A stretch of 64,000 bases of DNA from Steinernema hermaphroditum (taxonomy: Eukaryota > Nematoda > Chromadorea > Rhabditida > Steinernematidae). The position numbers and the translations under genes were made by a program. This document shows positions 1 through 64,000 of this stretch, in pieces (positions within the stretch are counted from its first letter, which is position 1; each line of letters begins with the position of its first letter). The notes below the pieces were generated by a model that saw nothing but the letters and a program-made list of their open reading frames with translations, did no database searches and was not told where the DNA came from. The stretch covers positions 12,338,001 to 12,402,000 of the forward strand of contig CM059625.1 of the NCBI GenBank assembly GCA_030435675.1, in the 5' to 3' direction.

Positions 1-1
1 A

Positions 2-945
2 TACTCGAAAAACCGTTGTTTCCGAATTTATTTATCATCAAAAGCTGGAAAGGATACGCATTTGAATCTAGCGCCGTACTGTCGCTTTTACAGTAAGGCA
101 GTGTTTCCGGTTCTCCGTTGTCCTCAACATTTTGTAGTTTTTAGGCACAGATGATACATCCCAGAAGCAAATGTTTCTTGATTCCTTAGTAGTCCCAGAA
201 CACTTTAATACCCACCCTCTGGTGATCTCTCAAGGAAGCGTATCCACGAGTCTTAGCTGCTTTGTCTCCGGTATGTGTCGCAGCTTGACGTTGTGAATGT
301 TTTGCATGTTCTTTTTCTTCAGGTGCTGTCTCAACGAACTGTTGGGGTTCCAATGATGCCGAATCTCCATTCCCTATGGTAGAAGATTTTATCCTTGAAA
401 TCAACCGGAAATTCAAATCAACTGTGAGAATACGCAGTTGGCGTGTGAGCCCTCAAACTGAGTTAATTGGACCGCAGTTGTTCTACCAGGTATGACATAT
501 TTAAAAGTCGTAGTGATTTAACTTGCATCGTCAGCTGCATGGATCGCGCTACTGCTTTAATATTGGAAGAGAGCATCGCAGCAACCATGTATATTGGGTC
601 GTTAATATCCAGAAGTTCAATTGTTATCAAAAATGCTTCGATCCCGACTGTGCAGGTTTCAAGTCGTACCAATTTGCGTTGCCGTACTTTGCCCGACGAG
701 AACTCGAAGAAAAAAGTAGATGTTGCTGTATCGTTTTGACTTATATCCTATTTCTAGAGCGCTACTACGAGAATATTGGCGTTAGCAACACCAATGATAG
801 CAGTGAAGCATCAAAGTATTCGCCCACCGAAGAGTATGATTCCTTTTATGACACTGAGTTTGACAAACAACTTGCACCGTCACCAGTGAACCAACATGAA
901 GATTCTTTTTACGATCCGTCTACAGATAGTATTTTCCTGAAGTGA
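2..945 (+). CDS. PRIMPOL: PrimPol primase-polymerase, C-terminal part (5' truncated by window edge)
   Basis: Primase-polymerase that reprimes stalled forks and bypasses lesions in nucleus and mitochondria. I read five exons: <2-92, 145-270, 323-489, 535-715 and 758-945. All junctions are GT-AG and phase-consistent, giving the last 250 residues. The first exon carries the YSKNRCFRIYLSSKAGK block, which matches the AEP core of animal PrimPol. Exon 4 carries the UL52-type zinc-binding module: a Cys in RYCFNIGRE, a His in REHRSN, then the Cys pair of CYQKC and DPDC. The tail is acidic with aromatic clusters (EEYDSFYDTEFD, HEDSFYD), resembling the RPA-binding motifs of the human protein (inference). 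Introns are 42-52 bp. A poly(A) signal follows 22 bp after the stop. The gene converges on the ankyrin gene. The catalytic N-terminus lies outside the window, so activity cannot be judged. Confidence 0.85.
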
Positions 946-967
946 CCAATTGTGTTGCGCTGTTGCT

Positions 968-973
968 AATAAA
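968..973 (+). terminator. Poly(A) signal of PrimPol
   Basis: Canonical AATAAA 22 bp downstream of the PrimPol stop codon on the same strand. Confidence 0.6.
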
Positions 974-1450
974 TGCTAACATTTTACACGTTTACTCATT
1001 ATCAACTGAAACGAAGAACAATAGCGGACAAACCAGTAAACTTGGAAATCTTCCAGTAATCTCACAAAAGCTCTGTTGGCGAAAAAAATGTCAGATCAGT
1101 ACAGACGATTTAGAAATAGCATCGGGAAAGCAAAGATCACGAGTGTAAACAGCATGAATTGAAAAGAATTAACAACCATGTATGGAATGAGATACCCTTC
1201 TATAAGCTACATAGCATAATTGCATTGGTGGAGACTGAACTCTTCGATCCGGTTCGTAACATGATTTGTTGTTACTGAGGGGAAGCTTAAAGCTTGCGAC
1301 AGAGTAATACGTTTTTACGACGAAAAACTTTTGAGAAACGGGAATACTAGTGAACAGAAAGAAAAGAGACCCTTCAAGGAAATAACACAAACAAGGAAAT
1401 AAATATGACAATAACAATAAAAGGACTAGAAATTATGAGATGAGTTGGTT
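974..1450. other. Convergent intergenic/3'UTR region
   Basis: Tail-to-tail spacer between PrimPol and the ankyrin gene. It has only short chance ORFs. I found no AATAAA on the minus strand, so the ankyrin gene either uses a variant signal or ends further left. Confidence 0.5.
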
Positions 1451-1482
1451 TCAATGCTGCTGATGTTTGGAGACAAGAGATT
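1451..1482 (-). CDS. unc-44: Last coding exon of the giant ankyrin isoform
   Basis: After a strong polypyrimidine 3' splice site (TTTGTTTCTTTCAG) the frame continues [10 protein letters not shown] to a TGA at 1451. The intron is 50 bp (1483-1532), typical for this genome. If it is retained, the protein ends two residues after the donor instead. Confidence 0.6.
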
Positions 1483-4400
1483 CTGAAAGAAACAAATTCT
1501 GCTAGAGGACGATAAGGTTAGCAGTTAGTTACCTTGTGAACCAGACGAATGCCGAGTGAGCACAGTTCGAGTGACGTTGCCTTCTTGATCGACTGTTTCG
1601 GAGGGTTCGTCCAAGTGAAGTTCTCGAACTCGCGATTCACTTTCTGTTCCAGTGAACTGGACGTGACTCATGACAGGATCGCGCACGCGTGTTACTACGC
1701 TGCGAGAGATCGTCTCCATCGAACCGTCTTTTCCGCGTTGTACGGTTTGGAAAGTTGTAAACGTGGTGGGATATGACGATAGCGCGGCGTCCAAGTCCCC
1801 TCCAAGAGAATCGCGATCCGCATCCTGGTACTCTTGATAGGTTCCCACCGTATCACCGCTCAGAACAGCTGCCGCTGTTTCGGGACTGGCGGCTTGACTG
1901 ATGTCACCGAGAAGCGAATCTTCTTCGGTGGCAATGTTCTCGAGTGAGTCCTTGATGCTGCCTTCAGAAGGGCGCTCGACGACCTCGTACTCGATGAGTG
2001 AAGACTCCTCGATGTCCCGTTGTTGAACATCTTCGATACCTTGAACAGCACTTCCTAGTTCGAGGGAGTCGACGCTCGTTTCAAGCAGTTGTGGTATGAC
2101 TTGCTCGAAGCCCTCTTCGATGCTGTCAGCAGGCGAGGTAGCTCTGGGAGTAGCAGCTGATTTCTCTTCCTGGATGTCAAGAGGAATCGCTTTAAGTTCA
2201 GAAACCGACTCCACGTCTTCTTCATCGTCGTCGCGAACACTCATGTCCTCAACTTCCGACTCTTCTCGAATATCACTCAACATCATGACTTCCTCTTGGG
2301 GCGATGTTTCGCATTCCTGCTCCAGGCGTTCGAACTCCTGAAGCGAGCTGACAGAACCGGCATGCTCCGGACGATCTCGGCCGGTGATCAGTAGTTCAAC
2401 TTCACTGCTGCTCAAGCTCTTATCGCCTTTTAGCAGGAGCTCCTTCTCAATTCGCTCAAATTCTTGCAAACTGGTTTCAGACACATTATCATAGGACATG
2501 TGCTTCCGTTTCGAAAAGAACGACGATTCCGCAGAGACACTATTTAGCGAGCTCGAACCGCTTCCTTCCTTCAGGGAATCCGTATCTTCAGGCTCTTCAT
2601 CGACCGTTTCGAGCTCCTCTCCCTGGTGAGCGCCTTCGCTCCTTGCAACATCATCGCCACCATCGCTAACATCTTCGCCGTAATACATACTAGTTGTCAT
2701 CAACGACTCGTCGCCAATTTCTTCAAGGGGTGATGCAGCAGGTGAAAATGCAAGCTCTTGTTCTTCAACGGCGATTTCAAATTCGTCGTCTTTTTGATGA
2801 TAAGTAGGAACGAATTGTGGTTGCAATGTATCTTCGGACATCGTTCCTTGAATGCCTGCGCTTGCTTCCATAGCATCTTCTTTACGCCTAGGTGGAACGG
2901 GCGAAACAGGCCTGTCCTGATCTTGTGTCAATTTCAGGAGGGAACGGCCTTCCGATGAAGTCAAGATTTCAGTAATTTCGGGGGTGCAACGCTCACTTGG
3001 CTCATCAAAACTGAAGGCTGGTGCAATCCGAACAACCGTTGACGGGGCAGCCGTTGACGAAGCAACCGTCGAAGAACTTTCAGGGCGCTCAGGTTCCGCA
3101 CAACTCTTCAGCAGATCGCCTTTCGCTTCAGAGATCACTTCATGGACAAGTCTCCTTGAAAATTCATGAAGTGACTGTGAACTACCGAAGTCCTGCTCTG
3201 GTGACAACTCGGCACCCTTATCTTCCATGCCGCGATATGTGTGATCCGTATCGTCCAAATCCTTGCAGGTTTCTTCTTCGAAATGCGTTTCCACGGTTAG
3301 AGACTGTGTTTCGTCGTATTGCTGCACAACGTGCAAAGGCAATTCCAATTCAGAAAAGATTGAATCCGCAGTTTGTTCAGCTACAATACGAGCGGTATCA
3401 GGCGCTTCATCAATTTTTTTCTCGAAGACAGACTCGGAGACGATGGGTTCTTCGACTTTGTGGGAGATCTCGTACTCCTCTTCGTAGTGGCGCTCGGTGA
3501 CATGGATCGGAGACTCAGGAGCCTCGGCTTCGGCGTGAGCTTCGGGCTCGAAGGCAGGCTCGGAGACGATGGGTTCCTCGACTTTGTGGGAGATCTCGTA
3601 CTCCTCTTCGTAGTGAGCTTCTGTCACGGTGATTGGAGACTCAGGAGCCTCGGCCTCAACATGAGCTTCGGGCTCGAAGGCAGGCTCGGAGACGATGGGT
3701 TCCTCGATCTTATGGGAGATCTCGTACTCCTCTTCGTAGTGGCGCTCGGTGACATGGATCGGAGACTCAGGAGCCTCGGCTTCGGCGTGAGCTTCGGGCT
3801 CGAAGGCAGGCTCGGAGACCATCGGTTCTTCGACCTTGTGGGAGATCTCGTACTCCTCTTCGTAGTGGCGCTCGGTGACATGGATCGGAGACACAGGAGC
3901 CTCGGCCTCAACATGAGCTTCGGGCTCGAAGGCGGGCTCGGAGACGATGGGTTCCTCGACCTTATGGGAGATCTCGTACTCCTCTTCGTAGTGGCGCTCG
4001 GTGACATGGATCGGAGACTCAGGAGCCTCGGCTTCGGCGTGAGCTTCGGGCTCGAAGGCGGGCTCGGAGACGATGGGTTCCTCGACCTTGTGGGAGATCT
4101 CGCACTCCTCTTCGTAGTGAGGCTCTGTCACGGTGATCGGAGACTCAGGAGCCTCGGCTTCGGCGTGAGCTTCGGGCTCGAAGGCGGGCTCGGAGACGAT
4201 GGGTTCCTCGACCTTGTGGGAGACCTCGTACTCCTCTTCGTAGTGAGGCTCTGTCACGGTGATCGGAGACTCAGGAGCCTCGGCTTCGGCGTGAGCTTCG
4301 GGCTCGAAGGCGAGCTCGGAGACGATGGGTTCCTCGACCTTGTGGGAGACCTCGTACTCCTCTTCGTAGTGAGGCTCTGTCACGGTGATCGGAGACTCAG

Positions 4401-7400
4401 GAGCCTCGGCTTCGGCGTGAGCTTCGGGCTCGAAGGCGGGCTCGGAGACGATGGGTTCCTCGACCTTATGGGAGATCTCGTACACCTTTTCGTAGTGGCG
4501 CTCGGTGGCATGGATCGGAGACTCAGGAGCCTCGGCTTCGGCGTGAGCTTCGGGCTCGAAGGCAGGCTCGGAGACGATGGGTTCCTCGACCTTGTGGGAG
4601 ACCTCGTACTCCTCTTCGTAGTGATGTTCTGTCACGGCGATCGGAGACTCAGGAGCCTCGGCTTCGGCGTGAGCTTCGGGCTCGAAGGCGAGCTCGGAGA
4701 CGATGGGTTCCTCGACCTTGTGGGAGACCTCGTACTCCTCTTCGTAGTGAGGCTCTGTCACGGTGATCGGAGACTCAGGAGCCTCGGCTTCGGCGTGAGC
4801 TTCGGGCTCGAAGGCGGGCTCGGAGACGATGGGTTCCTCGACCTTATGGGAGATCTCGTACACCTTTTCGTAGTGGCGCTCGGTGGCATGGATCGGAGAC
4901 TCAGGAGCCTCGGCTTCGGCGTGAGCTTCGGGCTCGAAGGCGGGCTCGGAGACGATGGGTTCCTCGACCTTGTGGGAGATCTCGTACTCCTCTTCGTAGT
5001 GGCGCTCGGTGGCATGGATCGGAGACTCAGGAGCCTCGGCTTCGGCGTGAGCTTCGGGCTCGAAGGCAGGCTCGGAGACGATGGGTTCCTCGACTTTGTG
5101 GGAGATCTCGTACTCCTCTTCGTAGTGGCGCTCGGTGACATGGATCGGAGACTCAGGAGCCTCGGCTTCGGCGTGAGCTTCGGGCTCGAAGGCGGGCTCG
5201 GAGACGATGGGTTCCTCGACCTTATGGGAGATCTCGTACTCCTCTTCGTAGTGAGGTTCTGTCACGGTGATTGGAGACTCAGGAGCCTCGGCTTCGGCGT
5301 GAGCTTCGGGCTCGAAGGCAGGCTTGGAGACGATGGGTTCCTCGACCTTGTGGGAGATCTCGTACTCCTCTTCGTAGTGGCGCTCGGTGGCATGGATCGG
5401 AGACTCAGGAGCCTCGGCTTCGGCGTGAGCTTCGGGCTCGAAGGCAGGCTCGGAGACGATGGGTTCCTCGACTTTGTGGGAGATCTCGTACTCCTCTTCG
5501 TAGTGGCGCTCGGTGACATGGATCGGAGACTCAGGAGCCTCGGCTTCGGCGTGAGCTTCGGGCTCGAAGGCAGGCTCGGAGACGATGGGTTCCTCGACTT
5601 TGTGGGAGATCTCGTACTCCTCTTCGTAGTGGCGCTCGGTGACATGGATCGGAGACTCAGGAGCCTCGGCTTCGGCGTGAGCTTCGGGCTCGAAGGCGGG
5701 CTCGGAGACCATCGGTTCTTCGACCTTGTGGAAGATCTCGTACTCCTCTTCGTAGTGAGCTTCTGTCACGGTGATTGGAGACTCAGGAGCCTCGGCTTCG
5801 GCGTGAGCTTCGGGCTCGAAGGCGGGCTCGGAGACCATCGGTTCTTCGACCTTGTGGGAGATCTCGTACTCCTCTTCGTAGTGAGGCTCTGTCACGGTGA
5901 TCGGAGACTCAGGAGCCTCGGCTTCGGCGTGAGCTTCGGGCTCGAAGGCGGGCTCGGAGACCATCGGTTCTTCGACCTTGTGGGAGATCTCGTACTCCTC
6001 TTCGTAGTGAGGCTCTGTCACGGTGATCGGAGACTCAGGAGCCTCGGCTTCGGCGTGAGCTTCGGGCTCGAAGGCGGGCTCGGAGACCATCGGTTCTTCG
6101 ACCTTGTGGGAGATCTCGTACTCCTCTTCGTAGTGAGGCTCTGTCACGGTGATCGGAGACTCAGGAGCCTCGGCTTCGGCGTGAGCTTCGGGCTCGAAGG
6201 CGGGCTCGGAGACCATCGGTTCTTCGACCTTGTGGGAGATCTCGTACTCCTCTTCGTAGTGAGGCTCTGTCACGGTGATCGGAGACTCAGGAGCCTCGGC
6301 TTCGGCGTGAGCTTCGGGCTCTAAGGCGGGCTCGGAGACGATGGGTTCCTCGACCTTGTGGGAGATCTCGTACTCCTCTTCGTAGTGAGGTTCTGTCACG
6401 GCGATCGGAGACTCAGGAGCCTCGGCCTCAACATGAGCTTCGGGCTCGAAGGCAGGCTCGGAGACGATGGGTTCCTCGACCTTATGGGAGATCTCGTACT
6501 CCTCTTCGTAGTGGCGCTCGGTGACATGGATCGGAGACTCAGGAGCCTCGGCTTCGGCGTGAGCTTCGGGCTCGAAGGCGGGCTCGGAGACGATGGGTTC
6601 CTCGACCTTGTGGGAGATCTCGTACTCCTCTTCGTAGTGAGGTTCTGTCACGGCGATCGGAGACTCAGAAGCCTCGGCTTCGGCGTGAGCTTCGGGCTCG
6701 AAGGCAGGCTCGGAGACGATGGGTTCCTCGACCTTGTGGGAGACCTCGTACTCCTCTTCGTAGTGAGGTTCTGTCACGGTGATCGGAGACTCAGGAGCCT
6801 CGGCCTCAACATGAGCTTCGGGCTCGAAGGCGGGCTCGGAGACCATCGGTTCTTCGACCTTGTGGGAGATCTCGTACTCCTCTTCGTAGAGGCGCTCGGT
6901 GACATGGATCGGAGACTCAGGAGCCTCGGCTTCGGCGTGAGCTTTGGGCTCGAAGGCGGGCTCGGAGATGATGGGTTCCTCGAACTTGTGGGAGATCTCG
7001 TACTCCTCTTCGTAGAGGCGCTCGGTGACATGGATCGGAGACTCAGGAGCCTCGGCTTCGGCGTGAGCTTCGGGCTCGAAGGCGGGCTCGGAGATGATGG
7101 GTTCCTCGACCTTGTGGGAGATCTCGTACTCCTCTTCGTAGAGGCGTTCGGTGACATGCATCGGAGACTCAGGAGCCTCGGCTTCGGCGTGAGCTTCGGG
7201 CTCGAAGGCGGGCTCGGAGACCATCGGTTCTTCGACCTTGTGGGAGATCTCGTACTCCTCTTCGTAGTGAGGTTCTGTCACGGCGATCGGAGACTCAGGA
7301 GCCTCGGCTTCGGCGTGAGCTTCGGGCTCGGAGATGATGGGTTCCTCGACCTTGTGGGAGACCTCGTACTTCTCTTCGTAGTGAGGTTCTGTCACGGTGG

Positions 7401-10400
7401 TCGGAGACTCAGGAGCCTCGGCCTCAACATGAGCTTCGGGCTCGAAGGCGGGCTCGGAGACCATCGGTTCTTCGACCTTGTGGGAGATCTCGTACTCCTC
7501 TTCGTAGTGGCGCTCGGTGACATGGATCGGAGACTCAGGACCCTCGGCTTCGGCGTGAGCTTCGGGCTCGAAGGCGGGCTCGGAGATGATGGGTTCCTCG
7601 ACCTTGTGGGAGATCTCGTACTCCTCTTCGTAGAGGCGCTCGGTGACATGGATCGGAGACTCAGGAGCCTCGGCTTCGGCGTGAGCTTCGGGCTCGAAGG
7701 CGGGCTCGGAGATGATGGGTTCCTCGACCTTGTGGGAGATCTCGTACTCCTCTTCGTAGAGGCGCTCGGTGACATGGACCGGAGACTCAGGACCCTCGGC
7801 TTCGGCGTGAGCTTCGGGCTCGAAGGCGGGCTCGGAGACCATCGGTTCTTCGACCTTGTGGGAGATCTCGTACTCCTCTTCGTAGAGGCGCTCGGTGACA
7901 TGGATCGGAGACTCAGGAGCCTCGGCTTCGGCGTGAGCTTCGGGCTCGAAGGCAGGCTCGGAGATGATGGGTTCCTCGACCTTGTGGGAGATCTCGTACT
8001 CCTCTTCGTAGTGAGGTTCTGTCACGGCGATCGGAGACTCAGGAGCCTCGGCTTCGGCGTGAGCTTCGGGCTCGAAGGCGGGCTCGGAGATGATGGGTTC
8101 CTCGACCTTGTGGGAGATCTCGTACTCCTCTTCGTAGTGGCGCTCGGTGACATGGATCGGAGACACAGGAGCCTCGGCTTCGGCGTGAGCTACGGGCTCG
8201 AAGGCAGGCTCGGAGACCATCGGTTCTTCGACCTTGTGGGAGATCTCGTACTCCTCTTCGTAGTGGCGCTCGGTGACATGGATCGGAGACACAGGAGCCT
8301 CGGCTTCGGCGTGAGCTTCGGGCTCGAAGGCGGGCTCGGAGACCATCGGTTCTTCGACCTTGTGGGAGATCTCGTACTCCTCTTCGTAGTGGCGCTCGGT
8401 GACATGGATCGGAGACACAGGAGCCTCGGCTTCGGCGTGAGCATCGGGCTCGAAGGCAGGCTCGGAGATGATGGGTTCCTCGACCTTGTGGGAGATCTCG
8501 TACTCCTCTTCGTAGAGGCGTTCGGTGACATGGATCGGAGACACAGGAGCCTCGGCTTCGGCGTGAGCTTCGGGCTCGAAGGCAGGCTCGGAGATGATGG
8601 GTTCCTCGACCTTGTGGGAGATATCGTACTCCTCTTCGTAGTGGCGCTCGGTGACATGGATCGGAGACACAGGAGCCTCGGCTTCGGCGTGAGCTTCGGG
8701 CTCGAAGGCAGGCTCGGAGATGATGGGTTCCTCGACCTTGTGGGAGATCTCGTACTCCTCTTCGTAGTGAGGTTCTGTCACGGCGATCGGAGACTCAGGA
8801 GCCTCGGCTTCGGCGTGAGCTTCGGGCTCGAAGGCGGGCTCGGAGATGATGGGTTCCTCGACCTTGTGGGAGATCTCGTACTCCTCTTCGTAGTGGCGCT
8901 CGGTGACATGGATCGGAGACACAGGAGCCTCGGCTTCGGCGTGAGCTTCGGGCTCGAAGGCAGGCTCGGAGACCATCGGTTCTTCGACCTTGTGGGAGAT
9001 CTCGTACTCCTCTTCGTAGTGGCGCTCGGTGACATGGATCGGAGACACAGGAGCCTCGGCTTCGGCGTGAGCTTCGGGCTCGAAGGCAAGCTCGGAGATG
9101 ATGGGTTCCTCGACCTTGTGGGAGATCTCGTACTCCTCTTCGTAGAGGCGTTCGGTGACATGGATCGGAGACACAGGAGCCTCGGCTTCGGCGTGAGCTT
9201 CGGGCTCGAAGGCAGGCTCGGAGATGATGGGTTCCTCGACCTTGTGGGAGATCTCGTACTCCTCTTCGTAGTGAGGTTCTGTCACGGTGATCGGAGACTC
9301 AGGAGCCTCGGCCTCAACATGAGCTTCGGGCTCGAAGGCAGGCTCGGAGACCATCGGTTCTTCGACCTTGTGGGAGATCTCGTACTCCTCTTCGTAGTGG
9401 CGCTCGGTGACATGGATCGGAGACACAGGAGCCTCGGCTTCGGCGTGAGCTTCGGGCTCGAAGGCAGGCTCGGAGACCATCGGTTCTTCGACCTTGTGGG
9501 AGATCTCGTACTCCTCTTCGTAGTGGCGCTCGGTGACATGGATCGGAGACACAGGAGCCTCGGCTTCGGCGTGAGCTTCGGGCTCGAAGGCAGGCTCGGA
9601 GATGATGGGTTCCTCGACCTTGTGGGAGATCTCGTACTCCTCTTCGTAGAGGCGTTCGGTGACATGGATCGGAGACACAGGAGCCTCGGCTTCGGCGTGA
9701 GCTTCGGGCTCGAAGGCAGGCTCGGAGATGATGGGTTCCTCGACCTTGTGGGAGATCTCGTACTCCTCTTCGTAGTGAGGTTCTGTCACGGTGATCGGAG
9801 ACTCAGGAGCCTCGGCCTCAACATGAGCTTCGGGCTCGAAGGCAGGCTCGGAGACCATCGGTTCTTCGACCTTGTGGGAGATCTCATACTCCTCTTCGTA
9901 GTGGCGCTCGGTGACATGGATCGGAGACTCAGGAGCCTCGGCCTCAACATGAGCTTCGGGCTCGAAGGCAGGCTCGGAGATGATGGGTTCCTCGACCTTG
10001 TGGGAGATCTCGTACTCCTCTTCGTAGTGAGGTTCTGTCACGGTGATCGGAGACTCAGGAGCCTCGGCCTCAACATGAGCTTCGGGCTCGAAGGCAGGCT
10101 CGGAGATGATGGGTTCCTCGACCTTGTGGGAGATCTCGTACTCCTCTTCGTAGTGAGGTTCTGTCACGGTGATCGGAGACTCAGGAGCCTCGGCCTCAAC
10201 ATGAGCTTCGGGCTCGAAGGCAGGCTCGGAGATGATGGGTTCCTCGACCTTGTGGGAGATCTCGTACTCCTCTTCGTAGAGGCGTTCGGTGACATGGATC
10301 GGAGACACAGGAGCCTCGGCTTCGGCGTGAGCTTCGGGCTCGAAGGCAGGCTCGGAGATGATGGGTTCCTCGACCTTGTGGGAGATCTCGTACTCCTCTT

Positions 10401-13400
10401 CGTAGTGAGGTTCTGTCACGGTGATCGGAGACTCAGGAGCCTCGGCCTCAACATGAGCTTCGGGCTCGAAGGCAGGCTCGGAGACCATCGGTTCTTCGAC
10501 CTTGTGGGAGATCTCATACTCCTCTTCGTAGTGGCGCTCGGTGACATGGATCGGAGACTCAGGAGCCTCGGCTTCGGCGTGAGCTTCGGGCTCGAAGGCA
10601 GGCTCGGAGATGATGGGTTCCTCGACCTTGTGGGAGATCTCGTACTCCTCTTCGTAGTGAGGTTCTGTCACGGTGATCGGAGACTCAGGAGCCTCGGCCT
10701 CAACATGAGCTTCGGGCTCGAAGGCAGGCTCGGAGATGATGGGTTCCTCGACCTTGTGGGAGATCTCGTACTCCTCTTCGTAGTGAGGCTCTGTCACGGT
10801 GATCGGAGACTCAGGAGCCTCGGCTTCGGCGTGAGCTTCGGGCTCGAAGGCAGGCTCGGAGATGATGGGTTCCTCGACCTTGTGGGAGATCTCGTACTCC
10901 TCTTCGTAGTGAGGTTCTGTCACGGTGATCGGAGACTCAGGAGCCTCGGCTTCGGCGTGAGCTTCGGGCTCGAAGGCAGGCTCGGAGATGATGGGTTCCT
11001 CGACCTTGTGGCAGATCTCGTACTCCTCTTCGTAGTGAGGCTCTGTCACGGTGATCGGAGACTCAGGAGCCTCGGCTTCGGCGTGAGCTTCGGGCTCGAA
11101 GGCAGGCTCGGAGATGATGGGTTCCTCGACCTTGTGGGAGATCTCGTACTCCTCTTCGTAGTGAGGCTCTGTCACGGTGATCGGAGACTCAGGAGCCTCG
11201 GCTTCGGCGTGAGCTTCGGGCTCGAAGGCAGGCTCGGAGATGATGGGTTCCTCGACCTTGTGGGAGATCTCGTACTCCTCTTCGTAGTGGCGCTCGGTGA
11301 CATGGATCGGAGACTCAGGAGCCTCGGCTTCGGCGTGAGCTTCGGGCTCGAAGGCGGGCTCGGAGACCATCGGTTCTTCGACCTTGTGGGAGATCTCGTA
11401 CTCCTCTTCGTAGTGGCGCTCGGTGACATGGATCGGAGACTCAGGAGCCTCGGCTTCGGCGTGAGCTTCGGGCTCGAAGGCGGGCTCGGAGACCATCGGT
11501 TCTTCGACCTTGTGGGAGATCTCGTACTCCTCTTCGTAGTGGCGCTCGGTGACATGGATCGGAGACTCAGGAGCGTCGGCTTCGGCGTGAGCTTCGGGCT
11601 CGAAGGAGGGCTCGGAGACGATGGGTTCCTCGACCTTGTGGGAGATCTCGTACTCCTCTTCGTAGTGGCGCTCGGTGACATGGATCGGAGACTCAGGAGC
11701 CTCGGCTTCGGCGTGAGCTTCGGGCTCGAAGACGGGCTCGGAGACGAGGGGTTCCTCGACCTTGTGGGAGATCTCGTACTCCTCCTCGTAGAGGCGTTCG
11801 GTGACATGCATCGGAGACTCAGGAGCCTCGGCTTCGGCGTGAGCTTCGGGCTCGAAGACGGGCTCGGAGACGAGGGGTTCCTCGACCTTGTGGGAGATCT
11901 CGTACTCCTCTTCGTAGAGGCGCTCGGTGACATGCATCGGAGACTCAGGAGCCTCGACTTCGGCGTCAGCTTCGGGCTCGAAGGCGGGCTCGGAGACGAT
12001 GGGTTCCTCGACCTTGTGGGAGATCTCGTACTCCTCTTCGTAGAGGCGTTCGGTGACATGCATCGGAGACTCAGGAGCCTCGGCTTCGGCGTGAGCTTCG
12101 GGCTCGAAGGCGGGCTCGGAGACGATGGGTTCCTCGACCTTGTGGGAGATCTCGTACTCCTCTTCGTAGAGGCGCTCGGTGACATGCATCGGAGACTCAG
12201 GAGCCTCGGCTTCGGCGTGAGCTTCGGGCTCGAAGGCGGGCTCGGAGACGATGGGTTCCTCGACCTTGTGGGAGATCTCGTACTCCTCTTCGTAGTGGCG
12301 CTCGGTGACATGGATCGGAGACTCAGGAGCCTCGGCTTCGGCGTGAGCTTCGGGCTCGAAGGCAGGCTCGGAGATGATGGGTTCCTCGACCTTGTGGGAG
12401 ATCTCGTACTCCTCTTCGTAGTGAGGCTCTGTCACGGTGATCGGAGACTCAGGAGCCTCGGCTTCGGCGTGAGCTTCGGGCTCGAAGGCAGGCTCGGAGA
12501 TGATGGGTTCCTCGACCTTGTGGGAGATCTCGTACTCCTCTTCGTAGTGAGGTTCTGTCACGGTGATCGGAGACTCAGGAGCCTCGGCTTCGGCGTGAGC
12601 TTCGGGCTCGAAGGCAGGCTCGGAGATGATGGGTTCCTCGACCTTGTGGCAGATCTCGTACTCCTCTTCGTAGTGAGGCTCTGTCACGGTGATCGGAGAC
12701 TCAGGAGCCTCGGCTTCGGCGTGAGCTTCGGGCTCGAAGGCAGGCTCGGAGATGATGGGTTCCTCGACCTTGTGAGAGATCTCGTACTCCTCTTCGTAGT
12801 GAGGCTCTGTCACGGTGATCGGAGACTCAGGAGCCTCGGCTTCGGCGTGAGCTTCGGGCTCGAAGGCAGGCTCGGAGATGATGGGTTCCTCGACCTTGTG
12901 GGAGATCTCGTACTCCTCTTCGTAGTGGCGCTCGGTGACATGGATCGGAGACTCAGGAGCCTCGGCTTCGGCGTGAGCTTCGGGCTCGAAGGCGGGCCCC
13001 GGGCTCGGAGACCATCGGTTCTTCGACCTTGTGGGAGATCTCGTACTCCTCTTCGTAGTGGCGCTCGGTGACATGGATCGGAGACTCAGGAGCCTCGGCT
13101 TCGGCGTGAGCTTCGGGCTCGAAGGCGGGCTCGGAGACCATCGGTTCTTCGACCTTGTGGGAGATCTCGTACTCCTCTTCGTAGTGAGGTTCTGTCACGG
13201 CGATCGGAGACTCAGGAGCGTCGGCTTCGGCGTGAGCTTCGGGCTCGAAGGAGGGCTCGGAGACGATGGGTTCCTCGACCTTGTGGGAGATCTCGTACTC
13301 CTCTTCGTAGTGGCGCTCGGTGACATGGATCGGAGACTCAGGAGCCTCGGCTTCGGCGTGAGCTTCGGGCTCGAAGGCGGGCTCGGAGACGATGGGTTCC

Positions 13401-16400
13401 TCGACCTTGTGGGAGATCTCGTACTCCTCTTCGTAGTGGCGCTCGGTGACATGGATCGGAGACTCAGGAGCCTCGGCTTCGGCGTGAGCTTCGGGCTCGA
13501 AGGCAGGCTCGGAGATGATGGGTTCCTCGACCTTGTGGGAGATCTCGTACTCCTCTTCGTAGTGGCGCTCGGTGACATGGATCGGAGACTCAGGAGCCTC
13601 GGCTTCGGCGTGAGCTTCGGGCTCGAAGGCAGGCTCGGAGATGATGGGTTCCTCGACCTTGTGGGAGATCTCGTACTCCTCTTCGTAGTGGCGCTCGGTG
13701 ACATGGATCGGAGACTCAGGAGCCTCGGCTTCGGCGTGAGCTTCGGGCTCGAAGGCAGGCTCGGAGACGATGGGTTCCTCGACTTTGTGGGAGATCTCGT
13801 ACTCCTCTTCGTAGTGGCGCTCGGTGACATGGATCGGAGACTCAGGAGCCTCGGCTTCGGCGTGAGCTTCGGGCTCGAAGGCAGGCTCGGAGACGATGGG
13901 TTCCTCGACTTTGTGGGAGATCTCGTACTCCTCTTCGTAGTGGCGCTCGGTGACATGGATCGGAGACTCAGGAGCCTCGGCTTCGGCGTGAGCTTCGGGC
14001 TCGAAGGCGGGCTCGGAGACCATCGGTTCTTCGACCTTGTGGAAGATCTCGTACTCCTCTTCGTAGTGACGCTTCTGTCACGGTGATTGGAGACTCAGGA
14101 GCCTCGGCTTCGGCGTGAGCTTCGGGCTCGAAGGCGGGCTCGGAGACCATCGGTTCTTCGACCTTGTGGGAGATCTCGTACTCCTCTTCGTAGTGAGGCT
14201 CTGTCACGGTGATCGGAGACTCAGGAGCCTCGGCTTCGGCGTGAGCTTCGGGCTCGAAGGCGGGCTCGGAGACCATCGGTTCTTCGACCTTGTGGGAGAT
14301 CTCGTACTCCTCTTCGTAGTGAGGCTCGGTCACGGGGATCGGAGACACAGGAGCCTCGGCTTCGGCGTGAGCTTCGGGCTCGAAGGCGGGCTCGGAGACC
14401 ATCGGTTCTTCGACCTTGTGGGAGATCTCGTACTCCTCTTCGTAGTGAGGCTCTGTCACGGGGATCGGAGACACAGGAGCCTCGGCTTCGGCGTGAGCTT
14501 CGGGCTCGAAGGCGGGCTCGGAGACCATCGGTTCTTCGACCTTGTGGGAGATCTCGTACTCCTCTTCGTAGTGAGGCTCTGTCACGGTGATCGGAGACTC
14601 AGGAGCCTCGGCTTCGGCGTGAGCTTCGGGCTCTAAGGCGGGCTCGGAGACGATGGGTTCCTCGACCTTGTGGGAGATCTCGTACTCCTCTTCGTAGTGA
14701 GGTTCTGTCACGGCGATCGGAGACTCAGGAGCCTCGGCCTCAACATGAGCTTCGGGCTCGAAGGCAGGCTCGGAGACCATGGGTTCCTCGACCTTGTGGG
14801 AGATCTCGTACTCCTCTTCGTAGTGGCGCTCGGTGACATGGATCGGAGACTCAGGAGCCTCGGCTTCGGCGTGAGCTTCGGGCTCGAAGGCGGGCTCGGA
14901 GACGATGGGTTCCTCGACCTTGTGGGAGATCTCGTACTCCTCTTCGTAGTGAGGTTCTGTCACGGCGATCGGAGACTCAGAGAGCCTCGGCTTCGGCGTG
15001 AGCTTCGGGCTCGAAGGCAGGCTCGGAGACGATGGGTTCCTCGACCTTGTGGGAGACCTCGTACTCCTCTTCGTAGTGAGGTTCTGTCACGGTGATCGGA
15101 GACTCAGGAGCCTCGGCCTCAACATGAGCTTCGGGCTCGAAGGCGGGCTCGGAGACCATCGGTTCTTCGACCTTGTGGGAGATCTCGTACTCCTCTTCGT
15201 AGAGGCGCTCGGTGACATGGATCGGAGACTCAGGAGCCTCGGCTTCGGCGTGAGCTTTGGGCTCGAAGGCGGGCTCGGAGATGATGGGTTCCTCGAACTT
15301 GTGGGAGATCTCGTACTCCTCTTCGTAGAGGCGCTCGGTGACATGGATCGGAGACTCAGGAGCCTCGGCTTCGGCGTGAGCTTCGGGCTCGAAGGCGGGC
15401 TCGGAGATGATGGGTTCCTCGACCTTGTGGGAGATCTCGTACTCCTCTTCGTAGAGGCGTTCGGTGACATGGATCGGAGACACAGGAGCCTCGGCTTCGG
15501 CGTGAGCTTCGGGCTCGAAGGCAGGCTCGGAGATGATGGGTTCCTCGACCTTGTGGGAGATCTCGTACTCCTCTTCGTAGTGAGGTTCTGTCACGGTGAT
15601 CGGAGACTCAGGAGCCTCGGCCTCAACATGAGCTTCGGGCTCGAAGGCAGGCTCGGAGACCATCGGTTCTTCGACCTTGTGGGAGATCTCGTACTCCTCT
15701 TCGTAGTGGCGCTCGGTGACATGGATCGGAGACACAGGAGCCTCGGCTTCGGCGTGAGCTTCGGGCTCGAAGGCAGGCTCGGAGACCATCGGTTCTTCGA
15801 CCTTGTGGGAGATCTCGTACTCCTCTTCGTAGAGGCGCTCGGTGACATGGATCGGAGACTCAGGAGCCTCGGCTTCGGCGTGAGCTTCGGGCTCGAAGGC
15901 GGGCTCGGAGATGATGGGTTCCTCGACCTTGTGGGAGATCTCGTACTCCTCTTCGTAGTGGCGCTCGGTGACATGGATCGGAGACACAGGAGCCTCGGCT
16001 TCGGCGTGAGCTACGGGCTCGAAGGCAGGCTCGGAGACCATCGGTTCTTCGACCTTGTGGGAGATCTCGTACTCCTCTTCGTAGAGGCGCTCGGTGACAT
16101 GGATCGGAGACTCAGGAGCCTCGGCTTCGGCGTGAGCTTCGGGCTCGAAGGCGGGCTCGGAGACGATGGGTTCCTCGACCTTGTGGGAGATCTCGTACTC
16201 CTCTTCGTAGTGGCGCTCGGTGACATGGATCGGAGACACAGGAGCCTCGGCTTCGGCGTGAGCTTCGGGCTCGAAGGCAGGCTCGGAGACCATCGGTTCT
16301 TCGACCTTGTGGGAGATCTCGTACTCCTCTTCGTAGTGGCGCTCGGTGACATGGATCGGAGACACAGGAGCCTCGGCTTCGGCGTGAGCTTCGGGCTCGA

Positions 16401-19400
16401 AGGCAGGCTCGGAGATGATGGGTTCCTCGACCTTGTGGGAGATCTCGTACTCCTCTTCGTAGTGAGGTTCTGTCACGGCGATCGGAGACTCAGGAGCCTC
16501 GGCTTCGGCGTGAGCTTCGGGCTCGAAGGCGGGCTCGGAGATGATGGGTTCCTCGACCTTGTGGGAGATCTCGTACTCCTCTTCGTAGTGGCGCTCGGTG
16601 ACATGGATCGGAGACACAGGAGCCTCGGCTTCGGCGTGAGCTTCGGGCTCGAAGGCAGGCTCGGAGACCATCGGTTCTTCGACCTTGTGGGAGATCTCGT
16701 ACTCCTCTTCGTAGAGGCGCTCGGTGACATGGATCGGAGACTCAGGAGCCTCGGCTTCGGCGTGAGCTTCGGGCTCGAAGGCGGGCTCGGAGACGATGGG
16801 TTCCTCGACCTTGTGGGAGATCTCGTACTCCTCTTCGTAGAGGCGTTCGGTGACATGGATCGGAGACACAGGAGCCTCGGCTTCGGCGTGAGCTTCGGGC
16901 TCGAAGGCAGGCTCGGAGATGATGGGTTCCTCGACCTTGTGGGAGATCTCGTACTCCTCTTCGTAGTGAGGTTCTGTCACGGCGATCGGAGACTCAGGAG
17001 CCTCGGCTTCGGCGTGAGCTTCGGGCTCGAAGGCGGGCTCGGAGATGATGGGTTCCTCGACCTTGTGGGAGATCTCGTACTCCTCTTCGTAGTGGCGCTC
17101 GGTGACATGGATCGGAGACACAGGAGCCTCGGCTTCGGCGTGAGCTTCGGGCTCGAAGGCAGGCTCGGAGACCATCGGTTCTTCGACCTTGTGGGAGATC
17201 TCGTACTCCTCTTCGTAGTGGCGCTCGGTGACATGGATCGGAGACACAGGAGCCTCGGCTTCGGCGTGAGCTTCGGGCTCGAAGGCAAGCTCGGAGATGA
17301 TGGGTTCCTCGACCTTGTGGGAGATCTCGTACTCCTCTTCGTAGAGGCGTTCGGTGACATGGATCGGAGACACAGGAGCCTCGGCTTCGGCGTGAGCTTC
17401 GGGCTCGAAGGCAGGCTCGGAGATGATGGGTTCCTCGACCTTGTGGGAGATCTCGTACTCCTCTTCGTAGTGAGGTTCTGTCACGGTGATCGGAGACTCA
17501 GGAGCCTCGGCCTCAACATGAGCTTCGGGCTCGAAGGCAGGCTCGGAGACCATCGGTTCTTCGACCTTGTGGGAGATCTCGTACTCCTCTTCGTAGTGGC
17601 GCTCGGTGACATGGATCGGAGACACAGGAGCCTCGGCTTCGGCGTGAGCTTCGGGCTCGAAGGCAGGCTCGGAGACCATCGGTTCTTCGACCTTGTGGGA
17701 GATCTCGTACTCCTCTTCGTAGTGGCGCTCGGTGACATGGATCGGAGACACAGGAGCCTCGGCTTCGGCGTGAGCTTCGGGCTCGAAGGCAGGCTCGGAG
17801 ATGATGGGTTCCTCGACCTTGTGGGAGATCTCGTACTCCTCTTCGTAGTGAGGTTCTGTCACGGTGATCGGAGACTCAGGAGACTCGGCCTCAACATGAG
17901 TTTCGGGCTCGAAGGCAGGCTCGGAGACCATCGGTTCTTCGACCTTGTGGGAGATCTCATACTCCTCTTCGTAGTGGCGCTCGGTGACATGGATCGGAGA
18001 CTCAGGAGCCTCGGCTTCGGCGTGAGCTTCGGGCTCGAAGGCAGGCTCGGAGATGATGGGTTCCTCGACCTTGTGGGAGATCTCGTACTCCTCTTCGTAG
18101 TGAGGTTCTGTCACGGTGATCGGAGACTCAGGAGCCTCGGCCTCAACATGAGCTTCGGGCTCGAAGGCAGGCTCGGAGATGATGGGTTCCTCGACCTTGT
18201 GGGAGATCTCGTACTCCTCTTCGTAGTGAGGCTCTGTCACGGTGATCGGAGACTCAGGAGCCTCGGCTTCGGCGTGAGCTTCGGGCTCGAAGGCAGGCTC
18301 GGAGATGATGGGTTCCTCGACCTTGTGGGAGATCTCGTACTCCTCTTCGTAGTGAGGCTCTGTCACGGTGATCGGAGACTCAGGAGCCTCGGCTTCGGCG
18401 TGAGCTTCGGGCTCGAAGGCAGGCTCGGAGATGATGGGTTCCTCGACCTTGTGGGAGATCTTTCTTCTCTTTTTTATTGAGGCCCTTTTCGGGGGGGGGG
18501 GGGCCCAGGGGCCCCGGCTTCGGCGTGAGCTTCGGGCTCGAAGGCAGGCTCGGAGATGATGGGTTCCTCGACCTTGTGGGAGATCTCGTACTCCTCTTCG
18601 TAGTGGCGCTCGGTGACATGGATCGGAGACTCAGGAGCCTCGGCTTCGGCGTGAGCTTCGGGCTCGAAGGCGGGCTCGGAGACCATCGGTTCTTCGACCT
18701 TGTGGGAGATCTCGTACTCCTCTTCGTAGTGGCGCTCGGTGACATGGATCGGAGACTCAGGAGCCTCGGCTTCGGCGTGAGCTTCGGGCTCGAAGGAGGG
18801 CTCGGAGACGATGGGTTCCTCGACCTTGTGGGAGATCTCGTACTCCTCTTCGTAGAGGCGCTCGGTGACATGCATCGGAGACTCAGGAGCCTCGGCTTCG
18901 GCGTGAGCTTCGGGCTCGAAGACGGGCTCGGAGACGAGGGGTTCCTCGACCTTGTGGGAGATCTCGTACTCCTCTTCGTAGAGGCGCTCGGTGACATGCA
19001 TCGGAGACTCAGGAGCCTCGACTTCGGCGTCAGCTTCGGGCTCGAAGGCGGGCTCGGAGACGATGGGTTTTCTTCCCCTTTTTGGGGGACCTCTTCCCCC
19101 TCTTCGTAGAGGCGTTCGGTGACATGCATCGGAGACTCAGGAGCCTCGGCTTCGGCGTGAGCTTCGGGCTCGAAGGCGGGCTCGGAGACGATGGGTTCCT
19201 CGACCTTGTGGGAGATCTCGTACTCCTCTTCGTAGTGGCGCTCGGTGACATGGATCGGAGACTCAGGAGCCTCGGCTTCGGCGTGAGCTTCGGGCTCGAA
19301 GGCGGGCTCGGAGATGATGGGTTCCTCGACCTTGTGGGAGATCTCGTACTCCTCTTCGTAGTGAGGCTCTGTCACGGTGATTCTTCGCTCCTTCACCCCC

Positions 19401-22400
19401 TCCTCTTCCGCCTCGTCTTTCGCTCTAAAAGGGGCCCCGGAAAGAAGGGTTTCCCCCCCTTTTGGGGGATTTCTTACTCCTCTTCGTAGAGGCGTTCGGT
19501 GACATGCATCGGAGACTCAGGAGCCTCGGCTTCGGCGTGAGCTTCGGGCTCGAAGGCGGGCTCGGAGACGATGGGTTCCTCGACCTTGTGGGAGATCTCG
19601 TACTCCTCTTCGTAGTAGAGCGGCTTCGGTGACATGGATCGGAGACTCAGGAGCCTCGGCTTCGGCGTGAGCTTCGGGCTCGAAGGCAGGCTCGGAGATG
19701 ATGGGTTCCTCGACCTTGTGGGAGATCTCGTACTCCTCTTCGTAGGGCTCGGTGACATGGGAGACTCTCGGCTTCACGGTGATCGTTTTCCTCAAAAGAG
19801 AGATTCTTTCTTCTTTTGTTTTTTTTTTCCCTTCTCATGAGACTCAGGAGCCTCGACTTCGGCGTGAGCTTCGGGCTCGAAGGCGGGCTCGGAGACGATG
19901 GGTTCCTCGACCTTGTGGGAGATCTCGTACTCCTCTTCGTAGAGGCGTTCGGTGACATGCATCGGAGACTCAGGAGCCTCGGCTTCGGCGTGAGCTTCGG
20001 GCTCGAAGGCGGGCTCGGAGACGATGGGTTCCTCGACCTTGTGGGAGATCTCGTACTCCTCTTCGTAGAGGCGCTCGGTGACATGGATCGGAGACACAGG
20101 AGCCTCGGCTTCGGCGTGAGCTTCGGGCTCGAAGGCAGGCTCGGAGATGATGGGTTCCTCGACCTTGTGGGAGATCTCGTACTCCTTTTCGTAGTGAGGC
20201 TCTGTCACGGTGATCGGAGACTCAGGAGCCTCGGCTTCGGCGTGAGCTTCGGGCTCGAAGGCAGGCTCGGAGATGATGGGTTCCTCGACCTTGTGGGAGA
20301 TCTCGTACTCCTCTTCGTAGTGAGGCTCTGTCACGGTGATCGGAGACTCAGGAGCCTCGGCTTCGGCGTGAGCTTCGAGCTCGAAGGCGGGCTCGGAGAC
20401 GATGGGTTCCTCGACCTTGTGGGAGATCTCGTACTCCTCTTCGTAGAGGCGTTCGGTGACATGCATCGGAGACTCAGGAGCCTCGGCTTCGGCGTGAGCT
20501 TCGGGCTCGAAGGCGGGCTCGGAGACGATGGGTTCCTCGACCTTGTGGGAGATCTCGTACTCCTCTTCGTAGTGAGGTTCTGTCACGGCGATCGGAGACT
20601 CAGGAGCCTCGGCTTCGGCGTGAGCTTCGGGCTCGAAGGCGGGCTCGGAGACGATGGGTTCCTCGACCTTGTGGGAGATCTCGTACTCCTCTTCGTAGTG
20701 AGGTTCTGTCACGGCGATCGGAGACTCAGGAGCCTCGGCTTCGGCGTGAGCTTCGGGCTCGAAGGCGGGCTCGGAGACGATGGGTTCCTCGACCTTGTGG
20801 GAGATCTCGTACTCCTCTTCGTAGAGGCGCTCGGTGACATGGATCGGAGACACAGGAGCCTCGGCTTCGGCGTGAGCTTCGGGCTCGAAGGCAGGCTCGG
20901 AGATGATGGGTTCCTCGACCTTGTGGGAGATCTCGTACTCCTTTTCGTAGTGAGGCTCTGTCACGGTGATCGGGGACTCAGGAGCCTCGGCTTCGGCGTG
21001 AGCTTCGGGCTCGAAGGCAGGCTCGGAGACCATCGGTTCCTCGACCTTGTGGGAGATCTCGTACTTCTCTTCGTAGTGGCGCTCGGTGACATGGATCGGA
21101 GACTCAGGAGCCTCGGCTTCGGCGTGAGCTTCGGGCTCGAAGGCAGGCTCGGAGATGATGGGTTCCTCGACCTTGTGGGAGATCTCGTACTCCTTTTCGT
21201 AGTGAGGCTCTGTCACGGTGATCGGAGACTCAGGAGCCTCGGCTTCGGCGTGAGCTTCGGGCTCGAAGGCAGGCTCGGAGATGATGGGTTCCTCGACCTT
21301 GTGGGAGATCTCGTACTCCTCTTCGTAGTGAGGTTCTGTCACGGTGATCGGAGACTCAGGAGCCTCGGCCTCAACATGAGCTTCGGGCTCGAAGGCAGGC
21401 TCGGAGACCGTCGGTTCTTCGACCTTGTGGGAGATCTCGTACTCCTCTTCGTAGAGGCGTTCGGTGACATGGATCGGAGACGCAGGAGCCTCGGCTTCGG
21501 CGTGAGCTTCGGGCCCGAAGGCAGGCTCGGAGACCATCGGTTCTTCGACCTTGTGGGAGATCTCGTACTCCTCTTCGTAGTGGCGCTCGGTGACATGGAT
21601 CGGAGACTCAGGAGCCTCGGCTTCGGCGTGAGCTTCGGGCTCGAAGGCAGGCTCGGAGATGATGGGTTCCTCGACCTTGTGGGAGATCTCGTACTCCTCT
21701 TCGTAGAGGCGTTCGGTGACATGGATCGGAGACTCAGGAGCCTCGGCTTCGGCGTGAGCTTCGGGCTCGAAGGCAGGCTCGGAGATGATGGGTTCCTCGA
21801 CCTTGTGGGAGATCTCGTACTCCTCTTCGTAGAGGCGTTCGGTGACATGGATCGGAGACTCAGGAGCCTCGGCTTCGGCGTGAGCTTCGGGCTCGAAGGC
21901 AGGCTCGGAGATGATGGGTTCCTCGACCTTGTGGGAGATCTCGTACTCCTTTTCGTAGTGAGGCTCTGTCACGGTGATCGGAGACTCAGGAGCCTCGGCT
22001 TCGGCGTGAGCTTCGGGCTCGAAGGCGGGCTCGGAGACGATGGGTTCCTCGACCTTGTGGGAGATCTCGTACTCCTCTTCGTAGAGGCGTTCGGTGACAT
22101 GGATCGGAGACTCAGGAGCCTCGGCTTCGGCGTGAGCTTCGGGCTCGAAGGCAGGCTCGGAGACGATGGGTTCCTCGACCTTGTGGGAGATCTCGTACTC
22201 CTCTTCGTAGAGGCGTTCGGTGACATGGATCGGAGACTCAGGAGCCTCGGCTTCGGCGTGAGCTTCGGGCTCGAAGGCAGGCTCGGAGATGATGGGTTCC
22301 TCGACCTTGTGGGAGATCTCGTACTCCTTTTCGTAGTGAGGCTCTGTCACGGTGATCGGAGACTCAGGAGCCTCGGCTTCGGCGTGAGCTTCGGGCTCGA

Positions 22401-25400
22401 AGGCGGGCTCGGAGACGATGGGTTCCTCGACCTTGTGGGAGATCTCGTACTCCTCTTCGTAGAGGCGTTCGGTGACATGGATCGGAGACTCAGGAGCCTC
22501 GGCTTCGGCGTGAGCTTCGGGCTCGAAGGCAGGCTCGGAGATGATGGGTTCCTCGACCTTGTGGGAGATCTCGTACTCCTTTTCGTAGTGAGGCTCTGTC
22601 ACGGTGATCGGAGACTCAGGAGCCTCGGCTTCGGCGTGAGCTTCGGGCTCGAAGGCGGGCTCGGAGACGATGGGTTCCTCGACCTTGTGGGAGATCTCGT
22701 ACTCCTCTTCGTAGAGGCGTTCGGTGACATGGATCGGAGACTCAGGAGCCTCGGCTTCGGCGTGAGCTTCGGGCTCGAAGGCAGGCTCTGTTTTTTCTTT
22801 TTTGGAGATGATGGGTTCCTCGTACCTTTTGGGAGATCTCTTACTCCTTTTCGTAGTGAGGCTCTGTCACGGTGATCGGAGACTCAGGAGCCTCGGCTTC
22901 GGCGTGAGCTTCGGGCTCGAAGGCGGGCTCGGAGACGATGGGTTCCTCGACCTTGTGGGAGACCTCGTACTCCTCTTCGTAGTGAGGTTCTGTCACGGCG
23001 ATCGGAGACTCAGGAGCCTCGGCTTCGGCGTGAGCTTCGGGCTCGAAGGCGGGCTCGGAGACGATGGGTTCCTCGACCTTGTGGGAGATCTCGTACTCCT
23101 CTTCGTAGTGGCGCTTGGTGACATGGATCGGAGACTCAGGAGCCTCGGCTTCGGCGTGAGCTTCGGGCTCGAAGGCGGGCTCGGAGATGATGGGTTCCTC
23201 GACCTTGTGGGAGATCTCGTACTCCTCTTCGTAGTGGCGCTCGGTGACATGGATCGGAGACTCAGGAGCCTCGGCTTCGGCGTGAGCTTCGGGCTCGAAG
23301 GCAGGCTCGGAGATGATGGGTTCCTCGACCTTGTGGGAGATCTCGTACTCCTCTTCGTAGTGGCGCTCGGTGACATGGATCGGAGACTCAGGAGCCTCGG
23401 CTTCGGCGTGAGCTTCGGGCTCGAAGGCGGGCTCGGAGATGATGGGTTCCTCGACCTTGTGGGAGATCTCGTACTCCTCTTCGTAGTGGCGCTCGGTGAC
23501 ATGGATCGGAGACTCAGGAGCCTCGGCTTCGGCGTGAGCTTCGGGCTCGAAGGCAGGCTCGGAGATGATGGGTTCCTCGACCTTGTGGGAGATCTCGTAC
23601 TCCTCTTCGTAGTGGCGCTCGGTGACATGGATCGGAGACTCAGGAGCCTCGACTTCGGCGTGAGCTTCGGGCTCGAAGGTGGGCTCGGAGACGATGGGTT
23701 CCTCGACCTTGTGGGAGATCTCGTACTCCTCTTCGTAGTGGCGCTCGGTGACATGGATCGGAGACTCAGGAGCCTCGGCCTCAACATGAGCTTCGGGCTC
23801 GAAGGCAGGCTCGGAGACCATCGGTTCTTCGACCTTGTGGGAGATCTCGTACTCCTCTTCGTAGTGGCGCTCGGTGACATGGATCGGTGACTCAGGAGCC
23901 TCGGCTTCGGCGTGAGCTTCGGGCTCGAAGGCAGGCTCGGAGATGATGGGTTCTTCGACCTTGTGGGAGATCTCGTACTCCTCTTCGTAGTGGCGCTCGG
24001 TGACATGGATCGGAGACTCAGGAGCCTCGGCTTCGGCGTGAGCTTCGGGCTCGAAGGCAGGCTCGGAGATGATGGGTTCTTCGACCTTGTGGGAGATCTC
24101 GTACTCCTCTTCGACGTGAGGCTCATTCGCAGCGGTCGAGCTAGGATACTCAAAGGCTGCGACATCTCGTGCATGTCTGCTGTGTTGCTTTGGTTGGTAG
24201 GTCTGTGTTGTTGGCTTTATTTCCTCATGTTCGGCTTCAATGTGTTTTCGCCTTTCTTTTGATTGTTCTCCATTTTCGTGGTCTTTTGACACTTGTGCAT
24301 TATACTCTGTTATGCGTGCTTTGACGAAACCTTTTTCTGGTTCAGGACTTTCGACGGTTTCATGCTCTTCCGTCTCCTGTAAATGCGTTTCTTCTTGCTC
24401 AGTAACACACGGCACTGGAGTCACTGGGGTGACGATGATTTCTACGTTTGATGTTTGCTCCTTCGGTGAGATTTGTTCTTTTGGAGGTGAGCTGCTGGTG
24501 CTGGCGATCGACTCGAATATAGCAATTCTGTCTCGGACAGAACCGAATGATGTTGTCGACTCGGGAGAAGATGAACGGCGCTTTTCGTCCTCCTCTGAAA
24601 ATAAACGTTTTAAGGCGTGGTGCAGATTACTTTTTTAGTATGCATAGTGATGGAGGCAGTGAGCAGCAGGAAAGCGGAATGTAGTGCAATTTGTGGTTTG
24701 TTGTGATTGTTTCCGCCATATCACCCTATATTTCCTTTTGTTCTTTTATTGTTTTTTGTTTGGCCAGCTCTTAGGCATTCTTCGTGGAAGTTGCCTTTGA
24801 TGTTGCTAAAGGTGCTAGTGAAGTAAAATTCGAACCTTTACTTTAGGCTTAGTTGCTCACGAACGCGATCAATTCACAACTATTTCAACGAATCACTATT
24901 ATTTTACTCTAAACAATGAATGACCGGGAATATGAAAGCGCTGATCTTCTTCACAATGTCGCAGGGGTTCACAGCTGCTGCGATTCCGCTATGGCTGGTG
25001 TGTGAGTTTGAACAATGGGTACCAAATGAATCTGGTGATCATGAGGGTCGATACTTCCGTCGTAAACTTGGTCATTCACCTTCAGTCGAATCAGCTCGTC
25101 GCCTGAACACTGCGTCATTGCCTCAGAAGCCATCATTTTCCGTTGTTAGTCGAACTGCAGTCATTTTTACGGCGGCAAAACCCTTATAGCTTATAGGTTC
25201 TATTCATTAAGGCTATCTATAGTGTTCCATCGTCAGAACGGCAATGTTCACAAACATTTCGCTTGTCAATAAACAGGCAAATCAAAAACAACTTCAATTT
25301 TTAAGGTGGCACTGTGTAATGGTGTTTTTCTTAAAGGCAGGCAGCAAGGGGTGACGAAGCACAAGGAACACATGCTAATAGTGTGAACAAGCATCACAAA

Positions 25401-28400
25401 CGACGAAGAAAGTTGAGACTCCGAGGAACTACTCACCATGATGGGCTTTCTGTTGATCTTCTGCAAAAGACGATATAAGTTTCTACCCGGTTAAGTGTGG
25501 AAAAGGATACCTGGATAAGACGACTTCGTTGTTGTGACCACTCGTGTCATCTTCTTTGAGACGACGACCGATCCATCCTCGTTAGTGAAGCCTTCTTCCA
25601 TTGATTCAACTTTTTGGTCGGTTTCGGGAGTAGTTGGCGCCATGCCATGTTGAGCAGCTAAATAATGAGAAATTACATGTGGAAAGTGGCCTTTTTCATC
25701 GTTAAATTAATGTTGCTGTAATTATTGCGAAGGGTGAGATGGTAGAGGTTAGAGGAAGCATGATAAATCACAGAAAAAAATGAGGGTCAGATATGTACAA
25801 CACGCCATGCTAGCACGCAAACGAACTTAAATTCGCCAGCATCTCCTTGTGAAGCCGCGAAACTTGCTCCGGGTCAAGTCCGCACATTCCGGGCGTCTCG
25901 GTTTCGTAGCTCGTGTTGGTAGTCGTCGTCTTGCGTGAAGTACTGACACGGATTTGAACATCGGCGTTGGGGGACGCAGAGGCGAGTGCCTTCGCTACCG
26001 TAGCTGACAGTTGGGCATCCTGGGGGCAGATCGCACCGGCTTGTTTCAGCTCCTCTTCAAGATGCTGAAGCCGATTCACAGCAGCGTTGTACTTCTCGGG
26101 ACAGGTCATTTGCAAGTGGGAAAGGCCGATCAATATGTTCGACAGGAGCAGGCTAGTGTTGGCTGTGGCCGCAGAATCATCAGCTGTCAGTGCCGACTGC
26201 ACCTCGGGGAGTTTATTACAGTCAAGGGATGACGTCGGCGCGACTATCGGAGAAATGCTGCCCGTGCACGGCTCAGCGAGCAGCGGAGCTCGCAAGAGTT
26301 CTATTGGGTTCTCTTCCGGGCTGCCGTTTTCTTCCTCAATAGGCTGCACAAAACCTACAGAAGTTTTAGTCTCGGGGAGCGCGATTTCAAGTAGAGCGGC
26401 AGCAAGGGAGTCAGAGCGGGTACGCTCGAACTGAGCGGAACTAGCGACGGGTGTATTCTCGTCAATGGTCTCATAGTGCTCCTCTTCATGGTGGACATCG
26501 GCATCGGCGTCGTGGGCACTTTGATCATGATGTTCGTCGTCGTGTTGACCGCTCCATTCCTCAGCTTGGAAGTCCTTGAAGGACCCGACGTGATGGAATC
26601 CGGGGGCAGAAATGGTATCCACTGATTGATCTTGACGCAAGACGACAACACATTGGACGAGGGGCAGACCGGAGCTTGAGAGACCGGAGAGGACGAGGGC
26701 GCTGCCTGGCTGCGACGACATCGCTGTTGGCAATGAAGGCATAAAGCAAAGTTTTAGCCAGCTGACGACGGCAAAATGGCTACGTGCGGGTTTTAGCTGT
26801 CCGTTTGCGTATATCACTTTCTATTGATGTATTTCTCGGAGACACATCGCGTTTGTGAAACAAATGCGATAAACATCGTCTGAGCTAAATGACTCGACGA
26901 AGGTTTCTCGCGAAGCTGCTGAGTGTTTTTATCGTCTCACTAGCTAAACGCAAACGATCGCTGGACTCTTCTAAACAGAGCAGTCGACAGATGACAATTA
27001 CGCACGACAGAAGAAGAGGAAGTGGGAAAGAAGAGGAAGCAGTGAATAATGATTTAAAGCTCAACATAAACAGCCTAGATGAAGGGCGTTCGATATTCGT
27101 TTATTTGATGCATATCTCCTTGCGATTATCGTGTGGGGACGACGGATGTGACAGTGGAAATTCATCGAGTAAATAGAAAGTTGCAGCGAGTATTATGTTT
27201 TGACAAAAGAGACAGAGAACTATCTACCTTCTCCATGCATTGGCTCATCTTCGTGAGCTTTGGCAGTGTCTTCTTCGGCTTCGTCGAACACTTCTGAAAG
27301 CAGCTCAGTAAGAGATGGTTGCTGAAAGCCGAAGGGTGCGAAGAAAGCAAGACAACATGCTTGTGGCGGTGCGAAGGAAGTATAAATCACTCACGTTCTT
27401 GGTATTCTTCCGGAGTTTCATCCGTTATTTTGTGGCTAGTGGTGGTGGTGATGACTCTCGTCTCTGTGACAACGGAGCCGTCGTCCTCTTCGCGCCGAGT
27501 TTCGTATTTGATGACGTCGGTTTCCGTTCCGTCTCCATGTTCGATGTGCTCGGTCTCGTACTTCTCTTCGGGCTCTGAGCGTTCCTCTTCCTCGGGTTCC
27601 TCGACCAAAGGCGATGGCCCTTCGCGAAGAACAACCTCATCCCTTTCTTTCACGGAAACAGGCGACTCGGCCTCTGGAGACGGTTCACCTTCTAGAAGCA
27701 GTTGTTCGCTCACAGACAGATACTGGTCGACTAACCTGATGCACCACTAGGGCCTTCCTGTTGGTTCATTTCAACAACCATTTCATTCCACTTCTGCATT
27801 TCTTCATCAGTCAGCGAGACGGTTTCATCTCGAATCTCCTCGTTTACGGGGATGTCGTCCTCGTAGGTGGTGGTGATCGTTCTTTCTTCAACTACTGGCC
27901 CGCTTCCGGTGTCGTGCACGTGTCTTTCCTTCTTCACAACAGTCCGAATAGTCTTAACGGCCTCCTCTGGTTCCGAGGGTTCAGCGGCCAGATCTGAATG
28001 GCGGACATGTGAATCGTATTGATGGGCCACTGAATGCTCACCTTGCGTGGAAGTCTGTGGTCCTACAACAGCAGCATCCACGACAGCATGGGCTACGACG
28101 GGAACGGCAATTCCGTTAACAGCGTGGGTTTCGGCAGGCTTAATGCGCGCCAGCCTGTCCGTACTTGACACAGAAACATTGGAAGCGTCAAATCGTTTCA
28201 GCGAGGATTCACCCTCTTCATCCGAATCTCTCTTGTTCATGCTTCGAACAATGTCGTCTCTGCCGATACGTTTGAGAGCGCTCTCCAAATTGTTTCCTGA
28301 AAACCGCAAATCCGTATTGCCCTTTTAAATTTGTCGCTTACGATTGGCTTCGGTCTTCTTCAGGAAGATCCAAATCTTGAGCACCGAAATGGGCTCCTTT

Positions 28401-31400
28401 CCGACCAGTTGCTGCTTTACAGCACGGATGTCTTTGTCGGGCACCTGCAGTGCGCGCGCAAGGCGAGCCCAGTCAGGTCCGATTTTGCGCGCAATCAGGT
28501 CCACCGGCAAGTCCTCTTCGGGAATCTTGCCCTCGGCAGCGGCTGCATCGGCCTGCAGCTCTTCTGGGGACGACTCAAGGGCTGTTGAATACTTCGATGA
28601 AATCACAACTTGGCGTCCTTCTGGTTGTGCGGAGACTCCTGTATCCAGCTGCGCGTATTCGGGCAGCGTGATAGCCAAAGTGCAAATGGGCTGCTGCGGA
28701 GGCAGTGTTTCAGCCCGAACCTTAGGCTCCTTCATCATGGCAATGCGACCAGTGGCAGAAGCATCTTCATCATCGCGTGGACGAACCTGAGAATCCGTTT
28801 AAAAGCACGGTTGTACAACACTTCCGCACCTTGATGTTAAAAGCCAAGCGGTTCTCCTGGAATGGCAGGAAGTACACTTGGAGTTGATCACCACTCTTCG
28901 TGATAGGGACGATGTTTCCACTGAATTCCAAGAATTGATGTCGACCACTTAGGACTTCTACGTCGCGCGATCGAGCAATTTCGACGAAATGTTCTTGCTT
29001 CTCGAGAGTTTTGTCCTCTTTGTCATCTGTCATGCAGAACACTCTGCAATCAGGAAATCTCACTAATCATGCGATGGTTGCAGTTACCTGAGTTGTCCTT
29101 CGGTAGGGAACATTCTCCTAGCGAACACAACGAATTTGGCCATGTATGGAACAGAGATAGCTTCGTTGTAGACCTCTTGGGCCATCCGGGCGGCGTCTCT
29201 TGGCGTCTGGCAATCCATGAGCCAGAAGCGAGCCGAAACAGTGGTGGTGAAGGACACTTCCTCACCGGTGAATGTGAGTTGTGTGGTTCCGGTAATGTCT
29301 TCCCACTGAGCCGGGGAAGATCCTCCCGTGATGCTGCAGAGCAGTCGGAGTGTTGGTGGTTCCTGACCAGGCTGGCCGCTGTACTGGGTCAGCATGCCCT
29401 TCTGACTGCTTTGTGGGAGTGGAATGCAGAGAGTGATTGGCTTGTGGAACTTTCTTCGGCGAGGCTCCACTGTCACAATCGGACTGACAGCGACGCGATT
29501 TCCGTGAAGACGAGCCACAATGTCGTGTGGAATGGGCTGTGCTTGGAGGGAGACCTTGATGATCTTCGTCAATGATCCATCGGGGAATATGGCCTGGACG
29601 CGAGGAACCACCGACGAGAGGATTACGCCTCCCTCAGGTCCGACGCAGTGGACTTCTTGGCGTACACGAGTAACTACGGCGAAGTACATGGGGAAGTCGT
29701 TGGTGAGAATTCGGGTAATTCGAGGGGTGTGAAGGTCATCCAGCTGGGCGAGTTCTGCAGCATCGAACGACTCGTTAAGAACCTAAAGGGAGTACAATGT
29801 ATTATGATACGGGGCTTCGTCTCGTTACCTCCTGTACAGCATCCTCCGTTGCTTCCAGCTGATGCTCTTTCCAGTGCTGACCGTCATCCGAGCGAAGGAT
29901 GACGATTTCGCGCTCACGGCCTCGGAGCGAGGCAAAGTGCGGCACTTCGAGAATGACAGGCCCAAGGAATTTGGCACCGTGCGGTCCCATTTCCAGGATT
30001 CTGGACGCAAGTGACTCGCCTTCCGAGAGAGGTGGCGGGTGAGCAAGTTTGTCCTTTCTCAGATAGCGACAAGTGATGCGTGTGGGCTGCGCGGCCTTCC
30101 GGGGAGGGATGATGATACGAACTCCGGAGTGGCGGCATCCTCGCATTGCACCTCCTCGGGCATCCACCAGGAACGAAATGAGGAAACTAAAAGAAAGCAA
30201 TAGATACGGACATCAAGCAAGGCGGAAAGCATATAGCAATTAACAAGGGTCACAACCACGACTTTGCTACCAACGTTGACCACAGAAGCAGTAGTGATTT
30301 AGCACTACGACCCACGAGTACAACAAACAAAACTCACTTTTTATGGAGTAGTTTACTAAAATTAAGACGCGTATTAGTATTTTGGTTTTTAGACATAAAA
30401 GTAACTTATGGAAGTGTACCTACCTTGGTTGAGAGACATTGTGAGTGTGGATGACGTTGTCGGTGACCGTGTTGTCGAGAATGCTCGAATCCACGACTGC
30501 CGTGGCCACTGGTTCGTGCTGGGCCTGCTTGATGAGCGCGTCGAGATCGGCGTCCGTTGTGTCCATGTCAGCAGTGCGTGACAACATCTGAACATCACAG
30601 TGATTGCGTTAAACGCGTGCTAATTGGTGGAAACCTGTTCGCCCGTGTGTATCAAGTGCACGCCTGTCGAATCTTGAAGGCCTTGTGTCAGACTCTCCGA
30701 GAAGTCTTTGACGTGAGCGTTTGCAGTTACCTGATTGTCTTCGCCTGAAAAATCAAAAGTCAATAAAAATCGATGAACGGCATTGCGTGACACATGCGCC
30801 GACCCGGGGTGCCTATCATCCCAGCGTCATCCCTGACACTGCCGAGAAGACATCTCCGGCAAGGACGAAACGTTTGTTTATCCTATTAGACCAACAAACA
30901 AAATCTTCGAGTGGACGCTTTAAAGCGCGGCGGGACATGCCAATAAACACCGAAAGTGCCATAAATTTTGAGTGCCGCGGGGGGATCAAGAGAGTTAACT
31001 AAGGGAATTATGTAGCGCCTGCAAGTCAACGGCGTGGGGCATCACCATTTTATGCGCATATATTTATGGGGCTTTGAGTCGTTCGCGTCGAACACAAGAG
31101 CGATTAACTGAGCAACTAGGGCTAGTATGGCGAGCGGGTGGGATATGTATAATAAGAGATAGCGGTTATTGATAAACGCGGCTTAACGTCGTGAGGTGAT
31201 GCTGTTACACTCCCGTTTGCGCGCGCATCGCGATCGGGTGTGGCCACATGTGCTATTCTCACCTTCGTCTTCCGAGTCCGAAAACATGGTTTCGTTCATA
31301 GCCTCCGGGTTCTGAGGGTTGTACCGCTCCTCGGTGACCGTTGTGGTCTCCGTGATGACCGTGGTCTGGGTGACGGTTTTCAGCGTTTCCACGACGGACA

Positions 31401-34002
31401 CGTAGCCGAGGCGTTGCGCAATCGAGAGAGGGGTTTGTCCGGTCTGACAACGTTTGTGCTGTGAGAAGTTTGGCAAACGCGATGACTTACTGAGGTATAG
31501 ACGTCTGGCGACGCGCCCTTTTCGATTAAATAGCGTACACAGTTGTTGTGGCCCTGCTGCGCTGCCTGGTGCAGCGGAGTATAGTTGGCCTTCGTCGTCG
31601 CCGCCACCGGTGCGCCGTGCTCGACCAGGAACTGCACCATTCGGATTTGTCCAAAGTGGCAGGCGACGTGAAGGGGTGTGTAGCCGGCCTTCGTTTTGCT
31701 GTCGATCGTCGCGTGTTCCTTGACCAATTCTTCGGCGACGTTGACACGGTCCTCCTGGGCACAGAGGTGCATCGGAGTCAGTCCGTTTTTCGCCTGGGCA
31801 TTCACTTTAGAGTCGTGCTCGATTAACAAGGCTGCCATCTCGCGATGTCCTTCTTGTGCAGCTAAGTGGAGCGGAGTGAATCCGGCCTTGCTCTCAGCGT
31901 TGGGGTCCGCTTTGTACTGAAGCAGAGTTCCTGCGATTTCCATCTGATTCTTCTTCGCTGCGATGTGCAATGCAGTGTATCCGTTTTTGGCGGCGGCATG
32001 AGCCGAAGCGCCGTTTTCCAAAAGCAAAAGCGCAATCTAAACATTTGATATAACTCTTTTCCTGTAATGAAAAACTTGCCTTATCATTGTTGTAGTGAGC
32101 TGCGACGTGCAAGGGAGTGACTTGATTCTTTCCCTCGATGTCAACCGGTGTGTCGCGGTCAAGAAGAATCTTGGCCACTTGTAGATTTCCGTACTTTGAT
32201 GCCAAATGAAGCGGCGTGAATCCTTTCTTCGTGAGCAAGGCTTTGTCGGAACCATGTTCCAGGAGCGTCGTCGCCACCTCGTCTTGTCCTTCCTTCGCGG
32301 CGATGTGCAACGGAGTGTACTGGTCTCGAGTAGCGGCGTTCGGATTCGCTCCAGACTGCAGCAGCCACGAGACGATGTCAGTGTTTCCAAGTCTGGAGGC
32401 AATGTGCAGAGGCGTCTGCAACTCCCTCGCCTGGGCGTCCACTTTGGCGCCGTTTCGAGTGAGCACTCGCACGATGTCCGTCTGATTGGCTCGTGCGGCC
32501 AAGTGAAGCGGCGTTTCTCCGCGGACAGTCGCCACGTCGACGTTGGCCCCCTGCTGGAGCAGGTAGATGACGATGTTAATCGCTCCCATGAATGACGCAA
32601 CGTGCAAAGGAGAAAGCCCCGATTCTGTAGTGGCTTCGATGGCGGCGTGGTACTTGAGGAGCAGTTCCACGACCTTAATTCTGTTTTTCTTGCAAGCAAT
32701 GTGAAGTGGTGTGAAGCCGTTGAGGGCTCGTGCATTGGGGTCGGCGTTTCTATCGAGGAGAAGCTTTGCAACGCGGACATGTCCGCAGTGGGCCGCAACA
32801 TGAAGCGGAGTCAAATAATCGACGGTGACGTCGTCAACAGCTGCCCGATGATAGAGCAAAATGCGAGCACTGTCAACATGATCTCCTTGAGCGGCCATGT
32901 GCAGAGGTGCAAGGCCGTTCTGAAAGGGGATGTTGTTCAGCATTCCGTCGCTTTCGATAGGTGTACCTTTGTTTTAGCGCTGATCGGTGCTCCTTTCTCG
33001 AGGAGAATGTCAACGACCTGATCGTGTCCTGATCTGGCTGCGCAGTGCAGCGGTGTAAGCAGATCTCTAGTTCTGCAATCAATGATGGCTCCGTGAGCCA
33101 GAAGCAGGATGGCCATGTTCCCTCGTCCCCATTTAGTTGCGACGTGTAGGGGACTGATGTTGTGGCGCGCCTGGTAGTTGACGTTGGCTCCCTTTTCGAG
33201 GAGCAGCTGCGCAACCGCTTCATTTCCGTAATGTGCAGCAATGTGCAGCGGCGTAAATCCACTTTTTGATGTTACATCGGCGTTGTGTTCATTCTGAAGT
33301 GCCTCGCTAGAATGCATCGATTTTGCACGAACCAACCTGGAGCAAAAGGGCGGCCGCCTTGATGTCGTCTTTTTTGGCGGCGATGTGAAGGGCTGGAAGG
33401 CGAACTTTTCCGCGAGTGTCGTTTTCGAGAAGGAGCGCCACGATTCTGTCGTGACCCTGCTGCAGGGCGACTGCGAGAGGGGTGAAGCCGTCCTCGGTTG
33501 CCAACGCCTGGTTGGCTCTGTGTGCAAGCAAGTAGCGGACGACACCTTCATGGTTTTCTTGGGCGGCCATGTAGAGGGGCGTGAAGCCCGTGAGGGATTG
33601 AACGTTCACATCGGCTCCGTTTTCGACCAAAATAGTAACAATCAGTTCTTGACCGGCAAGCGAGGCAATGTGCAAAGCGGTGTTGCCTTTCTAAACAGAC
33701 CGTATTTACGCACCGCTGGACACTTTTGAACGCACTTTTGTAGCAGCGTCAACAATGGCTCTGCGTTTGAGTAGCTCACGAACTACTTCACTATGACCTT
33801 CTTTGGATGCCAAATGAAGGGCGTTTAGGCCATTGGCGTTGCAGGTGTTGATGTCAGTGCCACCGCGCAACAGCTCGAGAACTTTATCGAGGTTCCCCGC
33901 TCGGGCTGCACGAAGAAAACTGGCACTGTTCTCGCTCTTCTGACTGTCAGCTGGAGGTGCTGCCGGCTGTTGTTGACCGGCCATGCCTTCAGGTTGCGAC
34001 AT
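1451..34002 (-). CDS. unc-44: Giant ankyrin (UNC-44 family): ANK repeats, ZU5-ZU5-UPA, death domain, repeat tail
   Basis: Ankyrin adaptor linking membrane proteins to the spectrin cytoskeleton; in nematodes it is needed for axon guidance and neuronal polarity. Exons read (5' to 3'): 34002-33736, 33690-33337, 33293-32967, 32919-32080, 32036-31491, 31443-31263, 30744-30635, 30587-30424, 30186-29829, 29782-29088, 29043-28830, 28786-28342, 28296-27736, 27691-27395, ~27359-27228, 25657-25511, 25460-25437, then either 25102-24969 (short form) or 24594-1533 plus 1482-1451 (giant form). Phases agree throughout, except that the 27395/27359 junction is uncertain. The giant form would be about 9,500 residues. 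A 3' splice site 12 bp before the ATG suggests trans-splicing or a 5'UTR intron. Frame breaks in the assembled repeat array (13-23 kb) prevent a single open frame as given. Confidence 0.95.
1533..3415 (-). CDS. unc-44: Unique C-terminal region of the giant tail exon
   Basis: Follows the last repeat ([15 protein letters not shown]). Acidic, Ser-rich and probably disordered, with two copies of SLQEFER[IL]E (about 2441-2475 and 2312-2350). Near the end there are [15 protein letters not shown] and [17 protein letters not shown], which resemble the TRV-TTT blocks of the cassette exons. The short repeated motifs look like binding sites (inference); no folded domain is recognised. Confidence 0.8.
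1533..24594 (-). CDS. unc-44: Giant tail exon of the ankyrin (~23 kb)
   Basis: Starts after TTTTCAG at 24594 in phase 1 with a Ser/Pro-rich lead ([20 protein letters not shown]), then about 130 unique residues. The 126-bp tandem array runs from ~24115 to ~3420, followed by a unique C-terminal 630 residues. The 3' end has a GTAACT donor at 1532 that splices over 50 bp to the last exon. Reading straight through would instead stop 2 codons later at 1525. The frame is clean from 24594 to ~22850 and from ~12995 to 1533 (over 3,800 residues open). Between them it is interrupted by small indels and low-quality-looking patches. Giant ankyrin exons in other animals organise axonal cytoskeleton; this is the family analogue by position. 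Confidence 0.85.
10840..13280 (-). repeat. Higher-order duplication of a 13-unit (1,638-bp) block
   Basis: Rare variants recur at a fixed 13-unit spacing. The GTGGCAGATCTCG variant (Cys instead of Ser in EISHK) occurs near 11008 and 12646. The GAGCGTCGGC and GAAGGAGGG variants occur near 11572/11604 and again near 13217/13250, shifted by 1,638 bp plus the 7-bp insertion at 12998. Confidence 0.75.
12998..13004. other. 7-bp insertion that breaks the repeat frame
   Basis: GGCGGGCTCGG of the repeat is replaced by GGCGGGCCCCGGGCTCGG, adding 7 bp and shifting the tail frame. Single-base insertions with the same effect are at about 14070 and 14981. Confidence 0.8.
13700..19070 (-). repeat. Displaced near-copy of the 5.4-12.0 kb part of the array
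   Basis: Segments match the proximal array at shifted positions: 13710-15450 with 5400-7140 (offset ~8,310), 16977-18100 with 8778-9900 (offset ~8,199), and 18760-19060 with ~11570-12010 (offset 7.1-7.2 kb). Shared rare variants include GTGGAAGATCTC with TGATTGGAG, and CGACTTCGGCGTCAGC. The offsets shrink stepwise, as if units were lost. Confidence 0.7.
18462..18517. other. Degraded patch in the array (homopolymer-rich)
   Basis: About 56 bp in the place of 57 bp of repeat. It still aligns by position but is full of T, G and C runs, including 13 G in a row. It looks like low-quality base calls rather than diverged repeat. Confidence 0.75.
19070..19100. other. Degraded patch in the array
   Basis: 31 bp replace 29 bp of repeat with runs of T, C and G. 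Both flanks are perfect repeat. Confidence 0.7.
19380..19480. other. Degraded patch in the array
   Basis: About 100 bp that track the expected repeat loosely but with many C/T/G runs and substitutions. Perfect repeat resumes at CTCCTCTTCG. Confidence 0.7.
19611..19846. other. Two further degraded patches (19611-19628 and 19741-19846)
   Basis: The first adds bases between TCGTAG and CGGTGAC. The second is a ~100-bp stretch with T-rich runs (TTTTGTTTTTTTTTT) between intact repeat units. Confidence 0.7.
22788..22855. other. Degraded patch in the array
   Basis: A T-rich insertion after GGCAGGCTC and scattered changes. The repeat is intact on both sides, and the upstream clean frame of the giant exon ends here. 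Confidence 0.7.
24745..24750 (-). terminator. Poly(A) signal for the short ankyrin isoform
   Basis: Minus-strand AATAAA about 220 bp downstream of the alternative stop at 24969, and inside the intron that must be removed to include the giant exon. Confidence 0.5.
24969..25102 (-). CDS. unc-44: Alternative short terminal exon of the ankyrin
   Basis: After a 3' splice site (TGTTCAG) the phase-1 frame reads 43 residues (start [20 protein letters not shown]) to a TGA at 24969. A minus-strand AATAAA follows at 24745-24750. This would end a conventional short ankyrin isoform of roughly 1,900 residues upstream of the giant tail exon. The use of two alternative 3' ends parallels the short and giant isoforms known for nematode, fly and vertebrate ankyrins. 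Not proven without transcripts. Confidence 0.65.
25437..25657 (-). CDS. unc-44: Ankyrin cassette exons 16-17, including a 24-nt microexon
   Basis: Exon 16 (25657-25511, 147 nt) encodes [20 protein letters not shown] followed by VTTT, a block conserved in ankyrin C-terminal regions. Exon 17 (25460-25437) is a 24-nt microexon encoding EDQQKAHH, flanked by TTTTGCAG and GTGAGT. Both exons are phase-1 symmetric, so either can be included or skipped without changing frame. They lead either to the short terminal exon or to the giant tail exon. Confidence 0.82.
25810..26721 (-). CDS. Uncharacterised 303-aa ORF inside the ankyrin gene (nested gene or alternative terminal exon)
   Basis: A single uninterrupted ORF from the ATG at 26721 to the stop at 25810, lying in the same orientation in an intron of the ankyrin gene. 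The product is acidic and probably disordered in its first half ([15 protein letters not shown]), then has a possible helical segment ([15 protein letters not shown]) and a C-terminal tail [19 protein letters not shown] do not recognise the family. A 3' splice-site-like CCAACAG sits 2 bp before the ATG and would fit the phase-1 cassette series. It may therefore be an alternative last exon of the ankyrin rather than a separate gene. No AATAAA is seen within 150 bp downstream. Its length and lack of stops argue for coding. Confidence 0.65.
   Translation of the reverse strand: MSSQPGSALVLSGLSSSGLPLVQCVVVLRQDQSVDTISAPGFHHVGSFKDFQAEEWSGQHDDEHHDQSAHDADADVHHEEEHYETIDENTPVASSAQFERTRSDSLAAALLEIALPETKTSVGFVQPIEEENGSPEENPIELLRAPLLAEPCTGSISPIVAPTSSLDCNKLPEVQSALTADDSAATANTSLLLSNILIGLSHLQMTCPEKYNAAVNRLQHLEEELKQAGAICPQDAQLSATVAKALASASPNADVQIRVSTSRKTTTTNTSYETETPGMCGLDPEQVSRLHKEMLANLSSFAC
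26722..27227 (-). other. Intron segment between cassette exon 15 and the intronic ORF
   Basis: About 500 bp on the upstream side of the intronic ORF. It has no supported exon. Just before the ORF start codon there is a pyrimidine-containing stretch ending in CCAACAG, which could act either as a 3' splice site or as part of a promoter/5'UTR. Confidence 0.4.
27228..27691 (-). CDS. unc-44: Ankyrin cassette exons 14-15
   Basis: Exon 14 (27691-27395) follows a 44-bp intron and encodes an acidic linker with [18 protein letters not shown]. Exon 15 clearly contains [20 protein letters not shown] ending at 27228. Its 5' boundary is unsettled. The best 3' splice site (before CAACCATC, 27321) gives the wrong phase after exon 14. 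An alternative 35-bp intron ending at 27360 keeps the frame. Exon 14 could also splice past exon 15. Exon 14 and, with the alternative boundary, exon 15 are phase-1 symmetric, so they can be skipped without frame loss. Confidence 0.75.
27736..28786 (-). CDS. unc-44: Ankyrin exons 12-13: death domain and regulatory linker
   Basis: Exon 12 (28786-28342) ends in a death domain: [20 protein letters not shown], then a helix run ending in [12 protein letters not shown]. It is completed by the start of exon 13 ([16 protein letters not shown]) across a 45-bp intron in phase 1. The rest of exon 13 (28296-27736) is a low-complexity regulatory region with a [14 protein letters not shown] block. Ankyrin death domains are characteristic of the family, but their partner here is not known. 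Confidence 0.93.
28830..30186 (-). CDS. unc-44: Ankyrin exons 9-11: tandem ZU5 domains and UPA domain
   Basis: Spectrin-binding supramodule. Exon 9 (30186-29829) starts the first ZU5 with [20 protein letters not shown], nearly identical to animal ankyrins. Exon 10 (29782-29088) finishes it, holds the second ZU5 ([20 protein letters not shown]) and starts the UPA domain. Exon 11 (29043-28830) holds the UPA end ([20 protein letters not shown]). Roughly residues 930-1350 of the protein. In known ankyrins the first ZU5 binds beta-spectrin and the three domains pack as one unit. All introns are GT-AG, 43-46 bp between exons 9, 10 and 11. Confidence 0.95.
30424..30744 (-). CDS. unc-44: Ankyrin exons 7-8: linker between ANK repeats and ZU5
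   Basis: Exon 7 (30744-30635, 110 nt) reads through [20 protein letters not shown], wording I associate with nematode UNC-44. Exon 8 (30587-30424, 164 nt) encodes an acidic stretch ([17 protein letters not shown]) ending at SQP and joins the first ZU5 exon in phase. Exon 6 and exon 7 are separated by a 518-bp intron (30745-31262), long for this locus. No other feature is seen in that intron. Confidence 0.85.
31263..34002 (-). CDS. unc-44: Ankyrin exons 1-6: N-terminal ANK repeat solenoid
   Basis: Encodes residues 1-838. After a Gln/Pro-rich leader ([12 protein letters not shown]) there is an uninterrupted run of 33-residue ANK repeats with the TPLHIAA / LLLENGA pattern, about 24 copies as usual for ankyrins. 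It ends in the linker [20 protein letters not shown], as in invertebrate ankyrins. Six exons are joined by introns of 43-47 bp. Exons 1-5 are whole codons (267, 354, 327, 840, 546 nt) and exon 6 (181 nt) ends in phase 1. The intron at 32037-32079 has a GC donor (AAG|GCAAGT). This part binds membrane partners such as adhesion molecules and channels. High sequence agreement with nematode UNC-44 as I recall it. Confidence 0.95.
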
Positions 34003-34014
34003 GCCCGAGTTTTG

Positions 34015-37000
34015 CTAAAAGAAACGCTTTAATACACAGTCGGTAGGAATACGGTAGCAGAATTGAAACACGCAAATGGAATAAGGCGATCATGCGTGCA
34101 GCTGTGGGGCATTACAAAATCCCCCGTGCGCGACGCAGCCCACTAGCTGAAAATGGTTGCATTTTCTTTGACAATGCACAACAGGGTGCAAAGAGAATGC
34201 GGAGGGTTTGTGAGGAAAACGGAAAATCGATAGAAAGCTATCGACTTCATCCCTTATGGCTCTGGCGCTTTCGAATTTCTTTTAGGGCCACACGGGCAAC
34301 TGCAATCCTTTTTTATGCCTTTCTTTTCCATATGATCGCTAAGTCACAGAGTTTAATTGCTGTCCTCAATCGAAGCAGTACAGTGAAAAATATGTGGTAG
34401 TGATCGAAGGGGCGATCGCGAACCGCTTGCAGCTGTTGTTCGTTCTCAAAATAAACACTCTTCTCCAGGAGGTACCCAAAATAAGAAGCGGTACCGTTAG
34501 AGCTCAAATTAGTAGTCGTTCCAGGGAGATCGACAGAACTGGAATAAGCGTTTGCGGAAAGAGAAACAAGTGCGCGAGGGGAAGCGACTGTCTGCAGCAT
34601 TTACTCGCCAACTGTCGCCACTCTTCTGTCCCTCTCCCTCTCTCAGAGCTCGTTGTATGTATTCGAGTCGGGTCGACAGAGAGCAATTTACAAGCGAACC
34701 CAGAAGAACAAACAGTGAGCTAGATCCACTGGCATGCTTCCAGGCCCGGCTCGTAGCAAGCGGGAATATTGAGAGGAAGCGGCCGACTTCTTAATCTGGC
34801 GAACAACTCGCAATTGTCAACTAATGCCGATTGTCAACTGGCGCGCGGAGGCAAACTGAGGAAACTGCTGATGCTCCCTTCGGCGCGGAGGGCCATATCC
34901 GCCGAATGTGGCCGGGCGCCAACTATTGATCTACCCTTGGCCTCCTCCTTCGTCCTTTGCTTGACAGGCGAACAAGCGACCGGCGACCACTCAGTGCTGC
35001 ACAACAACGTTCACACACATCACTCATGGTGGACCCAATCCGGCAATTAGGCGACGTTAGCTCAAAATTTGGGATGCTGTGGTCCATTGTTTCGCCCTGG
35101 TCCGTGTCTTATTTTAAGGATATTTACCAACTGGTCTACAAAAAAAGAGGCGAGCGCTGAGGCCCGTCTGCTCCTTGCCACAAAGGAAGAGCAAAGGGGC
35201 CTCAAAGAATATGCGGTCGTTCCAATTCTAATCGCATCTTTTGCGGCTAGCGAGCTTGTGGTGCACTGATAAATAACGAGGAGAAAAATGGCGACGCGCT
35301 GCACAAATAAATGGAAACCAATCAGCGGTATACTGGACTCAATCACTGTGCATGCCGCACGCCGGTAGGCCTCTTGCCTTGGGTTTACAGGGCGCACTCT
35401 TGCTCTCCCTCTCTCCTGTAATCAATACGCGAAAATTCCTGTTTCCCGAATGCAAAGGTGAAAATTCGTGGCCGCGCAAGCGCAAAAAACGGTTTACGGT
35501 TTGCGTCCCCCAAGGACAACCCGCTCGCCAAGAACTGTGGAAGAGCGCAAGGTGAAAAGAAGGATGTAAAGAAGAGTTCGTTGAGTGCCTGGAGGGAAGC
35601 AGGGGGTTAAGATCGCTCGAAGACACTGCCAAGGGACCAGATGTCCAGCGGGCCAGTGGAGCAGCTGCGGGCGGGACGCGGTCGGCATGCCATCAAACAA
35701 AAGGGATATGGGATGTTGGTGGCCTTATGGTGCTGGTAGAAGGAGGCTACATCAAGAAAGGGAATTTACGAGTCTTACACTTATTCGCTCGCTCGCTGCA
35801 TCGCTTAATCACATACATATTTATGCAGGCTGGCTCCGTTGCACAGCTGGCTCCAAATTTAATTGGTTCCTTACAGAACATTTTATTTCAAGAAACGGCG
35901 CAAACGCCGTATGGCCGGGCAAACAAAATAACCGATTTAAGGAGACGTTGCATGATAGGCGTTGGCAACACATCTGCCAGAACTCTACATGGACATTATT
36001 AGAGACCACATGCCTTTCCCAGCTGCCCTGCTTCGTGTGTGTTAGGTTCAAACTTATGCGAAATGATCGATGAACCGGATTATGCAAAGTTATCAGATCA
36101 AGCGAGGAAGGTGAACAGTGCGCAAGTCCTATTGTGCTGACCCCCAGATGTGCATGAGAAGAGGCGATCGAGAGGAACAGCTGTCATTTGGTCGAGGAAA
36201 GTCTCACTAGGCGGCATAAAGAGGTGAACAGAACGGGGGTCAACGCCAATGTAATTAAGGAATTAGTCCTATCACAGTTAGCAAACAGCAGGCAGTGAGG
36301 CGAGGAACTTTGGGGAGGGCGACATTGAGAATCGCCTCCGCGAACCGATCGCACGAGATAGTGGCGCCGAATATTCTCACACTTCCCCACATCACTCAAC
36401 GCGATCTGAAATCCGATGACGCCGAAAGTTGCGCACCCAGCAATTACCCACCCGGTCGCGCGATTTTTAAGCCCGCTTTCCGAACTGCGCGCTGTTTACC
36501 GAGGCCGCCATGCAATGCTGAGTTCCCAGCTCTGCGCTTATTAGTGTGCGACTTTGTTGGTAAACAAAACGCTGCGATAGTAGAAGACGGAAAAGGAAGA
36601 CGGCGAGAGAGCACAGCTTAAGCACGCTGCATCATCATTCAGCAAACGGCATTACCATAGACGACTACGCCGCACGGAGCGAGCAGAGTCCGCAAATGTC
36701 AACAAACAGGTACTACACGAGTATCGATTAGAAGAGAAGCAAAAAATTCCACTTTAGCAGAATCTTTTAATTTCGTGGAACAGCGAGAGGCGGGCAAGAG
36801 GGGTCGACGCGAAGAAATGTTGCATCGGGTAGAGCCGAGAAACTCGTAAATTTCTATAGATTACGACTGACTCATGGCGGGACAGGTTTGCGCCGTCTGA
36901 GGCGCTTACTAAATATATTTTTGGGAAATGGAATCAAAGCACATTCTGCGCAACACAGTTTCGCAATCCGCTTGGACAATGGTGTGGGGCGCCACGGACC

Positions 37001-40000
37001 GACAATGGTTAATACGTGGAATTATTTATGAGCACTTCGATGGCGAGAGTTTTATGTTGGCTTATGGTGGATTAGCAATATTTTCTGCCCCCTTTTTTGC
37101 AACATTTCACTTGCGATTATTGGATTCCTCCTTTGGTCAGCTAAAGTGTGCTTTTGCATAAATCTCTAACTAACTTTACTAACTCTCATCACGAGAAAAA
37201 GCAAAAAGAAAGCGTCTCTTCATAGTGACGGATCTCCCCAAATTGCTTCCAAAATAAAGAACAAGGAAATGGAGGAAATGAAAAAAAATCGGAAGAAATG
37301 TGCGAAAATGGGTAATGATTAAGGTGCTCCTAACACTGCCCCCCCCCCTAACACTGTTGTGTGACCATATTTTGAAGGACAGTGAAATGGTTCCTTTTTG
37401 ACATCAGCATTTTTTAAAGTTAATCTCACTATGCAGTACTCCTTATTACCTCAACTTTAAATTGTTTTCAAACAAAGGCTGCTTAAGATTACACCGCAGG
37501 ACAGTCGAAGAGATCGGATATCACAAATCAGTCGCGTAGAAACACGAGCAGACACAAATCAGCGCACGACAAATGTCTCGAGTCGGATTTGCAATAAAAA
37601 ACGCGGAACAAATCCAGGATAATAACGGCAATGAGCGGATGGAGATGATATTTTATCGGTATGTAGCAGTAAAACATGCAAATGTAATCGTTCGACGAGG
37701 GAGGTAATAAAGGGACTGAAGGGTTTTTGCCTGTGGGAAAGATGTTTCTATCCTGCTTACTGCATTTTGTCTTTTGTGAGCAATAGATGTATTGAGGGAC
37801 ATGCAAAAGGGACTGTTGACAATGTACGAAATTACAAAAATACAATGGTCTACTTTGTTTTATTGGGACAGCCGAACAAGGGTTAAGGGGGTGACAGTCA
37901 ACGAAAATAAAGAACATTTATCTATTCAAATGTCATCCAACCAATTCCTGAGTGTCATCATCCCAAATACGCAGCCCTTAATAGACGCAATCAAAAGCCA
38001 CAACCATATGATCTTTTCACGTTTGAGACGATGGCAACTCATGAACATCACGGGAAGTTTGAGAAATAGAATTTGTTGACGTCATAAAATTGCAGTCTCA
38101 TTTATTTATCTAATCTGCAGCGTTCCAGAAAGGTCATTTTTTACAGCACAAAGTGCATTACCTAATCGGACACTCGAAACCAATTAATTTAGCCATCCAC
38201 CACGTTTGGCCGACACAATAGTGCTCGTAAACTGATCTATTCATTTTAAGATGCCATCTGCCAGTTTCCTCGCTTGCTTCCGATTGTTTGCCTCAACAAT
38301 GAGAAATAGATCGAGAGAATTAACAAACTGGACGAGCACGAGCAAATGGCTGCAGATAAATTTATTGCATTTGGCTCAATTTCATATCATGTTCTGAGCG
38401 GTTTTCCCCTTGGAATTTCGACACTTTGTCGAGTTGGTGTAAATGTAAAAGGTTGACTGAGTGGAGGAAAGTGTTTTTTCTGGGAGAGACAGATGCGCAG
38501 TGTTATGAAGATGGATGGACGACTGAGGAGAGAAAGAATTAAGGTGGAGATGTTATCAACAAATCGATTTAACAGCCGCGAAAATCGGGAAAATAGCTGT
38601 TAAACGCGGAACATAAATTGCACGCAGTTTCATACATTTGGCGTAAGTGAGACGACGCCAAGTAATCACGCACTAATCGAGAAAAGAAAGAAGAGATTAG
38701 ATAAGGGGTTAATTAAAAAATGGACATCGAAAAGGTTAGTTGAAAATAGCTAATAAACTACAGCTGTATTATTTGTGGGACATGGTGGGCAACAAGGTTA
38801 CATTCATGGCGAAAATTGAGAAAAGGATTTGTTCCAGGCCACTTTTAAGTAAAAAGTATTCGAAAATCTATTGGGTATCAGATTTTACGAAGTGTACCTA
38901 ACTATGTACATGAAACTGAGAACTGTAAAAAGGGAAGGTATACCTCGAAAAAGCATTCTGACTCATTGAAAGGGGAGAAAGAGATATGTCTAATGGTATG
39001 TCATACACATTTTTATATTTCCTAAGTGATGTAGAGATGCAGGAGATAGAACCAAGATCACGTACAAACATTTCACAATGGCAAAGCGCGTTGATTCACG
39101 GTAGAAACAATGACCACGCATCACATAATAAAATCCGGCACGCGTTCTGACAGATGCTTTGCAAACATTAAATATTTGACTTATCTCCTCACCAGTGTGT
39201 TTTGAATTTTCCCAACGAAGAAAGCTTAAGACCTTTGGCAAATAGAAGAAAACGGGACCAGCAAAGAACCTTGCAAAAATACTTGATTATAGCGGGCATT
39301 CCAATCCGTGTAATTTCGCTAATGTCCCTAATGACATAAATCTCGAATGCTCCATGAATAAATTCTTAATTGCTGGCAAATCTGAAGATAAGTGCAGAAA
39401 TGCACATGGATCCTGCCTTTCGCGGCACTTATTTCAATCGGATTACATTCGGTTGCGTGTAGAGGCAAAAAGGAGACAAGATGTTGTCCCGGAAATCGAC
39501 TTTCCCTCCTCAAATTCGTTTGTCTCCGACTTTTGCAAATGCAATTACGTGCTTTTCGCCTTGTTTTCGTTTGCTTTTTAAAGAAGTCATCCTTTGACAG
39601 GGGCGCCTTGTGGGTGTCTCCTCCGGGAAGCCTCACTGTTCATCTCCGTTGCAGTGAAAACAAAAACTGTTTGGAAGTGTTCAGTCGCGCGGAAGGCAAA
39701 TAGCGTGATAAACGTTCAGCGATGCCGAGAACTCATTTGTGTGTAACAGAGAAGGTGATTGATGGCCGCATTCCAAAAAGGTAGAAATGTTTTTGTGAAG
39801 ACATGCGAGAAGCCCAAGAGTCGGTGCAGGAGACATCGATTTTGCGCTTTTAAGTGGCCAATGCGGGACAACGCGTCTCCATCTCTGCAAAGAATGACGG
39901 AGGCTAATATGATAAATTGGAGCCACTCGATGAGGGCCGCCTCCGCCATCTTTTTCGCAGAGCCCATATTCCGACTGGATAAACGGGCACAAGGGTGGCC

Positions 40001-43000
40001 GTACTTTCGGGTGACGCCCGGCCATCCTTCAAATTCAACTCATTTGAAATTCATGCAAAGGTTTAGCAAAAAACGATTTGCATTTCGCCCCCAAAGACGT
40101 TCGTTCGAATTGCGTTCGGTTCGTTTCGAAGTCAATAAAAGCGGCATTTGCAAGTGGTCCACTCTTGCGTGCATGTCGCCGCGATTGACACCGCGGGAGC
40201 AGCGAACGAGGAGTCAAGTGGGCCGAAACCATCCCGCTTTGTCAAATGTCAAAGCCGCTTTATGCAAATTTCGAAATCGGTCAAATGATGAATGCGATGG
40301 GAAAAGAACTGCGACAGAAAGGAACAAAGACGTCTCAAGGAGAGAATTGATGGCAATCAGAGGATTTTTCCCTTTGAACTCTATTCCAAAAAATGTCCTC
40401 AAGCACTCTAAACGTCTCTTGTTCGCGAAAACGGACCAAATTTGGTGTCTTCGAGGGCAAGACGAAAAAGAAAGTTTGTCGCTCGTCGAGATTTTAAAAG
40501 GGACCCGCTCCTAGTAAATCATCTTGTAGTGGATATGATAAGTTATTGCCATGACATAACCCGTGACAAACGAGTTATTATTACTGTTAGTGCATTTCCC
40601 CTTTGAGCCATTGAACGCTGGAAGGCGACGTAATTCGAAATGCAGACAACTCAATTTTAGCCGCATTGTTTTCGCAAAGAGATGCATACTCGAGCCGAAG
40701 GCTGGGGCAGCCGGCTACCAGTTTCCCGGCTCGCTCTAATTGATTAGGAAAGAGCAAAGGCCAAGCCATGGAGGCTGGTATGCCTCGGTTCGGGTAAAGA
40801 TCGCCCCAACGCTCGCATAGAGCAGCTTTCCAAAACGCGTCCGTTTATGAGAAGCTTAAATAAACCTCGGAAACAATATCGAACAAAAGCAAACAAACGC
40901 GACGCGCAACACGGAATTAAACGCCGACTTACAGCTGATGATGATATTAAAGATGTTTGACGTCGAGGGCTTCAAGTCCGCATAACGAAGTTGATGCTGG
41001 CAGTAGTGGGCTCCTCAACGAGGCTTGTGCTCCTCGGCTGAGGCAACACGAAACCGTTATGACTAGTTTCTCAGTGAATAACAGTACAGAAGAAGACTCG
41101 AATTCTGAGAATGAGTCCTGAAAACAAAGGACGCATCAGGCTGTGAGTGAGTTGAGGTGCGCGATGAGGTAAGGTCTGTGAGGGGCACGCCGCTGGTTGA
41201 CCGGCCGATTTCCTGCCGCTACCGTGCTGATGCCGTCTTTGGCGCCGACAAGGTCATGCTATGCCAATTACCTGGTAATTGCAACGAGACAAAAAAAGGC
41301 ACACGCGCCCTCTAGAGAGCGGAAGAGAATTTTATCGGAGAGGAATAAGGGAGAGGAAATTGCCATTGGCCCTCAAGCGGTACGAGTGGCAGGAACGCCT
41401 CGGTGCAAATGCAAATTTATTAGTGAAAGCTTTGTGTCTCCGAAAATGATGGTCTCGAGGGTATTCGGGAGGCAAAGGCGTTGCGCCTCGTGAAGTCGGA
41501 CGAAAAACGGAGAGAGGAAGAAGATGCGAGCATCCTAAGGTGAGTGAGGAGCCATGAGAACGGAGTGCGCAAGGAACGCCGTTGCCTTCGGGCGTTGTTG
41601 TCGAAAATAAAACGCATCATAAATGTCGCACATGCACAACGGCCTCAGCCTGCGGTCAGCGCTCGCGATATCCTAATTAAGAACAAAAAACAACGCGGCG
41701 GCCGTGGATGGCATTCCCCAGAGCGGACTCGTCGGTAATTGCGGCGACCTTTGGAACGGGATTGCAAAAAGTGTTGTCAAAATGAATAACAATAGAGCGA
41801 ATAGGAAAGGTGAGTTGAATCGAAATTGACGAAAGGGGTGATGCAGTCCGAGGAAAGTCGTCAAGGACACGCGTGCGCGAGACCCGTGCACTTTTGGGCT
41901 AATTGTACACTCAGCATTTTCAATGTTCTTCCCGAGGGGGGCGCGAATCAAAAAACTATTAAACAAATAGTGTGGCAGGTTGGTCGCCTTCTCGACGGAA
42001 TCAGTAGCGCTTTTAGAGAGAGCGCGAGGAGAAGGAGGCGAAAGTGCGGGAAAAGACCGGGCGAATTCGATGTCACTGCGTTGGTCCATCTTCCTTCTCT
42101 CTCGAGTCAATACAAATTAAATATGATTCACCCGAAACTTGCATGCGACAAGGGTTCGTCTCCGGCACCGCCCAACACAAAAACACAGCATCGACACATA
42201 ATTATAAGATGCCGCGCCAACGGAGAAGTCTGGGAAGGGTTGTCTAGCCCTTGCCCTCTGTCGGCGAGTAGGTGTGTATTTAATCAAGCGAACAGATTTG
42301 GCAGGTGTGGCCCCAGCTGGTTAGCCTCGAGACTCTGCAAGGCTTCCATTGCGTTGTCGCGACGCCATGTTTGCACACATGCCTGTACCAAACACTGTTG
42401 CGCCCGGAAATCGGGGTTACAAAATTAGAATTGTGAAGACGAGGACAAGATCGAGGTTTGTTTAGATGGCCGCATCGTCATGGCGGTCGCCATCTGGACA
42501 GCGACGACAGCAAATCGATCATCAGTAGCCGTTAAAACATTGTGGTGCGGAGCGGCATGTTCTCCAGTAGACGCTTTGGAAAACAGTGCCAGAAGTGCAT
42601 CGGTTAATCCCACCAGTTCACTGATTTCCACACTGCGGTCATGGAGCATCGTGCGAGTTCGCGATGGGAAAAGTCGAAAAAGCACAATATTCAATAATTG
42701 CACACGATCAATAGGACAAAGAATAAGGAGGACCAAACGCGCAAGTCAGTTCTGAGATGCGCGCTGTTTCGAGTTGCCAGTGCCGATGACGTCTGTGTGG
42801 ACTCCACTTTGCGACCCTCCAAGGAGAGCACAAAAGGGACGGAGAAGAGGAAATTACGTGATGGTGAGTCGCGGGAGCGAAGAGACGTTTAAGAGTTTGA
42901 AACTAATCAAGACATGAAGACGCATGCACGCTGCATATGCAACGCCGATGGGACGTCACGATGGCCGTTGCCGTCGGCGACAGCGGTCCTAGACGAACGC

Positions 43001-46000
43001 CGGTCTCGTCGCGCGGTTCTCTGGATGGCCAATAAAACAAAAATGGGCTATCCTCTGAGCTGAGCGCCAGCTGTCCTCTCCCTCTCCCCCTCGCGCATCA
43101 TGGAAGAGAATGACCTCGTGTCGCCTTCTTTTGGGGGCCACCACCACCGCATACGCGCATTAAGGCTTAATTTTCAGAGCCTATACAATGGGACGCGAAT
43201 GCAAAAAAAAACGGAAAACGAGGGGAAGTGCAAATCGAGCAATAGACACGTCTCCGTCTGCCCTCGAAGGACAACCCTCAATCCCTCCCTTGTCGTTCCC
43301 TATTGGCCTGGAAGTCCTTAAGGCGACACAGACACTTCACGATGCATTCATAAGAAAGAAGTCGATTCAAGCACAAAAAAAGCGGCGATTGAGTGTGAAA
43401 AACCAGCGTCCGTCGAAGTGGTACTCGCGAAGGGCACCGGAAACGCGAGACTATGCAAACCCTCCGACGACGATCTTCCCTCCTCGTCACCTCGTTTCGC
43501 CACCTTTGCTCTATTGTAACCCGTGTCGGACCTTACTCATTCGACAAACAGATGCCACCATATATATCCATTTCTCGAGCACTTCACCCGGCACTCTCGA
43601 GCAACTTAACAGCAATGGGCCACTCTGTTGGACAGCACAAAGCTCCACCTACGCCAGTTACGGTAGTAAACTGAGTAGCACAACGAGAGGAGGTAAGAGT
43701 TATGGAAAGTGATAAAATGAGCGCAATCAATCGTTTCAAATGGAAATGTATCGACGGAAAATACTAGACTAATCCGCAATTGGCGAGCAATTATGTGCGT
43801 CGCGTCGGATTGTGCAAACGAGTGGGCGGCAAGACGCTTTAAGAGATTACGGAACGGATTGCCCCTTGCATGGCACTCACTTACCTTACACGCCTTAAGA
43901 GTTTCCGGGAAATTCCGTCGAGGTGCGCTTCTCTCCGGAGCGAGATGGCAGCCGTGTGCTGAAACGATCGGGGTGCGAGTGTTAGTGGGATAACCGGTGT
44001 CAATATGGAAACAGAGCGGAGAGGGATGGCGGCCCGCAGGACAAATGCACCCTCTCCAGCGGCGACGATGTCGAGACTCGCTGTCGCACGCGTCACAAAA
44101 AAGGATGCCGGAAGGCAGCGGTGAGGAGGCCGAATCGGAGCCGACGGCCACTGCTTCGAACACCTCAGCGCCGGCAATCTCACGTTTGCATGTAATTTGC
44201 ATGTTTCCATAGTAATTAATCCATTCATAGCTTGTCCGTTTCGAGATCGATCGTTGTGAGAATTTTCTTAGCACACGCCTAAGGCCCTCCCACTCAAGGT
44301 GATACTGTATGCGACGGCCAGCACCCGCAGGACCAGTAGGCGTTCGCTTCCTCTCTCTGTCTCCCTCGATTTCCTCTCAGCAATGCATGAGTGACAAATG
44401 CCGGTTTCGTTCTCACTTATGCACAAAATAATTATGTGCGCAGTCCGAAAACCGGCGAGGGTGGCCAGAGCGCAATGGGACGTCCGCAAGCGAAATAATA
44501 ATCAACGTCTCCGAAGAAGACGAAAAACCTCATAACCCTTATCGTTGTCGAGATCTGCGCTCATCACTCCTCGACGGATGCTCAACAGAATGAAGCTAAG
44601 AAAGTCAATACATGGGATGGTTGACACCGTGCCAGCAGCGAGAATACATTTGGCCTTCAGCCTCGAACGCCAGAGGCGATTTACCGACTTAAAACTCAGA
44701 ACGAATTAATGCAGCCGCTCGTTTGTCACTTGCCTCACGACATGCGAGTTGAGAAAACGCCTGCCCTCTTTTCGCGATCAATGCGCGAGCAACCCTTTTC
44801 TCTCAGCTAATTATAGAAGCTTAGTTGACAACAAGCCGAATTCATTAAGCCGAAATGCTGCTTCAAATGTTTAGAAGGAAAGAAGGCGCGTGCAATGGGC
44901 ACAGTTATGGTTGTTCGAAGAGATCGCATAGTGGCATATGGATTTACACTCAAACACAAAAGACCGCACAGCACAGTGCATTTTCCTACTTTATCCAATG
45001 AATATGCTCCACACAAGGAATGGTATTATCCCCACAATTATCCACAAGCTATTGACCAACTACGAAGACTCCGAAGACGAAGACATCTCTAAGCATCAAA
45101 AGTTCAGACATCAAGATCAAGCAGAATTACATGTTTAAGAATCGTTTACAAAGAGTGTATAAGACTAATGAAGGAAGACAACAGCCCCTGGTATTACTTC
45201 TTGATAATTAACGTAAATGATGGGAGGTTAATTCTATCCACCTTAAAGGACAGAATATTCTTAAAACAGACACCCTCACTGCAGTCGTGAGCAGAAGTTC
45301 TGCAATCATTGCCACTATGCTCTTGCGGAACCACTCAACACGTGCTGATATATTACCATGTTTGTTACAAATAGAAAAGGGAGTGCGTACTTATTGTAAA
45401 ACTTGTGCACTTGCTTAACGCAAACCGCTACAACACAATTTTATCCCACTCTCTCTCGTTTAGTTGCTCTAGATCATGCGATGAAAGCGTCTTATTGTAA
45501 ATGATATCAATCATCCATTTTTTTCGCACATTTGCAGAGCAGAGATCGATCGCCTCTTTTTTGTAATAACAAATTCCATATACGGCGACTGTATGGCAAC
45601 ACCAAGTGGAAAACACAGTGTTTGTTCAAAGATTGAGGTGTGAACAGTTGTGTCTTTTAGTCAGCTTCTTTTTTCCGTCTATCATATGAGCTTGGTTTTC
45701 TGACTGGTTTTCTTAATTTTCCACTACTTTTGCAGTAGAAATTGTGAAAGAGCACCCGTTTCTATAATATATCGCCAGTAACTGGTCAATTTTATCTCTT
45801 CGAGCACTGAATTGGAACGCTGTGTTTCGCAATACTGATTGGCTGCACAGTTTAAACTTCATCGTTGGATGCTCTCTGAACGACGGAACTTCGGGTGACC
45901 TCACAACGTTTTTTGTGATAATTTTATCGGTGGAATGATCGCTTTTGGAGGAACCGTCAGCCTGCTTCGTTCCTGCCGTTCCCTTTGTTGCTTATCTTAT

Positions 46001-47000
46001 TTTTATACACTTTCTATTTACTGCCGGCAAATAGCCTCTATTCATTTTTAGTGCATTATAGACCGGGCACTACTTTCATCGCAGTGTATGTTTGCATTGC
46101 ATGAACCGAAACGAAAAGATCAACGATCATGTTTGATCTCTTCAATGTCAAAATTTTGTTCACCGACTTTTGATTGCGTAGGTAGACGAAACGGTAAAAG
46201 CATTGTTAGTCTTCAGTCGCAATGCGACAAAGGAGAAGCAACTCGTGTAGTTGTCAAACAGAGAGAGTGAACTCCTGCCTTATACGATGAAGTCAAGACC
46301 CGAACAGCATTTGAAGCATTTAAGCATATCACTCATAAACAGTGAAGGATTATTTTAGCACTAGTGAATAGCTAGCGTGACAAACATCATCAATTCAAAC
46401 ATGATGCTGCATCAACTATGTCCTTCATACTAAAGACACACGGTCCGCATGTTTGGCTTCGAGTTTGAGCCCTCTATCTAAATTATAACTTCACTCACAT
46501 TCTTTTTTTTTGCTCAACGACTAGCAAATTCAGATCTCAAATCTCGTGATCTAAAAATTCTATTTTAGGGTTTGCAAGCATACAGTAAAGATATATGTTC
46601 ATTGTGGACCGTTTCCCCTGATGTATGTAGACTCTAATGCAACTTTAAGGGTATTCACCGAACTAGCACACAAACAAGTGCACAGTTATATCCTTCAACA
46701 AATGTCGCGCTGCGTGTTTCGATGCCACGCGCTCGTTTTCGTGCTCTCCTCATGACGTTCCCCTTCCGAGACCTTCATAACGAAGAAACGGTTCGCCAAG
46801 TTCGAAATGTTTTTTGTGGACTCCTCCTATCGACCGTTATCACCTTTGCCATGAAGGAAGCAGACATAGACGCTGATTTCTATCGACGTCACTTGCTGGT
46901 GCTGATCAGTAGAGCAAGCGGTCGTAATTTCTCTCCTTTATCCACTAACGATCCCTCTTTCTGAGGGTCCTTGCCATAATCAATCCTCATCGCTCTCCAC
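34015..47000. other. Long non-coding region upstream of the ankyrin gene
   Basis: About 13 kb with no ORF that shows a recognisable domain or a consistent exon chain. It probably holds 5'UTR exons, promoters and enhancers of the ankyrin gene and perhaps the promoter of the gene at 47 kb. CT/GA-rich tracts recur (near 34620, 35400, 42010, 43075, 44350). Several long chance-type ORFs overlap on both strands at 39.7-44.3 kb. I see no tRNA or rRNA. Confidence 0.5.
46722..46964 (+). CDS. Possible small ORF of unknown function
   Basis: An 80-residue ORF (start MPRARFRALLMTFPF) just upstream of the secreted-protein gene. No domain is recognised. It may be a chance ORF or part of an upstream exon. 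Confidence 0.15.
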   Translation: MPRARFRALLMTFPFRDLHNEETVRQVRNVFCGLLLSTVITFAMKEADIDADFYRRHLLVLISRASGRNFSPLSTNDPSF

Positions 47001-47036
47001 CTCAACTAATGTGTGGTCCCTTTAGAGCTGCCGGGC

Positions 47037-48535
47037 ATGGTGTCAACGGTGTTCCTCTACGCTCTGCACATCGTCGGCCTGGCGATCGCCGCGCTTGCCG
47101 ATGTTCGCCCTCCGGTGGTCGTCGAATTCCCCAGCCTATTGATCGACAAGCATGCCGAACTGGATTCCGTTCAGAGCATGAACGAGATTATGCAAAACTT
47201 CTTCGCCGGCTCCAACTCGACGACCCTCGAGCGGTGGTACAAGGCACTTCCCACTGCGGAGGAGAAAATGCAAATGAAAGAGGTGATCACGAAACGGTGC
47301 AGCATTCAAATTGCAGCAAATTGGACTTTAGCTGGTGGCTGATCTCCTGGAAGCTGATGAATTCCATAACTATGACGACTTGTGGTTTCACAAGAAATAC
47401 CCTAAACTGGCCGAATCGATGTGCATGACTATACTGAAGGTAAACGATGGCTTTTGCAGACTTAGTCATAGTATTGGTTCCTCTAGAAAGGACAATATGT
47501 GATGGTGCACGAACGTCGCACTGTGACAGGGAAGTTCGCTCGAATGTGGGGATACATCGTCGTCGCCAACAAGCGGTCCTTCAAGCGGCCCATCCACCAC
47601 TCGGCTGCCCATTTCCAGTCGGACGGAGACGTATGCAATGAGGCTGCTTCTGTTTTTGAACAAACCAAATCGAGAACCTTGGTAGTGGCTGGGGCAAGTC
47701 GTTACGCAGTCAAAGGGTTTGAAGTGCATCTAAACAGGACTTATGTAGTCGGATTTTAGAGATAACAGGAGCCCTTGCCAGAAGTCCTATCAGATCGCTG
47801 ATGCAGCGCACTCCTGCGCCACGATGTTTCAAGCAATGAACCTCGCGGTACTTTCTGCTGTCAACCGAAGCGACCGTGCAAGGGAAGATGTATTCATTCA
47901 GTGGCATGGAATGGGGGAGAAAAGCTGCAGTGCATCGCCGGTATTTATCAGCACCGGGGCCCATGGGATGCATCCTATCTATAACATCACTTCAATCCCT
48001 GCCAACAGGGTACGTGAGTTATGCAACAATACAGCGAGATACTCTAATCCGTTTGATAATCATAGCGCTGTTACATAGGCTGCAGACACACTTTCAAAAT
48101 TTTAATACCGTACTTCCCCTAACTTAAATGAAAAGTATTGCAATCGTGAGTCACCCCTCAGCAAGCGGCACCATGCGTTAAAAACTGTCATGACTAATTC
48201 ACACCTTTGAGAGAGACAACCTACGCAGTTGGTAAATATTTCAGCTCGTGTCACGCTTAAACCTTCACATGGGCCAGGTGGTCGCGCACACTCCCCGCAC
48301 AGACAGTACGTGCAAACTCGTCGCAACTTCCAACGTATTCGGACGCGCCATCTACGGCGTACCTATTGAAAGTGTCTGCGATACTCGGGCCAAAGATGAG
48401 GTACTCTGCACTTAAGTCCGGTTTATGAAATTGACTCTTCAGGACATAACGGGTCACTTCGTTCACATCGAACAAAAGAGGAAATTCAGAGACAGCTGGA
48501 ATGTATGGGCGGACGTCGTTAACGCTGTTTTTTAA
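47037..48535 (+). CDS. Secreted protein of unknown function, 360 aa
   Basis: Six exons: 47037-47282, 47332-47439, 47487-47716, 47760-48009, 48245-48400 and 48443-48535, all in phase. The start follows a 3' splice site (CCCTTTAG) by 11 bp. A signal peptide is clear (MVSTVFLYALHIVGLAIAAL). His-bearing blocks stand out: RPIHHSAAHFQSDGDV, VAGASRYAV, IADAAHSCATMFQA, FIQWHGMG and ITGHFVHIEQKRKFRD. Regular His/Asp/Glu motifs in a secreted protein suggest a metal-dependent hydrolase fold, but I do not recognise the family. The third donor (AAAGG|GTTTGA) is weak though it restores frame exactly. The 3' end overlaps that of the MAM gene. Confidence 0.75.
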
Positions 48536-48570
48536 GTGCTCATAACTTTATGCAATCCCAAATAGATCTC

Positions 48571-48576
48571 TTTATT
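48571..48576 (-). terminator. Poly(A) signal of the MAM gene
   Basis: Minus-strand AATAAA 57 bp after the MAM stop at 48634. It lies beyond the opposing gene's signal, so the two 3'UTRs overlap. Confidence 0.55.
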
Positions 48577-48600
48577 AGAACTCTTTCTATAAATAGATGC

Positions 48601-48606
48601 AATAAA
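48601..48606 (+). terminator. Poly(A) signal of the secreted-protein gene
   Basis: AATAAA 65 bp after the stop at 48535. Confidence 0.55.
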
Positions 48607-48633
48607 TAAGACATATATATTTCTTTCAACAGC

Positions 48634-51587
48634 CTAGCAAACTTTGTTATCGTCCTCGTCAGTCATGACTATGTTGTCAATGGCTAAGCGGGCCTTCTTC
48701 GCATTCTGTCCGAGCTTAGCGATCCAGTACAACTTGGTATCGCTCGGCAACACAGCCATGAAATCGTGCTTCCATTCCGGCTTTCCTTCCTCTGAGTCTA
48801 TCGGGAAGCATTTGTCCAACTCGCGTTCGCTGCTGTCTTGGCAAACGAACAAAGTAACGTTTCCATGCTAGATTAAACGTGGAGAAGGGATGTTCGGTTT
48901 GTGCACTAACCTGTTTAATATAGTCAAAATGCAACCGGGCTGGGGCATTTAAATGGAAGACGGGTGATTCGAGAATGGACACGGGACCCTTCTCGAAGAG
49001 AGTTGTTTCCATTCGATTGTTCTGAACTTTGAACATGCTCAGACTTTTTGGTATCCTTTCCGATTTGTAGAGGCAAGGTGCATTTCCAGCGAAATCGCAA
49101 GAGAGAAGCCGACAAACATTGGAATCAGGTGCCGAGCTGAGACTAGACAGACTCTTTGTCTTCGTTCCATGTTGTCTCACGGAAGGGCAAACCACACCCT
49201 AAAAAGTGCATTGATATCAGTGCTCTCTAAAGGTCCTCCTGACATTGAATGAGATGTCGTCGACAATAACCATTCCAGGACCGTCGGCTTCCGCTCTAAA
49301 CGAGATCCGGAACGGTTGGGAAAGTACGGGAATGTCAGTTAACAAAGATCCGCCTTGCTGCGATACAGTAACCGTTTGACAGTCAATCACTTCAGGGCTT
49401 CTGCCATCCAGAAGGCAGACTGACAAGCTTGTTTCACCTGTGGTCCAATACCTGCAAGATAATCAATGCTATGGAAGGCTAGAGTTGGAGGAACCTGCCT
49501 AAAGGACAAAGTTGATTGTTCGGGATTGCATTTAATAGTCTCGGATACGAGAGAAACACTCTGTCCGGGCCTCGTAAAGTTGACCACACCGAATTCGTCA
49601 TCTACAATAAGCCATATAGGTTTGTGACAAGGCGTCATTTCCAACCAGGTAGAGAAGAAGATTGCGTCAATGAAAGGAACTTATGGGTGTTAATCGGGCC
49701 ACTTCCAACCTCCCACTGCACTCCTTCCCCGTCATTCAGATTCGCCCAGTTGCAGTCGATTCCACGGCGTTCGAACGAGCACCGCAGGTCTTTAGATGTG
49801 TAGATAGGCTTGTTGAGAATCAACGACAACAGAGGAGTGGTGTAGTATGACGAGCCAAAATCGTAAACGCTGAGAGCTTCCGAACAGAGTACCGCGCGGT
49901 AGCTGATGTCATCGATAGCGACCATGCTGTCGAAATCCGGATTCACGGAGTCCACGCGAACGACGAACTAAAAGAAATTTATAGTTTTCGGGAGAAAAGT
50001 GAATTTCAACTGACAAAGAATGAGCTTGTCTGTTGAAACTTGAGTTCGACGGGAGACGGCGACTGGGACATGGGCACTTTATGGCACTCGAGATCCTCCA
50101 TATCCATGTTGACGGCACAGACACTCATTACGACTTCTTTCGTTGCCCAGAATCTTGAACAGATGCTCAGAAATTATATACACGCACCATTTACCTCATT
50201 GAGAGAACGGCTTCTTGATTGGACTGGCACTGGACGGGATCGCTCTTCAGATAACGAAATGGAGCTTTCGAGTTCTGCTCAATATAAAGAAGAGCGAATG
50301 AACCTTTCGGGGTAATATACGTTCCCGTGGCGTTAAAAAAAAGATCGGGTGAAGGAGCATTCTCGGCCCTCTTCCAAATCTGCAAAAAAAGCTTCGAATA
50401 TGGCGTGACAATGCCTTTCCTTTACCGTACTCCCGTTTCCACCATCTCGCCATCTGCATTCCGCTGCAAAAGAGTCGCAATTCAGTTCAGATGATGCCTT
50501 GATGGCCTCTCCTTGTGAAGCAGTGATCAGTGGAGATGTCTTGAAATCCGAACCGAAATCAACTAAAGGAACACTATTACGATGAGAATGAAAAAAGCGA
50601 TTTACTGTTGACTTTGCAAAGCGACGCATCATATATGATGTTGTCGATCATAACGAATGACCCTTCGGCGTTTTTTATGTCGTAAGCCCGAATACCCAAT
50701 CGGAATGGCTGCTCTCTTGGTGGTATGTTCACCGAGCATTCCGTGTTGAGGTGAACGGTTCCGCAGTCCACGTATGGTTTTTCGGGAAGAACAACCACAT
50801 TCCCGCCCTTGTCTAATTCCACGATGACCACTTCCACGCGCGCTTCGTTGTACACCCAAAAACTAAACGAATGTCCTTACAGAGGCGGAATACAGACGCG
50901 ATTCGTAATTACGTGAACGTCAGAATTCCGGTGTTGTTCTGGCAGGGGATGGGCGAACTGTAGTAAATGGCACTTTTTTCGCTACGTTTCCGATCTCCGA
51001 CGAATATCAGTTGTTCTCCTGAAAAGAGAGACATGTGCATAAGTAACTTCTACCGAATGAGTTAAGTTACCTTCTCGCACTTTCGACGGGCCCGGACGCA
51101 CTTGGAGGACTGGGAATTCAGTGTGCTCCGTCTTTTTGAAAAGATGGAAGTCGAGCGAATCAACGTCTCCCTTGGCATTTCTCCAACGGCACTCAGCAGG
51201 GTCGTCGAAGTTGCAGTTCAGATCAGATGAATGTCGAATCGGTTTGCTCGACTCAGCTAAGAAAATTTTCTTGTAATTGAGATTCACTCACTGAATGAGT
51301 GCTTAGAATTTCTGCTTGTTTATCTAATAATGCGAGAACGAATTTAAAAGGAAACACCAAAGACAAACATATCTAAAACGACAAGCTCACCTGAGTTGTG
51401 CAGACCCATCGGGACCCACTCAATCCCGAGGTACTCGTGGAGTTTTTCTCTTTCAGCCTCATATCCAGGCATGCATGCTTCAGCTAAATGATAACAATAT
51501 GATAGATCTTAATCAATACAAAGTGGACAAACCAAATCCAGAAAGCAACACTACCAGGAAGAACAGGTTCAAGAGCGACGATGTCAT
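48634..51587 (-). CDS. Secreted protein with about four MAM-like domains
   Basis: Extracellular adhesion-type protein. The first exons are firm: 51587-51533 (signal peptide MTSSLLNLFFLVVLLSGFAEA), 51483-51391, 51256-51071, 51018-50913 and 50862-~50613. Further exons cover ~50570-50380, ~50350-50020, 49975-~49500, 49437-49244, 49198-48911 and 48867-48634; some of their donors are unclear (several would use GTC). Each repeat opens with a Cys/Trp signature (DLNCNFDDPAECRWRN, ELNCDSFAAECRWRD, DLRCSFERRGIDCNWAN, LLSCDFAGNAPC) and ends in an IDDISY/IDNIIYD strand, the MAM pattern. No transmembrane segment is seen at the end (TDEDDNKVC), so it is probably secreted. It faces the Rab/EMC3 block across 1.4 kb. 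Confidence 0.8.
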
Positions 51588-52978
51588 TGGGAGTGAAGTG
51601 ACCCTTTAAAGAAGGGAAGATGGGAACAGACGGACGAGCGGAGGAGAAAGTGTGCGCGCACTGCCGACTCACTGACTGGTATCGCGAGAACAAATGAATT
51701 CGCAAATCCATTCATAACCGACCACTACTTTCACTTTCAACATCTCATCACTCCGTGAACCACTTTCACTTCACCCACCACCATTGACTCCATCCGGAAT
51801 CAGTCTGCTTCGCTCTCGAGCTCGTATAAGCGGCTCGATCTGATAGTGGAAAAGCAAGATTTCGGGCGACTTTCAACACTCACGGAAAGGGTCAGACACT
51901 GCCCGAGGCCAATCGGATGGAACTGGTTGAAGTCGGATGTGAATCATCGCCTTCGATGGATTATAGTATTTACTTCTTAATTCACATAGCAGCATAAACG
52001 AGCAAATTCACTCATATTGTGCAACCCGTTCACTCCTTCTCCAATGCGTTTACAGTTCTGTTTTACAGCAATTAAGAGATGACACGGTGGCGCTCTAAAC
52101 AACAAATATTAGCAAAGAGGGTGGCAATTGTTTGAGTGGAGCGGATGAACGATAATTAGTTTAGAACAAAGAGGTACGTTATCATATATTACACACGGGC
52201 GATGTGGTAAGCAGCAGGAAAGCACGGAAAACTTTTCATGTCAGAGCGCGAACAAACCTCTGAAAAGTCGAGAAAGCCCTTGAGTTTTCCGCAAAGTGGA
52301 ACATTTTTAATTGATTAGACAGGGCAATAGCTTGGGGAAGCTTACAGTAGGCGATATATTGTGCACACATAAGGGCTAAAGGCGCTCGATTTGGCTGCAC
52401 GTACATATGGGCAAAATAGAGAAAACGTGATGAAAGAACGAGCGTGCAAAACATTTTCAAATTTCTCCGCTTGGACAAGCTTGGACAATACTATTCGTTG
52501 AATATGAGATATGGCTTAGTTCTGTTCGATAACCTTATATCCCAATCACTAAACAACAATATTGGCTCTGATGAAGATGCCAAAACTGGAGAAGAGCAAC
52601 TTGAGAATCTGAACAGATCACATTGTTAAAACAAGGAGTCGTGCCTCTGTGTGCAAATTGATCTCGAGAAAGTGATGAGAGGTTCTATTCGAGAAAGGGG
52701 CTTCCTTCATGCGTTCATTTGTTGTAAGTAAACGATTTACGAAAAAAAAATCCTCACTTTTCAACGTCTCATCCCAATATTCTTAATTCCACTTATTTAC
52801 CAGAACTGCTTCCCACATCCTACCGTTAATGGTGAGTCAATCTGCCGAGGGACACCACAGTACACTTCTAGAGTAAGCATTTTTTTCTTAGCTAAGGCAT
52901 TAGCCTCCACACTCCATGAACAACACAAATCACAACAACATAATTAAATCATATTTTAATCAGTTCTTCTAAACCCGT
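51588..52978. other. Intergenic region
   Basis: Lies between the MAM gene start and the EMC3 3' end. Short chance ORFs only; no repeat or RNA gene is recognised. Confidence 0.45.
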
Positions 52979-53921
52979 TTACTTCCTTTTTGGATTCAGA
53001 CAGAAGGAGTGCTGACACATCTGTAAAGCCTCCCATTCCGCTTTAAAAGCCTGCTTAGGATCTTGGGGCGCGGCCATAGGTCCAGCAGTCATCTGGTCCT
53101 CCATCATCTTCGAAGTGTCCGCTGCATTTTCTTCGCCAAGCACGAGTGTGTAAATCGATCGTAGTCCAAATACATTCAAGAAATACCACGAAGCCGAAGA
53201 CACCCAAGCTGCATCAAGAGACACGAGCTCTATGCCACGCTGTAACATTGGCTTGAACCTGCAAACAGAGAATTATGCTACGTCTTCTTTTTCGCTCTAA
53301 CCTCAAAGTAAGCGGAAACGGAACGCGTGTCGTAAGGAATCCAGAGAAGGTCCAGTTGATCCAGCCTCCGATCACAATCATCGGAATCATGTTCAGCATG
53401 TTTCCCTTCAACATTTCAACCATAGTTGAAGGGTCCATAGGGTTCATGGCTGTGTTTCCTTGTCGCCCCCGTCCTTGTGCAATATATCCGTGTTCTTCGT
53501 CGCTAAGGAAATGTTTCCGCATCACGAACGACTGACGAGGAATAAGACGACCGTTTTCACGTAGCAGTCTTGATTTCATTAAGTAGTGACTGAAAAATGA
53601 CAGTAGGATTACCTGCACACAGAACTCGGAGTAAAATGAAGCTGGGAAGCTAGGTGGGTAAAACAAAAGAGAGAAAAATAACCATCTGTTATACTCAGAA
53701 ATTTTGCGTATTCGTAATCTACGTTTCCCTCTCACACTGTCCAGCAGTAGAAAACAAATGAAGCAAACTTACTTGTCCTGGATCTGTTGTAAATCCATCC
53801 TCTTCTTCGACATAAGGAGGAGGGAGACGTAATGCCGAAGAATCCCAACCATAAACGTGATAAGCACAATAGGAACAAAAACCCATGTTCGAATCGCTGG
53901 ATCTAGTACTAGGTCTGTCAT
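52979..53921 (-). CDS. EMC3: ER membrane protein complex subunit 3
   Basis: Core insertase subunit of the EMC (Oxa1/GET1/TMCO1 superfamily), which inserts tail-anchored and multipass proteins into the ER membrane. Three exons: 53921-53773, 53589-53302 and 53258-52979, 238 residues, all in phase. The ATG directly follows a TTTCAG 3' splice site. Recognisable blocks: [20 protein letters not shown] with the first membrane segment, MKGN-like [20 protein letters not shown] with the second, and [20 protein letters not shown] with the third. The C-terminus ([19 protein letters not shown]) is about 20 residues shorter than the human protein and lacks its acidic helix. Confidence 0.95.
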
Positions 53922-54430
53922 CTGAAAGCACATCAAACTATACAATCTATAAAAAGAAGTTGATTTCCAGGGTATCGAAAGGTTAAATGAACCTGTGCTT
54001 CGGTGGCGCTCAGCGACAATACTTTTTTTATTCACACGCGCATTAAAGATCGAGAGAAACAAGTTCCGGATGAATTCTAATCGTGCCATCAGTCCAAAAA
54101 AGAAGACATCTCGAGCCTGCCGGCTCCCATTATGGCAATACAGCTCAAAAACGACCAACAAATGAGGATATGGTATTGAACAAGTATTGCACGATTAGAA
54201 AATATCCGCTTACTGCAAATCTACTAGAAGACATCAAGATATGGTACAAAAAAAGAGAAGAATAATAATGGCAACATTTGAATATTGAGAGTAATGTGAC
54301 TGAACTATGATACACGCCAAATATACATTATTAAGATCGTTACCTAGAATGACTATTATGCCGATGATGAATATGATTCAGAAGGACATCTGGGGTCCTC
54401 TTTTCGGGAAGAGAAAGACAAGAGCGCTTA

Positions 54431-55143
54431 TTAATAGTTACAGCACCGGGACAAACGGAATCCGCCGATCGCCGAAGTGGCATTGTCACCCAAACGTAAA
54501 GCGTCTAAGTTGTTCTCCAGTTGAGCACCTTGAGCGTATTGCTTTTTCAGCTGGCAGGAAAGCTCCAGAAATGCGTTGTCGACATTTAAGTTGTTCTTTG
54601 CTGAGATTTCCAGGAACATGGACATGTTGTGAGCTCGACATAGCTGCTCTCCTTCATCGCGCTCGACTACACGTTCTAATTCAAGATCCGACTTCGTAGC
54701 TAAACAAGTTATGATATTAGGTTCCTTAGACATCGAAGCAATGATCGCTTTATCTATGAACACGAACATAAGGACCTACCGACAAGAATCTTGACTACGT
54801 TTGGAGCTGCGAACTTTGAAACATCATCAATCCATCTGGACAGGGATTCAAAGGACTGCCGGCAAGTCATGTCGTAGCAAAGGATAATACCGTTAGCAGA
54901 TCGATAGTAACTCTGCGTAATAGTTCGAAAACGCTCCTGCCCACCAGTATCCCATATCTGCAGCTTCACTCGTTTGCCTTCAATGATGAGCGTCTTCATG
55001 GTGAAGTCAACACCAATTGTCGTCCCCTGACGCTCAATAAACGTCCCGTTCTTGAATCGCTGTACAACACAGGTCTTCCCGACGCCCATGTCGCCGATCA
55101 GGACAACCTTGAAGAGGTAGTCGAACGAGTCGTCAGCCTCCAT
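54431..55143 (-). CDS. Rab19/Rab43-like small GTPase
   Basis: Vesicle-traffic GTPase, 210 residues from two exons (55143-54780 and 54699-54431). P-loop GDMGVGKTC, switch [13 protein letters not shown], switch [21 protein letters not shown] (a Gly where most Rabs have Ala: WDTAGQE), base-recognition ATKSDLE instead of NKxD, and EISAKN near the end. The tail ends CCNY, a two-Cys prenylation signal. Overall wording is closest to Rab19/43, which act around the Golgi and in apical or ciliary traffic. A 3' splice site sits about 20 bp before the ATG. Confidence 0.92.
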
Positions 55144-56573
55144 GGTTGAGGCTCACAACTCCTTCTGAATCGAAGCGTGCACAGCTATATATTGAAACAT
55201 AACAATGTGAGAACGCACGGGCCGCATCGTCGAGCGGAAACCACTTGAGTCAATATTGCGATTGGCATTGATTTCCCAGGGTGCGCGTGTCGGGAGTTCT
55301 TCTAAGTCTTATGAGACTATCGACCATCCTAGAAAAAGCTGTTAGTGTTTCCCTGACATTAAAAGAAGAGGTTATTTTATTCCAACTTGATCTTTATATT
55401 TTAAACATCCATTTTGCGTACGAGAAAGTCGCCATCTGTTTTGACGAGTTCCTGGATTTCTTCGCGCGGCATCAACCCGGGATACGACTTCAGGGCCGCG
55501 CCATCCTCTACTGGCGAAGTCATCGATCGGCACTGCGCCCTTCAGCATTTCCTAGAGATACAGTTTTTCGATACAGTCTTGAGAGCTGAAATAGACGATG
55601 TTAGTGCAGATTCTGGAGCATCAATATACCGGATACAGGGAAGGAGGACGACGAGTTATGGCTTTGACGAGAGCAGTGCCATCGGATCGAACTGGTGCCT
55701 GTGTGTGGACGTGTTCTTCGATCAGCTCCTGAGAGCTGAAATAGACGATGTTACTGTAGATTCTGGAGCATAAAGATACCGGATGCAGGGAAGGAGGACG
55801 ACGAGATACAGCTGCTCCGGCTGGTCATTCGTGCTGAGCAGCGACCTGAAATGAGCGGTTGGTTGGAGAGGAACTGGGAGACGGGTTGAGATACCGGGAT
55901 CAGCAGGGTCGGTTGGAAGACGTTAAAAACAAGCAACCTCATCCGGGAGGCGAACCGCTTCTGCGATTCTCGCTCCTTAAATAAGGAATAATTAGACGTA
56001 GACGAGTAAATGAGACATATGTGACCTAATGAGACAAAGCGGTTTACATTCGCTAGCAAGTCTGAACGAGTTTTCCTTCCTCTACAAGTTAATTAAGCCG
56101 TGTATTTTGGCAGATGTTTTCATTATTTGCCGTAGCAGGGCAGCTTCTCAACCTCTTCTTTAACGTCTTTAACCTCTTCTTTAATTATGTGATGCCATTT
56201 CGGCTCCCGCCGGGATCGTCCTGGTCAAAATTTCATTTCATCGGGACGGAAGGCATGAATGCGCTTGTCGTTTCCTAACATGCATATTGTATATTCGCCA
56301 TCAGAAAGCATGGAACCTTCAGATAGAATCTTTATGCACTGGTTCTTAAGGCAGTGTATGGAGGGCAATTTGTTCAGTGTGAGAGTTGTATATTACGCGT
56401 GTTTCATTGCCTTTCGAATTCTCTATTCTCGTGTTGTTACGTTATTGGAGCTAGCGTTTTATTTCAGGTTGCTTCGGAACTTCGCAAAGCTGACTCTACA
56501 ATACGTCTTTTTTTCTCGGCGGCTTGCCAATCTCCAACGTTTCGTACCTGTTCAGAAATTTTGTGAGGTCAAC
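55144..56573. other. Divergent intergenic region between the Rab and PLPBP genes
   Basis: Head-to-head spacer likely holding both promoters. It contains a direct repeat (see 55563-55806) and a 3' splice site at about 56465, which may be the acceptor for the PLPBP 5' end. No other gene is supported. Confidence 0.5.
55563..55806. repeat. Direct repeat, ~75-bp near-identical core at 150-bp spacing
   Basis: Copies at 55581-55655 and 55731-55805, both starting GAGAGCTGAAATAGACGATG and ending AAGGAGGACGACGAG, with a handful of differences. The preceding TTCGAT..CAG stretch is also alike, so the unit may be about 150 bp. Confidence 0.75.
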
Positions 56574-57698
56574 ATGTCATCCGATTTGAAGAATAATCTT
56601 GTTTCGATCCAAGAATCGATCAGAAATGCCTGCGAACGATTCGGTTGTGAAAGAAAACCGTCGTTACTGGCTGTGTCGAAGACGAAACCAGCCATTGCGA
56701 TTAAGGAGCTTTATGATGCTGGTCATCGTCATTTTGGGGAAAACTACGTACAAGAATTGGAAGCCAAATCCATCGAACTTGCTGACTCGTGTCCAGATAT
56801 CCGCTGGCACTACATTGGGACCGTTCAAAGCAATAAAGTAAGTTGCTTTTTAAGTATCATCTGTAGGGGAAAGCGCAGTTTGCGGAAATCATCAGTTTGC
56901 CCAAACTATTACTTTCCACAAGCGATCAGTTTGCACAAAAAAGTCGCAATAACATTAGTTTCCTGAACGTTTTGTGCAAATCGACATCTTCCTAATTAGT
57001 GAACTGACATAAAAGTCGACAGAAAAGCAGTTAGTGTACATGAAAAAAGCCTAAGAATGGCAAGCAAAAAAGAAGAGTGACGTAACAAGAGTTTTGCACA
57101 AAAAAAAGCTATCTTGAAAAGCGATGCTAATGCGAAATTCTTTTGTGCAAGCTGATAGTTTATCCATATGATTTGCATGAAGCTTTATATATGCAGTTTA
57201 GATTTCAAAGATAGCGTCTGTTCACAATCTCTACTGTGTCGAGGGCCTTAGTTCGATGAAGCATTGCTCAGTAATGCAAAATGAAATGGCTAAACAAGGC
57301 CGTTCTCTGCGTGTCATGGTACAGATGAACTCAAGCGGAGAAGAACAGAAAGGAGGATGTGATGAAACCGACTGCATTAAAATGGCTAACTTCATTTGTT
57401 CTGAATGTCCAAATCTGCAGTTTGTTGGCTTTATGACCATCGGTTTGTACGGATGGGAGGCTGCCTCATGTGACATTTGTTTACAGGTTCATTCGATCGT
57501 GATCCGAATGAATTCAATCCCGATTTTGACGCTCTTTATCAGCTTCGCGGCAGATGGTGTCAGCAAGCTGGAAAGACTGCCACTGACTACGAACTGTCAA
57601 TGGGAATGTCAAACGATTTTGTCCAAGCTTTGAAGCAAGGAAGTACGGAAGTGCGGGTTGGGAGCTCACTGTTTGGAGCTCGTACTTATGCGAAATAA
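56574..57698 (+). CDS. PLPBP: Pyridoxal 5'-phosphate homeostasis protein (YggS/PROSC family)
   Basis: Single-domain fold type III PLP-binding protein that controls free PLP. Exons 56574-56837, 57202-57442 and 57487-57698 give 238 residues. The N-terminal LLAVSKTKP block carries the PLP-binding Lys (Lys36 here). Further family blocks: HFGENYVQELEAK, WHYIGTVQSNK, RVMVQMNSSGEEQKGG, LQFVGFMTIG and ELSMGMSNDF, then STEVRVGSSLFGAR near the end. The ATG was chosen because the YggS fold starts shortly after it; an upstream in-frame extension exists but is not conserved-looking. The first intron is 364 bp, long for this region. Confidence 0.95.
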
Positions 57699-58129
57699 TC
57701 CATGTTTTGTCCCTAATCTATTAGCTTACTTTTATAAATTGTTAAGAGTGCCGACAGCGAGCTGCAGACGAGCAAGTCTTTGGTTTGCACGTTTATTTGG
57801 TTCAAAAACTTGGGATGATCTGAATTTCAGATCATCTCGAGACGCGATGGTGTGGAGAGGCTGCTATTTTATTATATTATTGCACAGCTGTTAAGGGCCA
57901 AACCTACTCTGCGCGACATTTGCAACCTGCAGCTCTCCCTGAATTTATTCAGGGTGTCTACTGTATTTTGTAAGACGTTTTCGGCAATGGTTTATCGTCA
58001 GTCTAACATATATGCTACGTACTGATGCGTGCTGTATTTTTTGTATATTTTGCGTTTATCGCGCATTGCACTGAGTGGAGCATTTTCCGGCTGTATATCA
58101 AACAAGCTATTTATTTTTCAGAAGCTCTG
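57699..58129. other. Intergenic region
   Basis: 430 bp between two same-strand genes. Nothing recognised except the TTTTTCAG splice acceptor just before the next start codon. Confidence 0.4.
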
Positions 58130-59013
58130 ATGACGGAACAGCATCGTGATCACAGTACCTATCGCCAATTTGGTTTGTCTAACGTTTCATTTTGTATCGT
58201 TCATGCGTTACCATTTTAGGCATTATAGCAAATACTTTCGATGGATATGATGGCTCGGCCATTGTTAGGATGGGGAACACGAAAGTGATGTGCCTTGTGT
58301 AAGTTCTCGCTAATTTTAACTTTCGACCAGCTTCATATTTTAGGAAAGGGCCGAAACGATGCGAAATAACGGACTATGATCATGATTGTCCTGGGCACGT
58401 TATAGTTTCCGTATTTGGGATTTCCGATAAGAAGGAGAAGGAGGTCATAAGGCGCAGTGTGAGAACTGCAATCCTGTCCAATGTTTTTACTCCGAAAATG
58501 TACCGGGTAAACGGCCTCTAAATTTAGAATACGTATTAATTAAATGAATTAATTACAGTGTAAGGTCCTCATTGAAGTTCGAGTTATGTATGATGATGGT
58601 AATGTACTTGCGGCAACTTTGAACGCTGCAAATGTGGCTATGACCAATACCGACATTGAAATGTTCGATATGGTTGTGGGTACTGGACTTGCTCTGCGAG
58701 GCGATCAACCCGTTCAGGTGGACCCGTCAAAAGCTGATCTCAAGGAAAGCTGCGGACAGTTGACGGTTGGCGTTATGCCTTCTGTAATGCGGGTATGCGA
58801 TAATTAATAATATATTCGGTTAACTGTATTATTCAGGCGGCTACTTGCGAGATGAGGGGATACACCACATTACGGAAAGTCCTTTACGCCATTGATAAAT
58901 GTTCTAGGGATGCGTTGAGCATTCATGTACCCGTTCGTGAATCCATTGTTGACGGTCTTATGGAGAAGTCCGGGGGCAAAGTTTCGCTCATAAACGGGGT
59001 AGACGAACAATAA
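58130..59013 (+). CDS. EXOSC5: RNA exosome RNase PH-like subunit (RRP46/EXOSC5-like)
   Basis: Subunit of the six-member RNase PH ring of the RNA exosome, which threads RNA to the nucleases. Exons 58130-58172, 58220-58298, 58344-58506, 58559-58792 and 58837-59013 give 231 residues in phase. Blocks fitting the fold: YDGSAIVRMGNTKVMC, GHVIVSVFGISDKKEKEVIR, VMYDDGNVLAATLNAANVAM and LTVGVMPS. Length and layout fit RRP46 (about 235 in human) better than the longer RRP41 or MTR3. As in animal exosomes the ring is expected to be inactive. A 3' splice site lies 9 bp before the ATG. In C. elegans the RRP46 orthologue is crn-5. Confidence 0.8.
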
Positions 59014-59056
59014 TCTACGGTTATATTTGTTCTGGTTGATATTGTTACTGTTGATC

Positions 59057-59062
59057 AATAAA
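59057..59062 (+). terminator. Poly(A) signal of the EXOSC5-like gene
   Basis: AATAAA 43 bp after the stop, in the 124-bp tail-to-tail spacer with MON1. Confidence 0.6.
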
Positions 59063-59095
59063 GCTTGCTTACTGCTCCCTATAGATCTTTATTTG

Positions 59096-59101
59096 TTTAT
59101 T
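59096..59101 (-). terminator. Poly(A) signal of MON1
   Basis: Minus-strand AATAAA 36 bp after the MON1 stop; a second copy is at 59088-59093. Confidence 0.5.
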
Positions 59102-59137
59102 CTTTGTAGGTGCGACTCTGCCCAGCAGTGAATCATA

Positions 59138-60921
59138 TTAATTAACAAAATTACTCGTAACAACGTAGAAGAACCTGCCTTCTTCTTTTTTTAATGCTTT
59201 GATGAGTTTTTCTGCACACGACACAGCGCTCGAACGCTGTACCAAAGGGCTGAATGTACAGTACAGTTCGTAACTCGGATTGATCTGAATCGCTAGTGTG
59301 AATATGAAGGAGAAAATACACTGCCTACCGCAACATACACTGTACAGGTAGACTTCACAATGAATAATGTCTTCACGGAATGTTTCTGTGCGTCGCTCTT
59401 TTGTACATAGCTGTGAAGGCCGTTGTATTGCTCAATCAGATAAGCCCTCTCAGCCTTGCTAATGAAAGGTTTTCCGAATGCTGATGAACACACTTGTGAA
59501 GAAGAGGTATTGTTATAAATGAAATGCCAGAGATCTGGACAACCAATCTGAATGGAGTGTTTTAGAATCTGTAAATACTGTAACTGTAAATGCATACCTG
59601 CTTCAAATCGAATGAGATGGGTTTCTGAATTGACTCTCGTATCGAAGAGCAATGCTTCGAAGAATTTAGTTTGTTGACAATTTCTTTCCTGATGGTTGAC
59701 AATGGAAAGAACTGATCTCTGGCAGTGCTGACGAGCATTAATACCGCATCGGAATCATCCCACAAATACGAAACATGCGCATGTAAGAAACCCCTACAAG
59801 TATAAAACAGTGCATAATATTAGATAGCGCGCACTTACTGACTGTTGAACCTTGGCAAGCAGATGGGCGCCCACACTTCAACATTGCGGAAAGAACTGTT
59901 TCCATGAACGGTGTTAATCAGTATGTGCAGATCACAAGGCGCAAGTAAATATCTCTTCATTCGAACATATGCGACAAGCTGCCGGTGCGCCAAGACAATT
60001 CCGAAAATAACGCCGTCCTGAAATGAAATTATCGAGCTATAAAATATAAAAGATAAATATTGATAAACCGTTAAGTTAGCAGCGTTGACAGTGGATGCAA
60101 TTGTCGAGGCAATGAATTCACGATCGCTGTAAGCCATCGGAAGGACGCGAACACCTGACATGAACACGGCCGGATCCGCACGCCACGACCGAAGACATCC
60201 ATAAAGAGAACGATCGCTGCTTCCACGAAGCAACTTTCTAATGTCATAATTTTCTCCTCTCAGCTCGTATGCTTTCTTTAGTTGTGTCTTCGAAAGAATC
60301 GAAAGAATCTGAAGGAAGCATGATGTGTATCTAGCGTGAATTTAAATAAATACCTGATGATAAACTACATCGAGCTGGTTCGTCAGCTGGAAAGGCGACC
60401 GTGAAACTATACAAAGAATTAACGGGTGACGATGGGAGAAGCGAACGTGAAGATTGGGAGCGTCTATGGAACAGAGGTTATCTTTCCACGACTCAACCTT
60501 GTGGACGAACGCTTGCACGAGTGCAAACAATGGGCACATGCGATCTTCATGACCAGCGCTAAATTCTTTTCACATGAAAAAGCACGAAAAAAGAAAATTA
60601 ACCTGGCAAAGATTGGCTTCCCGTAGGCAGAGAGAACAAAAACGTGATATGGTAACGAAGTGAGCATCTCTAAGATCTTCGAATCACTGACTTCCGGCTC
60701 CAGATCCCCATCACCGTTTTCTTCATCTTCTAACCTTACGACGCTCTCGTCGTCTTCTGGTTTCGTGCTCTACAACATCGCCGAAAACGTAAACAATTCA
60801 AAACAGACGAACTCACTCTGGAGTGTGGTAGCTGAAGCTGAGCGCACGATTCCGAAGAGGCGAGCGTCTGTCGTCCTCCGGGCACGATTCCTTCGGACTC
60901 CTCGACCTCAGCCATGTGCAT
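59138..60921 (-). CDS. MON1: Vacuolar fusion protein MON1 (SAND-1)
   Basis: With CCZ1 forms the GEF that loads Rab7 during early-to-late endosome conversion. Eight exons (60921-60817, 60769-60603, 60558-60354, 60308-60069, 60017-59839, 59793-59598, 59547-59329, 59284-59138) all join in phase to 485 residues. Acidic N-terminal tail (PEDDESVVRLEDEENGDGD), then longin-type blocks: YHVFVLSAYGKPIFA, ENYDIRKLLRGSSDRS, GIVLAHRQLVAYVRMKRYLL, VEVWAPICLPRFNSQ, GFLHAHVSYLWDDSD, FIYNNTSSSQVCSS and ELYCTFSPLVQRSSA. The layout and order match MON1 family members. Introns are 40-51 bp. Confidence 0.92.
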
Positions 60922-61646
60922 GCGGGGAGCTGCCAGGGTCACGGAGTGGACGGATGGTCCAGCTATATTGCAAACTGCGCCAATTCACAGTACAACTCGC
61001 GATCGTCACGGTGTTCGTGGCAAAAGTCACTTTGACACTGTCCGACACCAGCGCCGATAAACAATGGAAGGAGAGCGAAGAATGAAGAGACCAAAGAAAT
61101 CATTTGCAACAGGAACGCCAACTTCCGAATGTATGATAAAGAAAGAGATGCGACGGCCCGAAGCATCGCTCCCAAGTCAAGTCGTTAAGTAGATAAGCGA
61201 CAAGAAACTCCGTGAATTTCGTTACCAGAGCGGCTGGAGTGTCGGGTAAAACTTAAGGCTCGTTCATACTCATACTTTGTAACGCACGTGTTCATACTGG
61301 ATCAGCGGTGACGTCACACACGTTTTCTCAACTCACCTGTATCTGCACACCCTATTTTTGTCAGCTCCTGCTCATGATGCCGCAACTAAAATCAAAATAA
61401 AAATCGAACGTAAGCAAACCGTTCCCTAACAACATCAGCAAATACTTTTAAATATTTGGAAACATTCAATCTGATCGGGCATAGCTGATAAAATCCAAAA
61501 AGAACAATATCGATAACAACATGATTATGGTACTATGCACTCTAATGGCTTCTCTTTTTTAAACGCTAACAAAGAGATGTTAGGGAAGAAGCGAACGTAT
61601 CTATCATGCGAAATGTCAGTGAATAGATGACATTATAGGTTTATAA
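60922..61646. other. MON1 upstream region
   Basis: Intergenic region between MON1 and the downstream end of the next minus-strand gene. No gene supported. Confidence 0.4.
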
Positions 61647-63148
61647 TTACGCATAATTACATACAACGTGAAATATAAAACTCATAATCAAAGTAGTATA
61701 AACGTTAAGAACTCCACTGACAGCATTGTGCACAAAGAATGGATAAAAGAAATCGTGAGGTAGTTTTAGATTGATACTCGGGAAGAGCGCATGGTTCTCG
61801 TAGAGAGGCTTCGGAGTGATTGTTACGAAATCCATGTGAAATTTCAGCCACCAATGAGTGGCCTTTGCGGGCATTTGCGCTTCTACCGTCTCCCAAACGA
61901 AGAAGTTGACGCTCCTGTTACCCTCAATATTGACGACGCCTACGACAATATTCACTTGTGATGGTAATACACAACCGTTACTCTGGAACTAACAATTAGT
62001 GGCGCTCCTGTGATAAGAACTTACTTTCGCAGAGCTTATATTTTTTGTGAGGACACGCACTTCATCTTCTCCAAATGTCAGCGTCACAGGACGATAGTGA
62101 TCGATCACTGTCTCCAATTTCTGCTTTAAGTCAATGCACGATTCGACGCTAAAAATGCGTTATTCAGAACGATGCACATTGCACACACGGTGTAGAACAG
62201 GCTGTTGTAGTCGATACATTCCAAGCTACAGGCTTCGACCTATTGAAGTTTAAGCAGTTACCCCCGCGAGGAACTGATAAGAAACTCTTCTCGCCGGCAA
62301 CTGTTCGTGTAAGGATTAGTCGCATTTCTTCTCGTTCTCTCATATGATTCACACTGAAAGACTGCGAAAATGACGTTGCATTGCTGGCTGCTACAGTAGT
62401 GTACTTGAACTGAACGCTAACTTCATCGTCTGATACAACATAATAAACCTATATCGGTACAGATTAAATCGTGAGGCATGTACCTTGCCTACCTCTTCGA
62501 TGACATTGTGGCACTTTTCGTCTTCCCACTGCGGTTCATGTAAGGAACTCTCATCGACATCTTTCAAGTGAACGTTACGAATCTGAAAAACGGATACAGC
62601 ATGTATAGACCCCGCTTACCGATTCCGTTATATAAAATTTAGCAGAAAGCAGCTCCTCCTTCGTACATATATTTTCGTCCATTTGCCTAATTGAAGAACA
62701 CCGTGCAAAGTATGCGTTTCTTTGTTCTAAAATGATAAGATTGAAGTGAGATTAGCCTTGAAACCGCACCTATGTTCACTTTGCCCGAGCAAACGGTGCC
62801 AAACATTCGAATGGGAAGAGTAATCCATGCATCGGTAGAACTTGACTCAGTACATGTAGAAGGAACGACTTGAATCGTAAGATTCGACTTAAGAGCTACA
62901 TGAAATACAAATGCAAAACTGAACCAACCATGTCATCGGTTAGCGTAGAATTTTCCGTCGATTTACTGAGTGCTAGGAAGGTTGTTACTCAAATCTTTGT
63001 ATTCCATAAATGTACCTTGTTGGCTGCGTATGGCGAACGAAAACTCCATAGGTGAAAGGAGGATGTCTGATAGTTCGAAGGTGACATATGCGGCAAAAAG
63101 CAGAGCCACTATTCCCGTGGTAAAACTCATGGATGACAACAAAACCAT
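61647..63148 (-). CDS. Secretory/membrane protein, possibly tectonic family
   Basis: Seven exons (63148-63016, 62895-62770, 62726-62620, 62582-62493, 62448-62189, 62148-62025, 61982-61647) join in phase to 391 residues. It has an N-terminal hydrophobic signal segment (FTTGIVALLFAAYVTFE), a Cys-containing ectodomain with N-glycosylation sites, and a hydrophobic C-terminal helix (NVYTTLIMSFIFHVVC). The stretch LSVPRGGNCLNFNRSKPVAW and the ending KLPHDFFYPFFVHN resemble the DUF1619 region of tectonics, ciliary transition-zone proteins. However, the Cys-rich N-terminal part of typical tectonics is missing, so this assignment is weak. The start is chosen at the upstream Met of two (63148 or 63130). 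Confidence 0.7.
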
Positions 63149-63627
63149 AGGGACAAGCGGGACGCTCGGAGTGTCATGGCAACGCGCGCAGACCCTACAT
63201 CGTGCACCTATTTGGCCCGCACTGTCCTGCCCAGTCGTGTCCAGGGAGCTGTCGTTCCAGCGACTCACCAAGATGACCGTAATCACCACCCGGCCTCACC
63301 GCACCGTCCACTCAAAAGCGCGTTGCAATTCCGAAGCTTGCGCCTCTAGCCGCTCCGATGATGGAAATCCACCTCGCTTGCCGTTTACATTCCTCCTCGC
63401 CCGCTTCCCTTATCGACAAAGTCCACTCACTCTGCATGTTAGTGTAAAGCCTAGTCAATTGCATGGCCGCAGATCAACACACGCCAGGGGCAAACTTTCA
63501 CGAAATGTCAAACTTCCTCAGACAACTGAAACCGTGGTAAAAGCATTTTCTGTCATTAACGAGTTAACGACCAGAAAATTTCACAATCGGCATGATTTCT
63601 GTTTCCCTTGTAATTTAATAGGTGCCT
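63149..63627. other. Intergenic region
   Basis: Between CENP-X and the tectonic-like gene. An open plus-strand stretch here has no recognisable domain. Confidence 0.4.
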
Positions 63628-63914
63628 TTACACGCAAAAGTCTAAAATAAGTTCGTAAAGGATTTTGTAGAAGTGCTCTTTAGTGACGTGGGTTTCGCCC
63701 GTCTTCAAGGCACATTCACCTGCCCTCCTGAAGGCCTCTTGTATGAGAACCTCCGCTGCTTTGGCGAGCATCTCTTGTGCCTTTGCCGTTGTTCGAGGAA
63801 AGTCGTTGGTAGAACTAGATATTATCATCTTCCTTATTCGAAGAATGGGACTTACCGATGTAAATTTAAAAGCTCTTCGATCATATTATCGCTTGTTCGA
63901 GAGGTTGGGTTCAT
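63628..63914 (-). CDS. CENPX: Centromere protein X / MHF2 histone-fold protein
   Basis: Small histone-fold partner of CENP-S (MHF complex), acting at kinetochores and with FANCM at damaged forks. Two exons, 63914-63856 and 63814-63628, with a 41-bp GT-AG intron. The product is 81 residues, the length I recall for human CENP-X. It starts MNPTSRTSDNMIEELLNLH; the helix LAKAAEVLIQEAFRRAG and the end THVTKEHFYKILYELILDF align in register with the family (human ends LEKVLPQLLLDF). The Met at 63914 was chosen because it gives the family length. No neighbour upstream is visible. Confidence 0.8.
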
Positions 63915-64000
63915 GACTCGGGATTCTACGTCAATCTTACACAAATTAAAGACCAAGTCAGACGAATCAATAAACCGATGTTGTGAACATGAATAAATAG

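What the first reader, a model, noticed from the sequence alone, without database searches (positions are those of the whole stretch)
3420..24115. Megadalton ankyrin tail made of ~164 acidic 42-residue repeats
A single exon carries about 20.7 kb of 126-bp coding repeats, predicting a >1 MDa ankyrin. Giant ankyrin exons are known in worm, fly and vertebrates, but a tail made almost wholly of a near-identical 42-mer is unusual. It could act as a length-tunable, phosphorylatable polymer spacer between membrane and cytoskeleton.
Basis: partly seen in the sequence, partly recalled or inferred. Interest (0 to 1): 0.85.

Follow-up and report, generated by a model that had tools for sequence, protein, structure and literature searches.

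The report
Giant worm ankyrin with repeated tail
This is a nematode's version of a known giant nerve-cell scaffold protein, with an unusually long tail made of copies of one acidic 42-residue unit; the assembled DNA looks damaged in the middle of that tail, so its true length is uncertain.

Summary
The array is real: 164 units of 126 bp (42 residues) run on the minus strand from 24118 to 3490, on average 93.1% identical in DNA and 91.1% in protein (148 units). It lies between an ankyrin core (Ank repeats, ZU5, UPA, Death) and a C-terminus found in other nematodes' tails (12 homologues): an unc-44-type giant ankyrin.

Two corrections. First, it is not one open exon in this assembly: the frame changes 9 times between units 11 and 90. 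The damaged stretches hold all 11 homopolymer runs of 5 or more in the array, so consensus error is the likeliest cause. Only units 1-10 and 90-164 are frame-clean and joined to unique sequence. Units 48-86 repeat units 112-153 at 98.6%. So the true array may be shorter, and ">1 MDa" is not secured.

Second, private repeat arrays in giant ankyrin exons, with 5 to more than 160 copies, are published (PMC5135030), as is a 1200-kDa fly isoform (PMC6703079). It is a new member of a known kind, most likely a disordered acidic tether between a membrane/spectrin core and a microtubule-linking C-terminus.

The parts
3490..24118 (-). Array of 164 units of 126 bp (42 residues)
24119..24594 (-). Unique start of the tail exon, after the proposed acceptor (158 whole codons from 24592)
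1525..3489 (-). Degenerate last unit and unique C-terminus up to the stop codon; homologous in 12 other proteins
12928..22858 (-). Part of the array holding every frame-changing lesion (units 11-89)
13313..18228 (-). Units 48-86, first copy of the internal duplication
4876..10155 (-). Units 112-153, second copy of the internal duplication
25437..25460 (-).
   Evidence: sequence read by eye
27395..27691 (-). Possible exon ending at a GTGAGT donor (the other proposed partner of 24594); its start is taken from an acceptor-like site at 27692
   Evidence: boundaries not proven
28235..28495 (-). Death domain (33 bits, over the cut-off; one stop inside, presumably an intron)
28773..29066 (-). ORF with most of the UPA domain (UPA_2, 102.8 bits)
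29087..29782 (-). ORF with a weak second ZU5 (19.3 bits, under the cut-off of 21) and the start of UPA
29886..30176 (-). ZU5 domain (115.8 bits)
31383..34014 (-). Exons with ankyrin repeats
   Evidence: Pfam Ank in five pieces

Best explanation
This is the unc-44-type ankyrin gene of an unnamed nematode. Its giant isoform has a tail built mostly of one private, Glu/Pro/Ala-rich 42-residue unit. Most likely the array is a disordered, strongly negative tether: the core holds membrane proteins and spectrin, and the conserved C-terminus, which in C. elegans binds UNC-119 and through it the microtubule-binding CRMP UNC-33L, reaches microtubules at a distance. Shown here: the array, core domains, conserved C-terminus, and in-frame constraint between units. 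Inferred: splicing into one protein, disorder, the tether role, and that the frame breaks are consensus or assembly errors. The copy number is uncertain: 85 units (1-10 and 90-164) are frame-clean and joined to unique sequence, 164 are assembled.
For: Ank, ZU5, UPA and Death domains lie upstream on the same strand. The last 510 residues match 12 of 1638 scored candidates at 38-58% identity, 11 of them named by their sources as nematode proteins. In-frame pN/pS is 0.26, against 1.17-2.18 in four of the five other frames; the fifth, antisense, gives 0.37 but with 27630 stop-containing codon comparisons. All 11 homopolymer runs of 5 or more in the array lie in stretches that I marked as damaged, 1489 of 20629 bases. 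The 12 damaged units span only units 11-89; P 1.35e-3 for so short a span at random. S, T, E, D, K and P make up 55.7% of the units, close to the >55% reported for long exons (PMC5135030 passage). In C. elegans the UNC-44 C-terminus binds UNC-119, and UNC-33L through it (PMC7159925 section 5).
Against: As assembled, the frame is not continuous. The homopolymer test is partly circular: a clean unit contains no such run, so runs can only fall where the sequence departs from the unit; and 3 of the 7 damaged stretches (units 73, 80, 89) have no such run, only small insertions. Damaged neighbours are not independent, so the P value is rough. Constraint between the two copies of the internal duplication is weaker: 23 synonymous and 38 non-synonymous codon differences in 35 clean pairs of 38. 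No reads, transcripts or protein data were available. That this C-terminus is the UNC-119-binding part rests on its position; the limits of the published fragment were not read, and no UNC-119 test was possible.
Confidence: 0.75

Rival explanations
1. The frame breaks are real: the giant tail ends after about 10 units, and the rest of the array and the C-terminus are unused or made from another transcript.
For: The assembled frame does stop just below 22844, and three damaged stretches are simple small insertions without junk.
Against: The C-terminus beyond the breaks keeps up to 58% identity with other nematodes; the last 3889 codons are open; units show pN/pS 0.26 and no stops in 148.
Confidence: 0.1
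2. The giant tail is real, but the array is over-long in the assembly: two versions of one stretch were joined, and the true array is nearer 100 units.
For: Units 48-86 match units 112-153 at 98.6%, score 92 against a maximum of 24 in 40 shuffles of unit order; the first copy lies within the damaged part of the array.
Against: The copies differ by unit gains and losses and by 61 codon changes in 35 clean pairs, as expected of an old true duplication.
Confidence: 0.4
3. The array is not a passive tether but a many-site binding surface for microtubules or their partners.
For: The Ank2-XL repeat region is said to be essential for interaction with microtubules (PMC6703079 passage). Several unit positions never vary in 148 units, such as H10, K11, E13, E14, P15 and S18.
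Against: The unit is strongly acidic, about -11, which does not favour direct binding to acidic microtubules (general knowledge). Relatives use other units.
Confidence: 0.25
4. The array is a tolerated expansion with no length-dependent role, kept in frame only because breaks would cost the C-terminus.
For: Private unit; only a fraction of the fly array is needed for axon diameter (PMC5135030 passage).
Against: pN/pS 0.26 shows constraint on residues, not only on frame, although shared ancestry and conversion between units can also keep them alike.
Confidence: 0.25

Closest known systems
C. elegans UNC-44 giant isoform AO13
   Same: Ankyrin core, long tail after the Death domain (PMC5135030 passage), and a conserved C-terminus (a C. 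tropicalis protein is 54% identical)
   Different: AO13 is described as six Ser/Thr/Glu/Pro-rich blocks separated by seven hydrophobic domains (PMC7159925); here one 42-residue unit, about 10% Ser+Thr, fills most of the tail
Drosophila Ank2-XL
   Same: Giant ankyrin with a long array (93 repeats of 76 residues, PMC5135030 passage), given as 1200 kDa (PMC6703079 passage)
   Different: Unit of 42, not 76, residues; the sequences of the two units were not compared here
Repeats in giant tails of other nematodes: Brugia P0005, Anisakis P0001, Dracunculus P0002, Cercopithifilaria P0007
   Same: Glu-rich repeats upstream of the same conserved C-terminus
   Different: Units of 57, 117, 112 and 57 residues, at most about 24 copies; the 42-residue profile passes the inclusion threshold in none of the 12 homologues (best E 0.051)
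Vertebrate giant ankyrin-G
   Same: Giant neuronal isoform from an unusually long exon
   Different: No repeat array, and the exon lies upstream of the Death domain (PMC5135030 passages)

Membership tests
Canonical animal ankyrin | Block of ankyrin repeats at the N-terminus (24 in canonical members) | tested here: met
   Pfam Ank in five pieces between 34014 and 31383; the number 24 was not counted
Canonical animal ankyrin | ZU5-ZU5-UPA cassette | tested here: met
   ZU5 115.5 bits; second ZU5 19.3 bits, just under the cut-off of 21; UPA_2 102.8 bits
Canonical animal ankyrin | Death domain after UPA | tested here: met
   33 bits, over the cut-off of 22.6, at 28495-28235
Nematode UNC-44 giant isoform | Conserved C-terminus of the giant tail | tested here: met
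   12 homologues of 1638 scored candidates, best E 1.4e-98
Nematode UNC-44 giant isoform | Long exon downstream of the Death domain | tested here: met
   Death domain at 28495-28235, tail from about 24594, minus strand
Nematode UNC-44 giant isoform | One continuous open frame through the long exon | tested here: inconclusive
   Nine frame changes as assembled; the frame-changing lesions are confined to units 11-89 and several carry low-complexity junk, so assembly error is likely but unproven
Nematode UNC-44 giant isoform | STEP blocks separated by hydrophobic domains, as in C. elegans AO13 | not tested
   Described in PMC7159925; no hydrophobicity scan was run
Nematode UNC-44 giant isoform | Tail exon spliced to the core | not testable with these tools
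   No transcripts; splice-like sites only
Nematode UNC-44 giant isoform | Orthology shown by a family tree | not tested
   No tree was built
UNC-119-binding ankyrin tail | C-terminus binds UNC-119 and through it UNC-33L | not testable with these tools
   Shown for C. elegans in PMC7159925

The most novel reading that the evidence does not exclude
The array truly holds about 164 or more units, making one of the largest ankyrins: a single uniform acidic polymer of about 6900 residues whose unit number evolves as an adjustable spacer between cell cortex and microtubules.
Probability: 0.15. Interest if true: 0.5.

Novelty: new member of a known kind. Interest (0 to 1): 0.3.

Why it matters
It adds a clear case in which the core and C-terminus of a giant ankyrin are conserved while the stretch between them is a private repeat; filarial worms, Anisakis and (in print) flies have other units in that place. 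That pattern suggests that length and charge, more than exact sequence, matter for these tails, which can be tested by shortening or swapping arrays. It also warns that gene models and protein sizes taken from this part of the assembly are unreliable.

Tried and rejected
A decaying array: thought unlikely, because the frame-changing lesions are confined to units 11-89 and the damaged stretches hold all 11 homopolymer runs. Four further units (133, 134, 146, 163) have frame-neutral indels and were not counted as damaged.

A repeat family spread through the genome: the two-unit probe gave 154 matches; every row listed lies in this array, some rows are not listed, and the tool calls its counts lower bounds.

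The same unit in other species: searches (1774 candidates, about 4200-13500 aa by the tool's length rule; 7993 candidates, about 560-1800 aa) found none; the unit profile passed the threshold in none of the 12 homologues. One search covered only with the C-terminus. Proteins of other lengths, and relatives with no deposited gene model, would be missed, so absence is not proven.

Species: not identified. A guess at Steinernema, recalled from genome size, was neither tested nor confirmed (searches were literature listings; one search found 0 papers).

Poly(A) signals AATAAA, ATTAAA and AATGAA: none between 1527 and 1001 on the minus strand. Long plus-strand ORFs: not taken as genes; antisense pN/pS is 2.18, 0.37 and 1.78, with stop-containing comparisons in all three frames. 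No structure prediction was run, since a disordered repeat was expected to give a poor model. The listing, on low-coverage GA-rich stretches, is not relied on.

Full report
What is there. The window is G000:C5:12338001-12402000 of a 90.6-Mb genome in 60 contigs. Tandem Repeats Finder reports period 126 at 3421-19760 and 19839-24113. A cyclic alignment to the unit consensus divides 24118-3490, minus strand, into 164 units, 149 of them without an indel. Mean pairwise identity is 93.1% in DNA and 91.1% in protein over 148 units (unit 45, indel-free but corrupted, left out). The consensus unit [42 protein letters not shown] has 13 Glu and a computed charge near -11; 164 such units would be 6888 residues and 791 kDa, and the C-terminus adds 70 kDa. 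Whether the whole passes 1 MDa depends on the core, whose spliced length was not modelled, and on the true copy number.

Is it coding? Between units pN is 0.043 and pS 0.165, ratio 0.26, with no stop in 148 units. Four of the other five frames give 1.17-2.18; one antisense frame gives 0.37, with 27630 stop-containing codon comparisons. The last 3889 codons (13194-1528), holding units 90-164 and the C-terminus, are one ORF.

What is wrong with it. The frame of unit starts changes 9 times, always between units 11 and 90. Fifteen of 164 units have indels: eleven lie in units 11-89; the other four (133, 134, 146, 163) are frame-neutral. Several damaged units hold smeared low-complexity sequence between consensus stretches. 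All 11 homopolymer runs of 5 or more in the array lie in the seven stretches marked as damaged, 1489 of 20629 bases; they fall in four of the seven, while units 73, 80 and 89 carry only small insertions. The test is partly circular, since clean units contain no such run. Twelve damaged units (the eleven plus unit 45) span 78 positions, P 1.35e-3 at random, neighbours not being independent. Units 1-10 and 90-164, next to unique sequence, are frame-clean, as expected if interior reads could not be placed or polished. This is inference: no reads were available.

Internal duplication. Units 48-86 align with units 112-153 in 38 pairs with a mean of 1.79 differences in 126 bases; the score is 92 against at most 24 in 40 shuffles of unit order. 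In 35 clean pairs of 38, 23 codon differences are synonymous and 38 are not, weaker constraint than for the array as a whole. It may be a true old duplication or two versions of one stretch joined; if false, the array shrinks by about 65 units.

Which gene. Upstream on the same strand lie ankyrin repeats, a strong ZU5, a weak second ZU5, UPA and Death domains. ZU5 searches of the genome found this locus and one place on C2; the Death search likewise found this locus and one other place on C2. The last 510 residues match 12 proteins among 1638 scored candidates, from Anisakis, Dracunculus, two Onchocerca, C. tropicalis, Brugia, Cercopithifilaria, Setaria, two Mesorhabditis, Ditylenchus and one unnamed source, at 38-58% identity. 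The name unc-44 rests on domain order plus this tail; no tree was built. A TTTTCAG acceptor ends at 24595 and GTGAGT donors follow 25437 and 27395.

Compared with relatives. Homologous tails carry other repeats: Brugia 57 residues, about 24 copies; Anisakis 117 residues, about 5 and 3; Dracunculus 112 residues, about 2.6 and 3; Cercopithifilaria 57 residues, about 2.4 and 3.3. Two more (C. tropicalis, Ditylenchus) had no stretch of 50% identity at the lag tested; 6 of 12 were examined this way, all 12 by autocorrelation. The 42-residue profile passed the threshold in none of the 12, and two other protein searches found none.

Compared with print. PMC5135030 (passages): long exons in 23 of 36 bilaterian ankyrins examined; mean 8103 bp; repeat arrays in a subset, 5 to more than 160 copies of 36-228 bp, with recognisable homology only between very close species; a spacer idea for the fly array of 93 x 76 residues, of which only a fraction is required for axon diameter. 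PMC6703079 (passages): Ank2-XL is 1200 kDa and its repeat region is said to be essential for interaction with microtubules. PMC7159925 (section 5 and passages): the C. elegans UNC-44 C-terminus binds UNC-119 and through it UNC-33L; AO13 has six STEP blocks. Listings showed no paper on this array; that does not prove absence from print.

How it probably works. The core sits at membrane and spectrin, the C-terminus hands over to UNC-119 and CRMP on microtubules, and the array is a long, disordered, negative tether. Composition fits the published bias (S, T, E, D, K, P 55.7%). Exact sequence seems not to be decisive, since relatives use other units, although residues within this array are constrained. 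Phosphorylation is only possible: three Ser and one Thr a unit, one Ser followed by Pro.

Verdict. A real and striking array in a known class; the single-exon, over-1-MDa claim rests on a damaged and partly duplicated stretch and needs reads.

Noticed in passing
window 12928-22858, minus strand: Low-complexity junk and small indels inside an otherwise regular array; gene models and protein sizes taken from here are unreliable.
   Followed up: yes
window 25813-26820, minus strand: A 336-aa ORF ending in a stop between core and tail exon, possibly an alternative last exon of a shorter isoform; no Pfam match.
   Followed up: partly
window 54431-55152, minus strand: ORFs that look by eye like a Rab-type small GTPase (not searched).
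   Followed up: no
window 53214-54194, minus strand: ORFs that look by eye like the ER membrane complex subunit EMC3 (recalled likeness, not searched).
   Followed up: no
window 56259-56966, plus strand: ORF that looks by eye like a pyridoxal-phosphate homeostasis protein of the YggS/PLPBP kind (recalled likeness, not searched).
   Followed up: no
G000:C2:7316398-7316631 (L008) and G000:C2:13607957-13608091 (L001): The only other ZU5 and Death-domain matches that searches listed in this genome; not examined.
   Followed up: no
window 3364-13071, plus strand: Long antisense ORFs (986 and 2248 aa) that mirror the array; taken as a by-product of the repeated unit.
   Followed up: partly
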